DNA from: Sulfurimonas sp.
GTDB taxonomy: Bacteria; Campylobacterota; Campylobacteria; Campylobacterales; Sulfurimonadaceae
Length of the DNA stretch: 39,176 nucleotides
Direction: 5' to 3'
Assembly (NCBI GenBank): GCA_026988245.1
Contig: JALSLR010000086.1
Span: 1-39,176 of the forward strand
Below, piece after piece: positions 1 to 39,176 of this stretch (position 1 is its first letter; every line of letters begins with the position of its first letter). A program made the translations under genes and the position numbers. The notes beneath the pieces were generated by a model. That model saw only the letters and a list, made by a program, of their open reading frames with translations. It was not told where the DNA came from and searched no databases.

Positions 1-111
1 TTGTGGTGTATAAAGACTAGGGAGCTCAAAGGCTATCTCTTGGTCACCTTCACGTGGTGCTCCAAAGAGATTTGTAAGTAACAATAACGAGATTAATAAT
101 AGTTTTTTCAT
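1..111 (-). CDS. Exported protein, N-terminal fragment (cut by window start)
   Basis: Only the first 37 codons are in the window. The reading frame opens with ATG at 111 and runs off the left edge without a stop. The translation begins MKKLLLISLLLLTNLFGA, a clear Sec signal peptide with probable cleavage after Gly-Ala, followed by PREGDQEIAFELPSLYTPQ. A GGAAAA ribosome-binding stretch precedes the ATG, which lies only 9 bases downstream of the stop of the di-heme cytochrome gene, so the two are very likely co-transcribed. The family cannot be named from so few residues. The position after two cytochromes c suggests another periplasmic or outer-membrane component of the same process, but this is inference only. 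Confidence 0.7.
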   Translation of the reverse strand, partial: MKKLLLISLLLLTNLFGAPREGDQEIAFELPSLYTPQ

Positions 112-120
112 TTTTTTTCC

Positions 121-705
121 TTATTCACAAAGACTTGAATTGGATCCTGCGTTGAGTGGATCTACTGTGCCAGTTTTAGAATGGCAACTGTTACATGAGA
201 GTCTGTTTTGATAGTCAATAGGTTGTCCTATATCATAATCAGCAGAATTAAATCGATGGTTAGTCCCTATCGCTAGTTGGGTACCATTTGCAGTTGTGAT
301 TTGAACATTATAATTATCAGCTGTAAGTAAACGTAACTCTCTTTGGAGAATGAAGATATTTCCTTTAGCATCATAGCCTTTGGAATTTGGATCTTCATAG
401 TCTGCTGAAGAGTACTCTAATACTCCAGTTGAAGAATTATAAAAATTGACTATTAATTTGCCTCCACACATCTTAGTAAGGTCATTTTGATCAGCAAAAA
501 TCGCTTGTTTATAAAGTGTACCACCATACAATAGATGCTTGTCAGGATTGAGGTCTACATTGTGACATGCTAAGCAGTCTCTTCCTTGTTGATGCCAACC
601 TTGTACAGTGCTAGTAGCTCCCTCATCACCTTCGTTTTCAGAACAACCACTTAGAAAGACTAATGTAGTTAGTAATGCAAGAGAAAGTAGTTTATTATAT
701 ATCAT
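121..705 (-). CDS. Di-heme c-type cytochrome lipoprotein
   Basis: A 194-residue lipoprotein. The signal peptide ends in the lipobox LSGC (lipidated Cys21), so the mature protein is membrane-anchored outside the cytoplasm. Two covalent heme sites are visible: CLACH at 44-48 and CNSCH at 171-175. The roughly 120 residues between them contain no further CXXCH motif and match no domain I can name. The start is supported by AAGGAG seven bases before the ATG. It resembles its upstream neighbour (738-1523): both have a GxxCxxCH motif soon after the lipobox and a second site in the context RLxCNSCHS, so they look like paralogs. A role in electron transfer at the cell surface or periplasm is likely; the partner and substrate are unknown. 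Gene order suggests an operon with the neighbours on both sides. Confidence 0.85.
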   Translation of the reverse strand: MIYNKLLSLALLTTLVFLSGCSENEGDEGATSTVQGWHQQGRDCLACHNVDLNPDKHLLYGGTLYKQAIFADQNDLTKMCGGKLIVNFYNSSTGVLEYSSADYEDPNSKGYDAKGNIFILQRELRLLTADNYNVQITTANGTQLAIGTNHRFNSADYDIGQPIDYQNRLSCNSCHSKTGTVDPLNAGSNSSLCE

Positions 706-737
706 TTGTATACTCCTTGAATGAAAATAAAATAATA

Positions 738-1523
738 TTAGTCATTTAATGCACCAGCTGTTATCCAGTCACGAATAGTTGCATACTCTGTTGATGTAGA
801 TGGCAGGATAGTTCCTCCTCCATGGTTCGTTCCACTAGCCTTACTTAGAAGTGTAGTGTTTACAAATGGTGTAACTCCATCATAGGTAGTGGCAGATGTT
901 GTGATGCTAAATGCACCACTACTCCCATGGCATGATTTACAATATGTATCTAAAATAGGGAGTACATTTGCAGTGAATGTTGGAGTCCCAGTTGGGGGTG
1001 TAATTGTTATGTTGGTTGTGTTGGTTGATGTAATAATTCTTCCTGGTGCTCCATTTGCTCCAGAGGCACTATGACAACTGTTGCAATCAAGCCTAGTGTT
1101 GTCGTGAGAATCAGTTGCTGATGTATTTACAACGTTGCCATTACTGTCAAGAACTTGAGCTGTAAACTTATTTATGGCACTTCCGTTGTAGAATTGAACG
1201 TTTCCACTTCCCCCTTCGGAATTTGCATAGTAGTTAACAATACTAGCGTTGTTTTCAAGAACTAAACGCAAGGTATGTGTAGTAGATACCTTCGATGTAT
1301 CTAAATCTGCTGCATCTATCGCTGTAAATATAGTAGCACCTGAGGCGAACTGCTCTTCGTTAGAACCACCTATGCTATGACAACTTGCACAACTTTTTCC
1401 TTGGTTATGTAGGTATGTGTTCTCGCTATCATTTTCTGCATCACTTGATGTTGCATCTGTAGTGCCACAACCACTAAAGAGTGTCGCTACTACTGTAAGA
1501 GCTAGTAAATATTTTGTTTTCAT
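738..1523 (-). CDS. Tri-heme c-type cytochrome lipoprotein
   Basis: A 261-residue lipoprotein with lipobox FSGC (Cys19) and three heme-binding motifs: CASCH at 45-49, CNSCH at 147-151 and CKSCH at 195-199. The first two hemes and the region between them correspond to the smaller cytochrome downstream. The third lies in an extra C-terminal part (about 180-261, ending TIRDWITAGALND) that looks like the small cytochrome c domain found in many multiheme proteins. An in-frame ATG at 1529 is possible, but GGAGA sits directly against it and 6 bases before the ATG at 1523, so 1523 is the better start. The orphan response regulator lies 77 bases upstream on the same strand and could control or accompany it. 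The electron donor and acceptor are not evident. Confidence 0.85.
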   Translation of the reverse strand: MKTKYLLALTVVATLFSGCGTTDATSSDAENDSENTYLHNQGKSCASCHSIGGSNEEQFASGATIFTAIDAADLDTSKVSTTHTLRLVLENNASIVNYYANSEGGSGNVQFYNGSAINKFTAQVLDSNGNVVNTSATDSHDNTRLDCNSCHSASGANGAPGRIITSTNTTNITITPPTGTPTFTANVLPILDTYCKSCHGSSGAFSITTSATTYDGVTPFVNTTLLSKASGTNHGGGTILPSTSTEYATIRDWITAGALND

Positions 1524-1600
1524 AATCATTCTCCATTTCTTGAATTATGAAATGATAAAATAGTTTTATGAAGAAAAGATGAAGATTGAAAGAGGGGTAG

Positions 1601-2263
1601 TTATTTGTTTATTTTATATCCGATGCCACGGACACTTAAGAGAAAGTCTTTTTTTTGAAGTTTTTTACGGAGATTTTTGATATGGACATCTACAAGATTA
1701 GAATGCTTTATAGAGTAGTTGTCTTTGTTAATATGCTCACTAAGTTGGTAGCGTGTTAAAACCTGATTTGAGTTTTGCATAAAGAGTTCTAGAAGGTCAA
1801 ATTCGGCAGTAGTTAGGTTTGCATTTTCTCCAGCGACAAAGACCTCTCTTGATGCAGTATCAAGGACTACATCCCCTATGGTAATGGTAGTGGTTTTTTG
1901 AGAAGTATCACGACGAAGCAAGGCACGCATCCTTGCAAGAAGTTCTACAGAGGAATAGGGCTTGCAAAGGTAGTCATCAGCCCCGCTGTCTAATACTGCT
2001 ACTCTATCATCTATCTCAGAGTTTGCTGAGAGCATAAAAATAGGCGTAGTTATCTCCATATCTCGAATCTCTTGAAGCAGTTCAAGTCCATCTCCATCAC
2101 CCAAGTTCCAATCAAGTAAAATAAGGCTGTAGGAGTTTGCATCTAACTTTCCTTGAGCCTCTTTGTAGCCATAAGCGATGTCGCAGTTGTATTTATCACT
2201 GATAAGAAGTTTGGATAATTGGTTTGCTGTTAAAATGTCGTCCTCTACAATCAAAATATTCAT
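1601..2263 (-). CDS. OmpR/PhoB-family response regulator (orphan)
   Basis: A 220-residue two-domain regulator. The receiver domain (about 1-115) has the acidic pocket Glu7-Asp8-Asp9, phospho-acceptor Asp51 in LLDWNLGDGDG, the switch residue Ser79 and the invariant Lys101 in LCKPY. The C-terminal winged-helix DNA-binding domain (about 125-220) ends in the typical VRGIGYKINK. It starts four bases after the rseP stop, so it is probably translated from the pgsA-rseP transcript. No histidine kinase gene lies in the window, so its partner must be encoded elsewhere. The next genes downstream on the same strand are lipoprotein cytochromes c, which makes respiratory control possible but unproven. Confidence 0.93.
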   Translation of the reverse strand: MNILIVEDDILTANQLSKLLISDKYNCDIAYGYKEAQGKLDANSYSLILLDWNLGDGDGLELLQEIRDMEITTPIFMLSANSEIDDRVAVLDSGADDYLCKPYSSVELLARMRALLRRDTSQKTTTITIGDVVLDTASREVFVAGENANLTTAEFDLLELFMQNSNQVLTRYQLSEHINKDNYSIKHSNLVDVHIKNLRKKLQKKDFLLSVRGIGYKINK

Positions 2264-2267
2264 TTGA

Positions 2268-3320
2268 TTAGCCCATCAACCTATTGATATCATTGTAGAG
2301 ACCTAGTCCCATTAAACCAAAAAGTATAATCCAACCTGCAATAGTAAGGTTAATAAGTACTTTTTCGCTTGGTGCACGTCTGGTGATAAACTCATAGATA
2401 TTAAACATAATATGCCCACCATCTAAAGCAGGGATTGGGAGTAGGTTTAATACTCCAAGATTTACAGATATAAGTGCTGCAAAAAAGAGGACACTCATCC
2501 ATCCTGCAGCTGTTGCATCAGAGGTGAGTTTTACGATGCTAACAACGCCACCTAAGTCTTTAGCAGGGACTTCGCCAACAAGAAGTTTTTTAAGCCCTGT
2601 AAATATGACTGTAGAAGCAAAGATAGTCTGCTCTGTAGCGTAGCTGAGAGTATCGCCTAGGGCAAGATCTAGTTTATGTGAAACTCCGGCACTCCCAACT
2701 CCTATCATCTTTTTTTGTATAGTCTCGTTGAACATATTGGTAGATTGGGATATCTTTGGTGTTAAGATGATGTGCTCTAAAAAGCCATTACGCTCAACTA
2801 CTAAGTCAAGTGAACCTTCGGAATTTTGGATAGACTCAGCCATCTCTTTCCAAGTTGTGATGCTAAGGGTGTTAATAGACTTAACGATATCATTTGTTTG
2901 TAGTCCTGCTTGCATAGCTGGAGAGTCTTTGACTACTTTTCCAATAACTGGAGATAAAATCTGAGGTCCACCTAAAGCGATACCAAAGTAAAGTATAAAA
3001 GCAAGTAAAAAGTTAGCAAAGGGACCAGCGAGTAAGATGAAGATTCTTTGTATGGGCGTTTTAGAGTTATAGCTGTCAGAATCTGAACTTATGTTTGTTG
3101 GATCAGAATCATCCTGACCCTTCATCTTGACATAACCACCAAGTGGGACAGCAGAGATACTCCACTGCGTACCCCATGCTTGAAAAGAAAAAAGTTTTTT
3201 ACCAAAGCCGATGCTAAAGACTTCTACATAGACACCCATAAGTTTTGCTGCGCTATAGTGACCAAGTTCGTGAAAAAATATAAGCCCCGAGAGGACTAAA
3301 ATAGATACTAATATACTCAT
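2268..3320 (-). CDS. rseP: RIP metalloprotease RseP (site-2 protease)
   Basis: A 350-residue inner-membrane zinc protease of the S2P family, which cleaves transmembrane anchors such as those of anti-sigma factors. The HEXXH zinc motif is HELGH at 17-21 in the first membrane segment. The second zinc-ligand region is LLPIPALDGGH near the C terminus. A single PDZ domain occupies roughly residues 120-200, fewer than the two in E. coli RseP and normal for Campylobacterota. The start lies three bases after the pgsA stop. It is within a run of pgsA, rseP and response regulator that reads as one transcript. No anti-sigma/sigma pair is seen nearby, so its substrate here is unknown. Confidence 0.95.
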   Translation of the reverse strand: MSILVSILVLSGLIFFHELGHYSAAKLMGVYVEVFSIGFGKKLFSFQAWGTQWSISAVPLGGYVKMKGQDDSDPTNISSDSDSYNSKTPIQRIFILLAGPFANFLLAFILYFGIALGGPQILSPVIGKVVKDSPAMQAGLQTNDIVKSINTLSITTWKEMAESIQNSEGSLDLVVERNGFLEHIILTPKISQSTNMFNETIQKKMIGVGSAGVSHKLDLALGDTLSYATEQTIFASTVIFTGLKKLLVGEVPAKDLGGVVSIVKLTSDATAAGWMSVLFFAALISVNLGVLNLLPIPALDGGHIMFNIYEFITRRAPSEKVLINLTIAGWIILFGLMGLGLYNDINRLMG

Positions 3321-3323
3321 ATG

Positions 3324-3884
3324 TTACAATTCATCCAGTTCATGTTTAAGTAGTTCACGTCTAAAGCCCCAAAGGTACTCTAATCCTGAGTAAACTGTAA
3401 GGAAGACAGCTAACCAAAGGATGAAATCAGCATAATCCCAACGCATAATTAAAAAACCTATAGCAAACATTTGTACTACGGTTTTTATCTTGCCTGCGAG
3501 GGAGGCTTTTACATCGAGACCCTCTGTTACAGCAACTGTACGAAGACCAGTGATGAAAAGCTCTCGTACTATGATGATGTAGATAGCCCAAGCTGAAGCT
3601 TCCCCAATCATCATGAGACCTAAAAATCCTGCAAGTGTTAGCATCTTATCTGCAAGTGGGTCAATGATACCACCAAGGAGTGTCATTTGATCCCACTCTC
3701 TTGCAATGAAGCCATCAAAAAAATCAGTTGTAGCTGCCACAACAAAGAGTAATGATGATGCGTAATAGTTCCATGTAATATGGTAACCATGTGCTACAAA
3801 CCACTCAGGGTTTAAGATAACCCAAAAAAGTAGTGGTGCTATGAGTATGCGTAACATTGCTAAAGCATTTGGAAGGTTAAACAA
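3324..3884 (-). CDS. pgsA: CDP-diacylglycerol-glycerol-3-phosphate 3-phosphatidyltransferase
   Basis: A 186-residue integral membrane enzyme that makes phosphatidylglycerol-phosphate from CDP-diacylglycerol and glycerol-3-phosphate, the committed step to phosphatidylglycerol. The CDP-alcohol phosphatidyltransferase signature is complete: Asp54 and Asp57 in DFFDG, Ala61-Arg62, Gly71-Gly72, Asp75 and Asp79 in GGIIDPLADK. The start codon is TTG at 3884, five bases after AAGGGA. The resulting N terminus (MFNLPNALAMLRI) fits the family, and no ATG start gives a complete protein. It lies 15 bases after the fabL-like gene and three bases before rseP in a same-strand cluster. Confidence 0.95.
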   Translation of the reverse strand: MFNLPNALAMLRILIAPLLFWVILNPEWFVAHGYHITWNYYASSLLFVVAATTDFFDGFIAREWDQMTLLGGIIDPLADKMLTLAGFLGLMMIGEASAWAIYIIIVRELFITGLRTVAVTEGLDVKASLAGKIKTVVQMFAIGFLIMRWDYADFILWLAVFLTVYSGLEYLWGFRRELLKHELDEL

Positions 3885-3899
3885 AAAAATCCCTTGAGT

Positions 3900-4685
3900 T
3901 TATTTGAAAGATGTTCCGCCATCTACAACTATAGTTTGACCTGTTAGCCATGAAGCTGAGTCATCACATAAGAAAAGACAAGCACCTGTTAAGTCTGTAG
4001 CATCACCCATGCGAGAAAGTGGTGAGCGTTTTACAACTTCAGCTTTCATATCTTCGTAGTTAGGAAAGGCTTTGAGTGCGTCTGTGTCTATTGGACCGCC
4101 ACTTACTGCATTAACACGAATTTTTTTCTCACCGAGTTCAGTTGCAGCGTACTTGACCATAGTTTCAACTGCTGCTTTGTTTGTTCCATGTCCAGAATAG
4201 TTAGGAGAATAAACAAGATTACCAGTTGAGCTCATGCTGATGATGCTACCGCCATCTTCATTTTTTTCTATACGTTTTGTAGCTTGTTGCGCACCCATAA
4301 CAAATGCTGTAACTGTAGCTGTATAGATGTTTGTTAAACCCTTTGGTTTGAGTCTCATAAATGGAGCAAATCCACCAACAACAGCACGACCAGAGATGAT
4401 AGCATTTGATATAAAGAAATTTAAACTATCAAAGTCAGCGTCAAAAGCAGTAAATACATCTTTATAAGTATCTGGTTCTAAGATGTCTAGTCTGTAAGCA
4501 CGAGATTTTACACCATAGTTTGTTTCTAAATCTTCTATGATTTCATTTGCAATATCTGAGTTTGAAGCATAAGTAAAAGCAACATTACAACCTTTTTGTG
4601 CAAAAGCATATACTATAGCTTTTCCTATACCTCTAGTTCCGCCACTTACAAATAATGTCTTGCCTGTCATTGTTTTATTGTCCAT
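3900..4685 (-). CDS. fabL: SDR-family enoyl-[acyl-carrier-protein] reductase, FabL-like
   Basis: A 261-residue short-chain dehydrogenase/reductase with NAD(P)-binding loop SGGTRGIG at 14-21 and the NAVSGGPIDTDAL stretch in the C-terminal third. The catalytic pair is Tyr163 and Lys170, spaced Y-x6-K as in enoyl-ACP reductases rather than Y-x3-K as in classical SDRs. The C-terminal part (NAVSGGPIDTDALKAFPN, then GQTIVVDGG) resembles Bacillus FabL, the NADPH-dependent enoyl-ACP reductase of type II fatty acid synthesis. AAGGA eight bases upstream supports the start at 4685; Met6 is an alternative. It begins two bases after dapA. Enoyl reduction is inferred from motif and resemblance; another SDR activity is not excluded, and a separate FabI may exist elsewhere in the genome. 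Confidence 0.82.
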   Translation of the reverse strand: MDNKTMTGKTLFVSGGTRGIGKAIVYAFAQKGCNVAFTYASNSDIANEIIEDLETNYGVKSRAYRLDILEPDTYKDVFTAFDADFDSLNFFISNAIISGRAVVGGFAPFMRLKPKGLTNIYTATVTAFVMGAQQATKRIEKNEDGGSIISMSSTGNLVYSPNYSGHGTNKAAVETMVKYAATELGEKKIRVNAVSGGPIDTDALKAFPNYEDMKAEVVKRSPLSRMGDATDLTGACLFLCDDSASWLTGQTIVVDGGTSFK

Positions 4686-4687
4686 TT

Positions 4688-5581
4688 TTATAGTCCTTTT
4701 ATTTCATAGTTTTTCATAACTTCTTCTATCTTTTTCATACTTGCAACACTTGGTGCAACAAGTGGAAGTCTATACTCTAGTGTATCTATGAGTCCTGCTA
4801 TGTACATCGCTGCTTTTATAGGCATAGGGTTAGCCTCACAAAACATGACTGAGTTAAGAGGGTAGAGTTTATCATTGATAGCTTTTGCCCCTGCGAAGTC
4901 ACCACTAAGCGCTAGTCTTACTAACTCTGACTTTAAATCTGGCATCAAGTTTGATGTTACAGAAGTTATCCCCGCACCACCATTTGCAAGGATAGGGTAG
5001 TCAATAGCATCATCCCCTGAAAATACTTTAAGTTCAGGACAAGCTGATAGAAGGGCAACTGTACGCTCTAAACTTCCTGTAGCTTCTTTGACACCATAGA
5101 TATTTGGTAAGTCATTAAAAAGGCGTATAGTTGTCTCTACTGAGATATCACACATGGTACGACCTGGTACATTGTAGAGCATGAAAGGTAGGTTCGGTAC
5201 AGTCTCAGCAATAGCTTTATAGTGTTGGTAGAGTCCCTCTTGTGATGGCTTGTTGTAGTACGGTGATACTGAAAATATAGCATCAACGCCACAGTCTTGA
5301 GCACGCTTAGCAGTGTTTATCGCTTCTGCTGTTGAGTTGCTTCCTGCTCCTGCTAAAACTTTTGTGTTCGTACCTTTACAAACTTCTACAGCTATCTCCA
5401 TACAACGAATGTCTTCATCTGTTGTAAGTGTAGCACTCTCACCAGTAGTCCCAACAGGACAGACTGCGTCCATACCGTTGTTTATCTGTCTTTGTATAAG
5501 ATTTGCATAGGTTTGTTCATCTAGTTTGCCATTTTTAAATGGTGTGATGAGTGCGGTTGAAGAACCAAGAACTAAATTCAT
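4688..5581 (-). CDS. dapA: 4-hydroxy-tetrahydrodipicolinate synthase
   Basis: A 297-residue cytoplasmic TIM-barrel enzyme that condenses pyruvate with aspartate semialdehyde, the first step toward diaminopimelate and lysine. Visible features are VGTTGES at 43-49, Tyr136 in LYNVPGRT, and the Schiff-base Lys165 in GVKEATG. Length is typical. AAAGG eight bases before the ATG supports the start. The upstream gene (M16 peptidase) ends 118 bases away, and the space between holds two REP-like hairpins. Downstream, the fabL-like gene starts after two bases, indicating one transcript for cell-wall precursor, fatty acid and phospholipid genes. Confidence 0.97.
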   Translation of the reverse strand: MNLVLGSSTALITPFKNGKLDEQTYANLIQRQINNGMDAVCPVGTTGESATLTTDEDIRCMEIAVEVCKGTNTKVLAGAGSNSTAEAINTAKRAQDCGVDAIFSVSPYYNKPSQEGLYQHYKAIAETVPNLPFMLYNVPGRTMCDISVETTIRLFNDLPNIYGVKEATGSLERTVALLSACPELKVFSGDDAIDYPILANGGAGITSVTSNLMPDLKSELVRLALSGDFAGAKAINDKLYPLNSVMFCEANPMPIKAAMYIAGLIDTLEYRLPLVAPSVASMKKIEEVMKNYEIKGL

Positions 5582-5643
5582 AAATATTACCTTTTTATCT
5601 TTTAAATAATTTTGAAATTATAGCTAAATAGTTTTAAAATTTA

Positions 5644-5671
5644 TTAGATTCTGAATCAAGTTCAGAATGAC
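5644..5671 (+). repeat. REP-like hairpin copy A (inverted orientation)
   Basis: A 28-base unit whose reverse complement begins GTCATTCTGAA and continues CTTGATTCAGAATC. The core is a perfect 8-bp stem (ATTCTGAA with TTCAGAAT) closing a CTTGA loop. It lies head-to-head with copy B, separated by five bases (5672-5676). The same family appears at 15936-15963. Its position after the M16 peptidase stop and before dapA suggests an untranslated mRNA hairpin. Confidence 0.75.
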
Positions 5672-5676
5672 GGACA

Positions 5677-5702
5677 CATTCCGGGCTTGATCTGGAATCT
5701 AC
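5677..5702 (+). repeat. REP-like hairpin copy B
   Basis: The unit reads CATTCCGGGCTTGATCTGG followed by AATCTAC. The stem is ATTCCGGG with TCTGGAAT; two positions are G-U pairs on the plus strand, and the loop is again CTTGA. The outer end of the repeat supplies the TAG stop codon of the M16 peptidase gene (5699-5701), so the repeat probably replaced or trimmed the original end of that gene. Confidence 0.75.
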
Positions 5703-6994
5703 TTTTTCAAAATCATAGTAGTAGATTTATCAAAATTAAAATACTTATTTGCCACTTCTTTTATCTGTTTTGCATCTAAGGCATTGATTCTATCTTCATA
5801 CATCTCAAGTGGTTTTAAGTCGCCACGTACTAAGTAACCTCCGAAAAGTGAAGCTATGGAAGTGGAACTTTCTAGTGAATACACAAAGTCTGCTTTTGTA
5901 TTTATCTTCACTTTATCTAACTCTTCGTTACTCACATCTGTTGTCTTTAAAAGCTCTATCTGTTTTACAAGTTCTGCTTCTACATCTTCTGCTTTGATAC
6001 CAGGATTACATGATGCTAAGAATATAAAAAGACCTGGGTCTATGTTTTCCATATTGTAAGCATAGACTTGGTTGACCATACGTTTTTCGTTGATAAGTGT
6101 TTTGTAGAGTCTCGAACTTTTTCCTGAGTAAAGAATCTCACTTATGGCACTAAGTGTCGCTTGATCTTTGTCTTGAAAGTTTGGTATATGAAAGGCAATA
6201 GCGACTATCTCTACTTCACTCTCTCTTTTTATCATGATACGTTTCGCCCCATCTTGTTCAGGTTCTAGCGCTAAAACTTTTGGAATAGTTACTTTGTTCT
6301 CAATACTTGCAAATTCTTTCTCGGCTTTTGCAAATACTTCACTAGCATTGACATCACCAGTTACCATTAAAAGTGCATTGTTTGGTTGGTAGTAGGTTGC
6401 ATGAAAGTTTTTGATGTCATCAATAGTCCAAGTTTGGATGTCATTCATAAACCCAATAGGTGTCCAATGGTAAGGATGATAGACATAAGCGTTGTTAAAC
6501 ATGGCAAAGTATAGATAGCCAACTGGTGAGTTCTCAGTACGCCATCTACGCTCCTCTGCAACAACATCACGCTCAGGTTGAAACTCTTCATCTTTTAAGT
6601 TCAAGTTTTGCATAAGTTCAGCATACAACTCGAGTGATTTTCCAAGATTATCAGCACTTGATTTGATGTAGTAGTGCGTATAGTCAAAGCTAGTTGAAGC
6701 ATTGTTTACTCCACCTATGCTTTTGACCTCTTTGTCAAACTCTCCAGCATCAAGGTTTTTTGTAGACTTGAAGTTCATATGTTCAAGCATATGTGCTATT
6801 CCAGTTTTACCCATAACTTCGTTACGGCTTCCAACTTTATAGAATATATCTGTGCTGATTACATTAGTGCCGTTGTCTAGTGGAATGACTACTATTTCAA
6901 GTCCATTATCTAGTGTTTTTGTTTCGTATTTTGGTAAAGTTGTTGCCATTAAAGTTCCTATGCTTAGTATTGTTATTAAAAGTATTTTTATCAT
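5699..6994 (-). CDS. M16-family zinc peptidase, exported
   Basis: A 431-residue insulinase/pitrilysin-type peptidase with a signal peptide (about 1-17). The inverted zinc motif HMLEH is at 68-72. The third zinc ligand is expected in the VVAEERRWRTEN stretch near residue 150. The N-terminal catalytic half and the C-terminal non-catalytic half (about 210-431, with the conserved GxSSRLYKTLINEKR) are both present, so this looks like one complete M16B subunit. Its start overlaps the pyrD stop by four bases (ATGA), showing translational coupling. The stop codon lies inside a REP-like repeat. It is likely a periplasmic peptidase; the substrate is unknown. Related genes are often labelled PqqE/PqqL-like, but nothing here indicates a PQQ role. 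Confidence 0.9.
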   Translation of the reverse strand: MIKILLITILSIGTLMATTLPKYETKTLDNGLEIVVIPLDNGTNVISTDIFYKVGSRNEVMGKTGIAHMLEHMNFKSTKNLDAGEFDKEVKSIGGVNNASTSFDYTHYYIKSSADNLGKSLELYAELMQNLNLKDEEFQPERDVVAEERRWRTENSPVGYLYFAMFNNAYVYHPYHWTPIGFMNDIQTWTIDDIKNFHATYYQPNNALLMVTGDVNASEVFAKAEKEFASIENKVTIPKVLALEPEQDGAKRIMIKRESEVEIVAIAFHIPNFQDKDQATLSAISEILYSGKSSRLYKTLINEKRMVNQVYAYNMENIDPGLFIFLASCNPGIKAEDVEAELVKQIELLKTTDVSNEELDKVKINTKADFVYSLESSTSIASLFGGYLVRGDLKPLEMYEDRINALDAKQIKEVANKYFNFDKSTTMILKK

Positions 6995-8049
6995 TTTCTA
7001 TCTGCTCCGATAGCTTGAGTTATGTTGGTATATCCATCTTCTTTGAGCAATGTTATAAGCTCTTTATTGATGTTCATAATCATATCTGGACCACCGTAGA
7101 TGAGGCCGCTAAGTATTTGAACCAGTGATGCACCTGCTTTTATGCGTTTGTAGACTTCCTCAGCAGAGTTGATTCCACCTACAGATATAAGGACGCATTT
7201 GCCATATAATTCTTGTGCAATAGCATCGAAAATTTCAAAACTTTTGTCTTTTAAAACAGCACCACTTATTCCACCTATATCTTTTGGATTAGGTACGAGT
7301 GAATAATCAATAGTTGTATTAGTAGCGATGATACCATCTGCACCCTTTTCAACTGCCAACGTAGTTAATGCTACTGCATCTTCTTTGCTCATGTCTGGTG
7401 CTATTTTTAGTAAAATTGGTTTGCTCGTAAGCTTTTTAGCAAACTTAAATAGATTTGTAATGAAATCTTCATTTTGTAAATCTCTTAAACCAGGAGTGTT
7501 TGGTGATGAGATATTTATAACGATGTAATCGCCTAAGTGCTCTAACTCTCTAATGAGTGTAGTGTAGTCACTTATAGCTTCCATCTCACTCGTGAGTTTG
7601 TTTTTACCAATGTTTATACCGATAGGTGTAGAAAAAGGATAACGCTCCTCTAAGCGCTCTTTTGCATACTCCATACCTTTGTTGTTAAAACCCATAGCAT
7701 TTTGAATGGACTCTTCTTCTATATGACGCCACATTCTTGGTTTTGGATTGCCATCTTGTGGTTTAGGGGTGATAGTCCCTATCTCTGTATAGCCAAAGCC
7801 TAAAATCTCCATCCCTCGTATCATAGTTGCATTTTTATCAAAACCAGCTCCAAGACCAATGGGGTTGGGAAATATCCTACCAAAAAGTTCTTGAGAAAGA
7901 ATAGAGTTATGTATGAAGTGAGAAGATTTAAATGGTTTGAAAAACCAAGGGCATTTGTTTGGCATACGCAAGATACACTCAGCTAGGTGGTGTGCAGATT
8001 CTGGTTCAAGCTTAAACAGAAGTGGCTTAATTGTATTATAGTAACTCAT
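6991..8049 (-). CDS. pyrD: Dihydroorotate dehydrogenase (quinone), class 2
   Basis: A 352-residue FMN enzyme that oxidises dihydroorotate to orotate with quinone as acceptor, in pyrimidine synthesis. The N-terminal helical extension (about 1-50) typical of membrane-associated class 2 enzymes is present. Further markers are GLGAGFDKNA (66-75), NISSPNTPGLR with the catalytic serine near 182, ATNTTID and SVGGINSAEEV with the phosphate/FMN-binding glycines. GGAT eight bases upstream supports the ATG at 8049. It is the first gene of the minus-strand run to 1601 and overlaps the M16 peptidase gene by four bases. A -10-like TATAAT lies about 30 bases upstream. Confidence 0.97.
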   Translation of the reverse strand: MSYYNTIKPLLFKLEPESAHHLAECILRMPNKCPWFFKPFKSSHFIHNSILSQELFGRIFPNPIGLGAGFDKNATMIRGMEILGFGYTEIGTITPKPQDGNPKPRMWRHIEEESIQNAMGFNNKGMEYAKERLEERYPFSTPIGINIGKNKLTSEMEAISDYTTLIRELEHLGDYIVINISSPNTPGLRDLQNEDFITNLFKFAKKLTSKPILLKIAPDMSKEDAVALTTLAVEKGADGIIATNTTIDYSLVPNPKDIGGISGAVLKDKSFEIFDAIAQELYGKCVLISVGGINSAEEVYKRIKAGASLVQILSGLIYGGPDMIMNINKELITLLKEDGYTNITQAIGADRK

Positions 8050-8076
8050 TTATATCCATTTATTTATAATTTTGAT

Positions 8077-8082
8077 ATTATA
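8077..8082 (-). promoter_or_regulatory. Candidate -10 box for the pyrD operon
   Basis: On the minus strand the region reads TTGTATAATATC. TATAAT matches the sigma-70 -10 consensus exactly and lies 27 bases before the pyrD ATG in the 136-base gap between divergent genes. No good -35 is seen at the usual spacing, which is common in Campylobacterota. Confidence 0.45.
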
Positions 8083-8185
8083 CAAGGATAAAGTAAAGGC
8101 TTGGATTAAAAGTATTTTTAAATGAATTATGATATATTATGTTAGATATAGATTAATTATTTACTATAAAAGAACAAGGGGCTAA

Positions 8186-9115
8186 ATGTCTGAAAATAAG
8201 TTTATGCGTATCAATAAAGATATCTTATTACAAGGTACACTCTCCCCTTTTGAAGTATATTTTCCAACCTCTTTGGACTCTCAAATGGAACTGTGCCTAT
8301 CCAAGGAAGAGGTAATTACTCTTAATCATATGGATTTTATTGAAGAGAAAAGATCCTTGTATATTAAACAACACGATAAAGAGCTCTATAAAAATATAGC
8401 TTTTACTTATGAAGCCTCTTTAAAAAGAACACCCTATGAGAAAAAAACGCACGTAGTTTATGCAAAAGCTACAAATGTGATCGAGGAACTTTTTCATAAT
8501 CCTGAGACACTTGGTGGAAATGAAAAAGCCAAAGATGTAGTAGATGACTTGGTTCAAACTATTCTTCATGATGAATACACTATCCGCTCATTGATGAAGA
8601 TAGCTACTCATGATTATTATACACATACGCACTCTTTAAATGTTTCTATTTATGCCCTTAGTTTAGGGGCATATATGAAGCTTACGAAGGAACAACTATC
8701 CGAACTTGGAGAGTCTGCACTTTTGCATGATCTCGGTAAGAGCAAAATAGCTGTTGAAATCATCAATAAAAATGGAAAATTAACAGACGAAGAGTTTACA
8801 AAGATGAAAAAGCATCCTGAACTTGGGTTTCATCTAGCCATAGCAATGGGTATTAAAAATAAAAATATACTTCATGGCATAAGATATCATCATGAAAAGA
8901 TGGATGGAAGTGGGTATCCATCAAAACTAAAAAAACAGAGCATACCCCTTTTTGCTCGCATAGTGGGACTTTGCGATATATTTGACGCACTTACTAGTAA
9001 AAGAAGTTATAAAGAGGCCATGACAACCTTTGAAGCACTGAGCCTTATAAAAACAAAAATGAATAATCATGTAGATTTAAACTTACTTAACAACATGATT
9101 AAGATGTTTAAGTGA
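8186..9115 (+). CDS. HD-GYP domain protein, likely cyclic-di-GMP phosphodiesterase
   Basis: A 309-residue cytoplasmic protein. The C-terminal half (about 130-309) is an HD-GYP domain: HTHSLNVS near 147, the HD pair in LLHDLGKSKI (181-182), His210 in KKHPELG, His235-His236 in RYHHEKMDGSGYP with GYP at 243-245, and DIFDALTSKR (264-273). These residues bind the metals and cyclic-di-GMP, so hydrolysis of this messenger is expected. The N-terminal 120 residues match no domain I can name and may be a sensory or protein-binding part. AGGGG seven bases upstream supports the ATG at 8186. The TGA stop overlaps the GTG start of the next gene (GTGA). Confidence 0.9.
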   Translation: MSENKFMRINKDILLQGTLSPFEVYFPTSLDSQMELCLSKEEVITLNHMDFIEEKRSLYIKQHDKELYKNIAFTYEASLKRTPYEKKTHVVYAKATNVIEELFHNPETLGGNEKAKDVVDDLVQTILHDEYTIRSLMKIATHDYYTHTHSLNVSIYALSLGAYMKLTKEQLSELGESALLHDLGKSKIAVEIINKNGKLTDEEFTKMKKHPELGFHLAIAMGIKNKNILHGIRYHHEKMDGSGYPSKLKKQSIPLFARIVGLCDIFDALTSKRSYKEAMTTFEALSLIKTKMNNHVDLNLLNNMIKMFK

Positions 9116-10053
9116 AGATATTTCTAGTCCTAAGTATTTTCCTCTCTTTGTTAAGTGCTAAAGAGATAGAAGCGGTTTATAAGTTCAAAGCGAGTGGTTT
9201 TGTGAATGACTTTTTTATCTCAAAAAATAAACTTTATATAGCTACAGATGCAGGAATTTTAGATATATACAGTTTAGAATCAAAAAAACTTATCGATCAA
9301 GTAGTTTTAGAACCCTTAATAAGTGCACAAGGTGTTGTAATTGATGCTCATATACTCAGTGTGGATATGATAAATGATAAAGTTTTGTTTGTATCTACTA
9401 CACTAAGTGGTTACAGAAATGTTTGGTTATACACTGCTCATAAATTACGTTTAATTGTAGATGAAAATCGTGAAATAGCTGTAAAAGAAGCACGATTTAT
9501 CGATGGTGAAAAAGTGATGTTTTCTACTTTAGGCGCTGAGATGATTTTACATGATATTGGAGAGAGTTATAGTCTTTATACAAAGCAAATCAGTGGTTCA
9601 AGTTTGGGGGATTATCAATTAAGTAAAGATAAAAAAACTATAGCCCTAGCAGATGAAAGCGGAGCAGTAAGAATTATGAGCGTTGCAGAGGCTAAACTTT
9701 TAGCTGAACCCAAACCTCAAAATCTTGATAATATTTTTCATATTGCCTATGCTAATGGTTCAGTTTTAACTGCTGGACAAGATAGAAGAGTGGGGGTATA
9801 TCCTAAAGGGATCTCATCATACTACATAAAAACAAATTTTTTGGTTTATTGTGTAGGGTTAAGTCCTAGTGCTAGGATTGGCGTATATACAAAGGGCGAA
9901 GAAAATGTATTACAGCTTTTTAGCCCACACACAAAACAAAACTTAGATACTTTAGTGGGACATAAAGGGATAGTAAACCAGATAAAATTCACTAGCGAAA
10001 ATGAATTTTATAGTTCTGATAGAAGTAGGTATATCTACTTCTGGAGGTTTTAA
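9112..10053 (+). CDS. Exported WD40-like beta-propeller protein, NapL type
   Basis: A 313-residue protein starting with GTG at 9112, overlapping the stop of the HD-GYP gene. The signal peptide MKIFLVLSIFLSLLSA predicts a periplasmic location. The rest is a series of short beta-strand repeats of WD40 style, for example VNDFFISKNKLYIATDAGIL near the N terminus and HKGIVNQIKFTSENEFYSSD near the C terminus. The general form resembles NapL, a periplasmic propeller protein encoded in nap clusters of Campylobacterota, but no nap genes are nearby, so the assignment to NapL is tentative. Coupling to the HD-GYP gene suggests a shared regulatory or structural role. It ends eight bases from the convergent ferritin-like gene, with no obvious terminator between. 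Confidence 0.7.
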   Translation: MKIFLVLSIFLSLLSAKEIEAVYKFKASGFVNDFFISKNKLYIATDAGILDIYSLESKKLIDQVVLEPLISAQGVVIDAHILSVDMINDKVLFVSTTLSGYRNVWLYTAHKLRLIVDENREIAVKEARFIDGEKVMFSTLGAEMILHDIGESYSLYTKQISGSSLGDYQLSKDKKTIALADESGAVRIMSVAEAKLLAEPKPQNLDNIFHIAYANGSVLTAGQDRRVGVYPKGISSYYIKTNFLVYCVGLSPSARIGVYTKGEENVLQLFSPHTKQNLDTLVGHKGIVNQIKFTSENEFYSSDRSRYIYFWRF

Positions 10054-10061
10054 TTTTTTAT

Positions 10062-10871
10062 TTAGAGAAGCTTTTTCATAAGCTCTATATGATAACTCTC
10101 TTGATAGTTGATAAAGTCAAAAAATTTGGAGAGTTTTTCTTCGTGGATAGACTCACTTAATTGTTTACACATCTCTTTAGCAGCTTCTTCTTCTGCTATA
10201 CCATCATGAACAAACTTCTCTAAATCTTTGACTATGTATGTCATCTCATGAAGTTCGCGGGGTAGTGCTAAGATACCGAGTTTTGCCATCATATTTCCAA
10301 AAGATTTTAAGTGAAAGTGTGATTCATCTATAAGATCTTGAAAAACATTAAAATGTAGTGCATTTGAAGTTCTCGCTTGCATATAGGCATAGACTAAAAT
10401 AAGTTCATATTCTTTATATAACTCTTCAAACAAAAAGAGAGTAAGTGCATCAGTTTGTGAAGCATCTAGCTCCCCCTTATTCCAAACTCGTTGCATATTA
10501 AAGGCCGTTACCTCTTGGTTGTTAGCATCATCTGCTAAAACTTGACGAAGATATTCGAGGAGGTATGCATCATCAGTTTGTGCACGCTTGCCTAAAATAG
10601 TATCTGTATAAAGTTTTTGGATATTTAAAACTTCAGATTGCAAGGCCTTTATAACCTCAAATACATTTTCACGTTTATAAAGCTCTATATCTCTATCGTA
10701 GTTATAATCATTGCCATGCTCTAAGAGATCACTTCCTATCCACTTCATATGTCGAAAGGCAATGAGTGAAAATTCATAAAGTCTTGATTTTATTGTTTCA
10801 TCATTGATAGCAAATGATGCAAAGGTGATGTGTAACCATAGTTCATGTTTCTTTTGGTATAGTTTATCCAT
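10062..10871 (-). CDS. Ferritin-like helical protein, putative iron-binding
   Basis: A 269-residue, almost entirely helical, soluble protein. The second half holds acidic/histidine helices reminiscent of ferritin-like di-iron proteins: EELYKEYELILVYAYMQA, then DESHFHLKSFGNMMAKLG, and near the C terminus YQESYHIELMKKLL, which contains ExxH. An upstream ATG at 10895 is open, but GGGAG seven bases before the ATG at 10871 points to the shorter start. That start overlaps the end of the NifU-like gene by eight bases, so the two proteins are translationally coupled and probably work together, perhaps in iron handling or Fe-S assembly. Metal binding is inferred from residue pattern only, and no specific family is claimed. 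Confidence 0.65.
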   Translation of the reverse strand: MDKLYQKKHELWLHITFASFAINDETIKSRLYEFSLIAFRHMKWIGSDLLEHGNDYNYDRDIELYKRENVFEVIKALQSEVLNIQKLYTDTILGKRAQTDDAYLLEYLRQVLADDANNQEVTAFNMQRVWNKGELDASQTDALTLFLFEELYKEYELILVYAYMQARTSNALHFNVFQDLIDESHFHLKSFGNMMAKLGILALPRELHEMTYIVKDLEKFVHDGIAEEEAAKEMCKQLSESIHEEKLSKFFDFINYQESYHIELMKKLL

Positions 10872-11340
10872 TGTTTTCTCCCATATTTGTTGCATCGCAA
10901 CTCTCTTTCATTTGCACAAGGTGCATCTCTTCAACTTTACCATCTATTAAGTTGTTAAAGTTGATGAGTGAAGCAGAAAAAGCACTAAAGACAATATCGG
11001 CACATACTTGTTGCTCTGGCGTCATGTCACCTAGTTTTTCATGCATTTTTTGGACTGCTTTTTGTGCATATTCAACATCATTACCTTTTATCATATCTGT
11101 AAACATGGAACCTATTACTACTGTATCTTGGCATCCATTGGTTGCATAGTTGACATCCTTTACTATGGAGTTTTCAAGTTGCGTGTAAAAGATGACATAT
11201 TCACCTGTTTTTTCATCATTAGCTACACCTATGCAGTTTGCACTCTCTAGTTTCCCATAATTTCTTGGGCTCATCAGATGACTCATCACCTCTGCATCCA
11301 TCCCCTCTGGAAGTTCCACGCCACTTAAATCTAACATCAT
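10864..11340 (-). CDS. NifU/IscU-like Fe-S scaffold domain protein, degenerate
   Basis: A 158-residue protein that follows the IscU/NifU N-terminal pattern: MSPRNYGKLESAN at 23-35, then NGCQDTVVIGSMFTDMIKG (Cys70), then QQVCADIVFSAF (Cys113). The second and third cluster-ligand cysteines are present, but the first, normally in a CGD motif, is replaced by Thr45-Gly46-Glu47. Another cysteine, Cys36, lies nine residues earlier and Cys148 is near the end. Either a different cysteine takes over or this is a non-classical scaffold or carrier. It has no partner IscS or NifS in the window and is overlapped by the ferritin-like gene. The ATG at 11340 follows AAGGAG in the upstream TGTAAGGAGTAA. Confidence 0.8.
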   Translation of the reverse strand: MMLDLSGVELPEGMDAEVMSHLMSPRNYGKLESANCIGVANDEKTGEYVIFYTQLENSIVKDVNYATNGCQDTVVIGSMFTDMIKGNDVEYAQKAVQKMHEKLGDMTPEQQVCADIVFSAFSASLINFNNLIDGKVEEMHLVQMKESCDATNMGENNG

Positions 11341-11362
11341 TTACTCCTTACATCAATTTTAT

Positions 11363-12208
11363 CTAAATATAGCTAATCGTAGTTTGCAAAGTATGACTTT
11401 TTTGAGGTTTTATCTCTTTAGCATCTTTTAAAGCATTCGCAGTCTCTACACATACAAAGGTTTTGTAACTCTCATTTTTCATAGCAGACATTCTTGAGCA
11501 TTTTTCTATCCAAGGGTTCCAAACAACGACGGATCTACTCCCTCCATTTATGATGCTAAGAGTTTTTTGTTTGTCTTTGAGTACTATCTCATTATCAACC
11601 TCTTGAAAAACTCTATCTACCTCTTTATCTATTTGTATATTTTTTTGTTGTATTTTTTCTTTCATATCTAAAGCATCTAAATAAGGCTTATTATGAAGTC
11701 CCTCTATCTCTATATTTGATATGTCTGATATATTGAAGTAAGTATGGAGTGCTTGCGTGATGCTAAAGCTCTTAGTATCACAGTTTTTTGTTGTAAGCTT
11801 TAGTGTGAGCTCTTTTGCTAAAGTGATGCTAAGGGTGAGCTCAAACTCATAAGGAAACATTGTTCTTGTTTTCGTATCACTTCTTAGCATCATAGTGACG
11901 ATGGTAGAATCAGCTAGCTCCTTAGCATCTACATATTCCCATAAAGCTGTTCTTGCAAAACCATGTTGGGGTAGGGAGGTATCTACTGTATGCATTCCAA
12001 ACCAAGGCCAGCAGATAGGTATGCCTCCGCGTATACTTGTACCATACTCCAAGTCACTCACATCACTGAGCCATAATATTTCTTTAGCATCATGGGGTGT
12101 AAACTCAAATATATGGGCACCTTGCAGGGCTATTTTAGCTTTTGCATACTTGTTAGTAACTTCAAGGTATTGAAAGTCGTTAGCTGATAATGATTTGATT
12201 TTTACCAT
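11363..12208 (-). CDS. D-hexose-6-phosphate mutarotase (aldose-1-epimerase family)
   Basis: A 281-residue YeaD-type mutarotase that interconverts the alpha and beta anomers of hexose-6-phosphates. Conserved parts are GTSIRGGIPICWPWFG (56-71) and PQHGFAR (80-86) with the catalytic histidine, and VVWNPW near residue 240. An ATG at 12232 is open, but the alignable protein begins MVKIKSLSANDFQYLEV at 12208, inside the end of the diguanylate cyclase gene (29-base overlap). The gene is packed with seven copies of the core of the enriched TGATGCTAAG motif, which sets it apart from its neighbours. Confidence 0.88.
   Translation of the reverse strand: MVKIKSLSANDFQYLEVTNKYAKAKIALQGAHIFEFTPHDAKEILWLSDVSDLEYGTSIRGGIPICWPWFGMHTVDTSLPQHGFARTALWEYVDAKELADSTIVTMMLRSDTKTRTMFPYEFELTLSITLAKELTLKLTTKNCDTKSFSITQALHTYFNISDISNIEIEGLHNKPYLDALDMKEKIQQKNIQIDKEVDRVFQEVDNEIVLKDKQKTLSIINGGSRSVVVWNPWIEKCSRMSAMKNESYKTFVCVETANALKDAKEIKPQKSHTLQTTISYI
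11418..12091. repeat. Cluster of seven GATGCTAA-core motifs
   Basis: Copies of the 8-mer GATGCTAA or its complement TTAGCATC begin near 11418, 11553, 11758, 11826, 11885, 11923 and 12084. Three of them extend to the full 10-mer TGATGCTAAG or CTTAGCATCA (11551, 11824 and 11884). They occur in both orientations inside the mutarotase gene. By simple composition about 0.03 copies would be expected in this stretch. Positions were read by eye. Confidence 0.75.
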
Positions 12209-13607
12209 TTTTCTTTGCTTCGTACATAGCATTGTCTGCTCTATTTATTACGCTATCTATGCTATCAGTATCTTGACATTGGGTGAGGCCAATACTAGCA
12301 GTAACTCCATTTTTTATATGTTCTTTTAGGTTGACATCAGTGCTGATGTTTAAAAGAAGTTTATTAGTAATCTCTTTTGCTTCATCTATGTTTGTATTTA
12401 TGAAAAGTATTACAAATTCTTCACCACCCCATCGCGCACAGATATCAGTGGAACGGATGTTTTGTCTTAAAATTTTACTAGTTCGTTTAAGAACAATATC
12501 ACCTATATTATGACCATATTTGTCATTTATAGCTTTAAAATCATCTAGGTCTATAAAGGCTAAGCAAAGTGGGGTGTTGTCTCGTTTAAATAAACGAAGA
12601 AAGTAGGTAAATGATTCACTAAAAATTCTTCTATTTTTAAGTCCAGTAAGTGAGTCTCTCTCCGCTAAATGTTGCATCTCTTTTTGATTCTTTTTTACAA
12701 CATTAATAATGATAAATGCTACGATAAGTGTGACAAAGAGAGAGATGATAAGGTCAAAGTAAAACACCCTTTTTACATCTTGAGTAAAACTCTCTACATT
12801 TGCTTCAACCAAGAGGTATAAACCAAGTTCAGGTATAAACTTTGTATTGACTATGTAATTATTATTATTTTTTGTATATTCAACGACATTTGTCCCCTTA
12901 GACAAAATTGTATCTTTATGTACAGCAAGCTCTTGTATCTGACTTATATTTTTTATGTTTTGGTCTTCTGCGAGTATAATCTCTCCAGCATTATTTATAA
13001 AATATACTTTAAAATTATATTCTTTATGAAACTTTTTAAGCATCTCGCTTATATGGGAGATCTTTATACCTATACCTGTGATACCGAGCAAATTGAAATT
13101 ATTATCAAATATTTTGACATTAATAAACATCATCATATACTCAGATATCTCTTTATCAAAGTCCAGGTTAATCTCATGTTTGAGATTAGTTTTTTCAAAG
13201 TTAAAATACCAATCATCGTCTATATTTTTTTTAGATATTGTTTTTAAAAGACCCTCATCTGTGTAGTAATTTTTTGTTTTATCTCCAACTAAAAATGCTG
13301 TGGACATACTGTACTTGTTTTTAATTGCATCCAAATACTTTGCAATTTTTTCAACATTATGTTCTCCGGAACTTATCCAGTCTTTTAAAAATGTATCATG
13401 AGCCATCATAGAAGACACAAGGTGTGGCTCAACTATATTTTTTTGTATCTCCGAATAGATGTTATCTAAAGAAAGAGGAAGTGCTTGTGTTCTCAGTTGC
13501 TTCTCAGTCGAATTTAGTGAAACCATATAGTTTGTTACTGATATACTAATTGATAAAATTACTAAAAGTATAATTATTATACTTACAGTTTTATAGTTAG
13601 ACTTCAT
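12180..13607 (-). CDS. Membrane diguanylate cyclase with dCache sensor and GGDEF domain
   Basis: A 475-residue inner-membrane signalling protein that should make cyclic-di-GMP from two GTP. Membrane segments are at about 8-28 and 282-303. The 250 residues between them face the periplasm and look like a double-Cache sensor (WYFNFEKTNLKHEINLDF is typical). The C-terminal GGDEF domain starts with RDSLTGLKNRR (317-327) and has the active site GGEEF at 394-398. The inhibitory site RSTD at 385-388 lies five residues ahead, so product feedback inhibition is expected. Its start overlaps the methyltransferase stop by 11 bases. The ligand sensed is unknown. Confidence 0.93.
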   Translation of the reverse strand: MKSNYKTVSIIIILLVILSISISVTNYMVSLNSTEKQLRTQALPLSLDNIYSEIQKNIVEPHLVSSMMAHDTFLKDWISSGEHNVEKIAKYLDAIKNKYSMSTAFLVGDKTKNYYTDEGLLKTISKKNIDDDWYFNFEKTNLKHEINLDFDKEISEYMMMFINVKIFDNNFNLLGITGIGIKISHISEMLKKFHKEYNFKVYFINNAGEIILAEDQNIKNISQIQELAVHKDTILSKGTNVVEYTKNNNNYIVNTKFIPELGLYLLVEANVESFTQDVKRVFYFDLIISLFVTLIVAFIIINVVKKNQKEMQHLAERDSLTGLKNRRIFSESFTYFLRLFKRDNTPLCLAFIDLDDFKAINDKYGHNIGDIVLKRTSKILRQNIRSTDICARWGGEEFVILFINTNIDEAKEITNKLLLNISTDVNLKEHIKNGVTASIGLTQCQDTDSIDSVINRADNAMYEAKKNGKNQIIIS

Positions 13608-14517
13608 GCTTATCTCTCATAAATATTAAATTTTTTAAACTTCTACTTTCATCTTCACTTGCAAATTCTTGGACATTTTGAAGTCTATGACTAAACTCAA
13701 AACTAGGGGCTAACTCTCTTATGAGATTTTTGATAAAATCTTCATTCAAATCAGGTGAATTTAAACATGCTAAAAGTATACAATTATCTGAGGCAATTTG
13801 CGGTAACTTCATGATAAGTTTACGATAATCTTTTGTAGCCTCAAAGCTTCCCCTTTGAAAAGTTGGTGGATCTATGATGATGAGATCATAAGGCCCTTCT
13901 TTCTTGATACGTGAAAATGATTTTAAGATGTTATATGGATGAAAACTTACATCTCTTGTATCGATCTTGTTTATCTGATGGTTTGTTCGACCAAGACTCA
14001 GTGCACCCTTACTCATGTCAATGTTAGAAACTTTTTTCGCACCACCCATCATAGCAGATACACTGAAGGTACACGAGTATGAAAAAAGGTTAAGTACACT
14101 TTTGCCTTTAGCGTTTTCTTTTACAAATTTACGTCCATTTTTCATATCAGGAAAATAACCAGAGTTTTTGTTTGAGAGTAGATTGAGTTTTATTTTTATT
14201 CCATCTTCTATGGTATAAACCTCTTCAGGTATCTCCCCAACTAAAACTTCACTTGGACTACCTTGTAAGTATCTCCTTTGAACGACAAGAGTTTTATATT
14301 TTGAGAGTTTACAAAACTCTCTTAGCATCATAAGAAGTTCCTCTTCATTTAGCTCTTCAAAATAAAGAGCTACACTAAGTATAGTATCGATAGAGTCTAT
14401 AGTTAAATGTTTGAAACCATCATATAAACCACCACGACCATGAAAAAGGCGTTTGAACTCTTGAGTTGCATTATGAGAGTTTTCTTGCAGAAAGTTGTGT
14501 AGCTCTCTTATATCCAT
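13597..14517 (-). CDS. Class I SAM-dependent methyltransferase, RlmI/RlmK-type
   Basis: A 306-residue methyltransferase. The SAM-binding motif I is VLNLFSYSCTFSVSAMMGGA (about 139-158), motif II has the acidic NIDMSKGAL, and motif IV is IIIDPPTFQRGSFE. The DPPTF signature and NLFSYxxxFS match 23S rRNA (cytosine-C5) methyltransferases of the RlmI/RlmK group, so rRNA methylation is the best guess. The N-terminal PUA part of RlmI is shortened or absent. The gene ends two bases before cysS ends its upstream side, that is, it starts directly after the cysS stop, and it overlaps the diguanylate cyclase start. Confidence 0.85.
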   Translation of the reverse strand: MDIRELHNFLQENSHNATQEFKRLFHGRGGLYDGFKHLTIDSIDTILSVALYFEELNEEELLMMLREFCKLSKYKTLVVQRRYLQGSPSEVLVGEIPEEVYTIEDGIKIKLNLLSNKNSGYFPDMKNGRKFVKENAKGKSVLNLFSYSCTFSVSAMMGGAKKVSNIDMSKGALSLGRTNHQINKIDTRDVSFHPYNILKSFSRIKKEGPYDLIIIDPPTFQRGSFEATKDYRKLIMKLPQIASDNCILLACLNSPDLNEDFIKNLIRELAPSFEFSHRLQNVQEFASEDESRSLKNLIFMRDKHEV

Positions 14518-14518
14518 A

Positions 14519-15919
14519 TTAAACTTTTTCCCAAAATGTACCTTGTGGTGTATCCATGATACTCACACCAAAACTAAGTATCTCATCTCTTAGTTTATCT
14601 GATAACTCAAAGTTTTTTTCTTTTTTAGCTTCGTTTCTCAAAGATATTAAGACATTTATCTTCTCTTTTGTTTCTTCGTTGATACCAAATTGGAAGTACT
14701 CAAAAGGATTTTTGACGCCAAATCCAAGTATCTTTTCAATGAAGCGAAGATTTGAGATAGTTTCTCGTTTGAGTATTTTATGTTTGCCTGCACTATCTAA
14801 ACTCTCATTGGCAGTCGAAAGCATCTCATCAATAAGAGCTAGTGATGCTGAGATGTTTAGGTCGTCACTTAGATGAAGAAGCAGGGCATCTTTAAACTCT
14901 GTAGCATCATCATTCTCTGCAAGTCCAAAAAGACGTTTTTTAAGTCTATATATCTTGTCTAAACGTCTTTTGGCAACTTGTAAATCTTCTTCATTGAAGT
15001 TAAAGTTAGAGCGGTAATGTGTACCTAAAAGATAAAAGCGAAGAACCTCTCCATCATAGGCTTTGAGTGCATCTTTGAGAAAGAAACTATTGCCTAAAGA
15101 CTTAGACATCTTTTGTCCATCAATATTTACAAAACCGTTATGCATCCAGTATGATGCTAAGGTATGGTTGGTTGCGCATCGTGTTTGTGCTGCTTCATTT
15201 TCGTGGTGAGGAAAAAGTAAATCTGCCCCTCCACCATGAATGTCTATAGCTGATGCTAAGCCATCTGTCGCTAAGTGTTTTTCTATCATAGCTGAACACT
15301 CTAGATGCCATCCAGGACGACCCTCTCCAAAAGGACTCTCGTATCTAGGGGTATCATCCTTAACACTTTTCCATAAAGCAAAATCTGCTTGATTTTTTTT
15401 CATGCTAGAGGACTCTACTCTCTCTTGCTTATCCTCTTCGTCTTGAACACGTTTGGAAAGGCTAAGGTACTCACTGTCACTTGCTGTGTCAAAGTAAACA
15501 TCACCCTCAGTTGTTGCATACGCATGACCTTTGTCTATGAGTTTTTGTATAAGTTCATACATAGCATCCAAGTTTTCAGTAGCTTTTGGCTCTAAGTCTG
15601 GTCGTGAGACTCCTATTTGAGCCATCTCTTGATGAAAAGAAGTTGTATAAAAATCAGTAATCTCTTGTATCCCTTTGTTTAACTCTTGCGCTTTTTTAAT
15701 GATCTTGTCATCAATATCTGTGATGTTTCTTGCATAGGTTACATCATATCCATTCGCACTAAGGACACGAGTGAGGAGGTCGAAAACAAGTGCAGACTTA
15801 GCATGTCCTAAGTGGGCATCATCATACACTGTTGGACCACATACATAAAGAGTAGCCTTGTTCTCAACTTGTGAGATAAATTTTAGTTTTTCTTTTTTTG
15901 TAGAATCATATATATACAT
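14519..15919 (-). CDS. cysS: Cysteinyl-tRNA synthetase
   Basis: A 466-residue class I aminoacyl-tRNA synthetase that charges tRNA-Cys. The N-terminal YVCGPTVYDDAHLGHA contains a zinc ligand Cys27 and the HIGH-type signature HLGH (36-39). The other zinc ligands lie in GWHLECSAMIEKH and FPHHENEAAQT. The KMSKS loop is GQKMSKSLGN. The anticodon-binding helical region follows. The length is normal. The ATG at 15919 has only a weak purine-rich stretch upstream. A REP-like hairpin lies 17-44 bases upstream of the start. Confidence 0.97.
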   Translation of the reverse strand: MYIYDSTKKEKLKFISQVENKATLYVCGPTVYDDAHLGHAKSALVFDLLTRVLSANGYDVTYARNITDIDDKIIKKAQELNKGIQEITDFYTTSFHQEMAQIGVSRPDLEPKATENLDAMYELIQKLIDKGHAYATTEGDVYFDTASDSEYLSLSKRVQDEEDKQERVESSSMKKNQADFALWKSVKDDTPRYESPFGEGRPGWHLECSAMIEKHLATDGLASAIDIHGGGADLLFPHHENEAAQTRCATNHTLASYWMHNGFVNIDGQKMSKSLGNSFFLKDALKAYDGEVLRFYLLGTHYRSNFNFNEEDLQVAKRRLDKIYRLKKRLFGLAENDDATEFKDALLLHLSDDLNISASLALIDEMLSTANESLDSAGKHKILKRETISNLRFIEKILGFGVKNPFEYFQFGINEETKEKINVLISLRNEAKKEKNFELSDKLRDEILSFGVSIMDTPQGTFWEKV

Positions 15920-15935
15920 TTTATTCTTTCATATT

Positions 15936-15963
15936 GTCATTCCAAACTTGATTTGGAATCTAC
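15936..15963 (+). repeat. REP-like hairpin copy C
   Basis: The unit begins GTCATTCCAAA and continues CTTGATTTGGAATCTAC. The stem ATTCCAAA/TTTGGAAT is a perfect 8 bp with loop CTTGA. It shares the outer GTCATTC and GAATCTAC ends and the loop with copies at 5644-5702, while the stem bases differ and still pair. It sits in the gap between divergent cysS and the small plus-strand gene. Confidence 0.75.
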
Positions 15964-15986
15964 TTTAATTTATATTAGAATTATAC

Positions 15987-15992
15987 TATAAT
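15987..15992 (+). promoter_or_regulatory. Candidate -10 box for a leaderless start
   Basis: TATAAT, exactly the sigma-70 -10 consensus, ends seven bases before the ATG at 15999. Transcription would be expected to start at or next to the A of the ATG, and there is no Shine-Dalgarno sequence in between. Confidence 0.5.
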
Positions 15993-15998
15993 CATTGT

Positions 15999-16436
15999 AT
16001 GAATTATCAAGATGAACTCACAGCGAAACTTGAAGCTGCTAGACCAAGCCTTAGTATACAAAAGTCTAACAAAGTTACGACAAGCTCTATAGAGCAAAAA
16101 CTATTATCAGAATTAGAAGAAGAGTATGAATTTTCTCAATATGACTTAGAAGAAAGTGACATCCTCCGCACGCTAAAAATTTTAAGTATACTCAAACCTT
16201 ACGAGAAAGTTTTTGGATATTCAGATGCATTGAAAGTTTTTTATACTATCGCTAGAGTTGAAATCATTACTGCTAAATCTTTACACTCATTTTTAGGTAT
16301 GGATGCGAAACTATTGAAAAAAATACTACATCAAATGGCAAAACAAAAGTTACTTTTTCAAAACAATGATAATGAACTAGAACTAACGCTAGAGGGAAAA
16401 AGTCTCGCTGATAGGCTTGGAATCTATATATTTTAG
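15999..16436 (+). CDS. Small hypothetical protein, possible winged-helix fold
   Basis: A 145-residue soluble, charged protein that I do not recognise. The first 50 residues are polar and acidic (for example ELEEEYEFSQYDLEES). The C-terminal half (about 70-140) alternates short helices, with KILHQMAKQKLLFQNNDNELELTLEGKSLADR resembling the recognition helix and wing of a winged-helix domain. No other in-frame ATG is usable until near residue 100, so the start at 15999 is likely even though it lacks a ribosome-binding site. The TAG stop lies inside an 18-base sequence shared with the end of the 269-bp element (21942-22210). The neighbours are divergent cysS and a convergent MFS gene. Confidence 0.7.
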   Translation: MNYQDELTAKLEAARPSLSIQKSNKVTTSSIEQKLLSELEEEYEFSQYDLEESDILRTLKILSILKPYEKVFGYSDALKVFYTIARVEIITAKSLHSFLGMDAKLLKKILHQMAKQKLLFQNNDNELELTLEGKSLADRLGIYIF

Positions 16437-16448
16437 AGGTGCCCTTAA
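16431..16448 (+). repeat. Solo 18-base copy of the 269-bp element terminus
   Basis: TTTTAGAGGTGCCCTTAA here is identical to 22195-22212 at the right end of the inverted-repeat element. It includes the stop codon of the 145-residue protein gene. No second terminus is found nearby, so it is either a remnant of an element or a preferred insertion sequence. Confidence 0.6.
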
Positions 16449-16477
16449 TAGACTTAAAGATGAGATGAGTACCTAAC

Positions 16478-17659
16478 TTACCAAGTTTTTTTTCTATGTC
16501 CACTTAAGGCATAATATAAAATAAATCCATAAGAGATAAATCCAACTACATAAGCATTTTGAATTGATGTTATATCTGCGATTTTTCCAAACAAAAGTGG
16601 TAAAATTGCTCCACCTGCTATACCCATAATGAGCAGGGCGCTTCCTTGAGCTGTATGCTTCCCTAAGCCATCAAGTGCAAGTGGCCAGATAGTAGGCCAG
16701 ATGAGTGCGTTAGATAACCCTAAACTAGCTACAAAAAATAAACTAACCAATCCACTAGTGCTCAAAACTCCTAGTAAAAAAATCATACCAAATACGGCAG
16801 AAAAGATGAGCGCTTTTTCTTGAGAAATGTACTTAGAAATAAGAAAAATTCCAAGTCCATAGCCTATAACCATAAACGTCATGGTTATGGAAGTAAACAT
16901 CGTGTAGTTTTGTAGTCCTAATGCTGAGCCATAAAGCCCAATGGTGTCACCAGCTATAACTTCAATGCCTACATAAAAAAACAGAGCAATAGCGCCTAAA
17001 ATAATTTGAGGATAGGCAAGTACATTTGTTTTAGCATCATAAGTATTATCTTCAAAACTTATCTCTTGAAGATTTGAGTATTTTACAAAAATTATAAGTC
17101 CAAAGAGTGTCATAGCCATGATAAGATAAGGAGTCCTCAGCCGTGATGCTAAGGTCTCTTTATCAAGTAAACTAAGTGCGGATGTGTCAAAGCTATTGAT
17201 ATCTGAGAATATCAAAGCAGTAAAAACAAGAGGGACAATAACTCCTGCTGTTTTGTTGATGATACCCATGATACTGATACGTTTTGCTGCACTTTCTTTA
17301 GGGCCTAAGGCTACTACATAGGGGTTTGAAGCAGTTTGAAGTATAGTAAGACCAGAACCAAGCATAAAGAGTGCTAATAAAAAGAGAGGGTAGGTGGCAA
17401 ATTGTGCCGCAGGGATGAAAAGAAGTGAACCTATGGACATGATAAAAAGCCCTAGCATCATCCCATTTTTATAGCCATAACGGTTAAGTAAGTAGGACAT
17501 TGGAAGCGCCATAACTGTGTAAGATATATAAAAAGCAAAAGTGACAAAAAGAGCCTGAAAATCACTTAAGTCCAATATGAGTTTTAAAAAGGGGATGAGT
17601 GAGCCGTTGAGCCAAGTTACAAATCCAAAGATAAAAAATAATATACCAATTATAATCAT
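16478..17659 (-). CDS. Sugar MFS transporter, GluP/FucP family
   Basis: A 393-residue inner-membrane carrier with about 12 hydrophobic segments. The family markers are WLNGSLIPFLK in the first helix pair, YISYTVMALPMSYLLNRYGYK, and LQTASNPYVVALGP, which correspond to FucP and Helicobacter GluP (proton- or sodium-coupled uptake of fucose, glucose or galactose). Its start overlaps the ABC ATPase stop by four bases (ATGA), so it is translated with the TolC-HlyD-ABC efflux system. That is an unusual partner for a sugar importer, and a different substrate or export role is possible. It ends 41 bases from the convergent small gene. Confidence 0.85.
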   Translation of the reverse strand: MIIIGILFFIFGFVTWLNGSLIPFLKLILDLSDFQALFVTFAFYISYTVMALPMSYLLNRYGYKNGMMLGLFIMSIGSLLFIPAAQFATYPLFLLALFMLGSGLTILQTASNPYVVALGPKESAAKRISIMGIINKTAGVIVPLVFTALIFSDINSFDTSALSLLDKETLASRLRTPYLIMAMTLFGLIIFVKYSNLQEISFEDNTYDAKTNVLAYPQIILGAIALFFYVGIEVIAGDTIGLYGSALGLQNYTMFTSITMTFMVIGYGLGIFLISKYISQEKALIFSAVFGMIFLLGVLSTSGLVSLFFVASLGLSNALIWPTIWPLALDGLGKHTAQGSALLIMGIAGGAILPLLFGKIADITSIQNAYVVGFISYGFILYYALSGHRKKTW

Positions 17660-18345
17660 TGAAAGACAATTCCTTTATTTTCAATCTTCATAATTCTATC
17701 ACAGTATTGCAACATTCTGTCATCATGTGTCACCATTATGATTGCAACATTTTGTTCTTGTGCTATTTTTTTTAGCATTTTTACTACACTTATGGAACGG
17801 TCCATATCTAAAGCTGCCGTTGGTTCATCAGCAAGAATAATTTGGGGGTCATTCATAAGTGCTCTTGCTATGGCTACCCGTTGGTTCTGCCCACCACTAA
17901 GCTGTGAAGGCATTGCTGTTTCTTTTTCAAGTATGTCAAAATACTGGAGTAACTCTCTCGCTTTTTTTTGAGAATCACTATCTTTAACCTTATTAGCTTG
18001 GGGCAAAAGAGTAAGGTTGTCGATGATGTTTAAAAATGGTATGAGATAGTGCGCTTGAAAAATAAAGCCTATCTTCTCTCTTCTAATCTCTCGTGTTTTT
18101 TTAGTAAGCCATTTATCTTCATATACTTTTTCATCTCCTAGCCACATGGTTCCAGAGTTGGGTTCATTGACACATCCTAGCATCATAAGAAGTGTTGTTT
18201 TTCCAGCACCACTAGGAGCTATGAGGGCTACGAGCTCCCCCTTGTTAATAGTGAAGTTTGCATCTTTAATGACATCTACAAAGGCATCCCCTGTACCAAA
18301 AGACTTGTTGAGATTTTCTACTTTAATCGCTTGAGTTTGACTCAT
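17656..18345 (-). CDS. ABC transporter ATP-binding protein, MacB/LolD/DevA type
   Basis: A 229-residue ATPase for the adjacent FtsX-like permease. Walker A is APSGAGKTT (43-51), with Ala in place of the first Gly. The Q-loop is FIFQAHYLIPFLN, the signature is LSGGQNQRVAIARAL beginning at 149, Walker B is IILADEPTAALD (169-180), and the H-loop His207 is in IIMVTHDDR. These fit the LolD/MacB subfamily, which drives extrusion or lipoprotein release together with FtsX-type permeases. One base separates it from the permease stop, and it overlaps the MFS gene by four bases. Confidence 0.94.
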   Translation of the reverse strand: MSQTQAIKVENLNKSFGTGDAFVDVIKDANFTINKGELVALIAPSGAGKTTLLMMLGCVNEPNSGTMWLGDEKVYEDKWLTKKTREIRREKIGFIFQAHYLIPFLNIIDNLTLLPQANKVKDSDSQKKARELLQYFDILEKETAMPSQLSGGQNQRVAIARALMNDPQIILADEPTAALDMDRSISVVKMLKKIAQEQNVAIIMVTHDDRMLQYCDRIMKIENKGIVFQ

Positions 18346-18346
18346 T

Positions 18347-19492
18347 TTATCCCCCTATTGCTGCAGTTGGGTCTGCATTTATAACTTTTTTTACACCTAT
18401 AAATGAAGCAAATATTGAAGAGATAACTACTATAAAGAAGAGTGACCATGCATCAGATATCTCTAAAAGAACATTTTTTGGAAATTTTTCATAGATTAGA
18501 TGTGAAAATATATTTCCAAATATAAAGGCAAAAATTCCAAGGAGGAGTGTCTCTTCTACTATCATTTTTATGATGATAGAGTTTGGCAATCCTATGAGTT
18601 TCATGATAGATATCTCCTTCATCTTCTCTAAGGTCATCGTATAGATAATCAGTGCTATGATTATGGTCGATACTCCTACTAGAATAATAGTAAAAAGGCC
18701 TATCTGTTTAGAAGCTTTTTCTACTACATTTCTTGTTAGTACTACTTTTTGTTCAGCCCTTGTATAGACACTTTTATGGAGCCATTTACGTATCTCTTGT
18801 GCTGTTTTATCTACATTGTAGCCATCTTTAAGAGTTGCGATTATTGCATTGACTAGGTAAGAGTCTTTACTTAAAATACCTCGTGCCCTATCTGTTTGGA
18901 TACGTTTGTTTGTATAGGTGAATTGTAACTCTTGGGCATCTTTGAGACTTACATACACTAAGGGGTCGCCCCCTGATGCTACAGTACCATGTGTGATGCC
19001 TACTACAGTGTAATCATTTCTTCCAAGTCTAATCTTATCGTTGAGTTTATACAATGTTTTATCGCTTACTACTATTTCATAGTGGTCGTTTTGTAAGACT
19101 CTGCCTTGAATTAACCTTTGAGAACTGATAGGATTAATATCCCCATAAATATCATAACCAATAGCTAAAACAGCAAGTTTTCTATTTGCTAAGGGTAGTT
19201 GTAAGTTTTGAAAGGTAATAGCTTCGCTTTTATCTATAGCATTGATACCTTTTATAGTGTATTTAAGGTCTTCATGAACTCTTGATGCTTCAGCAAAGGG
19301 TCCTAATGTGTTATCTTGTACAATCCATAAATCAACACTTAAATCATCAAGCAGTACTTCGGCATCTGCTATCATTCCACGGTAAACTCCCATCATAATC
19401 AACACTATACCCAGAAGCATACCAACACCCATGGCAGTTACTATGAACTTTCCTAATGTATGTCGAATATCTTCTTTTGCTAAATGAATCAT
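18347..19492 (-). CDS. FtsX-like ABC transporter permease, DevC/MacB type
   Basis: A 381-residue membrane protein with one N-terminal membrane segment (about 15-37), a periplasmic domain of about 220 residues, and three C-terminal segments (about 260-375), the FtsX/MacB layout. The N-terminal DIRHTLGKFIVTAMGVGML and the periplasmic LSVDLWIVQDNTLGPFAEAS are of the DevC kind. The start overlaps the HlyD stop by four bases. With HlyD and TolC upstream it should form an ABC-powered tripartite exporter that acts on periplasmic or membrane substrates. Confidence 0.9.
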   Translation of the reverse strand: MIHLAKEDIRHTLGKFIVTAMGVGMLLGIVLIMMGVYRGMIADAEVLLDDLSVDLWIVQDNTLGPFAEASRVHEDLKYTIKGINAIDKSEAITFQNLQLPLANRKLAVLAIGYDIYGDINPISSQRLIQGRVLQNDHYEIVVSDKTLYKLNDKIRLGRNDYTVVGITHGTVASGGDPLVYVSLKDAQELQFTYTNKRIQTDRARGILSKDSYLVNAIIATLKDGYNVDKTAQEIRKWLHKSVYTRAEQKVVLTRNVVEKASKQIGLFTIILVGVSTIIIALIIYTMTLEKMKEISIMKLIGLPNSIIIKMIVEETLLLGIFAFIFGNIFSHLIYEKFPKNVLLEISDAWSLFFIVVISSIFASFIGVKKVINADPTAAIGG

Positions 19493-20631
19493 AAGTGAAT
19501 TTTCATCCCATTTTTGAGAGATTTTTTATGTGGATTAGGGACAATTATTTGTGTATTGGTATCTAAGTTCTTAATTGCCATCTCCTCGTCGTTTTGAGCA
19601 ATTTTTTCAACTAACTTAAAGTATGCTTTACTCTCTTTTAAAATCCAAACTCCTGTTTTTCCAGCATCTTGAACCAATACTTTAAGCGGGATTTTTTCTA
19701 CATTTGCTAAAGTATCTATATCTATGCTAACCTCTGCTTGTTCATTGATAAAAAAAGGCTTAGGGATGTGTAAAAAAGCTACATCGATTTCACGTTCAAG
19801 AGTTACAGAGTCACTTATAGTATTTATTTGTTTGACTATCCCCTCGTATACTTTACTTGGCTGAGAACGCAGTCGTATACTTGCTTTTTGTCCAAGTTTG
19901 ATTTGAGAACTTATTCTCTCATCTATCTTTGTTTCAACCCATAAAGTTTTGGCATCTACTAATTGTAGTATAGGGGTAGCAGGAAGAACATTTTGAGCAA
20001 CCTCTGCATCTTTTGAGATTATGTACCCATCCGCAGGTGCATATACTTTAAGTCTACTTATCTTTATTTTCAAAGCATCTATATTTCTTGAAGCTATGAG
20101 GGCAGCAGCTTTTGCAGAGTTTATGTGAGCTTTTGAGGCACTTATGGCTGCATCAATACTTTGTAAGTCCGCTTTTGCTTTGTCATATTCTGCCTGAGAT
20201 GCAAAGTTTTGTTCTTTAAGCTTTTCGTAGCGTTCATAGGTGATTTGTACAAGATCTCTTTGTGATTTTTGATTTTGTAGGTCATTTTTTGAAGCCTGTA
20301 TGTCGTACTTTGCTTTTTGCAGTGTTGCCTTAGCTATGGAAAGTTGTGATGGTAAGTCTACTCCATCCATCTTGATGAGTAGGTCACCTTTTTTTACCCA
20401 CTGACCTATATCTGTATAGATAGCTAAAATTTTACCACCTGTTTGTGCAGTGATGGCATAGATGTCGTTAGCTCCAACATTGCCAATGCCACGAATACTA
20501 ACTTGTAAATCTCCTCTAGTTGGAGTAATGACTTTATATGTTGTTTTTGGAATATAGACCTTGTTAAAAAAAAGTGTAGCACCTAAGAGTAAGACTATGA
20601 GTGTAATAATGTACTTTATATATTTTTTCAT
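19489..20631 (-). CDS. Periplasmic adaptor (HlyD/membrane fusion protein)
   Basis: A 380-residue adaptor with an N-terminal membrane anchor (about 5-23). A biotinyl-lipoyl-like half motif (AQTGGKILAIYTDIGQWVKK, about 63-82) precedes a long coiled-coil hairpin (about 100-185). The second lipoyl half is at LKVYAPADGYIISKDAEVAQ, followed by beta-barrel and membrane-proximal parts. This is the standard order for adaptors that bridge an inner-membrane pump to TolC. It overlaps both neighbours by four bases. Confidence 0.94.
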   Translation of the reverse strand: MKKYIKYIITLIVLLLGATLFFNKVYIPKTTYKVITPTRGDLQVSIRGIGNVGANDIYAITAQTGGKILAIYTDIGQWVKKGDLLIKMDGVDLPSQLSIAKATLQKAKYDIQASKNDLQNQKSQRDLVQITYERYEKLKEQNFASQAEYDKAKADLQSIDAAISASKAHINSAKAAALIASRNIDALKIKISRLKVYAPADGYIISKDAEVAQNVLPATPILQLVDAKTLWVETKIDERISSQIKLGQKASIRLRSQPSKVYEGIVKQINTISDSVTLEREIDVAFLHIPKPFFINEQAEVSIDIDTLANVEKIPLKVLVQDAGKTGVWILKESKAYFKLVEKIAQNDEEMAIKNLDTNTQIIVPNPHKKSLKNGMKIHL

Positions 20632-21866
20632 TTTGTTTTTCCTTGTAAATATTCTAGTTTATGAATAGCGCTACTGCGTTCATACCTTGCACTTAGTAGT
20701 CCAAGTTCAGCATCTAGTTTAAGAGCAGAGGCATCCAAGACCTCTATGTAAGTTGCTAATCCCTCTTTGTATCTAGCGTCTAAAAGATTACTAGTACTAT
20801 TTGCAGCATCAAGTTGTGCCATTTTTGCTGCTATAGTTTTTTCATACCGTTTGATGTCTATGATGAGGGATTCTACCTCCTCTCTTAAGGCTAAAACCTT
20901 GGAGTCATACTCTGCTTGTGAGCTTTGTATATTTATTTGTGCTTGTTGTGCTTGAGCTGAAACTCTTCCACCACTATATAGTGGGATATCTAAAGTCAAT
21001 CCAACAAGAGTTGAATCATAAGAGTTCAGAGTATCTTGATAGTTATACGAGGCTATAAAGTCTATAGAACCGTAGTGTGCAGAGTGTACCGAGTTGTATT
21101 CTAAAGAACTTTTCTCTATCCCTTTTTCGAGAGCCTGAAGGGATGGAGAATTTTGAATGATATTTTTTTCATTAGTACTTGGTTTTGTATAAAGAGAACT
21201 ATTGTTAAGTATGACATCACTTTGTATCGTCTCATTTATGTAGATTGAAAGAGTGTTTCTCGCTTTATCAAAACTTGCTTGAGAGATAGCTAGGTTATCT
21301 TTTGCAATGTAAAACGATGAGAGAAAGCGTGTAGCATCCGCGGATGTTTTCATCCCCTGTTCAACAAGTGCCTGTGCTTGTTTATAGAGTGCTTCTTTGG
21401 CTTCTAAATCTTTTTGTCGTACCTTCATTGCCCACCGTTGTACCAAGATGAGTTCATACTGTAGTTTTACCTTGTATACTAAGTATGCTTTTGCATCTTC
21501 AAGTGAAAGTTTAGCGATAGCTATACTTTGTTTTTGCGCGTCTATATTGGAAAGGGATCTGTCAAAATCCCATATTTTTTGATGAAGAGTTGTACTCACC
21601 TGATATCCATCACTATCAAGAGTATTAAACTGTCCGTTTACGGGAAGGACATACGTTTTTGTAGGATTATACTCAGCATTAAAGTTAACCTGTGGCAAAT
21701 AATCTGACCTAGCAACATCAACACCGCTTTTAGATTTATCTATTTGGAGTACAAATCTTTTGATGTCTGGGTGTGTATCCATTGCCTTACTTATGGCATC
21801 GTCAAGTGTTAACTCCTGAGCAATAAGACTAAAAAACATACTAAAGACTAATAAAATTTTTTTCAT
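20628..21866 (-). CDS. TolC-family outer membrane efflux protein
   Basis: A 412-residue protein with signal peptide MKKILLVFSMFFSLIAQ and two helical repeats typical of the outer-membrane efflux family, with VGLTLDIPLYSGGRVSAQAQ (about 286-305) as the marker of the second repeat. It should form the outer-membrane channel for the HlyD/ABC system encoded directly downstream. It is the first gene of the operon; a promoter and a Fur-box-like site lie 23-62 bases upstream of its ATG. The ribosome-binding site is weak. Confidence 0.93.
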   Translation of the reverse strand: MKKILLVFSMFFSLIAQELTLDDAISKAMDTHPDIKRFVLQIDKSKSGVDVARSDYLPQVNFNAEYNPTKTYVLPVNGQFNTLDSDGYQVSTTLHQKIWDFDRSLSNIDAQKQSIAIAKLSLEDAKAYLVYKVKLQYELILVQRWAMKVRQKDLEAKEALYKQAQALVEQGMKTSADATRFLSSFYIAKDNLAISQASFDKARNTLSIYINETIQSDVILNNSSLYTKPSTNEKNIIQNSPSLQALEKGIEKSSLEYNSVHSAHYGSIDFIASYNYQDTLNSYDSTLVGLTLDIPLYSGGRVSAQAQQAQINIQSSQAEYDSKVLALREEVESLIIDIKRYEKTIAAKMAQLDAANSTSNLLDARYKEGLATYIEVLDASALKLDAELGLLSARYERSSAIHKLEYLQGKTK

Positions 21867-21888
21867 AATATAACTACTTTTTGTTTAG

Positions 21889-21903
21889 TTATGATAATTA
21901 TTA
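21889..21903 (-). promoter_or_regulatory. Fur-box-like operator candidate
   Basis: On the minus strand the sequence is TAATAATTATCATAA, which matches 12 of 14 defined positions of the AT-rich Fur box known from Helicobacter (TAATAATnATTATTA). It overlaps the -10 box of the efflux operon, the position expected for repression. In such an AT-rich genome this needs an independent test. Confidence 0.4.
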
Positions 21904-21928
21904 CATATTTGTATTAGTTTAATGTTAA
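21900..21928 (-). promoter_or_regulatory. Candidate sigma-70 promoter of the efflux operon
   Basis: On the minus strand TTAACA (21923-21928, 5 of 6 to TTGACA) is followed after exactly 17 bases by TGTAAT (21900-21905, 5 of 6 to TATAAT). The expected start site is about 26-28 bases before the TolC ATG. Confidence 0.55.
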
Positions 21929-21941
21929 GAGGATATAACTG

Positions 21942-22210
21942 AAGGGCACCTCTAAAAACCCTTATACCCTCAGAGCCAAAAAGAGAGGTAAGATTGTGCA
22001 AAACTTTTTTTGAACCATAGCCATAGCTACGGTGATGAAAAATTTTGACGCAAGATTGCCTCTCTTTTTGGCTCCCTATGGGCATTATAGCAGATACACT
22101 ACTACTGCGTTAAAAACTCTTGAAGCTACTAGTAGCTCCTGCGAATTTTCGCCTTGTATTAGCATATCTGCTATAATGCTGAGGATACAAGGGTTTTTAG
22201 AGGTGCCCTT
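21942..22210. repeat. 269-bp inverted-repeat element with two internal hairpins
   Basis: This fills most of the 351-base space between the HAD phosphatase stop and the TolC start. The ends are 32-base inverted repeats (21942-21973 and 22179-22210) with two mismatches. Inside lie two long arms. Arm 1 has a perfect 16-bp stem (21973-21988 with 22059-22074, GAGCCAAAAAGAGAGG) and an apical hairpin at 22015-22032. Arm 2 has a perfect 15-bp stem (22082-22096 with 22165-22179, GCATTATAGCAGATA), an AGCTACTAGTAGCT palindrome and a GCGAATTTTCGC hairpin. The whole could fold as a three-way junction. No believable protein is encoded. A flanking AACT occurs on both sides (21937-21940 and 22211-22214), possibly a target duplication. 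It may be a non-autonomous mobile element or a structured RNA. Confidence 0.8.
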
Positions 22211-22217
22211 AACTTCT

Positions 22218-23030
22218 TTATAGTGTATTTAAGTACTTACAAACAGCATCTTCATCATTGGTATGCTCAAGGATGAGGGAAGCTGACTCTTTTACTTTTC
22301 CTTGTGCATTAGCAACAGCTATGGAGGTTCCTGCTAACTCAAACATCCCTAGATCATTGTAGTTATCTCCAAAGACGCTCATCTTATCTAAGTGAATGCC
22401 CAAGTGCTCACTTAGGGTTTTTAGTCCATTTGCCTTGTTAGCATCAGGATGGAGTATCGTAAGGTAGTAGCAACCCATGTAAGCCTCAGGTGCTAGTATA
22501 GTAGTGATTTCGTCTTTAAAAATACCGTACAACTCTTGTTGAAAGATAGTTAAGGTATCTTTGTCTGCCATATAGGATATCTTGAAATTCTCATCTTTTG
22601 GGTATATCTCATCGAGTAAGACTACATGATCATCGTTTATGTATCTTGGAAGTAGGTTTTGCTGAAAAATATTGCCATTTTTTGGATATAAAAATATTTC
22701 ACTCTCTTTTTCCCAAGCTAAGACAAAAGGCTCAAGACCATAGATAAGTCCAAGGTTTATCACCTCATTAGCTATCTCAGCATGAAGTGTTTTTTTCTCT
22801 AAAACCTTATCGTTGGTATCCATGATGAGTGAACCATCAAGTAGGATTCTTGGAGCATTGAGTGTAAGACCTTCTAAAAACTGTTCTGTTTTTTTATGTG
22901 ACCTTGCTGTAGCTATGGTCATTGTATGTGATTTGGCCATCTTGTTCCAAATCTCTTTTGAAAACTTAGAGATGCTAAGGTCATTTCGTAAAAATGTATG
23001 GTCTAGGTCTGTTATAAAAGTTTTTTTCAT
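22218..23030 (-). CDS. HAD-superfamily hydrolase, Cof/IIB type
   Basis: A 270-residue cytoplasmic phosphatase. Motif I is ITDLDHTFL with nucleophile Asp8 and Asp10, motif II is IATARSHKK, and motif IV is [15 protein letters not shown]. The large cap between motifs II and III places it in the Cof/IIB subfamily, which dephosphorylates sugar phosphates and similar small molecules; the substrate is not predictable. It overlaps the tgt stop by four bases and is therefore coupled to it. The inverted-repeat element begins eight bases after its stop. Confidence 0.9.
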
Positions 23031-24148
23031 TTTTGTCTCTTTTTATAAAATTCTTTTTTATACTCATTAAATCTATCTTCTATGATTGCTTGACGTACTT
23101 CACGCATTAAGTTTAAGTAGTAGTGTAGGTTATGGATAGTTGCTAGACGAAAATAACTCAACTCTTTAGCGCGATAAAGATGGTTTAAATAAGCACGGGT
23201 GTAACGTTTACACGTTAAACATTCACACTCTTCATCTATAGGAAGTGGGTCTTCTTTGAACTTTGCACCCTTGATGTTTATACGACCAAAAGAGGTAAAC
23301 AGAGTTCCGTTTCTTGCATTTCTTGTAGGCATAACGCAGTCAAACATGTCTATGCCACGCTCGATGTTTTCTATGAGGTCTTCAGGAGTTCCAACACCCA
23401 TAAGGTAGCGTGGTTTATCTTGGGGCATATACTGTACAGTATGTGCAACTGTGTCATACATTTCGTTGTTAAGCTCCCCAACACTCAGCCCACCGATGGC
23501 AAACCCATCATAATCCATAGCACACAGTTCTGTCGCACTTTTAGTTCTAAAAGCTTTGTCCGTTCCTCCTTGAATGATTGCAAAGATGTTTTGATCTACG
23601 CATATCCCTTTTTTTTGTTGGCTTCTAAAATAATCTATGGACTCTTGTGCCCAAGCAGTAGTTCTCTCTATGCTTACTTTGATACGCTCTTGTGTAGCTG
23701 GAAGTGCAACTAAGTCATCTAAAATCATCATGATATCTGAGCCAAGATTTGTTTGGATATCTATAACTTTTTTAGGAGTAAAAAAATGTTTACTCCCATC
23801 TATGTGCGAGCGAAACTCTATACCATCTGTTTTAGGTTTACTAATGTCTGAGAGCGAAAATGCTTGAAAACCACCACTGTCGGTTAAAAAACTTTTTGGG
23901 TAGGTGGTGAAACCATGAAGTTTTCCCATCTTTGCGATGGTCTTATCACCCGGTTTAAGGTATGTATGGTAGGTGTTTGCAAGGATGATTTCTGCCCCAA
24001 GCAGGTCTAGTACATCTTCCATGTCAAGAGATTTTACACTTCCTAAGGTTCCAACAGGCATAAATACGGGTGTTTGAATGGTTGAATGTGCAGTGGTTAT
24101 AGTGCATGCTCTAGCTTTGTTTGAAGTGGCATTGAGGGTGAATTTCAT
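23027..24148 (-). CDS. tgt: tRNA-guanine transglycosylase (queuine tRNA-ribosyltransferase)
   Basis: A 373-residue enzyme that exchanges guanine-34 of GUN-anticodon tRNAs for preQ1 in queuosine formation. The conserved TDSGGFQ (Asp90), [12 protein letters not shown] and [13 protein letters not shown] (catalytic Asp) are all present, as is the zinc site [17 protein letters not shown] near residue 310. Its length fits bacterial enzymes. A TATAAT on the minus strand at 24180-24185 suggests it can have its own promoter in the 47-base gap after tonB. Confidence 0.97.
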
Positions 24149-24179
24149 TGTAGTAGAGTCCTAAAGTTATAATTGTAAC

Positions 24180-24185
24180 ATTATA
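24180..24185 (-). promoter_or_regulatory. Candidate -10 box for tgt
   Basis: On the minus strand the text GCTATAATGTTAC contains a perfect TATAAT, 31 bases before the tgt ATG and inside the only sizeable gap after tonB. No clear -35 is present. Confidence 0.4.
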
Positions 24186-24195
24186 GCATCTTCAA

Positions 24196-24894
24196 CTACT
24201 TTAAAACATATACTATGGTTATTGTAAATTCTTTTGGAAAGTCAAAGAGAGTAGGACTTACTTCAACAGGGAAGCTTCTTTGTATAGCTTTTATAGCTGA
24301 ATGTTTAAAAGTTTTTCTTCCAGATATAACTTGAATATTTTGGACATTGCCATCAGATTTAACTTGAAAACTAAGTTCTATATCTCCTTCTATACCGCGT
24401 CTTCGCGCTCTTTTTGGATATGATTTATTATTATTAATACGTTGCACCAAGTTTTTTATAAAAAGGTCTTGTTCTTGTTTTATCATGTCAGTATTAGTTT
24501 GTACATTTTGAACTTTTTCTTTTATCTCTTCTTGTACTACTTCTTGCATGAGTATTTCTTTTTCTATTTCTTCCTCTGGAAGCTCTTCTATAATTTCTTC
24601 CACTATAGTTTCTTTTATAATTTTTTCTTCTACTATCTCTTGTTTTATGGGCTTCGATTCAGGTTTAGGCTTAGGCTTAGGCTTAGGTTTAGGTTTAGGT
24701 TTAGGTTTAGGTTTAGGTTTAGGTTTAGGTTTTTGCTTGCATTGTTGTGCTAAAATCGAAAAGTTTACCTTCTGTATCTTTTTATCTGAGACTATATGAC
24801 AACTTTCTTTTCTATTTAAAAAATAAAATACTAGAACCATAACGCTTATATACACTAAAAAAGCGATAAAAAATGAAAATATGTATCTTTTCAT
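24196..24894 (-). CDS. tonB: TonB-family energy transducer
   Basis: A 232-residue periplasm-spanning protein with one N-terminal membrane anchor (about 5-26), a Lys-Pro repeat spacer, an acidic helical stretch rich in Glu and Ile, and a C-terminal TonB domain (about 155-232: NKSYPKRARRRGIEGDIEL, then ITIVYVLK at the end). It should transmit proton-motive force from ExbB/ExbD to the receptor encoded at the start of the same operon. Unusually, it is the last of the ten genes and is separated from exbB/exbD by six others. Its start overlaps the RND gene stop by four bases. Confidence 0.93.
   Translation of the reverse strand: MKRYIFSFFIAFLVYISVMVLVFYFLNRKESCHIVSDKKIQKVNFSILAQQCKQKPKPKPKPKPKPKPKPKPKPKPKPESKPIKQEIVEEKIIKETIVEEIIEELPEEEIEKEILMQEVVQEEIKEKVQNVQTNTDMIKQEQDLFIKNLVQRINNNKSYPKRARRRGIEGDIELSFQVKSDGNVQNIQVISGRKTFKHSAIKAIQRSFPVEVSPTLFDFPKEFTITIVYVLK
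24661..24732. repeat. Hexanucleotide tandem repeat, 12 units, in tonB
   Basis: Twelve consecutive hexamers AGGTTT or AGGCTT (AAACCT/AAGCCT on the coding strand), each coding Lys-Pro in the TonB spacer. Three of the first four are the AGGCTT form; the rest are identical. A six-base unit keeps the frame, so slippage would change spacer length rather than switch the gene off. Confidence 0.9.
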
Positions 24895-27800
24895 ACTATT
24901 TTATACCTATGAAAAAAATTATACATAGTTGGAAGATATAATAGGTTGAGTATAGTCCCCCATAAAAGTCCAAACCCAATAGTGACTGCTAAAGGTTGAA
25001 ATGTCACCGCTTGACCAGAGGCAAAAAACATTAAAGAAGAAAGACCAATGATAGTAGTGATGGACGTTAAAATGATAGGTCTTAATCGTCTTTGAGCAAG
25101 GGTGAAGATATCATCTTTAGTTTGAGCAGTTTTGAGTGTAGACATCATGATGATTCCATCATTTACTATTACCCCTGCTAAGCCTAAGGCACCTATTAGA
25201 GAAGGAAGAGATATGTTCAATCCCATGATAAAATGACCCGCATATACACCTAAAATTGAAAATGGTATAACAGACATCACTATCAGTGTCTCCCTTAGTG
25301 AATTAAAGAGATATAAGATGGAGATAAATATTAAAATAATTGCAAGAGTAGATGCTAGAATCATCTCTGTCTGAAGCGTTCTTTTTTGTTCCCTTTCACC
25401 CCTAAAAATAAGTTTAACTCCATCTTGGTGTAATTTTTCAATAATAGGATTTATTTTTTCTAAGACTTCACTAGATGTTATAATTTTAGAATTAACATTT
25501 GCAAACACATAAAATGTTGTTTCTCCGTCATCTTTAACTAATCGTTCCAAAGTACTTACTTTTTCAAAGGAACATATATCTTGCAGTTTAACATAAACAT
25601 TACCTCTAAGAGGTATTTCAAACTCTTTAAAACTTTCTAAATCATCCTCAATATTAAAGGTTTTAACTTTAATATCTACGAGTTCATTCCCATCAAAAAT
25701 AGTCCCAACTTTACGTGAAAGATAAAGATTAGAAATATAGGTGCCAAGAGATTTTTCAGTGATACCTAATTCCTCTGCATAAGAGTTGAGTTTGAGTTTT
25801 ATCTCATAAGTTCCTAGTTTGACATTGTCACCAAAGTATTTAATACCTTTTATGTTTGAAAAACCCTTTTCAATGGCTCTTATAGCCCCTATAGCTTTTT
25901 TATAATCATCGCTTAATACACCTATTCGGATGTCTGCTTTTGTATGGCCCATCTTATTCTCAACTACCATGAGATTGGTGAGATTAAACTTGCTTTGATA
26001 TTTTTGTTCTTTTATCCATCTCCTTATATCTTGCGATATATCTTGAGAGTTACTATCCCTTGTTCTCCCTGTAGCATCATAATAAAAGCTAAGATAAGGT
26101 GTTATAAATCTATCGACAAAGTTTAAAGGTTTCATCTTCTTTAGTTCTATGGATATATAGCCAACGTAAGGGTACATCTCCGCTGAACCAGTAGCACTTC
26201 TTCTGTAACCTGCAGTAGAGCTAACATGCTTTACAAAAAATCTTTTTTTATTTTTTAATATCTCTTTTTCTAGTGTTTGAACAATCTTAAGTGATTCTTC
26301 AAGAGTCGTTGTTGGTTGGGCCTTAAAGGTTATGTTGATGGAGGAAGCATCAAAGGCTTGAAACATTTGAAATTTTGAACTCTTTACACCAAGAAAGATT
26401 AATGCAGGGACAAGTATCAAAAATGTCATTAAAAAACTTTTTTGATGCTTCACAAGAAGTCGTAAAGCTTTAGAATAAAGAATGTTGAATTTTTCCCATG
26501 AAAGTGTTTTTGATTTTGAACTTAAAGTATGAGAAGCATGAATTGGTAAAAAAATGAATGATTCTACGAGTGATGCTATAACTAAAGCCGAAAAAGCGAT
26601 AGGAATAAGTTGTATAATCTCTCCAAGCCTTCCACTTAGCATCAAAAGTGGTATGAAGGAAAATAAGGTTGTGATTGAGGCAATAGTGACAGGTTTAGCA
26701 ACCTCTTTAGCACCTAAAAAAGCTGCTTCTTTAGGGGGATACCCTTTCTCTATGTACTGTTGTATATTTTCACTTACAACGATAGCATCATCAACTATTA
26801 TCCCAATAGCTATGAGAACCCCAATGAGTGAATTAACATTGATAGAATAGCCAGTAAAGTAAAAATAAATAGCACCCATAACAAATGAAGTTGGAATACC
26901 AAGCGCTATAATAAATGCCATGCGAATATTGATAAGAACAGCAGTTAAAAATGTGATGAGAATAACACCAAAAAGAATGTTTGAGATAACTATGTTGAGA
27001 CGGTCTTTTATGACAGTTGACTTATCCATTCTTATATTTATCTCTACCCCATCAATACCAATTTTAGATACAAGAGTGTTAATATCTTTAGCGATGCTAA
27101 TAGCATCCCCTTTAGGGTTTTGTGATACTGCTAATGTGATGGAATTTTCTCCATTCATACTTGCAAGAGTTGAGGCATTTTCATATCTTTTTTTAATTTT
27201 TGCTATATCTTTAAGAGTGATTTGTTGGTCGTTTATGTTGATGATAGTATTTTTAAGATTCTTTGATAGTTCTTTATTGTTTTGAATGGATATAAAATAC
27301 TGTTCTTTTTTGTTGTCTATTTTACCTAAAGGAAAGATATAGGAAAGTTCTGAAAACATTCGCAATACTTCATCCATAGAAAGATTGTATGCTTTAACTT
27401 TTCGTTCATCTATAAGCACCTCATAAAAAAGTTCAGAATTTCCAAAAATTGTTACATCTGATACATCGGGTATAGATAAAAGTTTACTTTTAAAGTTTTT
27501 TGCTAACTCTTTGAGCTTATCTCTTGAGATACTTTTAGCTATCATAGAAACATGCATAATACTTCGTGAGTGTGCCACCCCTCGTATTATTGGATCATCC
27601 ATATCGCTAGGAAGGTTTATCTTAATGAGAGATATAGCATCTTCTACATCTGCTATTACATCAGTTTTTGTAACTCTTTTGTCGAGTTCTAAAATGATGG
27701 CAAATCTACCGGGAGATATGACAGAAGTAACCCTATCTACTCCAACGATATTTTTTACTTCATCTTCTATCTCTTGGACTGCCATCTTATTTAAACTAGC

Positions 27801-27974
27801 TACAGAAGCACCATTGTATGAGCCTCTTATAGTTATGGAGTTAGGCTCAATAGTAGGGGATATCTCTTTTGGAATCTTTGTGTAAGCATAGACACCCATC
27901 GCAAATATAAGAAAAAAGAGCGTATAGTTTAATTTATGATTTTGTATAAAAAACTTTAATATTTTATCAAACAT
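24891..27974 (-). CDS. RND-family inner-membrane transporter
   Basis: A 1027-residue protein of AcrB/HME-like layout: an N-terminal helix, a large periplasmic loop, six membrane segments, and then the same again. The TM4 proton-relay pair lies in IGIIVDDAIVVSENI near residue 395, and the second half has LAGVIVNDGIIMMSTL near residue 950. No adaptor or TolC gene adjoins it, which is unlike most RND pumps; it may use another adaptor (for example the HlyD at 19489-20631) or act alone. Its place between the activase gene (three-base gap) and tonB (four-base overlap) ties it to the reductase/TonB operon. Substrate and direction are unknown. Confidence 0.9.
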   Translation of the reverse strand: MFDKILKFFIQNHKLNYTLFFLIFAMGVYAYTKIPKEISPTIEPNSITIRGSYNGASVASLNKMAVQEIEDEVKNIVGVDRVTSVISPGRFAIILELDKRVTKTDVIADVEDAISLIKINLPSDMDDPIIRGVAHSRSIMHVSMIAKSISRDKLKELAKNFKSKLLSIPDVSDVTIFGNSELFYEVLIDERKVKAYNLSMDEVLRMFSELSYIFPLGKIDNKKEQYFISIQNNKELSKNLKNTIININDQQITLKDIAKIKKRYENASTLASMNGENSITLAVSQNPKGDAISIAKDINTLVSKIGIDGVEINIRMDKSTVIKDRLNIVISNILFGVILITFLTAVLINIRMAFIIALGIPTSFVMGAIYFYFTGYSINVNSLIGVLIAIGIIVDDAIVVSENIQQYIEKGYPPKEAAFLGAKEVAKPVTIASITTLFSFIPLLMLSGRLGEIIQLIPIAFSALVIASLVESFIFLPIHASHTLSSKSKTLSWEKFNILYSKALRLLVKHQKSFLMTFLILVPALIFLGVKSSKFQMFQAFDASSINITFKAQPTTTLEESLKIVQTLEKEILKNKKRFFVKHVSSTAGYRRSATGSAEMYPYVGYISIELKKMKPLNFVDRFITPYLSFYYDATGRTRDSNSQDISQDIRRWIKEQKYQSKFNLTNLMVVENKMGHTKADIRIGVLSDDYKKAIGAIRAIEKGFSNIKGIKYFGDNVKLGTYEIKLKLNSYAEELGITEKSLGTYISNLYLSRKVGTIFDGNELVDIKVKTFNIEDDLESFKEFEIPLRGNVYVKLQDICSFEKVSTLERLVKDDGETTFYVFANVNSKIITSSEVLEKINPIIEKLHQDGVKLIFRGEREQKRTLQTEMILASTLAIILIFISILYLFNSLRETLIVMSVIPFSILGVYAGHFIMGLNISLPSLIGALGLAGVIVNDGIIMMSTLKTAQTKDDIFTLAQRRLRPIILTSITTIIGLSSLMFFASGQAVTFQPLAVTIGFGLLWGTILNLLYLPTMYNFFHRYKIV

Positions 27975-27977
27975 TAA

Positions 27978-28787
27978 TTATTTTACGTCCCTTTCATATT
28001 GGTATGACTCATGTGCTAATATCGCCGCTCCAAAAGATGTAGTTATCTGAGGGAATTCAGGGATAAATATCTTTTTTGATAACTCATTTTCAATAGCATG
28101 AACTAAACCTTGATTAAGAGCTGGTCCACCATCAAAGTATATACTATCTTTTATACCTACTCTTTTTACAAGTTTTATAATTCGTTTAGCTATGGAGTAG
28201 TGAACACCGGCAACTATATCCTCTACGCTGTTATCATTGCCTAAAAGACCTATTATTTCAGATTCGGCAAAGACTGCACAGGTGCTGTTTATTGCTAATG
28301 GTGTACCAGAAGATTTGAAGTGATATTCACCTAGTTCATCGACTTCTAACTCAAGATTCATAGCTACTACATCTAAGAACTTACCTGTTCCAGCTGCACA
28401 TCTGTCATTCATAGCAAAGTTTACCACATTTCCATCTTCATCGAGAGATATTGCCTTAGAATCTTGTCCACCTATGTTGATAATAGTTTTAATGTTACAC
28501 TTATCGCCAGCAGCTGCTCTTGCTCCTAAAGCATTAGCAGTAATTTCACTGATATTTTCATCCGCCTCCTTAAAAAGCTTTCTTCCATAACCAGTTGAAA
28601 CTGTATAGACTAAATCATTTGTATCAATACTAAGTTCATTGAGCATATCTTTAAGACTTTGTTTTGCATACTTATAAAACATACTTCCACTTGCACTTAT
28701 CTTGTGACCTATCAACTCTTTATTTTCATTTATAAGTGCAACCTTTATCGCTGTTGAACCTATATCTATTCCTGCAAAGTATTTCAC
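27978..28787 (-). CDS. ATP-dependent activator of 2-hydroxyacyl-CoA dehydratase/double-cubane type (HgdC-like)
   Basis: A 269-residue ASKHA-fold ATPase of the BadF/BadG/BcrA/HgdC family. The phosphate-binding loop is GIDIGSTAIK (6-15), adenosine motifs are NIGGQDSKA and YFDGGPALN, and the two cysteines Cys130 (DRCAAGTG) and Cys170 (STCAVFAES) match the residues that hold one [4Fe-4S] cluster between two subunits in HgdC. Such proteins use ATP to raise the energy of an electron and pass it to a partner reductase. The partner is the gene immediately upstream, overlapping by four bases. Confidence 0.93.
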   Translation of the reverse strand: MKYFAGIDIGSTAIKVALINENKELIGHKISASGSMFYKYAKQSLKDMLNELSIDTNDLVYTVSTGYGRKLFKEADENISEITANALGARAAAGDKCNIKTIINIGGQDSKAISLDEDGNVVNFAMNDRCAAGTGKFLDVVAMNLELEVDELGEYHFKSSGTPLAINSTCAVFAESEIIGLLGNDNSVEDIVAGVHYSIAKRIIKLVKRVGIKDSIYFDGGPALNQGLVHAIENELSKKIFIPEFPQITTSFGAAILAHESYQYERDVK

Positions 28788-30055
28788 TTAGCTTTCCTTT
28801 TTCTATTTTTAAGAGACTCTACAAAAGCCTCTATTCTGGTTGTAAGTTGTCCTAAGTGACTTGGTGAGTAATCACTCTCTAGGTATATTATTGGGATACC
28901 CTCTTTCTCCATCGCTTCTAGCACAGAGCGTTGTTCCATCTCATATACTTGACAGCCTGCAAAAGCTTGGTAAACCACACCATCTGCCTTATATTCTCTT
29001 ACTAAATCTATAATTCTTCTTTTTCTATCATCATTTTTTGTAAAAATAGGGCAGGTGCAACCTTTTAAATACCTATCAGCTACACTGTCAACCATATCAT
29101 ATAAAAACCATTCATCAACACTAACCATATCATTAAACATTCTGTTAGAAGAACATGTTTCATCAGCTACAATTATGGCATCTGATTGTTCAATGAGGTA
29201 TGGAATTTTAAGATTTGGAAAGATTGGAGGGGAACCTGTGTAAACGATTCTTGGGCTTATTTTACGAGCTGCATCTGTACCGTCTTTTACTCTTTGTTCA
29301 CATTCAGATGCAAGTGCTTCTACTGCAGGTATCCATGCATCTATCTTGTCAAAGAAAAAAGCATTTGTTACCAAGAACATATCTACTCCTAGGAGTGGAG
29401 AGTGTGCATTTTTTCTTAAAGAGTTTAGTCTATGGTAGAGTGTTTGTGCATAACCGATTTTTTTAATTGATTCTTTGAGTTTTTTTCTTGTGAGTTTTTT
29501 GCCAAGATTGTTTGAGAGCTCTTTTGTGAATTTTCTAACACTTCGTCTCCAATATTCACGACTCTCTTCACTCTCTTTTGTTCTTGGAAACTCCATGTCG
29601 TATATATCAAAACCCATATCTTCGATAATGGCTCCAGACTTTGCTTTTTGGTCACAGGTTGTTGGAGATATGATGATGTCTGGTTTATCTGAGAAGTTAT
29701 TTGATGCAAATTGTCCAACTGTAGCTTTGACTAAGGGGCATGATTTTGAGGGAAGAAGATCACTCCCTATTTCATCATCCGTATAAAAGCCATTACATAG
29801 TCTAATTTGAACAGCATCAAGCGCATGTGTAATCTCTGCTGGTACCTGAATGCACATTGTTCCAACTTTTACTTTATCTGCGTGTAAGGGTTTTTGTTTA
29901 CAATGAACATCCTCATAAAGATTATAAAAATAATCCATAGCCTTAGGGGGTTCTTTAAAATCATGCTTGAGTTTTTCAAGCATAGAGATAGCCTCCATCG
30001 CTTTATGACGGTTTTGTTTCTCTTTAGGAGATTCTATCTTGTGTTCATGAATCAT
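28784..30055 (-). CDS. 2-hydroxyacyl-CoA dehydratase (HgdB/BcrC) family protein, possible double-cubane-cluster reductase
   Basis: A 423-residue soluble protein of the HgdB/BcrC/HadC family. A longer frame from 30100 is open, but GGGAG seven bases before the ATG at 30055 gives the better start, overlapping the NapH-like gene by 11 bases. It has ten cysteines: 52, 68, 87, 106, 134, 252, 301, 333, 335 and 368. Cys106 (SKSCPLVK), Cys134 (TTCDQK) and Cys368 (FAGCQVYEMEQR) fit the cluster ligands common to the family. The additional Cys68, Cys301 and Cys333/335 could bring the ligand number to the six needed for an [8Fe-9S] double-cubane cluster. A single subunit paired with one activator, with no second dehydratase subunit and no CoA-transferase or ligase nearby, also favours that type. 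The substrate is unknown. Confidence 0.85.
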   Translation of the reverse strand: MIHEHKIESPKEKQNRHKAMEAISMLEKLKHDFKEPPKAMDYFYNLYEDVHCKQKPLHADKVKVGTMCIQVPAEITHALDAVQIRLCNGFYTDDEIGSDLLPSKSCPLVKATVGQFASNNFSDKPDIIISPTTCDQKAKSGAIIEDMGFDIYDMEFPRTKESEESREYWRRSVRKFTKELSNNLGKKLTRKKLKESIKKIGYAQTLYHRLNSLRKNAHSPLLGVDMFLVTNAFFFDKIDAWIPAVEALASECEQRVKDGTDAARKISPRIVYTGSPPIFPNLKIPYLIEQSDAIIVADETCSSNRMFNDMVSVDEWFLYDMVDSVADRYLKGCTCPIFTKNDDRKRRIIDLVREYKADGVVYQAFAGCQVYEMEQRSVLEAMEKEGIPIIYLESDYSPSHLGQLTTRIEAFVESLKNRKRKAK

Positions 30056-31031
30056 TTTTTTTCTCCCACGTATCCATCTCCATTCTTTTCGCAAATCCAC
30101 CTTTTGTTGATTTAAAAATTGGATAATTTACAAGATCAACATGCAAGGCATCATCCTCAGGGCATGCTGCTACACATTTTAAGCATAGTATACAGTCGTC
30201 TCTTAATATATTTGTGCTTTGTACATCATCTGCTATATCTTTTATTTGCATATCACATACATTATAACAATCTCCACATTTTGTACATTTATCACCATCT
30301 TTTTTTAGTTTTAGTAGTGCGGTATCACTAAAGATATAATGCATAGCACTCATAGGACAAAAAAAGCAAAAAAATCTTTTTTTTATGAATGATCCAACAA
30401 AAAAAAGTGCTGTAAAAATTAATCCAAATGAGGAAAGAAAAATAGCTGTTTTGGTTGAAAAATCAATGCTCCATTGAGAGAAATCTCCAACAAACATCGG
30501 TGTAATTACTCTTGCTGGACACATGTCACAAAAAGCACCACGCCACTCACCATCAAGTAGACCTAGCCCTATTAATAGTGGAAAAATTATGACTATAATC
30601 AAGAAAATATATTTTATTTTTTTGAGAGATTTATATTGTGTATCGTTATAGGTACTATATGGTATCCCTAAGAACTTTCTAAATGATGTTATCCAATCTT
30701 GAAGTGTCCCCATAGGGCATGCATACCCGCACCAAGCTTTGTTAAATACTATGAACCATAGTAAAAATACTAGAAAACTAGTAAGTACACCAATACTTGC
30801 TGCACTAAAAAGTGTCTCCCACGGTCGTGCTAGTTGATGTTGTAATGGCATAAAGTAGCATGTTCCAGCAGTTTCATGGTTATACCCACATGAAAAAACA
30901 GGAATCTCTCGCCCTAAGTCAATAGCAAGATACCCACCATAAATAAAAAACACAAAGAAAAACAGTTGTAACCAAAAACGAAATTTTCTCAAATCTGCAT
31001 AGTTAATGAAATGTTTTATCTTTTTAATCAT
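30045..31031 (-). CDS. NapH-like membrane polyferredoxin
   Basis: A 328-residue inner-membrane Fe-S protein with about four to five membrane segments. It carries CxxCP-type motifs CGYACPMG, CDMCPAR and CFFCPMSA, then two C-terminal [4Fe-4S] ferredoxin motifs, CTKCGDCYNVC and CILCLKCVAACP. This is the NapH/NosR-C-terminal/CcoG-like layout that passes electrons from quinol or other donors across the membrane. An ATG at 31091 is open, but AAGAGG before the ATG at 31031, and the eight-base overlap ATGATTAA with the preceding stop, favour 31031. In this operon it probably supplies electrons to the cytoplasmic activator/reductase pair. No nap genes are nearby, so it is not called napH. Confidence 0.9.
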   Translation of the reverse strand: MIKKIKHFINYADLRKFRFWLQLFFFVFFIYGGYLAIDLGREIPVFSCGYNHETAGTCYFMPLQHQLARPWETLFSAASIGVLTSFLVFLLWFIVFNKAWCGYACPMGTLQDWITSFRKFLGIPYSTYNDTQYKSLKKIKYIFLIIVIIFPLLIGLGLLDGEWRGAFCDMCPARVITPMFVGDFSQWSIDFSTKTAIFLSSFGLIFTALFFVGSFIKKRFFCFFCPMSAMHYIFSDTALLKLKKDGDKCTKCGDCYNVCDMQIKDIADDVQSTNILRDDCILCLKCVAACPEDDALHVDLVNYPIFKSTKGGFAKRMEMDTWEKKNDS

Positions 31032-33354
31032 CGAAATGTACCTCTTTAAATGGTTTTTGTAATCTGTATCTATAAAGGTATATAGCTCCACTAAGAAGTA
31101 TAATGATAATTAAAGTGATGACAAACCCGTAAGAATAAGATGAATAGGCCTCCCTAGGAGGGGTAAAGATACCACTAAAACTTGCTTTGTATTTTTTTGA
31201 ATCTTCAGTGTATGTAGCTACAACAAGAAAATTTTCTTTAAATCTTTTGTTGAACTTATTCCATTTTGGAAGATAGTCTTGAATGAGTTGAATTTTAGCG
31301 ATACCATTGGCATCTGTTTTAAGATTTTTTTGCCAACCAAACTGTGTAGTTAATGATATGTTTACACCACTTTGTGCAACGCCATTTTTAATGACTTTAA
31401 ATTTCAATACATCTCCACTATGCGGACGTGAATAAAATGTTTCATCTTCTGCTCTAAGTTGTAAAATATCAAAAGGTATCTCTTGTATTGTTTTTGCAGA
31501 CATTTTTTCTTTTTCATAGATTGCTTCTGCACTATGATCAAATCTTTTATACTCGTACTTAGCTACATTAATACTATGTGGTGTTTCTAGGAGGTAATAA
31601 ACTTTGTAGTAACCACTTTTTGGCATTTTAAAACTTATGCTTGTGCAAGATTTTTGATTGAGTTTTACTTCTACGAGATTGTTGTCTATATCAGTTGCAA
31701 AAAATTTCCCTATTGTGTTGTGTACACATTTAGTATCATCTAAAGGGTCTGTAACTAACCAAACTTTTTTGCTTGGAACTTTTGATCTATCTCTTGTTCC
31801 CATCATATGTGCACCACTATGCCCCATTCTTGATACAGGTGTTGGCTTTTTGTCACTAAAGTATACAGTGTCTAGTGGCTTTGTTGACTTGCTTAGGATG
31901 TTTATGTTTTTAGAATGATTAGAATCAGTACTTTTCATAGCATGTGAACTGTGTGATCCATGCGTACCTCTACTAGCTCTTCCATATGTATCTAAAATAT
32001 AAGATCTATAACTATTGACACCTAAAAAGAAGATAACAAGAAGGGCCGCAAAGGGAAAGGCAAGGGTTTTTCTTAGCTTAGTGCTATCTATGAGTTTCAT
32101 TCTTTTGTATAGTATTATAAGTGCCCAAATGATAGCTATCCATTTGAGTATGCCAAAGACTGCTAACCATTTATCACCGCGTGATGCCAAAGAAGCAATA
32201 TCTACTTTGCCAAATCCAAATCCAAAAGCAAAACCTTCTATGATTCTGTCATATCCTCTCGTAAAAAAAGATTCAAGTGAGTGTGCTATAGATCCTAATA
32301 TAAATAAAGGTGCATAAGAATAGCCTAGGTCATAAAATGTTTTTTTATAATCTTTTTGAAGAATTTTAGATGCTATATACATACCTAAGGTGGCTGCTAT
32401 GATAGTAAAGAGCATTGCGTATAAAAATGCAAAAAGACCAACTGCATCAACAGAACCAAAATCTATAAAGCCTTTAAAGTATTCAGCAGTTTTTGCCCAA
32501 ATCATATCACTTGCAACTTTACTTCTTCCTAGTCCATGATGAAATGCCATACTAATAGGTATAGCTGCTAAGATAAGTATAAACGTCCATACTTCAGCTT
32601 TTAAAATTTGAAATTTTGAAAAGAGGGAAAAAGAGGGCTTTTTTACTTTAAAACTTATAGCTTCACAAGCTGCTGAACAATCCATACAAAGTGTACAGTC
32701 TGTCATTGAGTTTCTTCCATCAAAAGTAAATGGTTTTAGATTGTGTTGACAAGCTGTTGCGCATTCAAAAGTTTTGCACTCATTACAAGCGCTTTTGTAG
32801 CTTCCAAGCCAAGTAAATGAAAGTTTTGCATAGGCACGCGTAAGTGTTCCAATGGGGCATATATATTTACAATAACTCATATCTCTGTATATAAAGTAGA
32901 TGATAAACGCAAGTATGGTCATTACAAGGAACATCATAGCTGTACCAAAAGGAGTTCTGTATATACCTGGGAACATATAGTATATCCCCCACCAACCAAT
33001 AACCAATATGAAGACACCTATATACTGGTTTTGCATCCATTTTGGCATCTTTTTTTTAAGTCCAAATTTTGTTATGTATTTACCTAAAAAGCCATGAGGA
33101 CAGATTCCACAAAAAACGCGTCCTAGCGTTGGAAGTGTGACCACCATGAAGAGTGACCAAAAGATACCCCAAAAAACTGCCCATGTAAAAGTGTTGTCTT
33201 TTCCTTGATGTGTAAACCCAAAATAGATAGCATAAAAAAAGATGAAAGCTACAACTATTTTGAGTGTCATGATAAATTTTTGATTTTTGAATAAAAAACC
33301 TAGTATAGGCTTTGCATAAATATCATCTTTATCGCGTTTTATAAAATCTACCAT
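31024..33354 (-). CDS. NosR/NapH-like polyferredoxin fused to a His/Met-rich periplasmic domain
   Basis: A 776-residue membrane protein. The first 235 residues have membrane segments, the motifs CGICPHG (82-88) and CKYICPIG (162-169), and two cluster motifs at Cys190/193/198/202 and Cys220/223/226/230. Further membrane segments follow to about residue 465. A stretch rich in His and Met (HGSHSSHAMK, then MGHSGAHMMGT) leads into a beta-rich region of about 200 residues that includes GVAQSGVNISLTTQFGW and LKTDANGIAKI, similar in style to DUF4198-type domains found with metal uptake systems. A final membrane segment ends the protein. Electron transport is clear from the cysteines; metal binding by the periplasmic part is inference. 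NosZ and the N-terminal FMN domain of NosR are absent. Confidence 0.85.
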   Translation of the reverse strand: MVDFIKRDKDDIYAKPILGFLFKNQKFIMTLKIVVAFIFFYAIYFGFTHQGKDNTFTWAVFWGIFWSLFMVVTLPTLGRVFCGICPHGFLGKYITKFGLKKKMPKWMQNQYIGVFILVIGWWGIYYMFPGIYRTPFGTAMMFLVMTILAFIIYFIYRDMSYCKYICPIGTLTRAYAKLSFTWLGSYKSACNECKTFECATACQHNLKPFTFDGRNSMTDCTLCMDCSAACEAISFKVKKPSFSLFSKFQILKAEVWTFILILAAIPISMAFHHGLGRSKVASDMIWAKTAEYFKGFIDFGSVDAVGLFAFLYAMLFTIIAATLGMYIASKILQKDYKKTFYDLGYSYAPLFILGSIAHSLESFFTRGYDRIIEGFAFGFGFGKVDIASLASRGDKWLAVFGILKWIAIIWALIILYKRMKLIDSTKLRKTLAFPFAALLVIFFLGVNSYRSYILDTYGRASRGTHGSHSSHAMKSTDSNHSKNINILSKSTKPLDTVYFSDKKPTPVSRMGHSGAHMMGTRDRSKVPSKKVWLVTDPLDDTKCVHNTIGKFFATDIDNNLVEVKLNQKSCTSISFKMPKSGYYKVYYLLETPHSINVAKYEYKRFDHSAEAIYEKEKMSAKTIQEIPFDILQLRAEDETFYSRPHSGDVLKFKVIKNGVAQSGVNISLTTQFGWQKNLKTDANGIAKIQLIQDYLPKWNKFNKRFKENFLVVATYTEDSKKYKASFSGIFTPPREAYSSYSYGFVITLIIIILLSGAIYLYRYRLQKPFKEVHFDD

Positions 33355-33374
33355 ATTATATTCCTGTTTATTTG

Positions 33375-34034
33375 TTAAAGTATTAATATACCATTTAAAA
33401 CTAATACACCTACACTCACAAGAAGGAGTGCGGCTAATCGTTCGATGAAATGCTTATAGGATGAAAATTGAATCATCAAACCTTTGATAAGCTTAGAGAC
33501 TATAAATCCATAAAAAAGGATGGAAAACATAACTGCACCAAGACCAAAAAAAAGACCAAGTCCAATGGTGTTATAGATATTGTTACTATTTGCTGCAACA
33601 GCTAAAAGCGCCATAATAGGAGCACAAGGGTTAAGAGACATGGTCGCACCAATAGTGAAAAAACCAAATTTATTAAGATTGGATTTTTTTACTATTAGTG
33701 ATGTCTGTGTGCAAGATGAATTTTTATCAAAACTTTTATAAAAAAGATATATACCCATACTTATAGTGCTAAACCCAAGTATAAAAGTAAAGATTTGGTT
33801 GTCATCTAGTATCTGTTTAACCCATGCAGAACTAAGGTATGCGACGATTGCTATAAATGTATAGCTAAAGATTCTTCCCAAACTAAAAGGAAGTATAATT
33901 CCTAATGATTCTTTTGTATTGTTTGCATTGCTAATGAGCAGTGGACTTAAAAACGGCATGCAGGAAAACATACACGCAGTAGCTCCATATGAAAGCCCTA
34001 TGATGAAAATTGAAAAAAATGTTGCAAACTCCAT
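33375..34034 (-). CDS. CcdA/DsbD-like (SafE/UreH-type) membrane protein
   Basis: A 219-residue protein with six predicted membrane segments in two similar halves. Cys25 in CMFSCMPFLSP and Cys137 in SLNPCAPIMALL are placed as in CcdA and the membrane domain of DsbD, which carry reducing power across the membrane by a disulfide pair. Cys21 and Cys108 are extra. Proteins of this superfamily are also linked to metal handling (UreH-like). Its position between exbD (11-base gap) and the large polyferredoxin (20-base gap) suggests it keeps periplasmic cysteines of the system reduced or helps assemble a metal or heme part. Confidence 0.8.
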   Translation of the reverse strand: MEFATFFSIFIIGLSYGATACMFSCMPFLSPLLISNANNTKESLGIILPFSLGRIFSYTFIAIVAYLSSAWVKQILDDNQIFTFILGFSTISMGIYLFYKSFDKNSSCTQTSLIVKKSNLNKFGFFTIGATMSLNPCAPIMALLAVAANSNNIYNTIGLGLFFGLGAVMFSILFYGFIVSKLIKGLMIQFSSYKHFIERLAALLLVSVGVLVLNGILIL

Positions 34035-34045
34035 CTTAGAACTTT

Positions 34046-34429
34046 TTAGTTGTTTTTCTTGGTTATTATGCCAAGGTTTTTAAAATTTTTAGCCTCTAAA
34101 TTATCTAAAAGCAAAACAAAAAAGTCAAATTTTGCTTCTCTGTCACAATTGATATGAACAGGAATGTTATTGTTATAGTTTGAGAGATTCATAAGTATAT
34201 CTTTTTCTAAAATAGCTTTTTTATTAAAAAAAATACTGCCATCTTTTTTAATGCTAATGCTAAGTTTTTTTAGATTATCTTGCTTAGCTGCTGTTTTGGA
34301 ATTTGGTAAATCAACAGGTATTACTCCTTTTGCTACAAAGGTTGCAGTGGTTAACACAATGACAAGAAGGACTAACATAATATCTATGAATGGGACTACA
34401 TTAATCGAATCAAATTTTTTAACTTGCAA
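34046..34429 (-). CDS. exbD: ExbD/TolR-family proton channel subunit
   Basis: A 127-residue protein with one membrane segment at about 10-30 that holds the essential Asp16 (NVVPFIDIMLVLLV), and a periplasmic domain of about 95 residues. With ExbB it uses proton flow to power TonB. It overlaps the ExbB gene by 11 bases and is followed by the CcdA-like gene after 11 bases. Confidence 0.95.
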   Translation of the reverse strand: MQVKKFDSINVVPFIDIMLVLLVIVLTTATFVAKGVIPVDLPNSKTAAKQDNLKKLSISIKKDGSIFFNKKAILEKDILMNLSNYNNNIPVHINCDREAKFDFFVLLLDNLEAKNFKNLGIITKKNN

Positions 34430-34862
34430 TTTTTCTCTTTTGTTCTATATCCCATCTAGCTAGAATAACTTCAATTTTTCTAGCTAAGTGGTTGTAAAAT
34501 ATGATGGATGGAATTGCCACTACAAGACCCATAGCAGTAGCCTTAAGGGCTAGAGCTAGGGAGGTCATTATCATTTTAACATCAACATCGCTACTTTGAC
34601 CCATGAGATAAAATGTAATGATTATTCCAAATACAGTGCCTAACAGTCCGATATAGGGAGCATTAGAACCAAAGGTTGATATGATGTTAATATTGTTTGT
34701 TAAAACAATCTCAAGCTCCTCTTTTGTTTCAAATTTTTTTATATCTAAAGTTTTGTAAAACAGAAGCCTTTCTATCCAAAACCATAAAGCCATGAAACTC
34801 ATTATTCCAAGTATCCCTATAATTCCATAGTCAAGCATATCTTTTATTAGTTCTATATTCAT
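34419..34862 (-). CDS. exbB: ExbB/TolQ/MotA-family proton channel subunit
   Basis: A 147-residue protein with three membrane segments (about 10-30, 65-90, 100-125) and the family stretch SNAPYIGLLGTVFGIIITF followed by SLALALKATAMGLVVAIPS. It is short for ExbB, as in the small ExbB forms of Campylobacterota. A longer frame from 34907 would overlap the receptor gene; the ATG at 34862, 19 bases after the receptor stop, gives the normal N terminus MNIELIKDMLDYGIIGI. It works with ExbD downstream. Confidence 0.93.
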   Translation of the reverse strand: MNIELIKDMLDYGIIGILGIMSFMALWFWIERLLFYKTLDIKKFETKEELEIVLTNNINIISTFGSNAPYIGLLGTVFGIIITFYLMGQSSDVDVKMIMTSLALALKATAMGLVVAIPSIIFYNHLARKIEVILARWDIEQKRKIAS

Positions 34863-34881
34863 CTTTTTTATCTTATATTTA

Positions 34882-37053
34882 CTAGAATTTTGCTGATAAT
34901 CCAGCAAGATATACCCTACCTGGATTTACAGTTAAGCCCATGTCTCTCACATCGTATATCCCATCATCATTTCTATCACCAGTCACACGAGGCATCATAT
35001 AGTACTGCTCATTAAGAACATTGTCAACTTGAGCAAAAAGCTCTATGTCGAAGATTGAAACATTAAGATTATATTTAGTTCTCAAGTTAGCTACTGCATA
35101 GCCATCTACTTCTATCATATTTCTTTCATCCGCAAACTGTGCTGTTCGGTAGTTTACATCTGCAGTCATAGACCAGTTAGACATAATTTTATATGTACCT
35201 TCTAAATAAAAGGTATGATTAGATGTTCTAGGCACAGTATTTCCACCTAAATCATATATTGTTGAAGTAGTTTCACCCTCTAAAAGTAGTGCAAAGTTAT
35301 CGTATTTTGTATATATTGAATCTAAGTATGTATAGTTAAATGCAAATGAGAAGTCTTTTGCTCTATTACTATTTAGAGAAAGTTCTAAACCTCTATTTCT
35401 GATATCTGACATATTTCCATAAGATACATTTTCACTTCCATCTGGTGAAGAATAATTCCCCGTACTTTTAGCTATCACATCGTTTCTGGATAGTTGATAA
35501 ATAGCTATATCATAAGTTAGCATATCTGATTTAGATCTATATCCGAGTTCAACATTATATGTTTTTTCTGTTTTCATATTTATATTGTTTTCATATGTAA
35601 TGCCTCTTGAAGTACCAGTTATGTCACCAGCAAAGAGTTGTGAGATGAGTGGTACACGAAAACCGGTAGAACCATTAGTGTAGATTACTGATGTTGCCTC
35701 TAGTTTGTATGTAGCTCCAAGTCTATAAGAAGCTTCATTAAACTCTTTATCCCAATTAGAAGAATCCAAATGATTTGAATAGTTATATTTTATTTGATCA
35801 TATCTTGCATTTAGTGTAGTAGTCAGTGCGTTAGTAATACCATACTTTAGTTCACCATATATCGCATTTATATCTTCCTTGTTTGTATTATTACTAGCTA
35901 CATCACCTATGGCATAAAGAGTCCCTCTGCTTGTGTAATCAACTCTTACCTTAGAGTCTCTATCTGTTGTATTTCTAGCTATATCTATACCAAGCATTGC
36001 CGCTAGTGTATCACCACCTGTTCTAAGCTCAGTTTTAAAACCTTGTTGAAGAGTATCTGCAAAAGAGCTATAGAGATGATCATCTCTCACACCATCACCT
36101 ACTGTGTCAATAGCACTACTTTTGTTAGTAGTAATATCCTCATAGTTATATATCTGCGACATTAGGCTTAAGCCATTATCAAAATCTTTAGCATAAGTAA
36201 GAAAATATTTAGAAAGTTCTATCTCATAGCCAACAGCATAACCAACTTCACCCTTACTCGTAGGATTTGTTTCAACATTGTTTGTATATACACCGTTTCC
36301 TATAGGTGTGCCATCAAAAGTTGCATAAGTAATTGAACCTGTGTCATTTTCAAACCTTGTCGATTTATCAATACCAAGTGTAATATCACTACTGTCATCT
36401 ATATAGTATTGAAGTTTACCATTGAGAGATTTTGCCCAATAATCTGAGTCTTCCCAATACCCATCACTTTCTTTAGAACTTGCTTGAAATCTAACAGCTA
36501 AATCTTCTGTTCCTCCCGTGAAACTTGCGATATATTTTGCATATCCATAACTTCCTTGTTCTGTGCTCACGAAAGCTTCGTTTTTGTTTTTAGCTTTTTT
36601 TGTTGTGATGATGACTGCTCCAGCTAAAGCATCATTTCCATAAAGGTAAGAAGCCCCACCTTTGATAACTTTAATACTTTCAATATTATCACTATCAATG
36701 TTAATACTACCAGCTCTCTCTTGAACGGGTACCCCATCTATAACGATAGCTACACCAGGCTTCTCTCCCATATACATCTCTGCAGCTATACCCCTAATAT
36801 GTATCTTATTTGAGTCCCCTTCATTTCTTCTTACTGTAACACCTGGAACAGTATTTAAAACATCTGCAATATTTTTAGAGTGAAACTCTTCTATCTTTGC
36901 ACCTGTTACAGTTGTTGTGTTTGAAACCTCAAGCATTTTTGATTCAAATTTGTCATCAATAGTTGATGATTCTACCTGAATAGTTCCTAAATCAGATGCG
37001 TTGGCATTCACTATGAGTGCACAAATTACTGATAGTAATATCTTTTTTTTCAT
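34882..37053 (-). CDS. TonB-dependent outer membrane receptor
   Basis: A 723-residue receptor with signal peptide (1-19), a TonB-box-like LGTIQVES just after cleavage, a plug domain (about 45-155: NIADVLNTVPGVTVRR, HIRGI, VPVQERAG, YLYGNDALAGAVIITTKK) and a 22-strand-type barrel ending in the C-terminal Phe (YLAGLSAKF). Such receptors import chelated metals, corrinoids or other large or scarce compounds. The ligand cannot be read from sequence. It is the first gene of the operon that also codes for ExbB, ExbD, the electron-transfer proteins and, at the far end, TonB. AAGGGA six bases upstream supports the start. Confidence 0.95.
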   Translation of the reverse strand: MKKKILLSVICALIVNANASDLGTIQVESSTIDDKFESKMLEVSNTTTVTGAKIEEFHSKNIADVLNTVPGVTVRRNEGDSNKIHIRGIAAEMYMGEKPGVAIVIDGVPVQERAGSINIDSDNIESIKVIKGGASYLYGNDALAGAVIITTKKAKNKNEAFVSTEQGSYGYAKYIASFTGGTEDLAVRFQASSKESDGYWEDSDYWAKSLNGKLQYYIDDSSDITLGIDKSTRFENDTGSITYATFDGTPIGNGVYTNNVETNPTSKGEVGYAVGYEIELSKYFLTYAKDFDNGLSLMSQIYNYEDITTNKSSAIDTVGDGVRDDHLYSSFADTLQQGFKTELRTGGDTLAAMLGIDIARNTTDRDSKVRVDYTSRGTLYAIGDVASNNTNKEDINAIYGELKYGITNALTTTLNARYDQIKYNYSNHLDSSNWDKEFNEASYRLGATYKLEATSVIYTNGSTGFRVPLISQLFAGDITGTSRGITYENNINMKTEKTYNVELGYRSKSDMLTYDIAIYQLSRNDVIAKSTGNYSSPDGSENVSYGNMSDIRNRGLELSLNSNRAKDFSFAFNYTYLDSIYTKYDNFALLLEGETTSTIYDLGGNTVPRTSNHTFYLEGTYKIMSNWSMTADVNYRTAQFADERNMIEVDGYAVANLRTKYNLNVSIFDIELFAQVDNVLNEQYYMMPRVTGDRNDDGIYDVRDMGLTVNPGRVYLAGLSAKF

Positions 37054-37085
37054 CTTATTATCCCTTAATACTGAATTGGTCGCAA

Positions 37086-37125
37086 AGTATAGAGTAGTAA
37101 CGTTAGATATTTGTTAATTGTTAAT
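37086..37125 (-). promoter_or_regulatory. Candidate promoter and TGTTAAT direct repeat upstream of the TonB receptor
   Basis: On the minus strand TATACT (37086-37091) lies 32 bases before the receptor ATG and could be the -10 box. Just upstream the plus strand shows two adjacent TGTTAAT units (around 37112-37125), which may be a regulator site. There is no Fur-box match comparable to the one before TolC. Confidence 0.35.
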
Positions 37126-37179
37126 GTTTTATGGATAAAAAAAACAATTTTAAATTTTAAAGAAAAAATTAATTTAATC

Positions 37180-37185
37180 TATAAT
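37180..37185 (+). promoter_or_regulatory. Candidate -10 box for efp
   Basis: A perfect TATAAT lies 47 bases before the efp ATG in the AT-rich 179-base gap between divergent genes; TAGAAT at 37201-37206 is an alternative closer to the gene. Confidence 0.4.
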
Positions 37186-37232
37186 TTTGTATTTTTTATG
37201 TAGAATTTCATAAAAAGCTTAAAGGTATATAT

Positions 37233-37799
37233 ATGGCTACAGTAGGTATGAGTGATATCAAAAAGAATGTTCGTTTAATCGTAGGTGAAGTACCTTGTAA
37301 AATCATAGAATTTCAACATGTGAAACCAGGAAAAGGTGCTGCATTTGTTCGTATGAAAGCTAAAAGTTTTTTAAATGGAAAAACAGTTGAGAAAACTGTA
37401 CATGCTGGAGATAAGTTCGAAGTTCCAGAGCTTACTTTTTCAACTATGCAGTATCTTTATGATGATGGTGATATGTACCAGTTCATGAATACAGAGACTT
37501 ATGACCAACTTGGTCTTCCTTATGAGCAGTGTGAAGAGGCTTCAAAATGGTTAAAAGATGGAATCAATGTTGAGATTATATTTTACCAAGGTAAAGCTAT
37601 CTCTGTTGCTGCTCCTGAGTTTATGGAGTTAGTTGTAACAGATACTCCTCCAAACTTTAAAGGTGACACTTCTAGTGGAAGTAAAAAACCTGCAACTCTT
37701 GAAACGGGTGCAGTTGTTCAAGTTCCTTACCATGTGCTTGTAGATGATTTAGTAAAAGTAAATACTATTGATTGTGAATTTTTAGGAAAAGTGAAGTAG
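37233..37799 (+). CDS. efp: Elongation factor P
   Basis: A 188-residue, three-domain translation factor that relieves ribosome stalling at proline runs. The domain I loop KPGKGAAFVR (31-40) carries Lys34, the residue modified in many bacteria; KNVRLIVGEVPCKIIEFQHV precedes it. AAAGG seven bases before the ATG supports the start. No EF-P modification genes are in the window. Of note, the divergent operon encodes TonB with a 12-fold Lys-Pro repeat. The DISM-GGDEF gene follows after five bases. Confidence 0.97.
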   Translation: MATVGMSDIKKNVRLIVGEVPCKIIEFQHVKPGKGAAFVRMKAKSFLNGKTVEKTVHAGDKFEVPELTFSTMQYLYDDGDMYQFMNTETYDQLGLPYEQCEEASKWLKDGINVEIIFYQGKAISVAAPEFMELVVTDTPPNFKGDTSSGSKKPATLETGAVVQVPYHVLVDDLVKVNTIDCEFLGKVK

Positions 37800-37804
37800 A
37801 TATA

Positions 37805-39176
37805 TTGAAACTTCTTTCTTTAGTTTTATTTTTTAGCCTAAATTTTCTCCATGCCCAAGTTGTAAACTTGGCTGATTTAGGCGAAAATATCACTAATCTC
37901 GCTCCAAAAATGGCAATTTTAAAAGATTGTAAGCATGATTTTACTTATGAATCTTTACAAAAAGATGAGAAAAATTATGTGCAAAATACGAAAGAGTATC
38001 TTTATTTTCATTTCTCAGATGTAGCATACTGCTTTCAATTTTCTTTAGATGCAAATGATGCTGATGACCTATGGTATACGCTCGAAGTGAAGAGTCCATG
38101 GATTGATAGGGTTGAGCTATATAAAATACAAGATGAAGAACTTCAGTCTCTTGGTGTCTCTGGAGACCATGTTTTAAAAAAAGACAGAGCTTCTTTTCAT
38201 CGCAATATAGTATTTCATTTTAAGGTTCAAAAAGGTGTTCAAAAATACTATTTATATGTGCAAAGTAAAGATGCTCTCCAACTTCCTATCTATTTAAGTA
38301 GAAATGATATTTTTCATAAACAAGAGATAGATATATCGCTAATATTTGGTGTTGCTTTTGGGATTTTTATCTTTATGGCACTTTTTAATTTAACTAATCT
38401 TATTATGTTGAGAGACAAGCTTTATGGGCTTTATCTTTTATATATTCTTTTCTTCATTATGATGACAGTGAGTGTTCGAGGGTTTGGACTTCATTATCTA
38501 TGGACAGATAGTATTACACTTAATGAGATAGCGTATAATTTTTTTATGATGGGTTATCTTGGTTTTATGCTACTTTTTACAAGAGAGTTCCTCTTAAGCA
38601 GAATTTATACTCCTACATGGGATAAGATACTGTTGTATGGTGGATATTCATACCTTTCTTTTGCTCTTCTAACATTTGTTATTCCTTATCCTCTTGCTAT
38701 GGAGATAGGAGTTTATTCCGCTACTATTATTCCCTTTATTGTTGTTGTTCCTAGTGTCTTAATGCTTCGTACAGACTTTGTTCTTGCTAAGTTTTATTTT
38801 GCTGCTTGGTTACCAAATACTGTCTTATATATAATATGGTCACTTTCATTCTTTGGTGTAGTTGCTGATAATTATTTTACCCATTATGCAAATATACTAG
38901 GTATTATCATAGAACTCGGGATATTCTCTTTAGGTATGGCATACCGTTTTGAGCTTATTTTGAAACAAAAAAATAATTTAGAAGAAAAAATAGAAATAGA
39001 TGTACTTTGTGGAATTAAAAATAGATACTCTTTTGATATATACTCTAGCAGAATAATGCAAGAGCAAAATGAAGATGCTAACTCTATATATTTTGCAATT
39101 ATGGATATAGATAATTTTAAATTATACAATGATTTGTATGGACACCCAGCAGGGGATAAAGTGTTGCGAGATATTT
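37805..39176 (+). CDS. 7TMR-DISM membrane protein with GGDEF domain (cut by window end)
   Basis: The frame runs open from a TTG at 37805 to the right edge, 457 codons. TTG is chosen because it gives a signal peptide (MKLLSLVLFFSLNFLHAQ) directly after efp; the next ATG is at 37913 and would lose it. Residues about 20-170 form a periplasmic 7TMR-DISM ligand-binding type domain (ADDLWYTLEVKSPWIDRVEL is typical). Seven membrane segments follow, from about 180 to 385. A GGDEF domain then starts (DVLCGIKNRYSFD, then IMDIDNFKLYNDLYGHPAGD) and is cut before the active-site motif, so cyclase activity cannot be judged. It is probably co-transcribed with efp. Confidence 0.88.
   Translation, partial: MKLLSLVLFFSLNFLHAQVVNLADLGENITNLAPKMAILKDCKHDFTYESLQKDEKNYVQNTKEYLYFHFSDVAYCFQFSLDANDADDLWYTLEVKSPWIDRVELYKIQDEELQSLGVSGDHVLKKDRASFHRNIVFHFKVQKGVQKYYLYVQSKDALQLPIYLSRNDIFHKQEIDISLIFGVAFGIFIFMALFNLTNLIMLRDKLYGLYLLYILFFIMMTVSVRGFGLHYLWTDSITLNEIAYNFFMMGYLGFMLLFTREFLLSRIYTPTWDKILLYGGYSYLSFALLTFVIPYPLAMEIGVYSATIIPFIVVVPSVLMLRTDFVLAKFYFAAWLPNTVLYIIWSLSFFGVVADNYFTHYANILGIIIELGIFSLGMAYRFELILKQKNNLEEKIEIDVLCGIKNRYSFDIYSSRIMQEQNEDANSIYFAIMDIDNFKLYNDLYGHPAGDKVLRDI

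Follow-up and report, generated by a model that had tools for sequence, protein, structure and literature searches.

The operon and its setting

The window analysed here is a stretch of 39,176 nucleotides from a Sulfurimonas sp. genome of 2.19 Mb (120 contigs, 94% complete). ORF analysis of this window places ten open reading frames on the minus strand, from 37053 down to 24196, neighbouring genes overlapping or being separated by no more than 20 bases, and each of the ten family assignments was confirmed with Pfam and NCBIfam profiles. Judged from its sequence, the set is one operon, as in the original prediction, and ends where that prediction had put its end. Both flanks are ordinary, with a divergently oriented elongation factor P gene upstream and a tRNA-guanine transglycosylase gene downstream. 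The features are as follows, with the evidence for each in brackets.

37086..37117, minus strand: promoter box TTAACAAATATCTAACG (37117-37101) and a -10-like TATACT (37091-37086) (position weight matrix, PWM; genome pattern search)
34882..37053, minus strand: TonB-dependent receptor, 723 aa (Pfam Plug and barrel; NCBIfam; PDB)
34419..34907, minus strand: ExbB (Pfam MotA_ExbB)
34046..34429, minus strand: ExbD (Pfam ExbD)
33375..34034, minus strand: CcdA/DsbD_2-like membrane protein (Pfam; conservation)
31024..33354, minus strand: polyferredoxin with a C-terminal DUF4198-fold domain, the fold being predicted (Pfam Fer4_5; AlphaFold2; Foldseek; conservation)
30045..31091, minus strand: NapH-like membrane ferredoxin (Pfam; NCBIfam; conservation)
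28784..30100, minus strand: HGD-D, double-cubane-cluster protein (DCCP) of a separate clade (NF040772; PDB; conservation)
27978..28787, minus strand: ATP-dependent activator, HgdC/DCCP-R type (Pfam BcrAD_BadFG; PDB; conservation)
24891..27974, minus strand: RND permease, ACR_tran (Pfam; synteny)
24196..24894, minus strand: TonB-like energy transducer (Pfam TonB_C)

The true starts of the NapH-like and HGD-D genes probably lie slightly downstream of the longest-ORF starts given here.

The receptor has no match to the NCBIfam model TIGR01778 (TonB-dependent copper receptor) and is not of the OprC/NosA type; its nearest solved relatives in the PDB are YncD/PqqU, FoxA, CntO and PhuR. All four cysteines of the CcdA-like protein (21, 25, 108 and 137) are invariant in 35 relatives, and so are all 16 of the NapH-like protein in 37 relatives, including the pairs C68/C78 and C188/C191, which lie outside the Fe-S motifs. 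ExbB-ExbD, TonB and the RND permease are, according to synteny, optional members. The permease has neither a membrane-fusion nor an outer-membrane partner in the operon, and such partners are usually missing beside it in relatives as well. No cassette seen contains an ABC- or MFS-type importer for the inner membrane.

A polyferredoxin with a predicted metal-binding fold

What had been read as one large polyferredoxin is a ferredoxin in its Fer4_5 N-terminal half, and the remainder has to be described otherwise. The N-half (residues ~1-475) carries 12 invariant Fe-S cysteines and two invariant histidines (273 and 358) among 47 sequences, both histidines falling in predicted membrane helices, and is presumed to be a metal reductase. 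It does not match the CcoG/FixG/RdxA model of NCBIfam, where just weak NosR and NapH matches are obtained. The C-terminal 300 residues are not a ferredoxin; they comprise a His/Met-rich linker and a beta domain, followed by one transmembrane helix. In an AlphaFold2 model of the whole protein (pLDDT 82), nine probable membrane helices were counted before the beta domain, a topology that would place this domain in the periplasm. A Foldseek search with the modelled domain retrieved Zcp, solved with Zn, Cu and Co, and the Ni-bound DUF4198 protein 9gcb (E 1e-5 to 2e-7, target TM 0.53-0.61). The corresponding sequence match to DUF4198 (PF10670) reaches 20.5 bits (E 6e-4), under the Pfam cut-off of 34. 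The domain thus appears, from its model, to fold like the metal-binding DUF4198 proteins.

In relatives, the polyferredoxin is fused to NosL, a copper-chaperone family. Short-cassette versions (see below) end in a NosL domain above the Pfam cut-off in seven searched genomes; PF05573 scores in relatives range from 53 to 70 bits for a cut-off of 24, one double-cubane cassette being included. In that cassette (G134), the NosL domain (52.7 bits) follows the N-half and precedes the DUF4198-like domain. With a NosL profile built in this analysis, the same insert was found in further double-cubane cassettes (L034, L035, L037, L038, L039, L052, L053, L058 and L065). The polyferredoxin of the window has no such insert, the His/Met-rich linker occupying its place.

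The double-cubane protein and its activator

The HGD-D protein is closest in the PDB to 7yyl (E 8e-64) and 6eno (2e-63), the next match being BzdN at E 5e-18, and the earlier view of a double-cubane-type rather than CoA-dehydratase-type reductase holds on this basis. On NF040772, the NCBIfam model of DCCPs, it scores 339.7 bits, just under the curated cut-off of 350, and it is therefore named here DCCP-like and assigned to a separate clade; such a score fits a divergent clade. Seven cysteines, six of which would be the ligands of the [8Fe-9S] cluster, are common to all cassette and ordinary DCCPs. The cassette clade has two additional invariant cysteines of its own, C67 and C348, and many of its invariant positions are altered relative to ordinary DCCPs. 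The adjoining gene encodes the ATP-dependent activator, which matches 4eht, 1hux and 7yyl_E and whose cluster cysteines 130 and 170 are invariant (34/34). No second activator above the Pfam cut-off was found elsewhere in the source genome.

The pair thus shares with DCCP/DCCP-R of Carboxydothermus hydrogenoformans (6ENO, 7YYL) the fold, the cluster cysteines and a dedicated ATP-driven activator, and differs from it by the clade, the two extra cysteines and the changed invariant positions. The setting differs too: the cassette DCCP is embedded among TonB and metal genes, whereas ordinary copies in Campylobacteria have the activator as sole companion. In PMC11971306, DCCPs are described as acting on nitrogenase-type test substrates, such as acetylene, azide and hydrazine, and their biological function as unknown. 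The same source describes the double cubane of BzdN as an electron store or relay (PMC11971306), which makes a relay role possible for the cassette DCCP.

Long and short cassettes in Campylobacteria

Of 397 Campylobacteria genomes, 65 encode a homolog of the polyferredoxin. Gene order was compared over about 20 kb at 40 of these homologs and at named relatives, then at further double-cubane matches. Two arrangements emerge. The long cassette consists of receptor, (ExbBD), CcdA-like protein, polyferredoxin, NapH-like protein, double-cubane protein, activator, (RND) and (TonB), optional members being given in parentheses. The short one, which lacks the double-cubane half, consists of receptor, (ExbBD), polyferredoxin N-half, (RND) and TonB.

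Identity to the window protein divides the double-cubane proteins of Campylobacteria into two modes, at 59-85% (the cassette clade) and 29-35% (ordinary proteins), apart from three short partial matches (36-75% over fewer than 100 residues). A DUF4198-like domain is encoded within 9 kb of every one of the 36 intact genes of the cassette clade, either inside the polyferredoxin or in a gene of its own, and a TonB receptor, NapH-like and CcdA-like genes are present at nearly all 36 loci. In contrast, none of the 10 ordinary double-cubane genes has any of these four neighbours. The cassette-clade arrangement, which spans at least six families, is far beyond chance; in nearly all relatives the receptor gene is a neighbour of the reductase gene, which agrees with the predicted joining of the two halves. 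At seven loci the polyferredoxin N-half is missing while the receptor and the DUF4198-like domain are retained, most of them also keeping NapH. The core around the double-cubane protein is therefore taken to be receptor, DUF4198-like domain, NapH-like protein, double-cubane protein, activator and CcdA-like protein. Conversely, receptors 61-63% identical occur in the short cassettes L061 and L066, so that the double-cubane half is not obligatory. A long cassette also lies on a 395-kb plasmid record of Sulfurovum mangrovi ST1-3, the one true relative retrieved by plasmid-sequence searches, with locus tags LN246_RS14995-RS15035.

A promoter box shared with copper genes

The box of the window lies 47 bp before the receptor start, a placing also seen in relatives. 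It is a direct repeat, TTAACA-N5-TTAACA, with an 11-bp period as for OmpR/PhoB-type response regulators, and most cassette receptors are preceded by the same repeat with a -10-like sequence after it. In these genomes, the strict repeat outnumbers its backward control about 2.4-fold (187 versus 78 sites). Genes starting after boxes outside the cassettes encode NosL, PCuAC, NosZ, DsbD_2 followed by CcoN and CcoO, ExbB-ExbD, a response regulator/sensor kinase pair, and receptors whose best model is TIGR01778, with scores of 156-196 bits that stay below its cut-off of 472. An interpretation of the repeat as a PHO box, for phosphate control, was ruled out, since the downstream genes are CcoN, NosL and PCuAC.

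A copper gene follows the box at 33 of 68 fetched non-cassette sites and at 1 of 30 backward-control sites, this single control site overlapping a true box site; the Fisher p of 5e-6 is a guide, the real sites having been picked by hand, in part because their sequence recurred, and the tool having chosen the control loci. A PWM was trained solely on non-cassette copper genes and compared with 168 control upstream regions. The promoter of the operon obtains the top score in the window (12.0, for a control maximum of 10.6), and 37 other receptor promoters of the cassette-receptor family exceed the control maximum. In the reverse test, a matrix trained on the cassettes finds the box at 10 of 25 stand-alone, Pfam-found NosL genes and at 1.8% of controls, the other 15 NosL genes being box-free. 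An extended pattern is matched five times in the source genome, while its control is not matched at all. The five matches are at this operon, at a copper-type receptor, at the RND gene behind that receptor, at a cytochrome-like gene of 141 aa, and at one site with no suitable gene. The search for a cognate response regulator in this genome yielded a best candidate of 48% identity, and its kinases are unlike the short sensorless kinase of the relatives. From these sequence comparisons, the box and its regulon look like a copper-related control system of Campylobacterota; no published description of a TTAACA regulon was found.

Proposed mechanism and alternatives

The operon is very probably linked to copper. 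This proposal rests on the box held in common with copper genes, the NosL domains in the polyferredoxins of relatives and the DUF4198-type fold predicted for the C-terminal domain. It gives a most likely identity to the cargo, which the original prediction had left unspecified. Against it, and against the fuller reading given next, stand a receptor that is not of a known copper type, a window polyferredoxin that has no NosL, the lack of the box at most NosL genes examined, and the short cassettes in which a closely related receptor occurs with no double-cubane half. Our preferred reading, to which we give a probability of about 0.6, is a copper-starvation operon by which chelated copper is imported and freed reductively, the ATP-driven DCCP pair providing low-potential electrons.

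At the TTAACA-N5-TTAACA box, a response regulator of the OmpR type would activate transcription. The receptor, energised by ExbB-ExbD-TonB, would take a copper complex into the periplasm; TonB import as predicted is supported by the genes, the complex itself being our suggestion. The polyferredoxin, by its domains, could carry electrons across the inner membrane, reduce copper in the manner of CcoG-type cupric reductases and pass it to its own periplasmic domain, of predicted DUF4198 fold and with NosL in relatives, for delivery to NosZ and the cbb3 oxidase. The activator/double-cubane pair would spend ATP to produce electrons of very low potential, directed most likely outward via the NapH-like protein, with thiols handled by the CcdA-like protein. 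The targets may be copper complexes closed to ordinary reductants, in which the metal is held by sulfide, thiolates or a strong chelator, and the ligand, once emptied, may leave through the RND permease. Outward flow is favoured because the cassettes have no ABC or MFS importer and their constant partners are membrane and periplasmic redox parts. For the same reasons, the earlier proposal that the membrane polyferredoxins feed the activator and reductase is doubtful, flow from the ATP-driven pair outward being at least as likely.

It is quite probable that the double-cubane protein serves the copper system as a reductant. Its precise task is harder to assign: reduction of Cu(II) to Cu(I) needs no low potential, so that spending ATP would have no evident reason unless it is aimed at the ligand or at sulfide-bound Cu(I). 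That the double-cubane electron pump opens complexes which ordinary reductases cannot attack because of their stability, by way of the ligand or of sulfide-bound copper, is a tentative proposal, its odds slightly short of even.

Several other readings were weighed. Copper might be imported as described, with the complex or its ligand then entering the cytosol, where DCCP would release the metal by ATP-driven reduction that destroys the chelating group (an isonitrile, cyanide, thioamide or the like). The small molecules reduced by characterised DCCPs, among them acetylene, azide and hydrazine (PMC11971306), are in keeping with such chemistry, and the invariant residues that the clade has next to the cluster cysteines make a changed substrate plausible; the missing inner-membrane importer and the membrane or periplasmic nature of the partners (DUF4198-like domain, NapH, CcdA) nonetheless render it unlikely. 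Uptake of iron or of a broad range of metal chelates with reductive release, the promoter being common to copper genes through a respiration- or redox-sensing regulator, is less likely again. An iron/heme function was the initial reading and lost ground once the promoter motif had pointed to copper genes. The receptor family scores do resemble those of siderophore and heme receptors (NCBIfam), in Caulobacter and Alteromonas the DUF4198 genes are under Fur control and linked to the reduction of iron in the periplasm (PMC3751524, PMC7190382, PMC11870441), and DUF4198 proteins also bind Ni, Zn and Co, but no iron-transport gene is found among the classified box-controlled genes, and the fusion of the polyferredoxin to NosL in relatives points elsewhere.

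Azide, cyanide and acetylene are inhibitors of NosZ or of oxidases, and DCCP might protect copper enzymes by removing such small inhibitors. The overlap with the DCCP test substrates (PMC11971306) and the regulon in common with NosZ and CcoN agree with this idea, which is improbable since it leaves the fixed linkage to a periplasmic metal-binding domain and to TonB receptors unexplained. The faintest prospect is a 2-hydroxyacyl-CoA dehydratase or benzoyl-CoA reductase pathway, suggested by the HGD-D and activator families: a single reductase gene is present instead of two different HgdB-type subunits, DCCP is the closest homolog, and no CoA-ester genes occur in the window or around the homologs in relatives.

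Relation to known metal systems

The proposed copper-uptake operon has a parallel in CrtA/CrpH of Bordetella pertussis, a copper-chelate TonB receptor and a PepSY_TM reductase, induced by copper starvation and serving heme-copper oxidases (PMC12914433, PMC13038864). Both have a receptor for chelated copper, presumptive here, beside a membrane metal reductase. Unlike CrpH, the reductase proposed here is a polyferredoxin with iron-sulfur centres to which metal-binding domains are fused, and the operon has a double-cubane module driven by ATP in addition. The Fer4_5 membrane ferredoxin architecture and the copper-enzyme context are shared with CcoG, cited as a cupric reductase in PMC12914433, PMC13038864 and PMC8267372, and with the NosR/NapH polyferredoxins, from which the cassette protein differs by extra membrane helices with the two invariant histidines and by periplasmic DUF4198 or NosL domains. 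The PepSY/DUF4198/DUF2271 iron-reduction loci (Caulobacter CC3059-3063, Alteromonas) likewise combine a DUF4198 protein, a TonB receptor and a membrane reductase, but these are Fur-controlled iron systems with a PepSY reductase and no double-cubane protein. The literature search found no described pathway with the combination seen here, in line with the original prediction.

Implications

If the proposed function is true, it would be the first physiological role for DCCPs and the first known uptake of a nutrient metal that uses nitrogenase-like, ATP-driven low-potential chemistry. The fixed genetic setting, the probable metal, the promoter motif and a cultured carrier make the function of DCCPs directly testable. 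Sulfide makes copper nearly unavailable, and the operon would show how sulfide-loving Campylobacterota, which possess N2O reductase and cbb3 oxidase, meet their need for copper in spite of it.

Candidate Regulators and Neighboring Genes

Orthologous pairs of an OmpR-type regulator and a short kinase adjoin the cassettes (TonB receptor and polyferredoxin genes) or ExbBD-TonB in the stretches L070 (12648-14148), L148 (1213-2728), L048 (16980-18471), L055, L067, L071, L072 and L075. The kinase, of 280-287 aa, apparently has two transmembrane helices and lacks a sensor domain. In L148, the box (TTAACA-N5-TTAACA) lies upstream of the regulator's own gene.

The cassette of the Sulfurovum mangrovi plasmid (L097) has a first receptor annotated as two CDS (7794-10045), broken or frameshifted; a second receptor comes after the RND gene. 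Outside the cassette, two ordinary double-cubane genes lie in tandem at L094:8266-11153, followed by a single activator, and their products could possibly form a heterodimer.

Possible Extent of the Box-Controlled Regulon

A second locus under box control is found in the window's own genome, on contig C60 (L168:928-8252):

Copper-type TonB receptor, first gene
HAE3-type RND, after the receptor, with a separate box of its own
Secreted protein, 259 aa
Probable outer-membrane protein, 490 aa
Membrane protein, 193 aa, cytochrome b561-like

Within the window, a MacAB-type export cluster (16478-21866) comprises MFS, ABC ATPase, MacB-like, HlyD-like and TolC-like genes, the last of which (20628-21866) has a box-like site upstream that scores weakly, at 9.7 bits. 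DUF302 genes (L117:4412-4882, L152:4241-4717) are found downstream of TTAACA repeats, which are either single or double.

The N2O reductase (NosZ) genes at L113:4320-6929, L114:4534-7143 and L136:10987-13584 start behind a TTAACA repeat, and the regulon thus seems to extend to a major copper enzyme itself.
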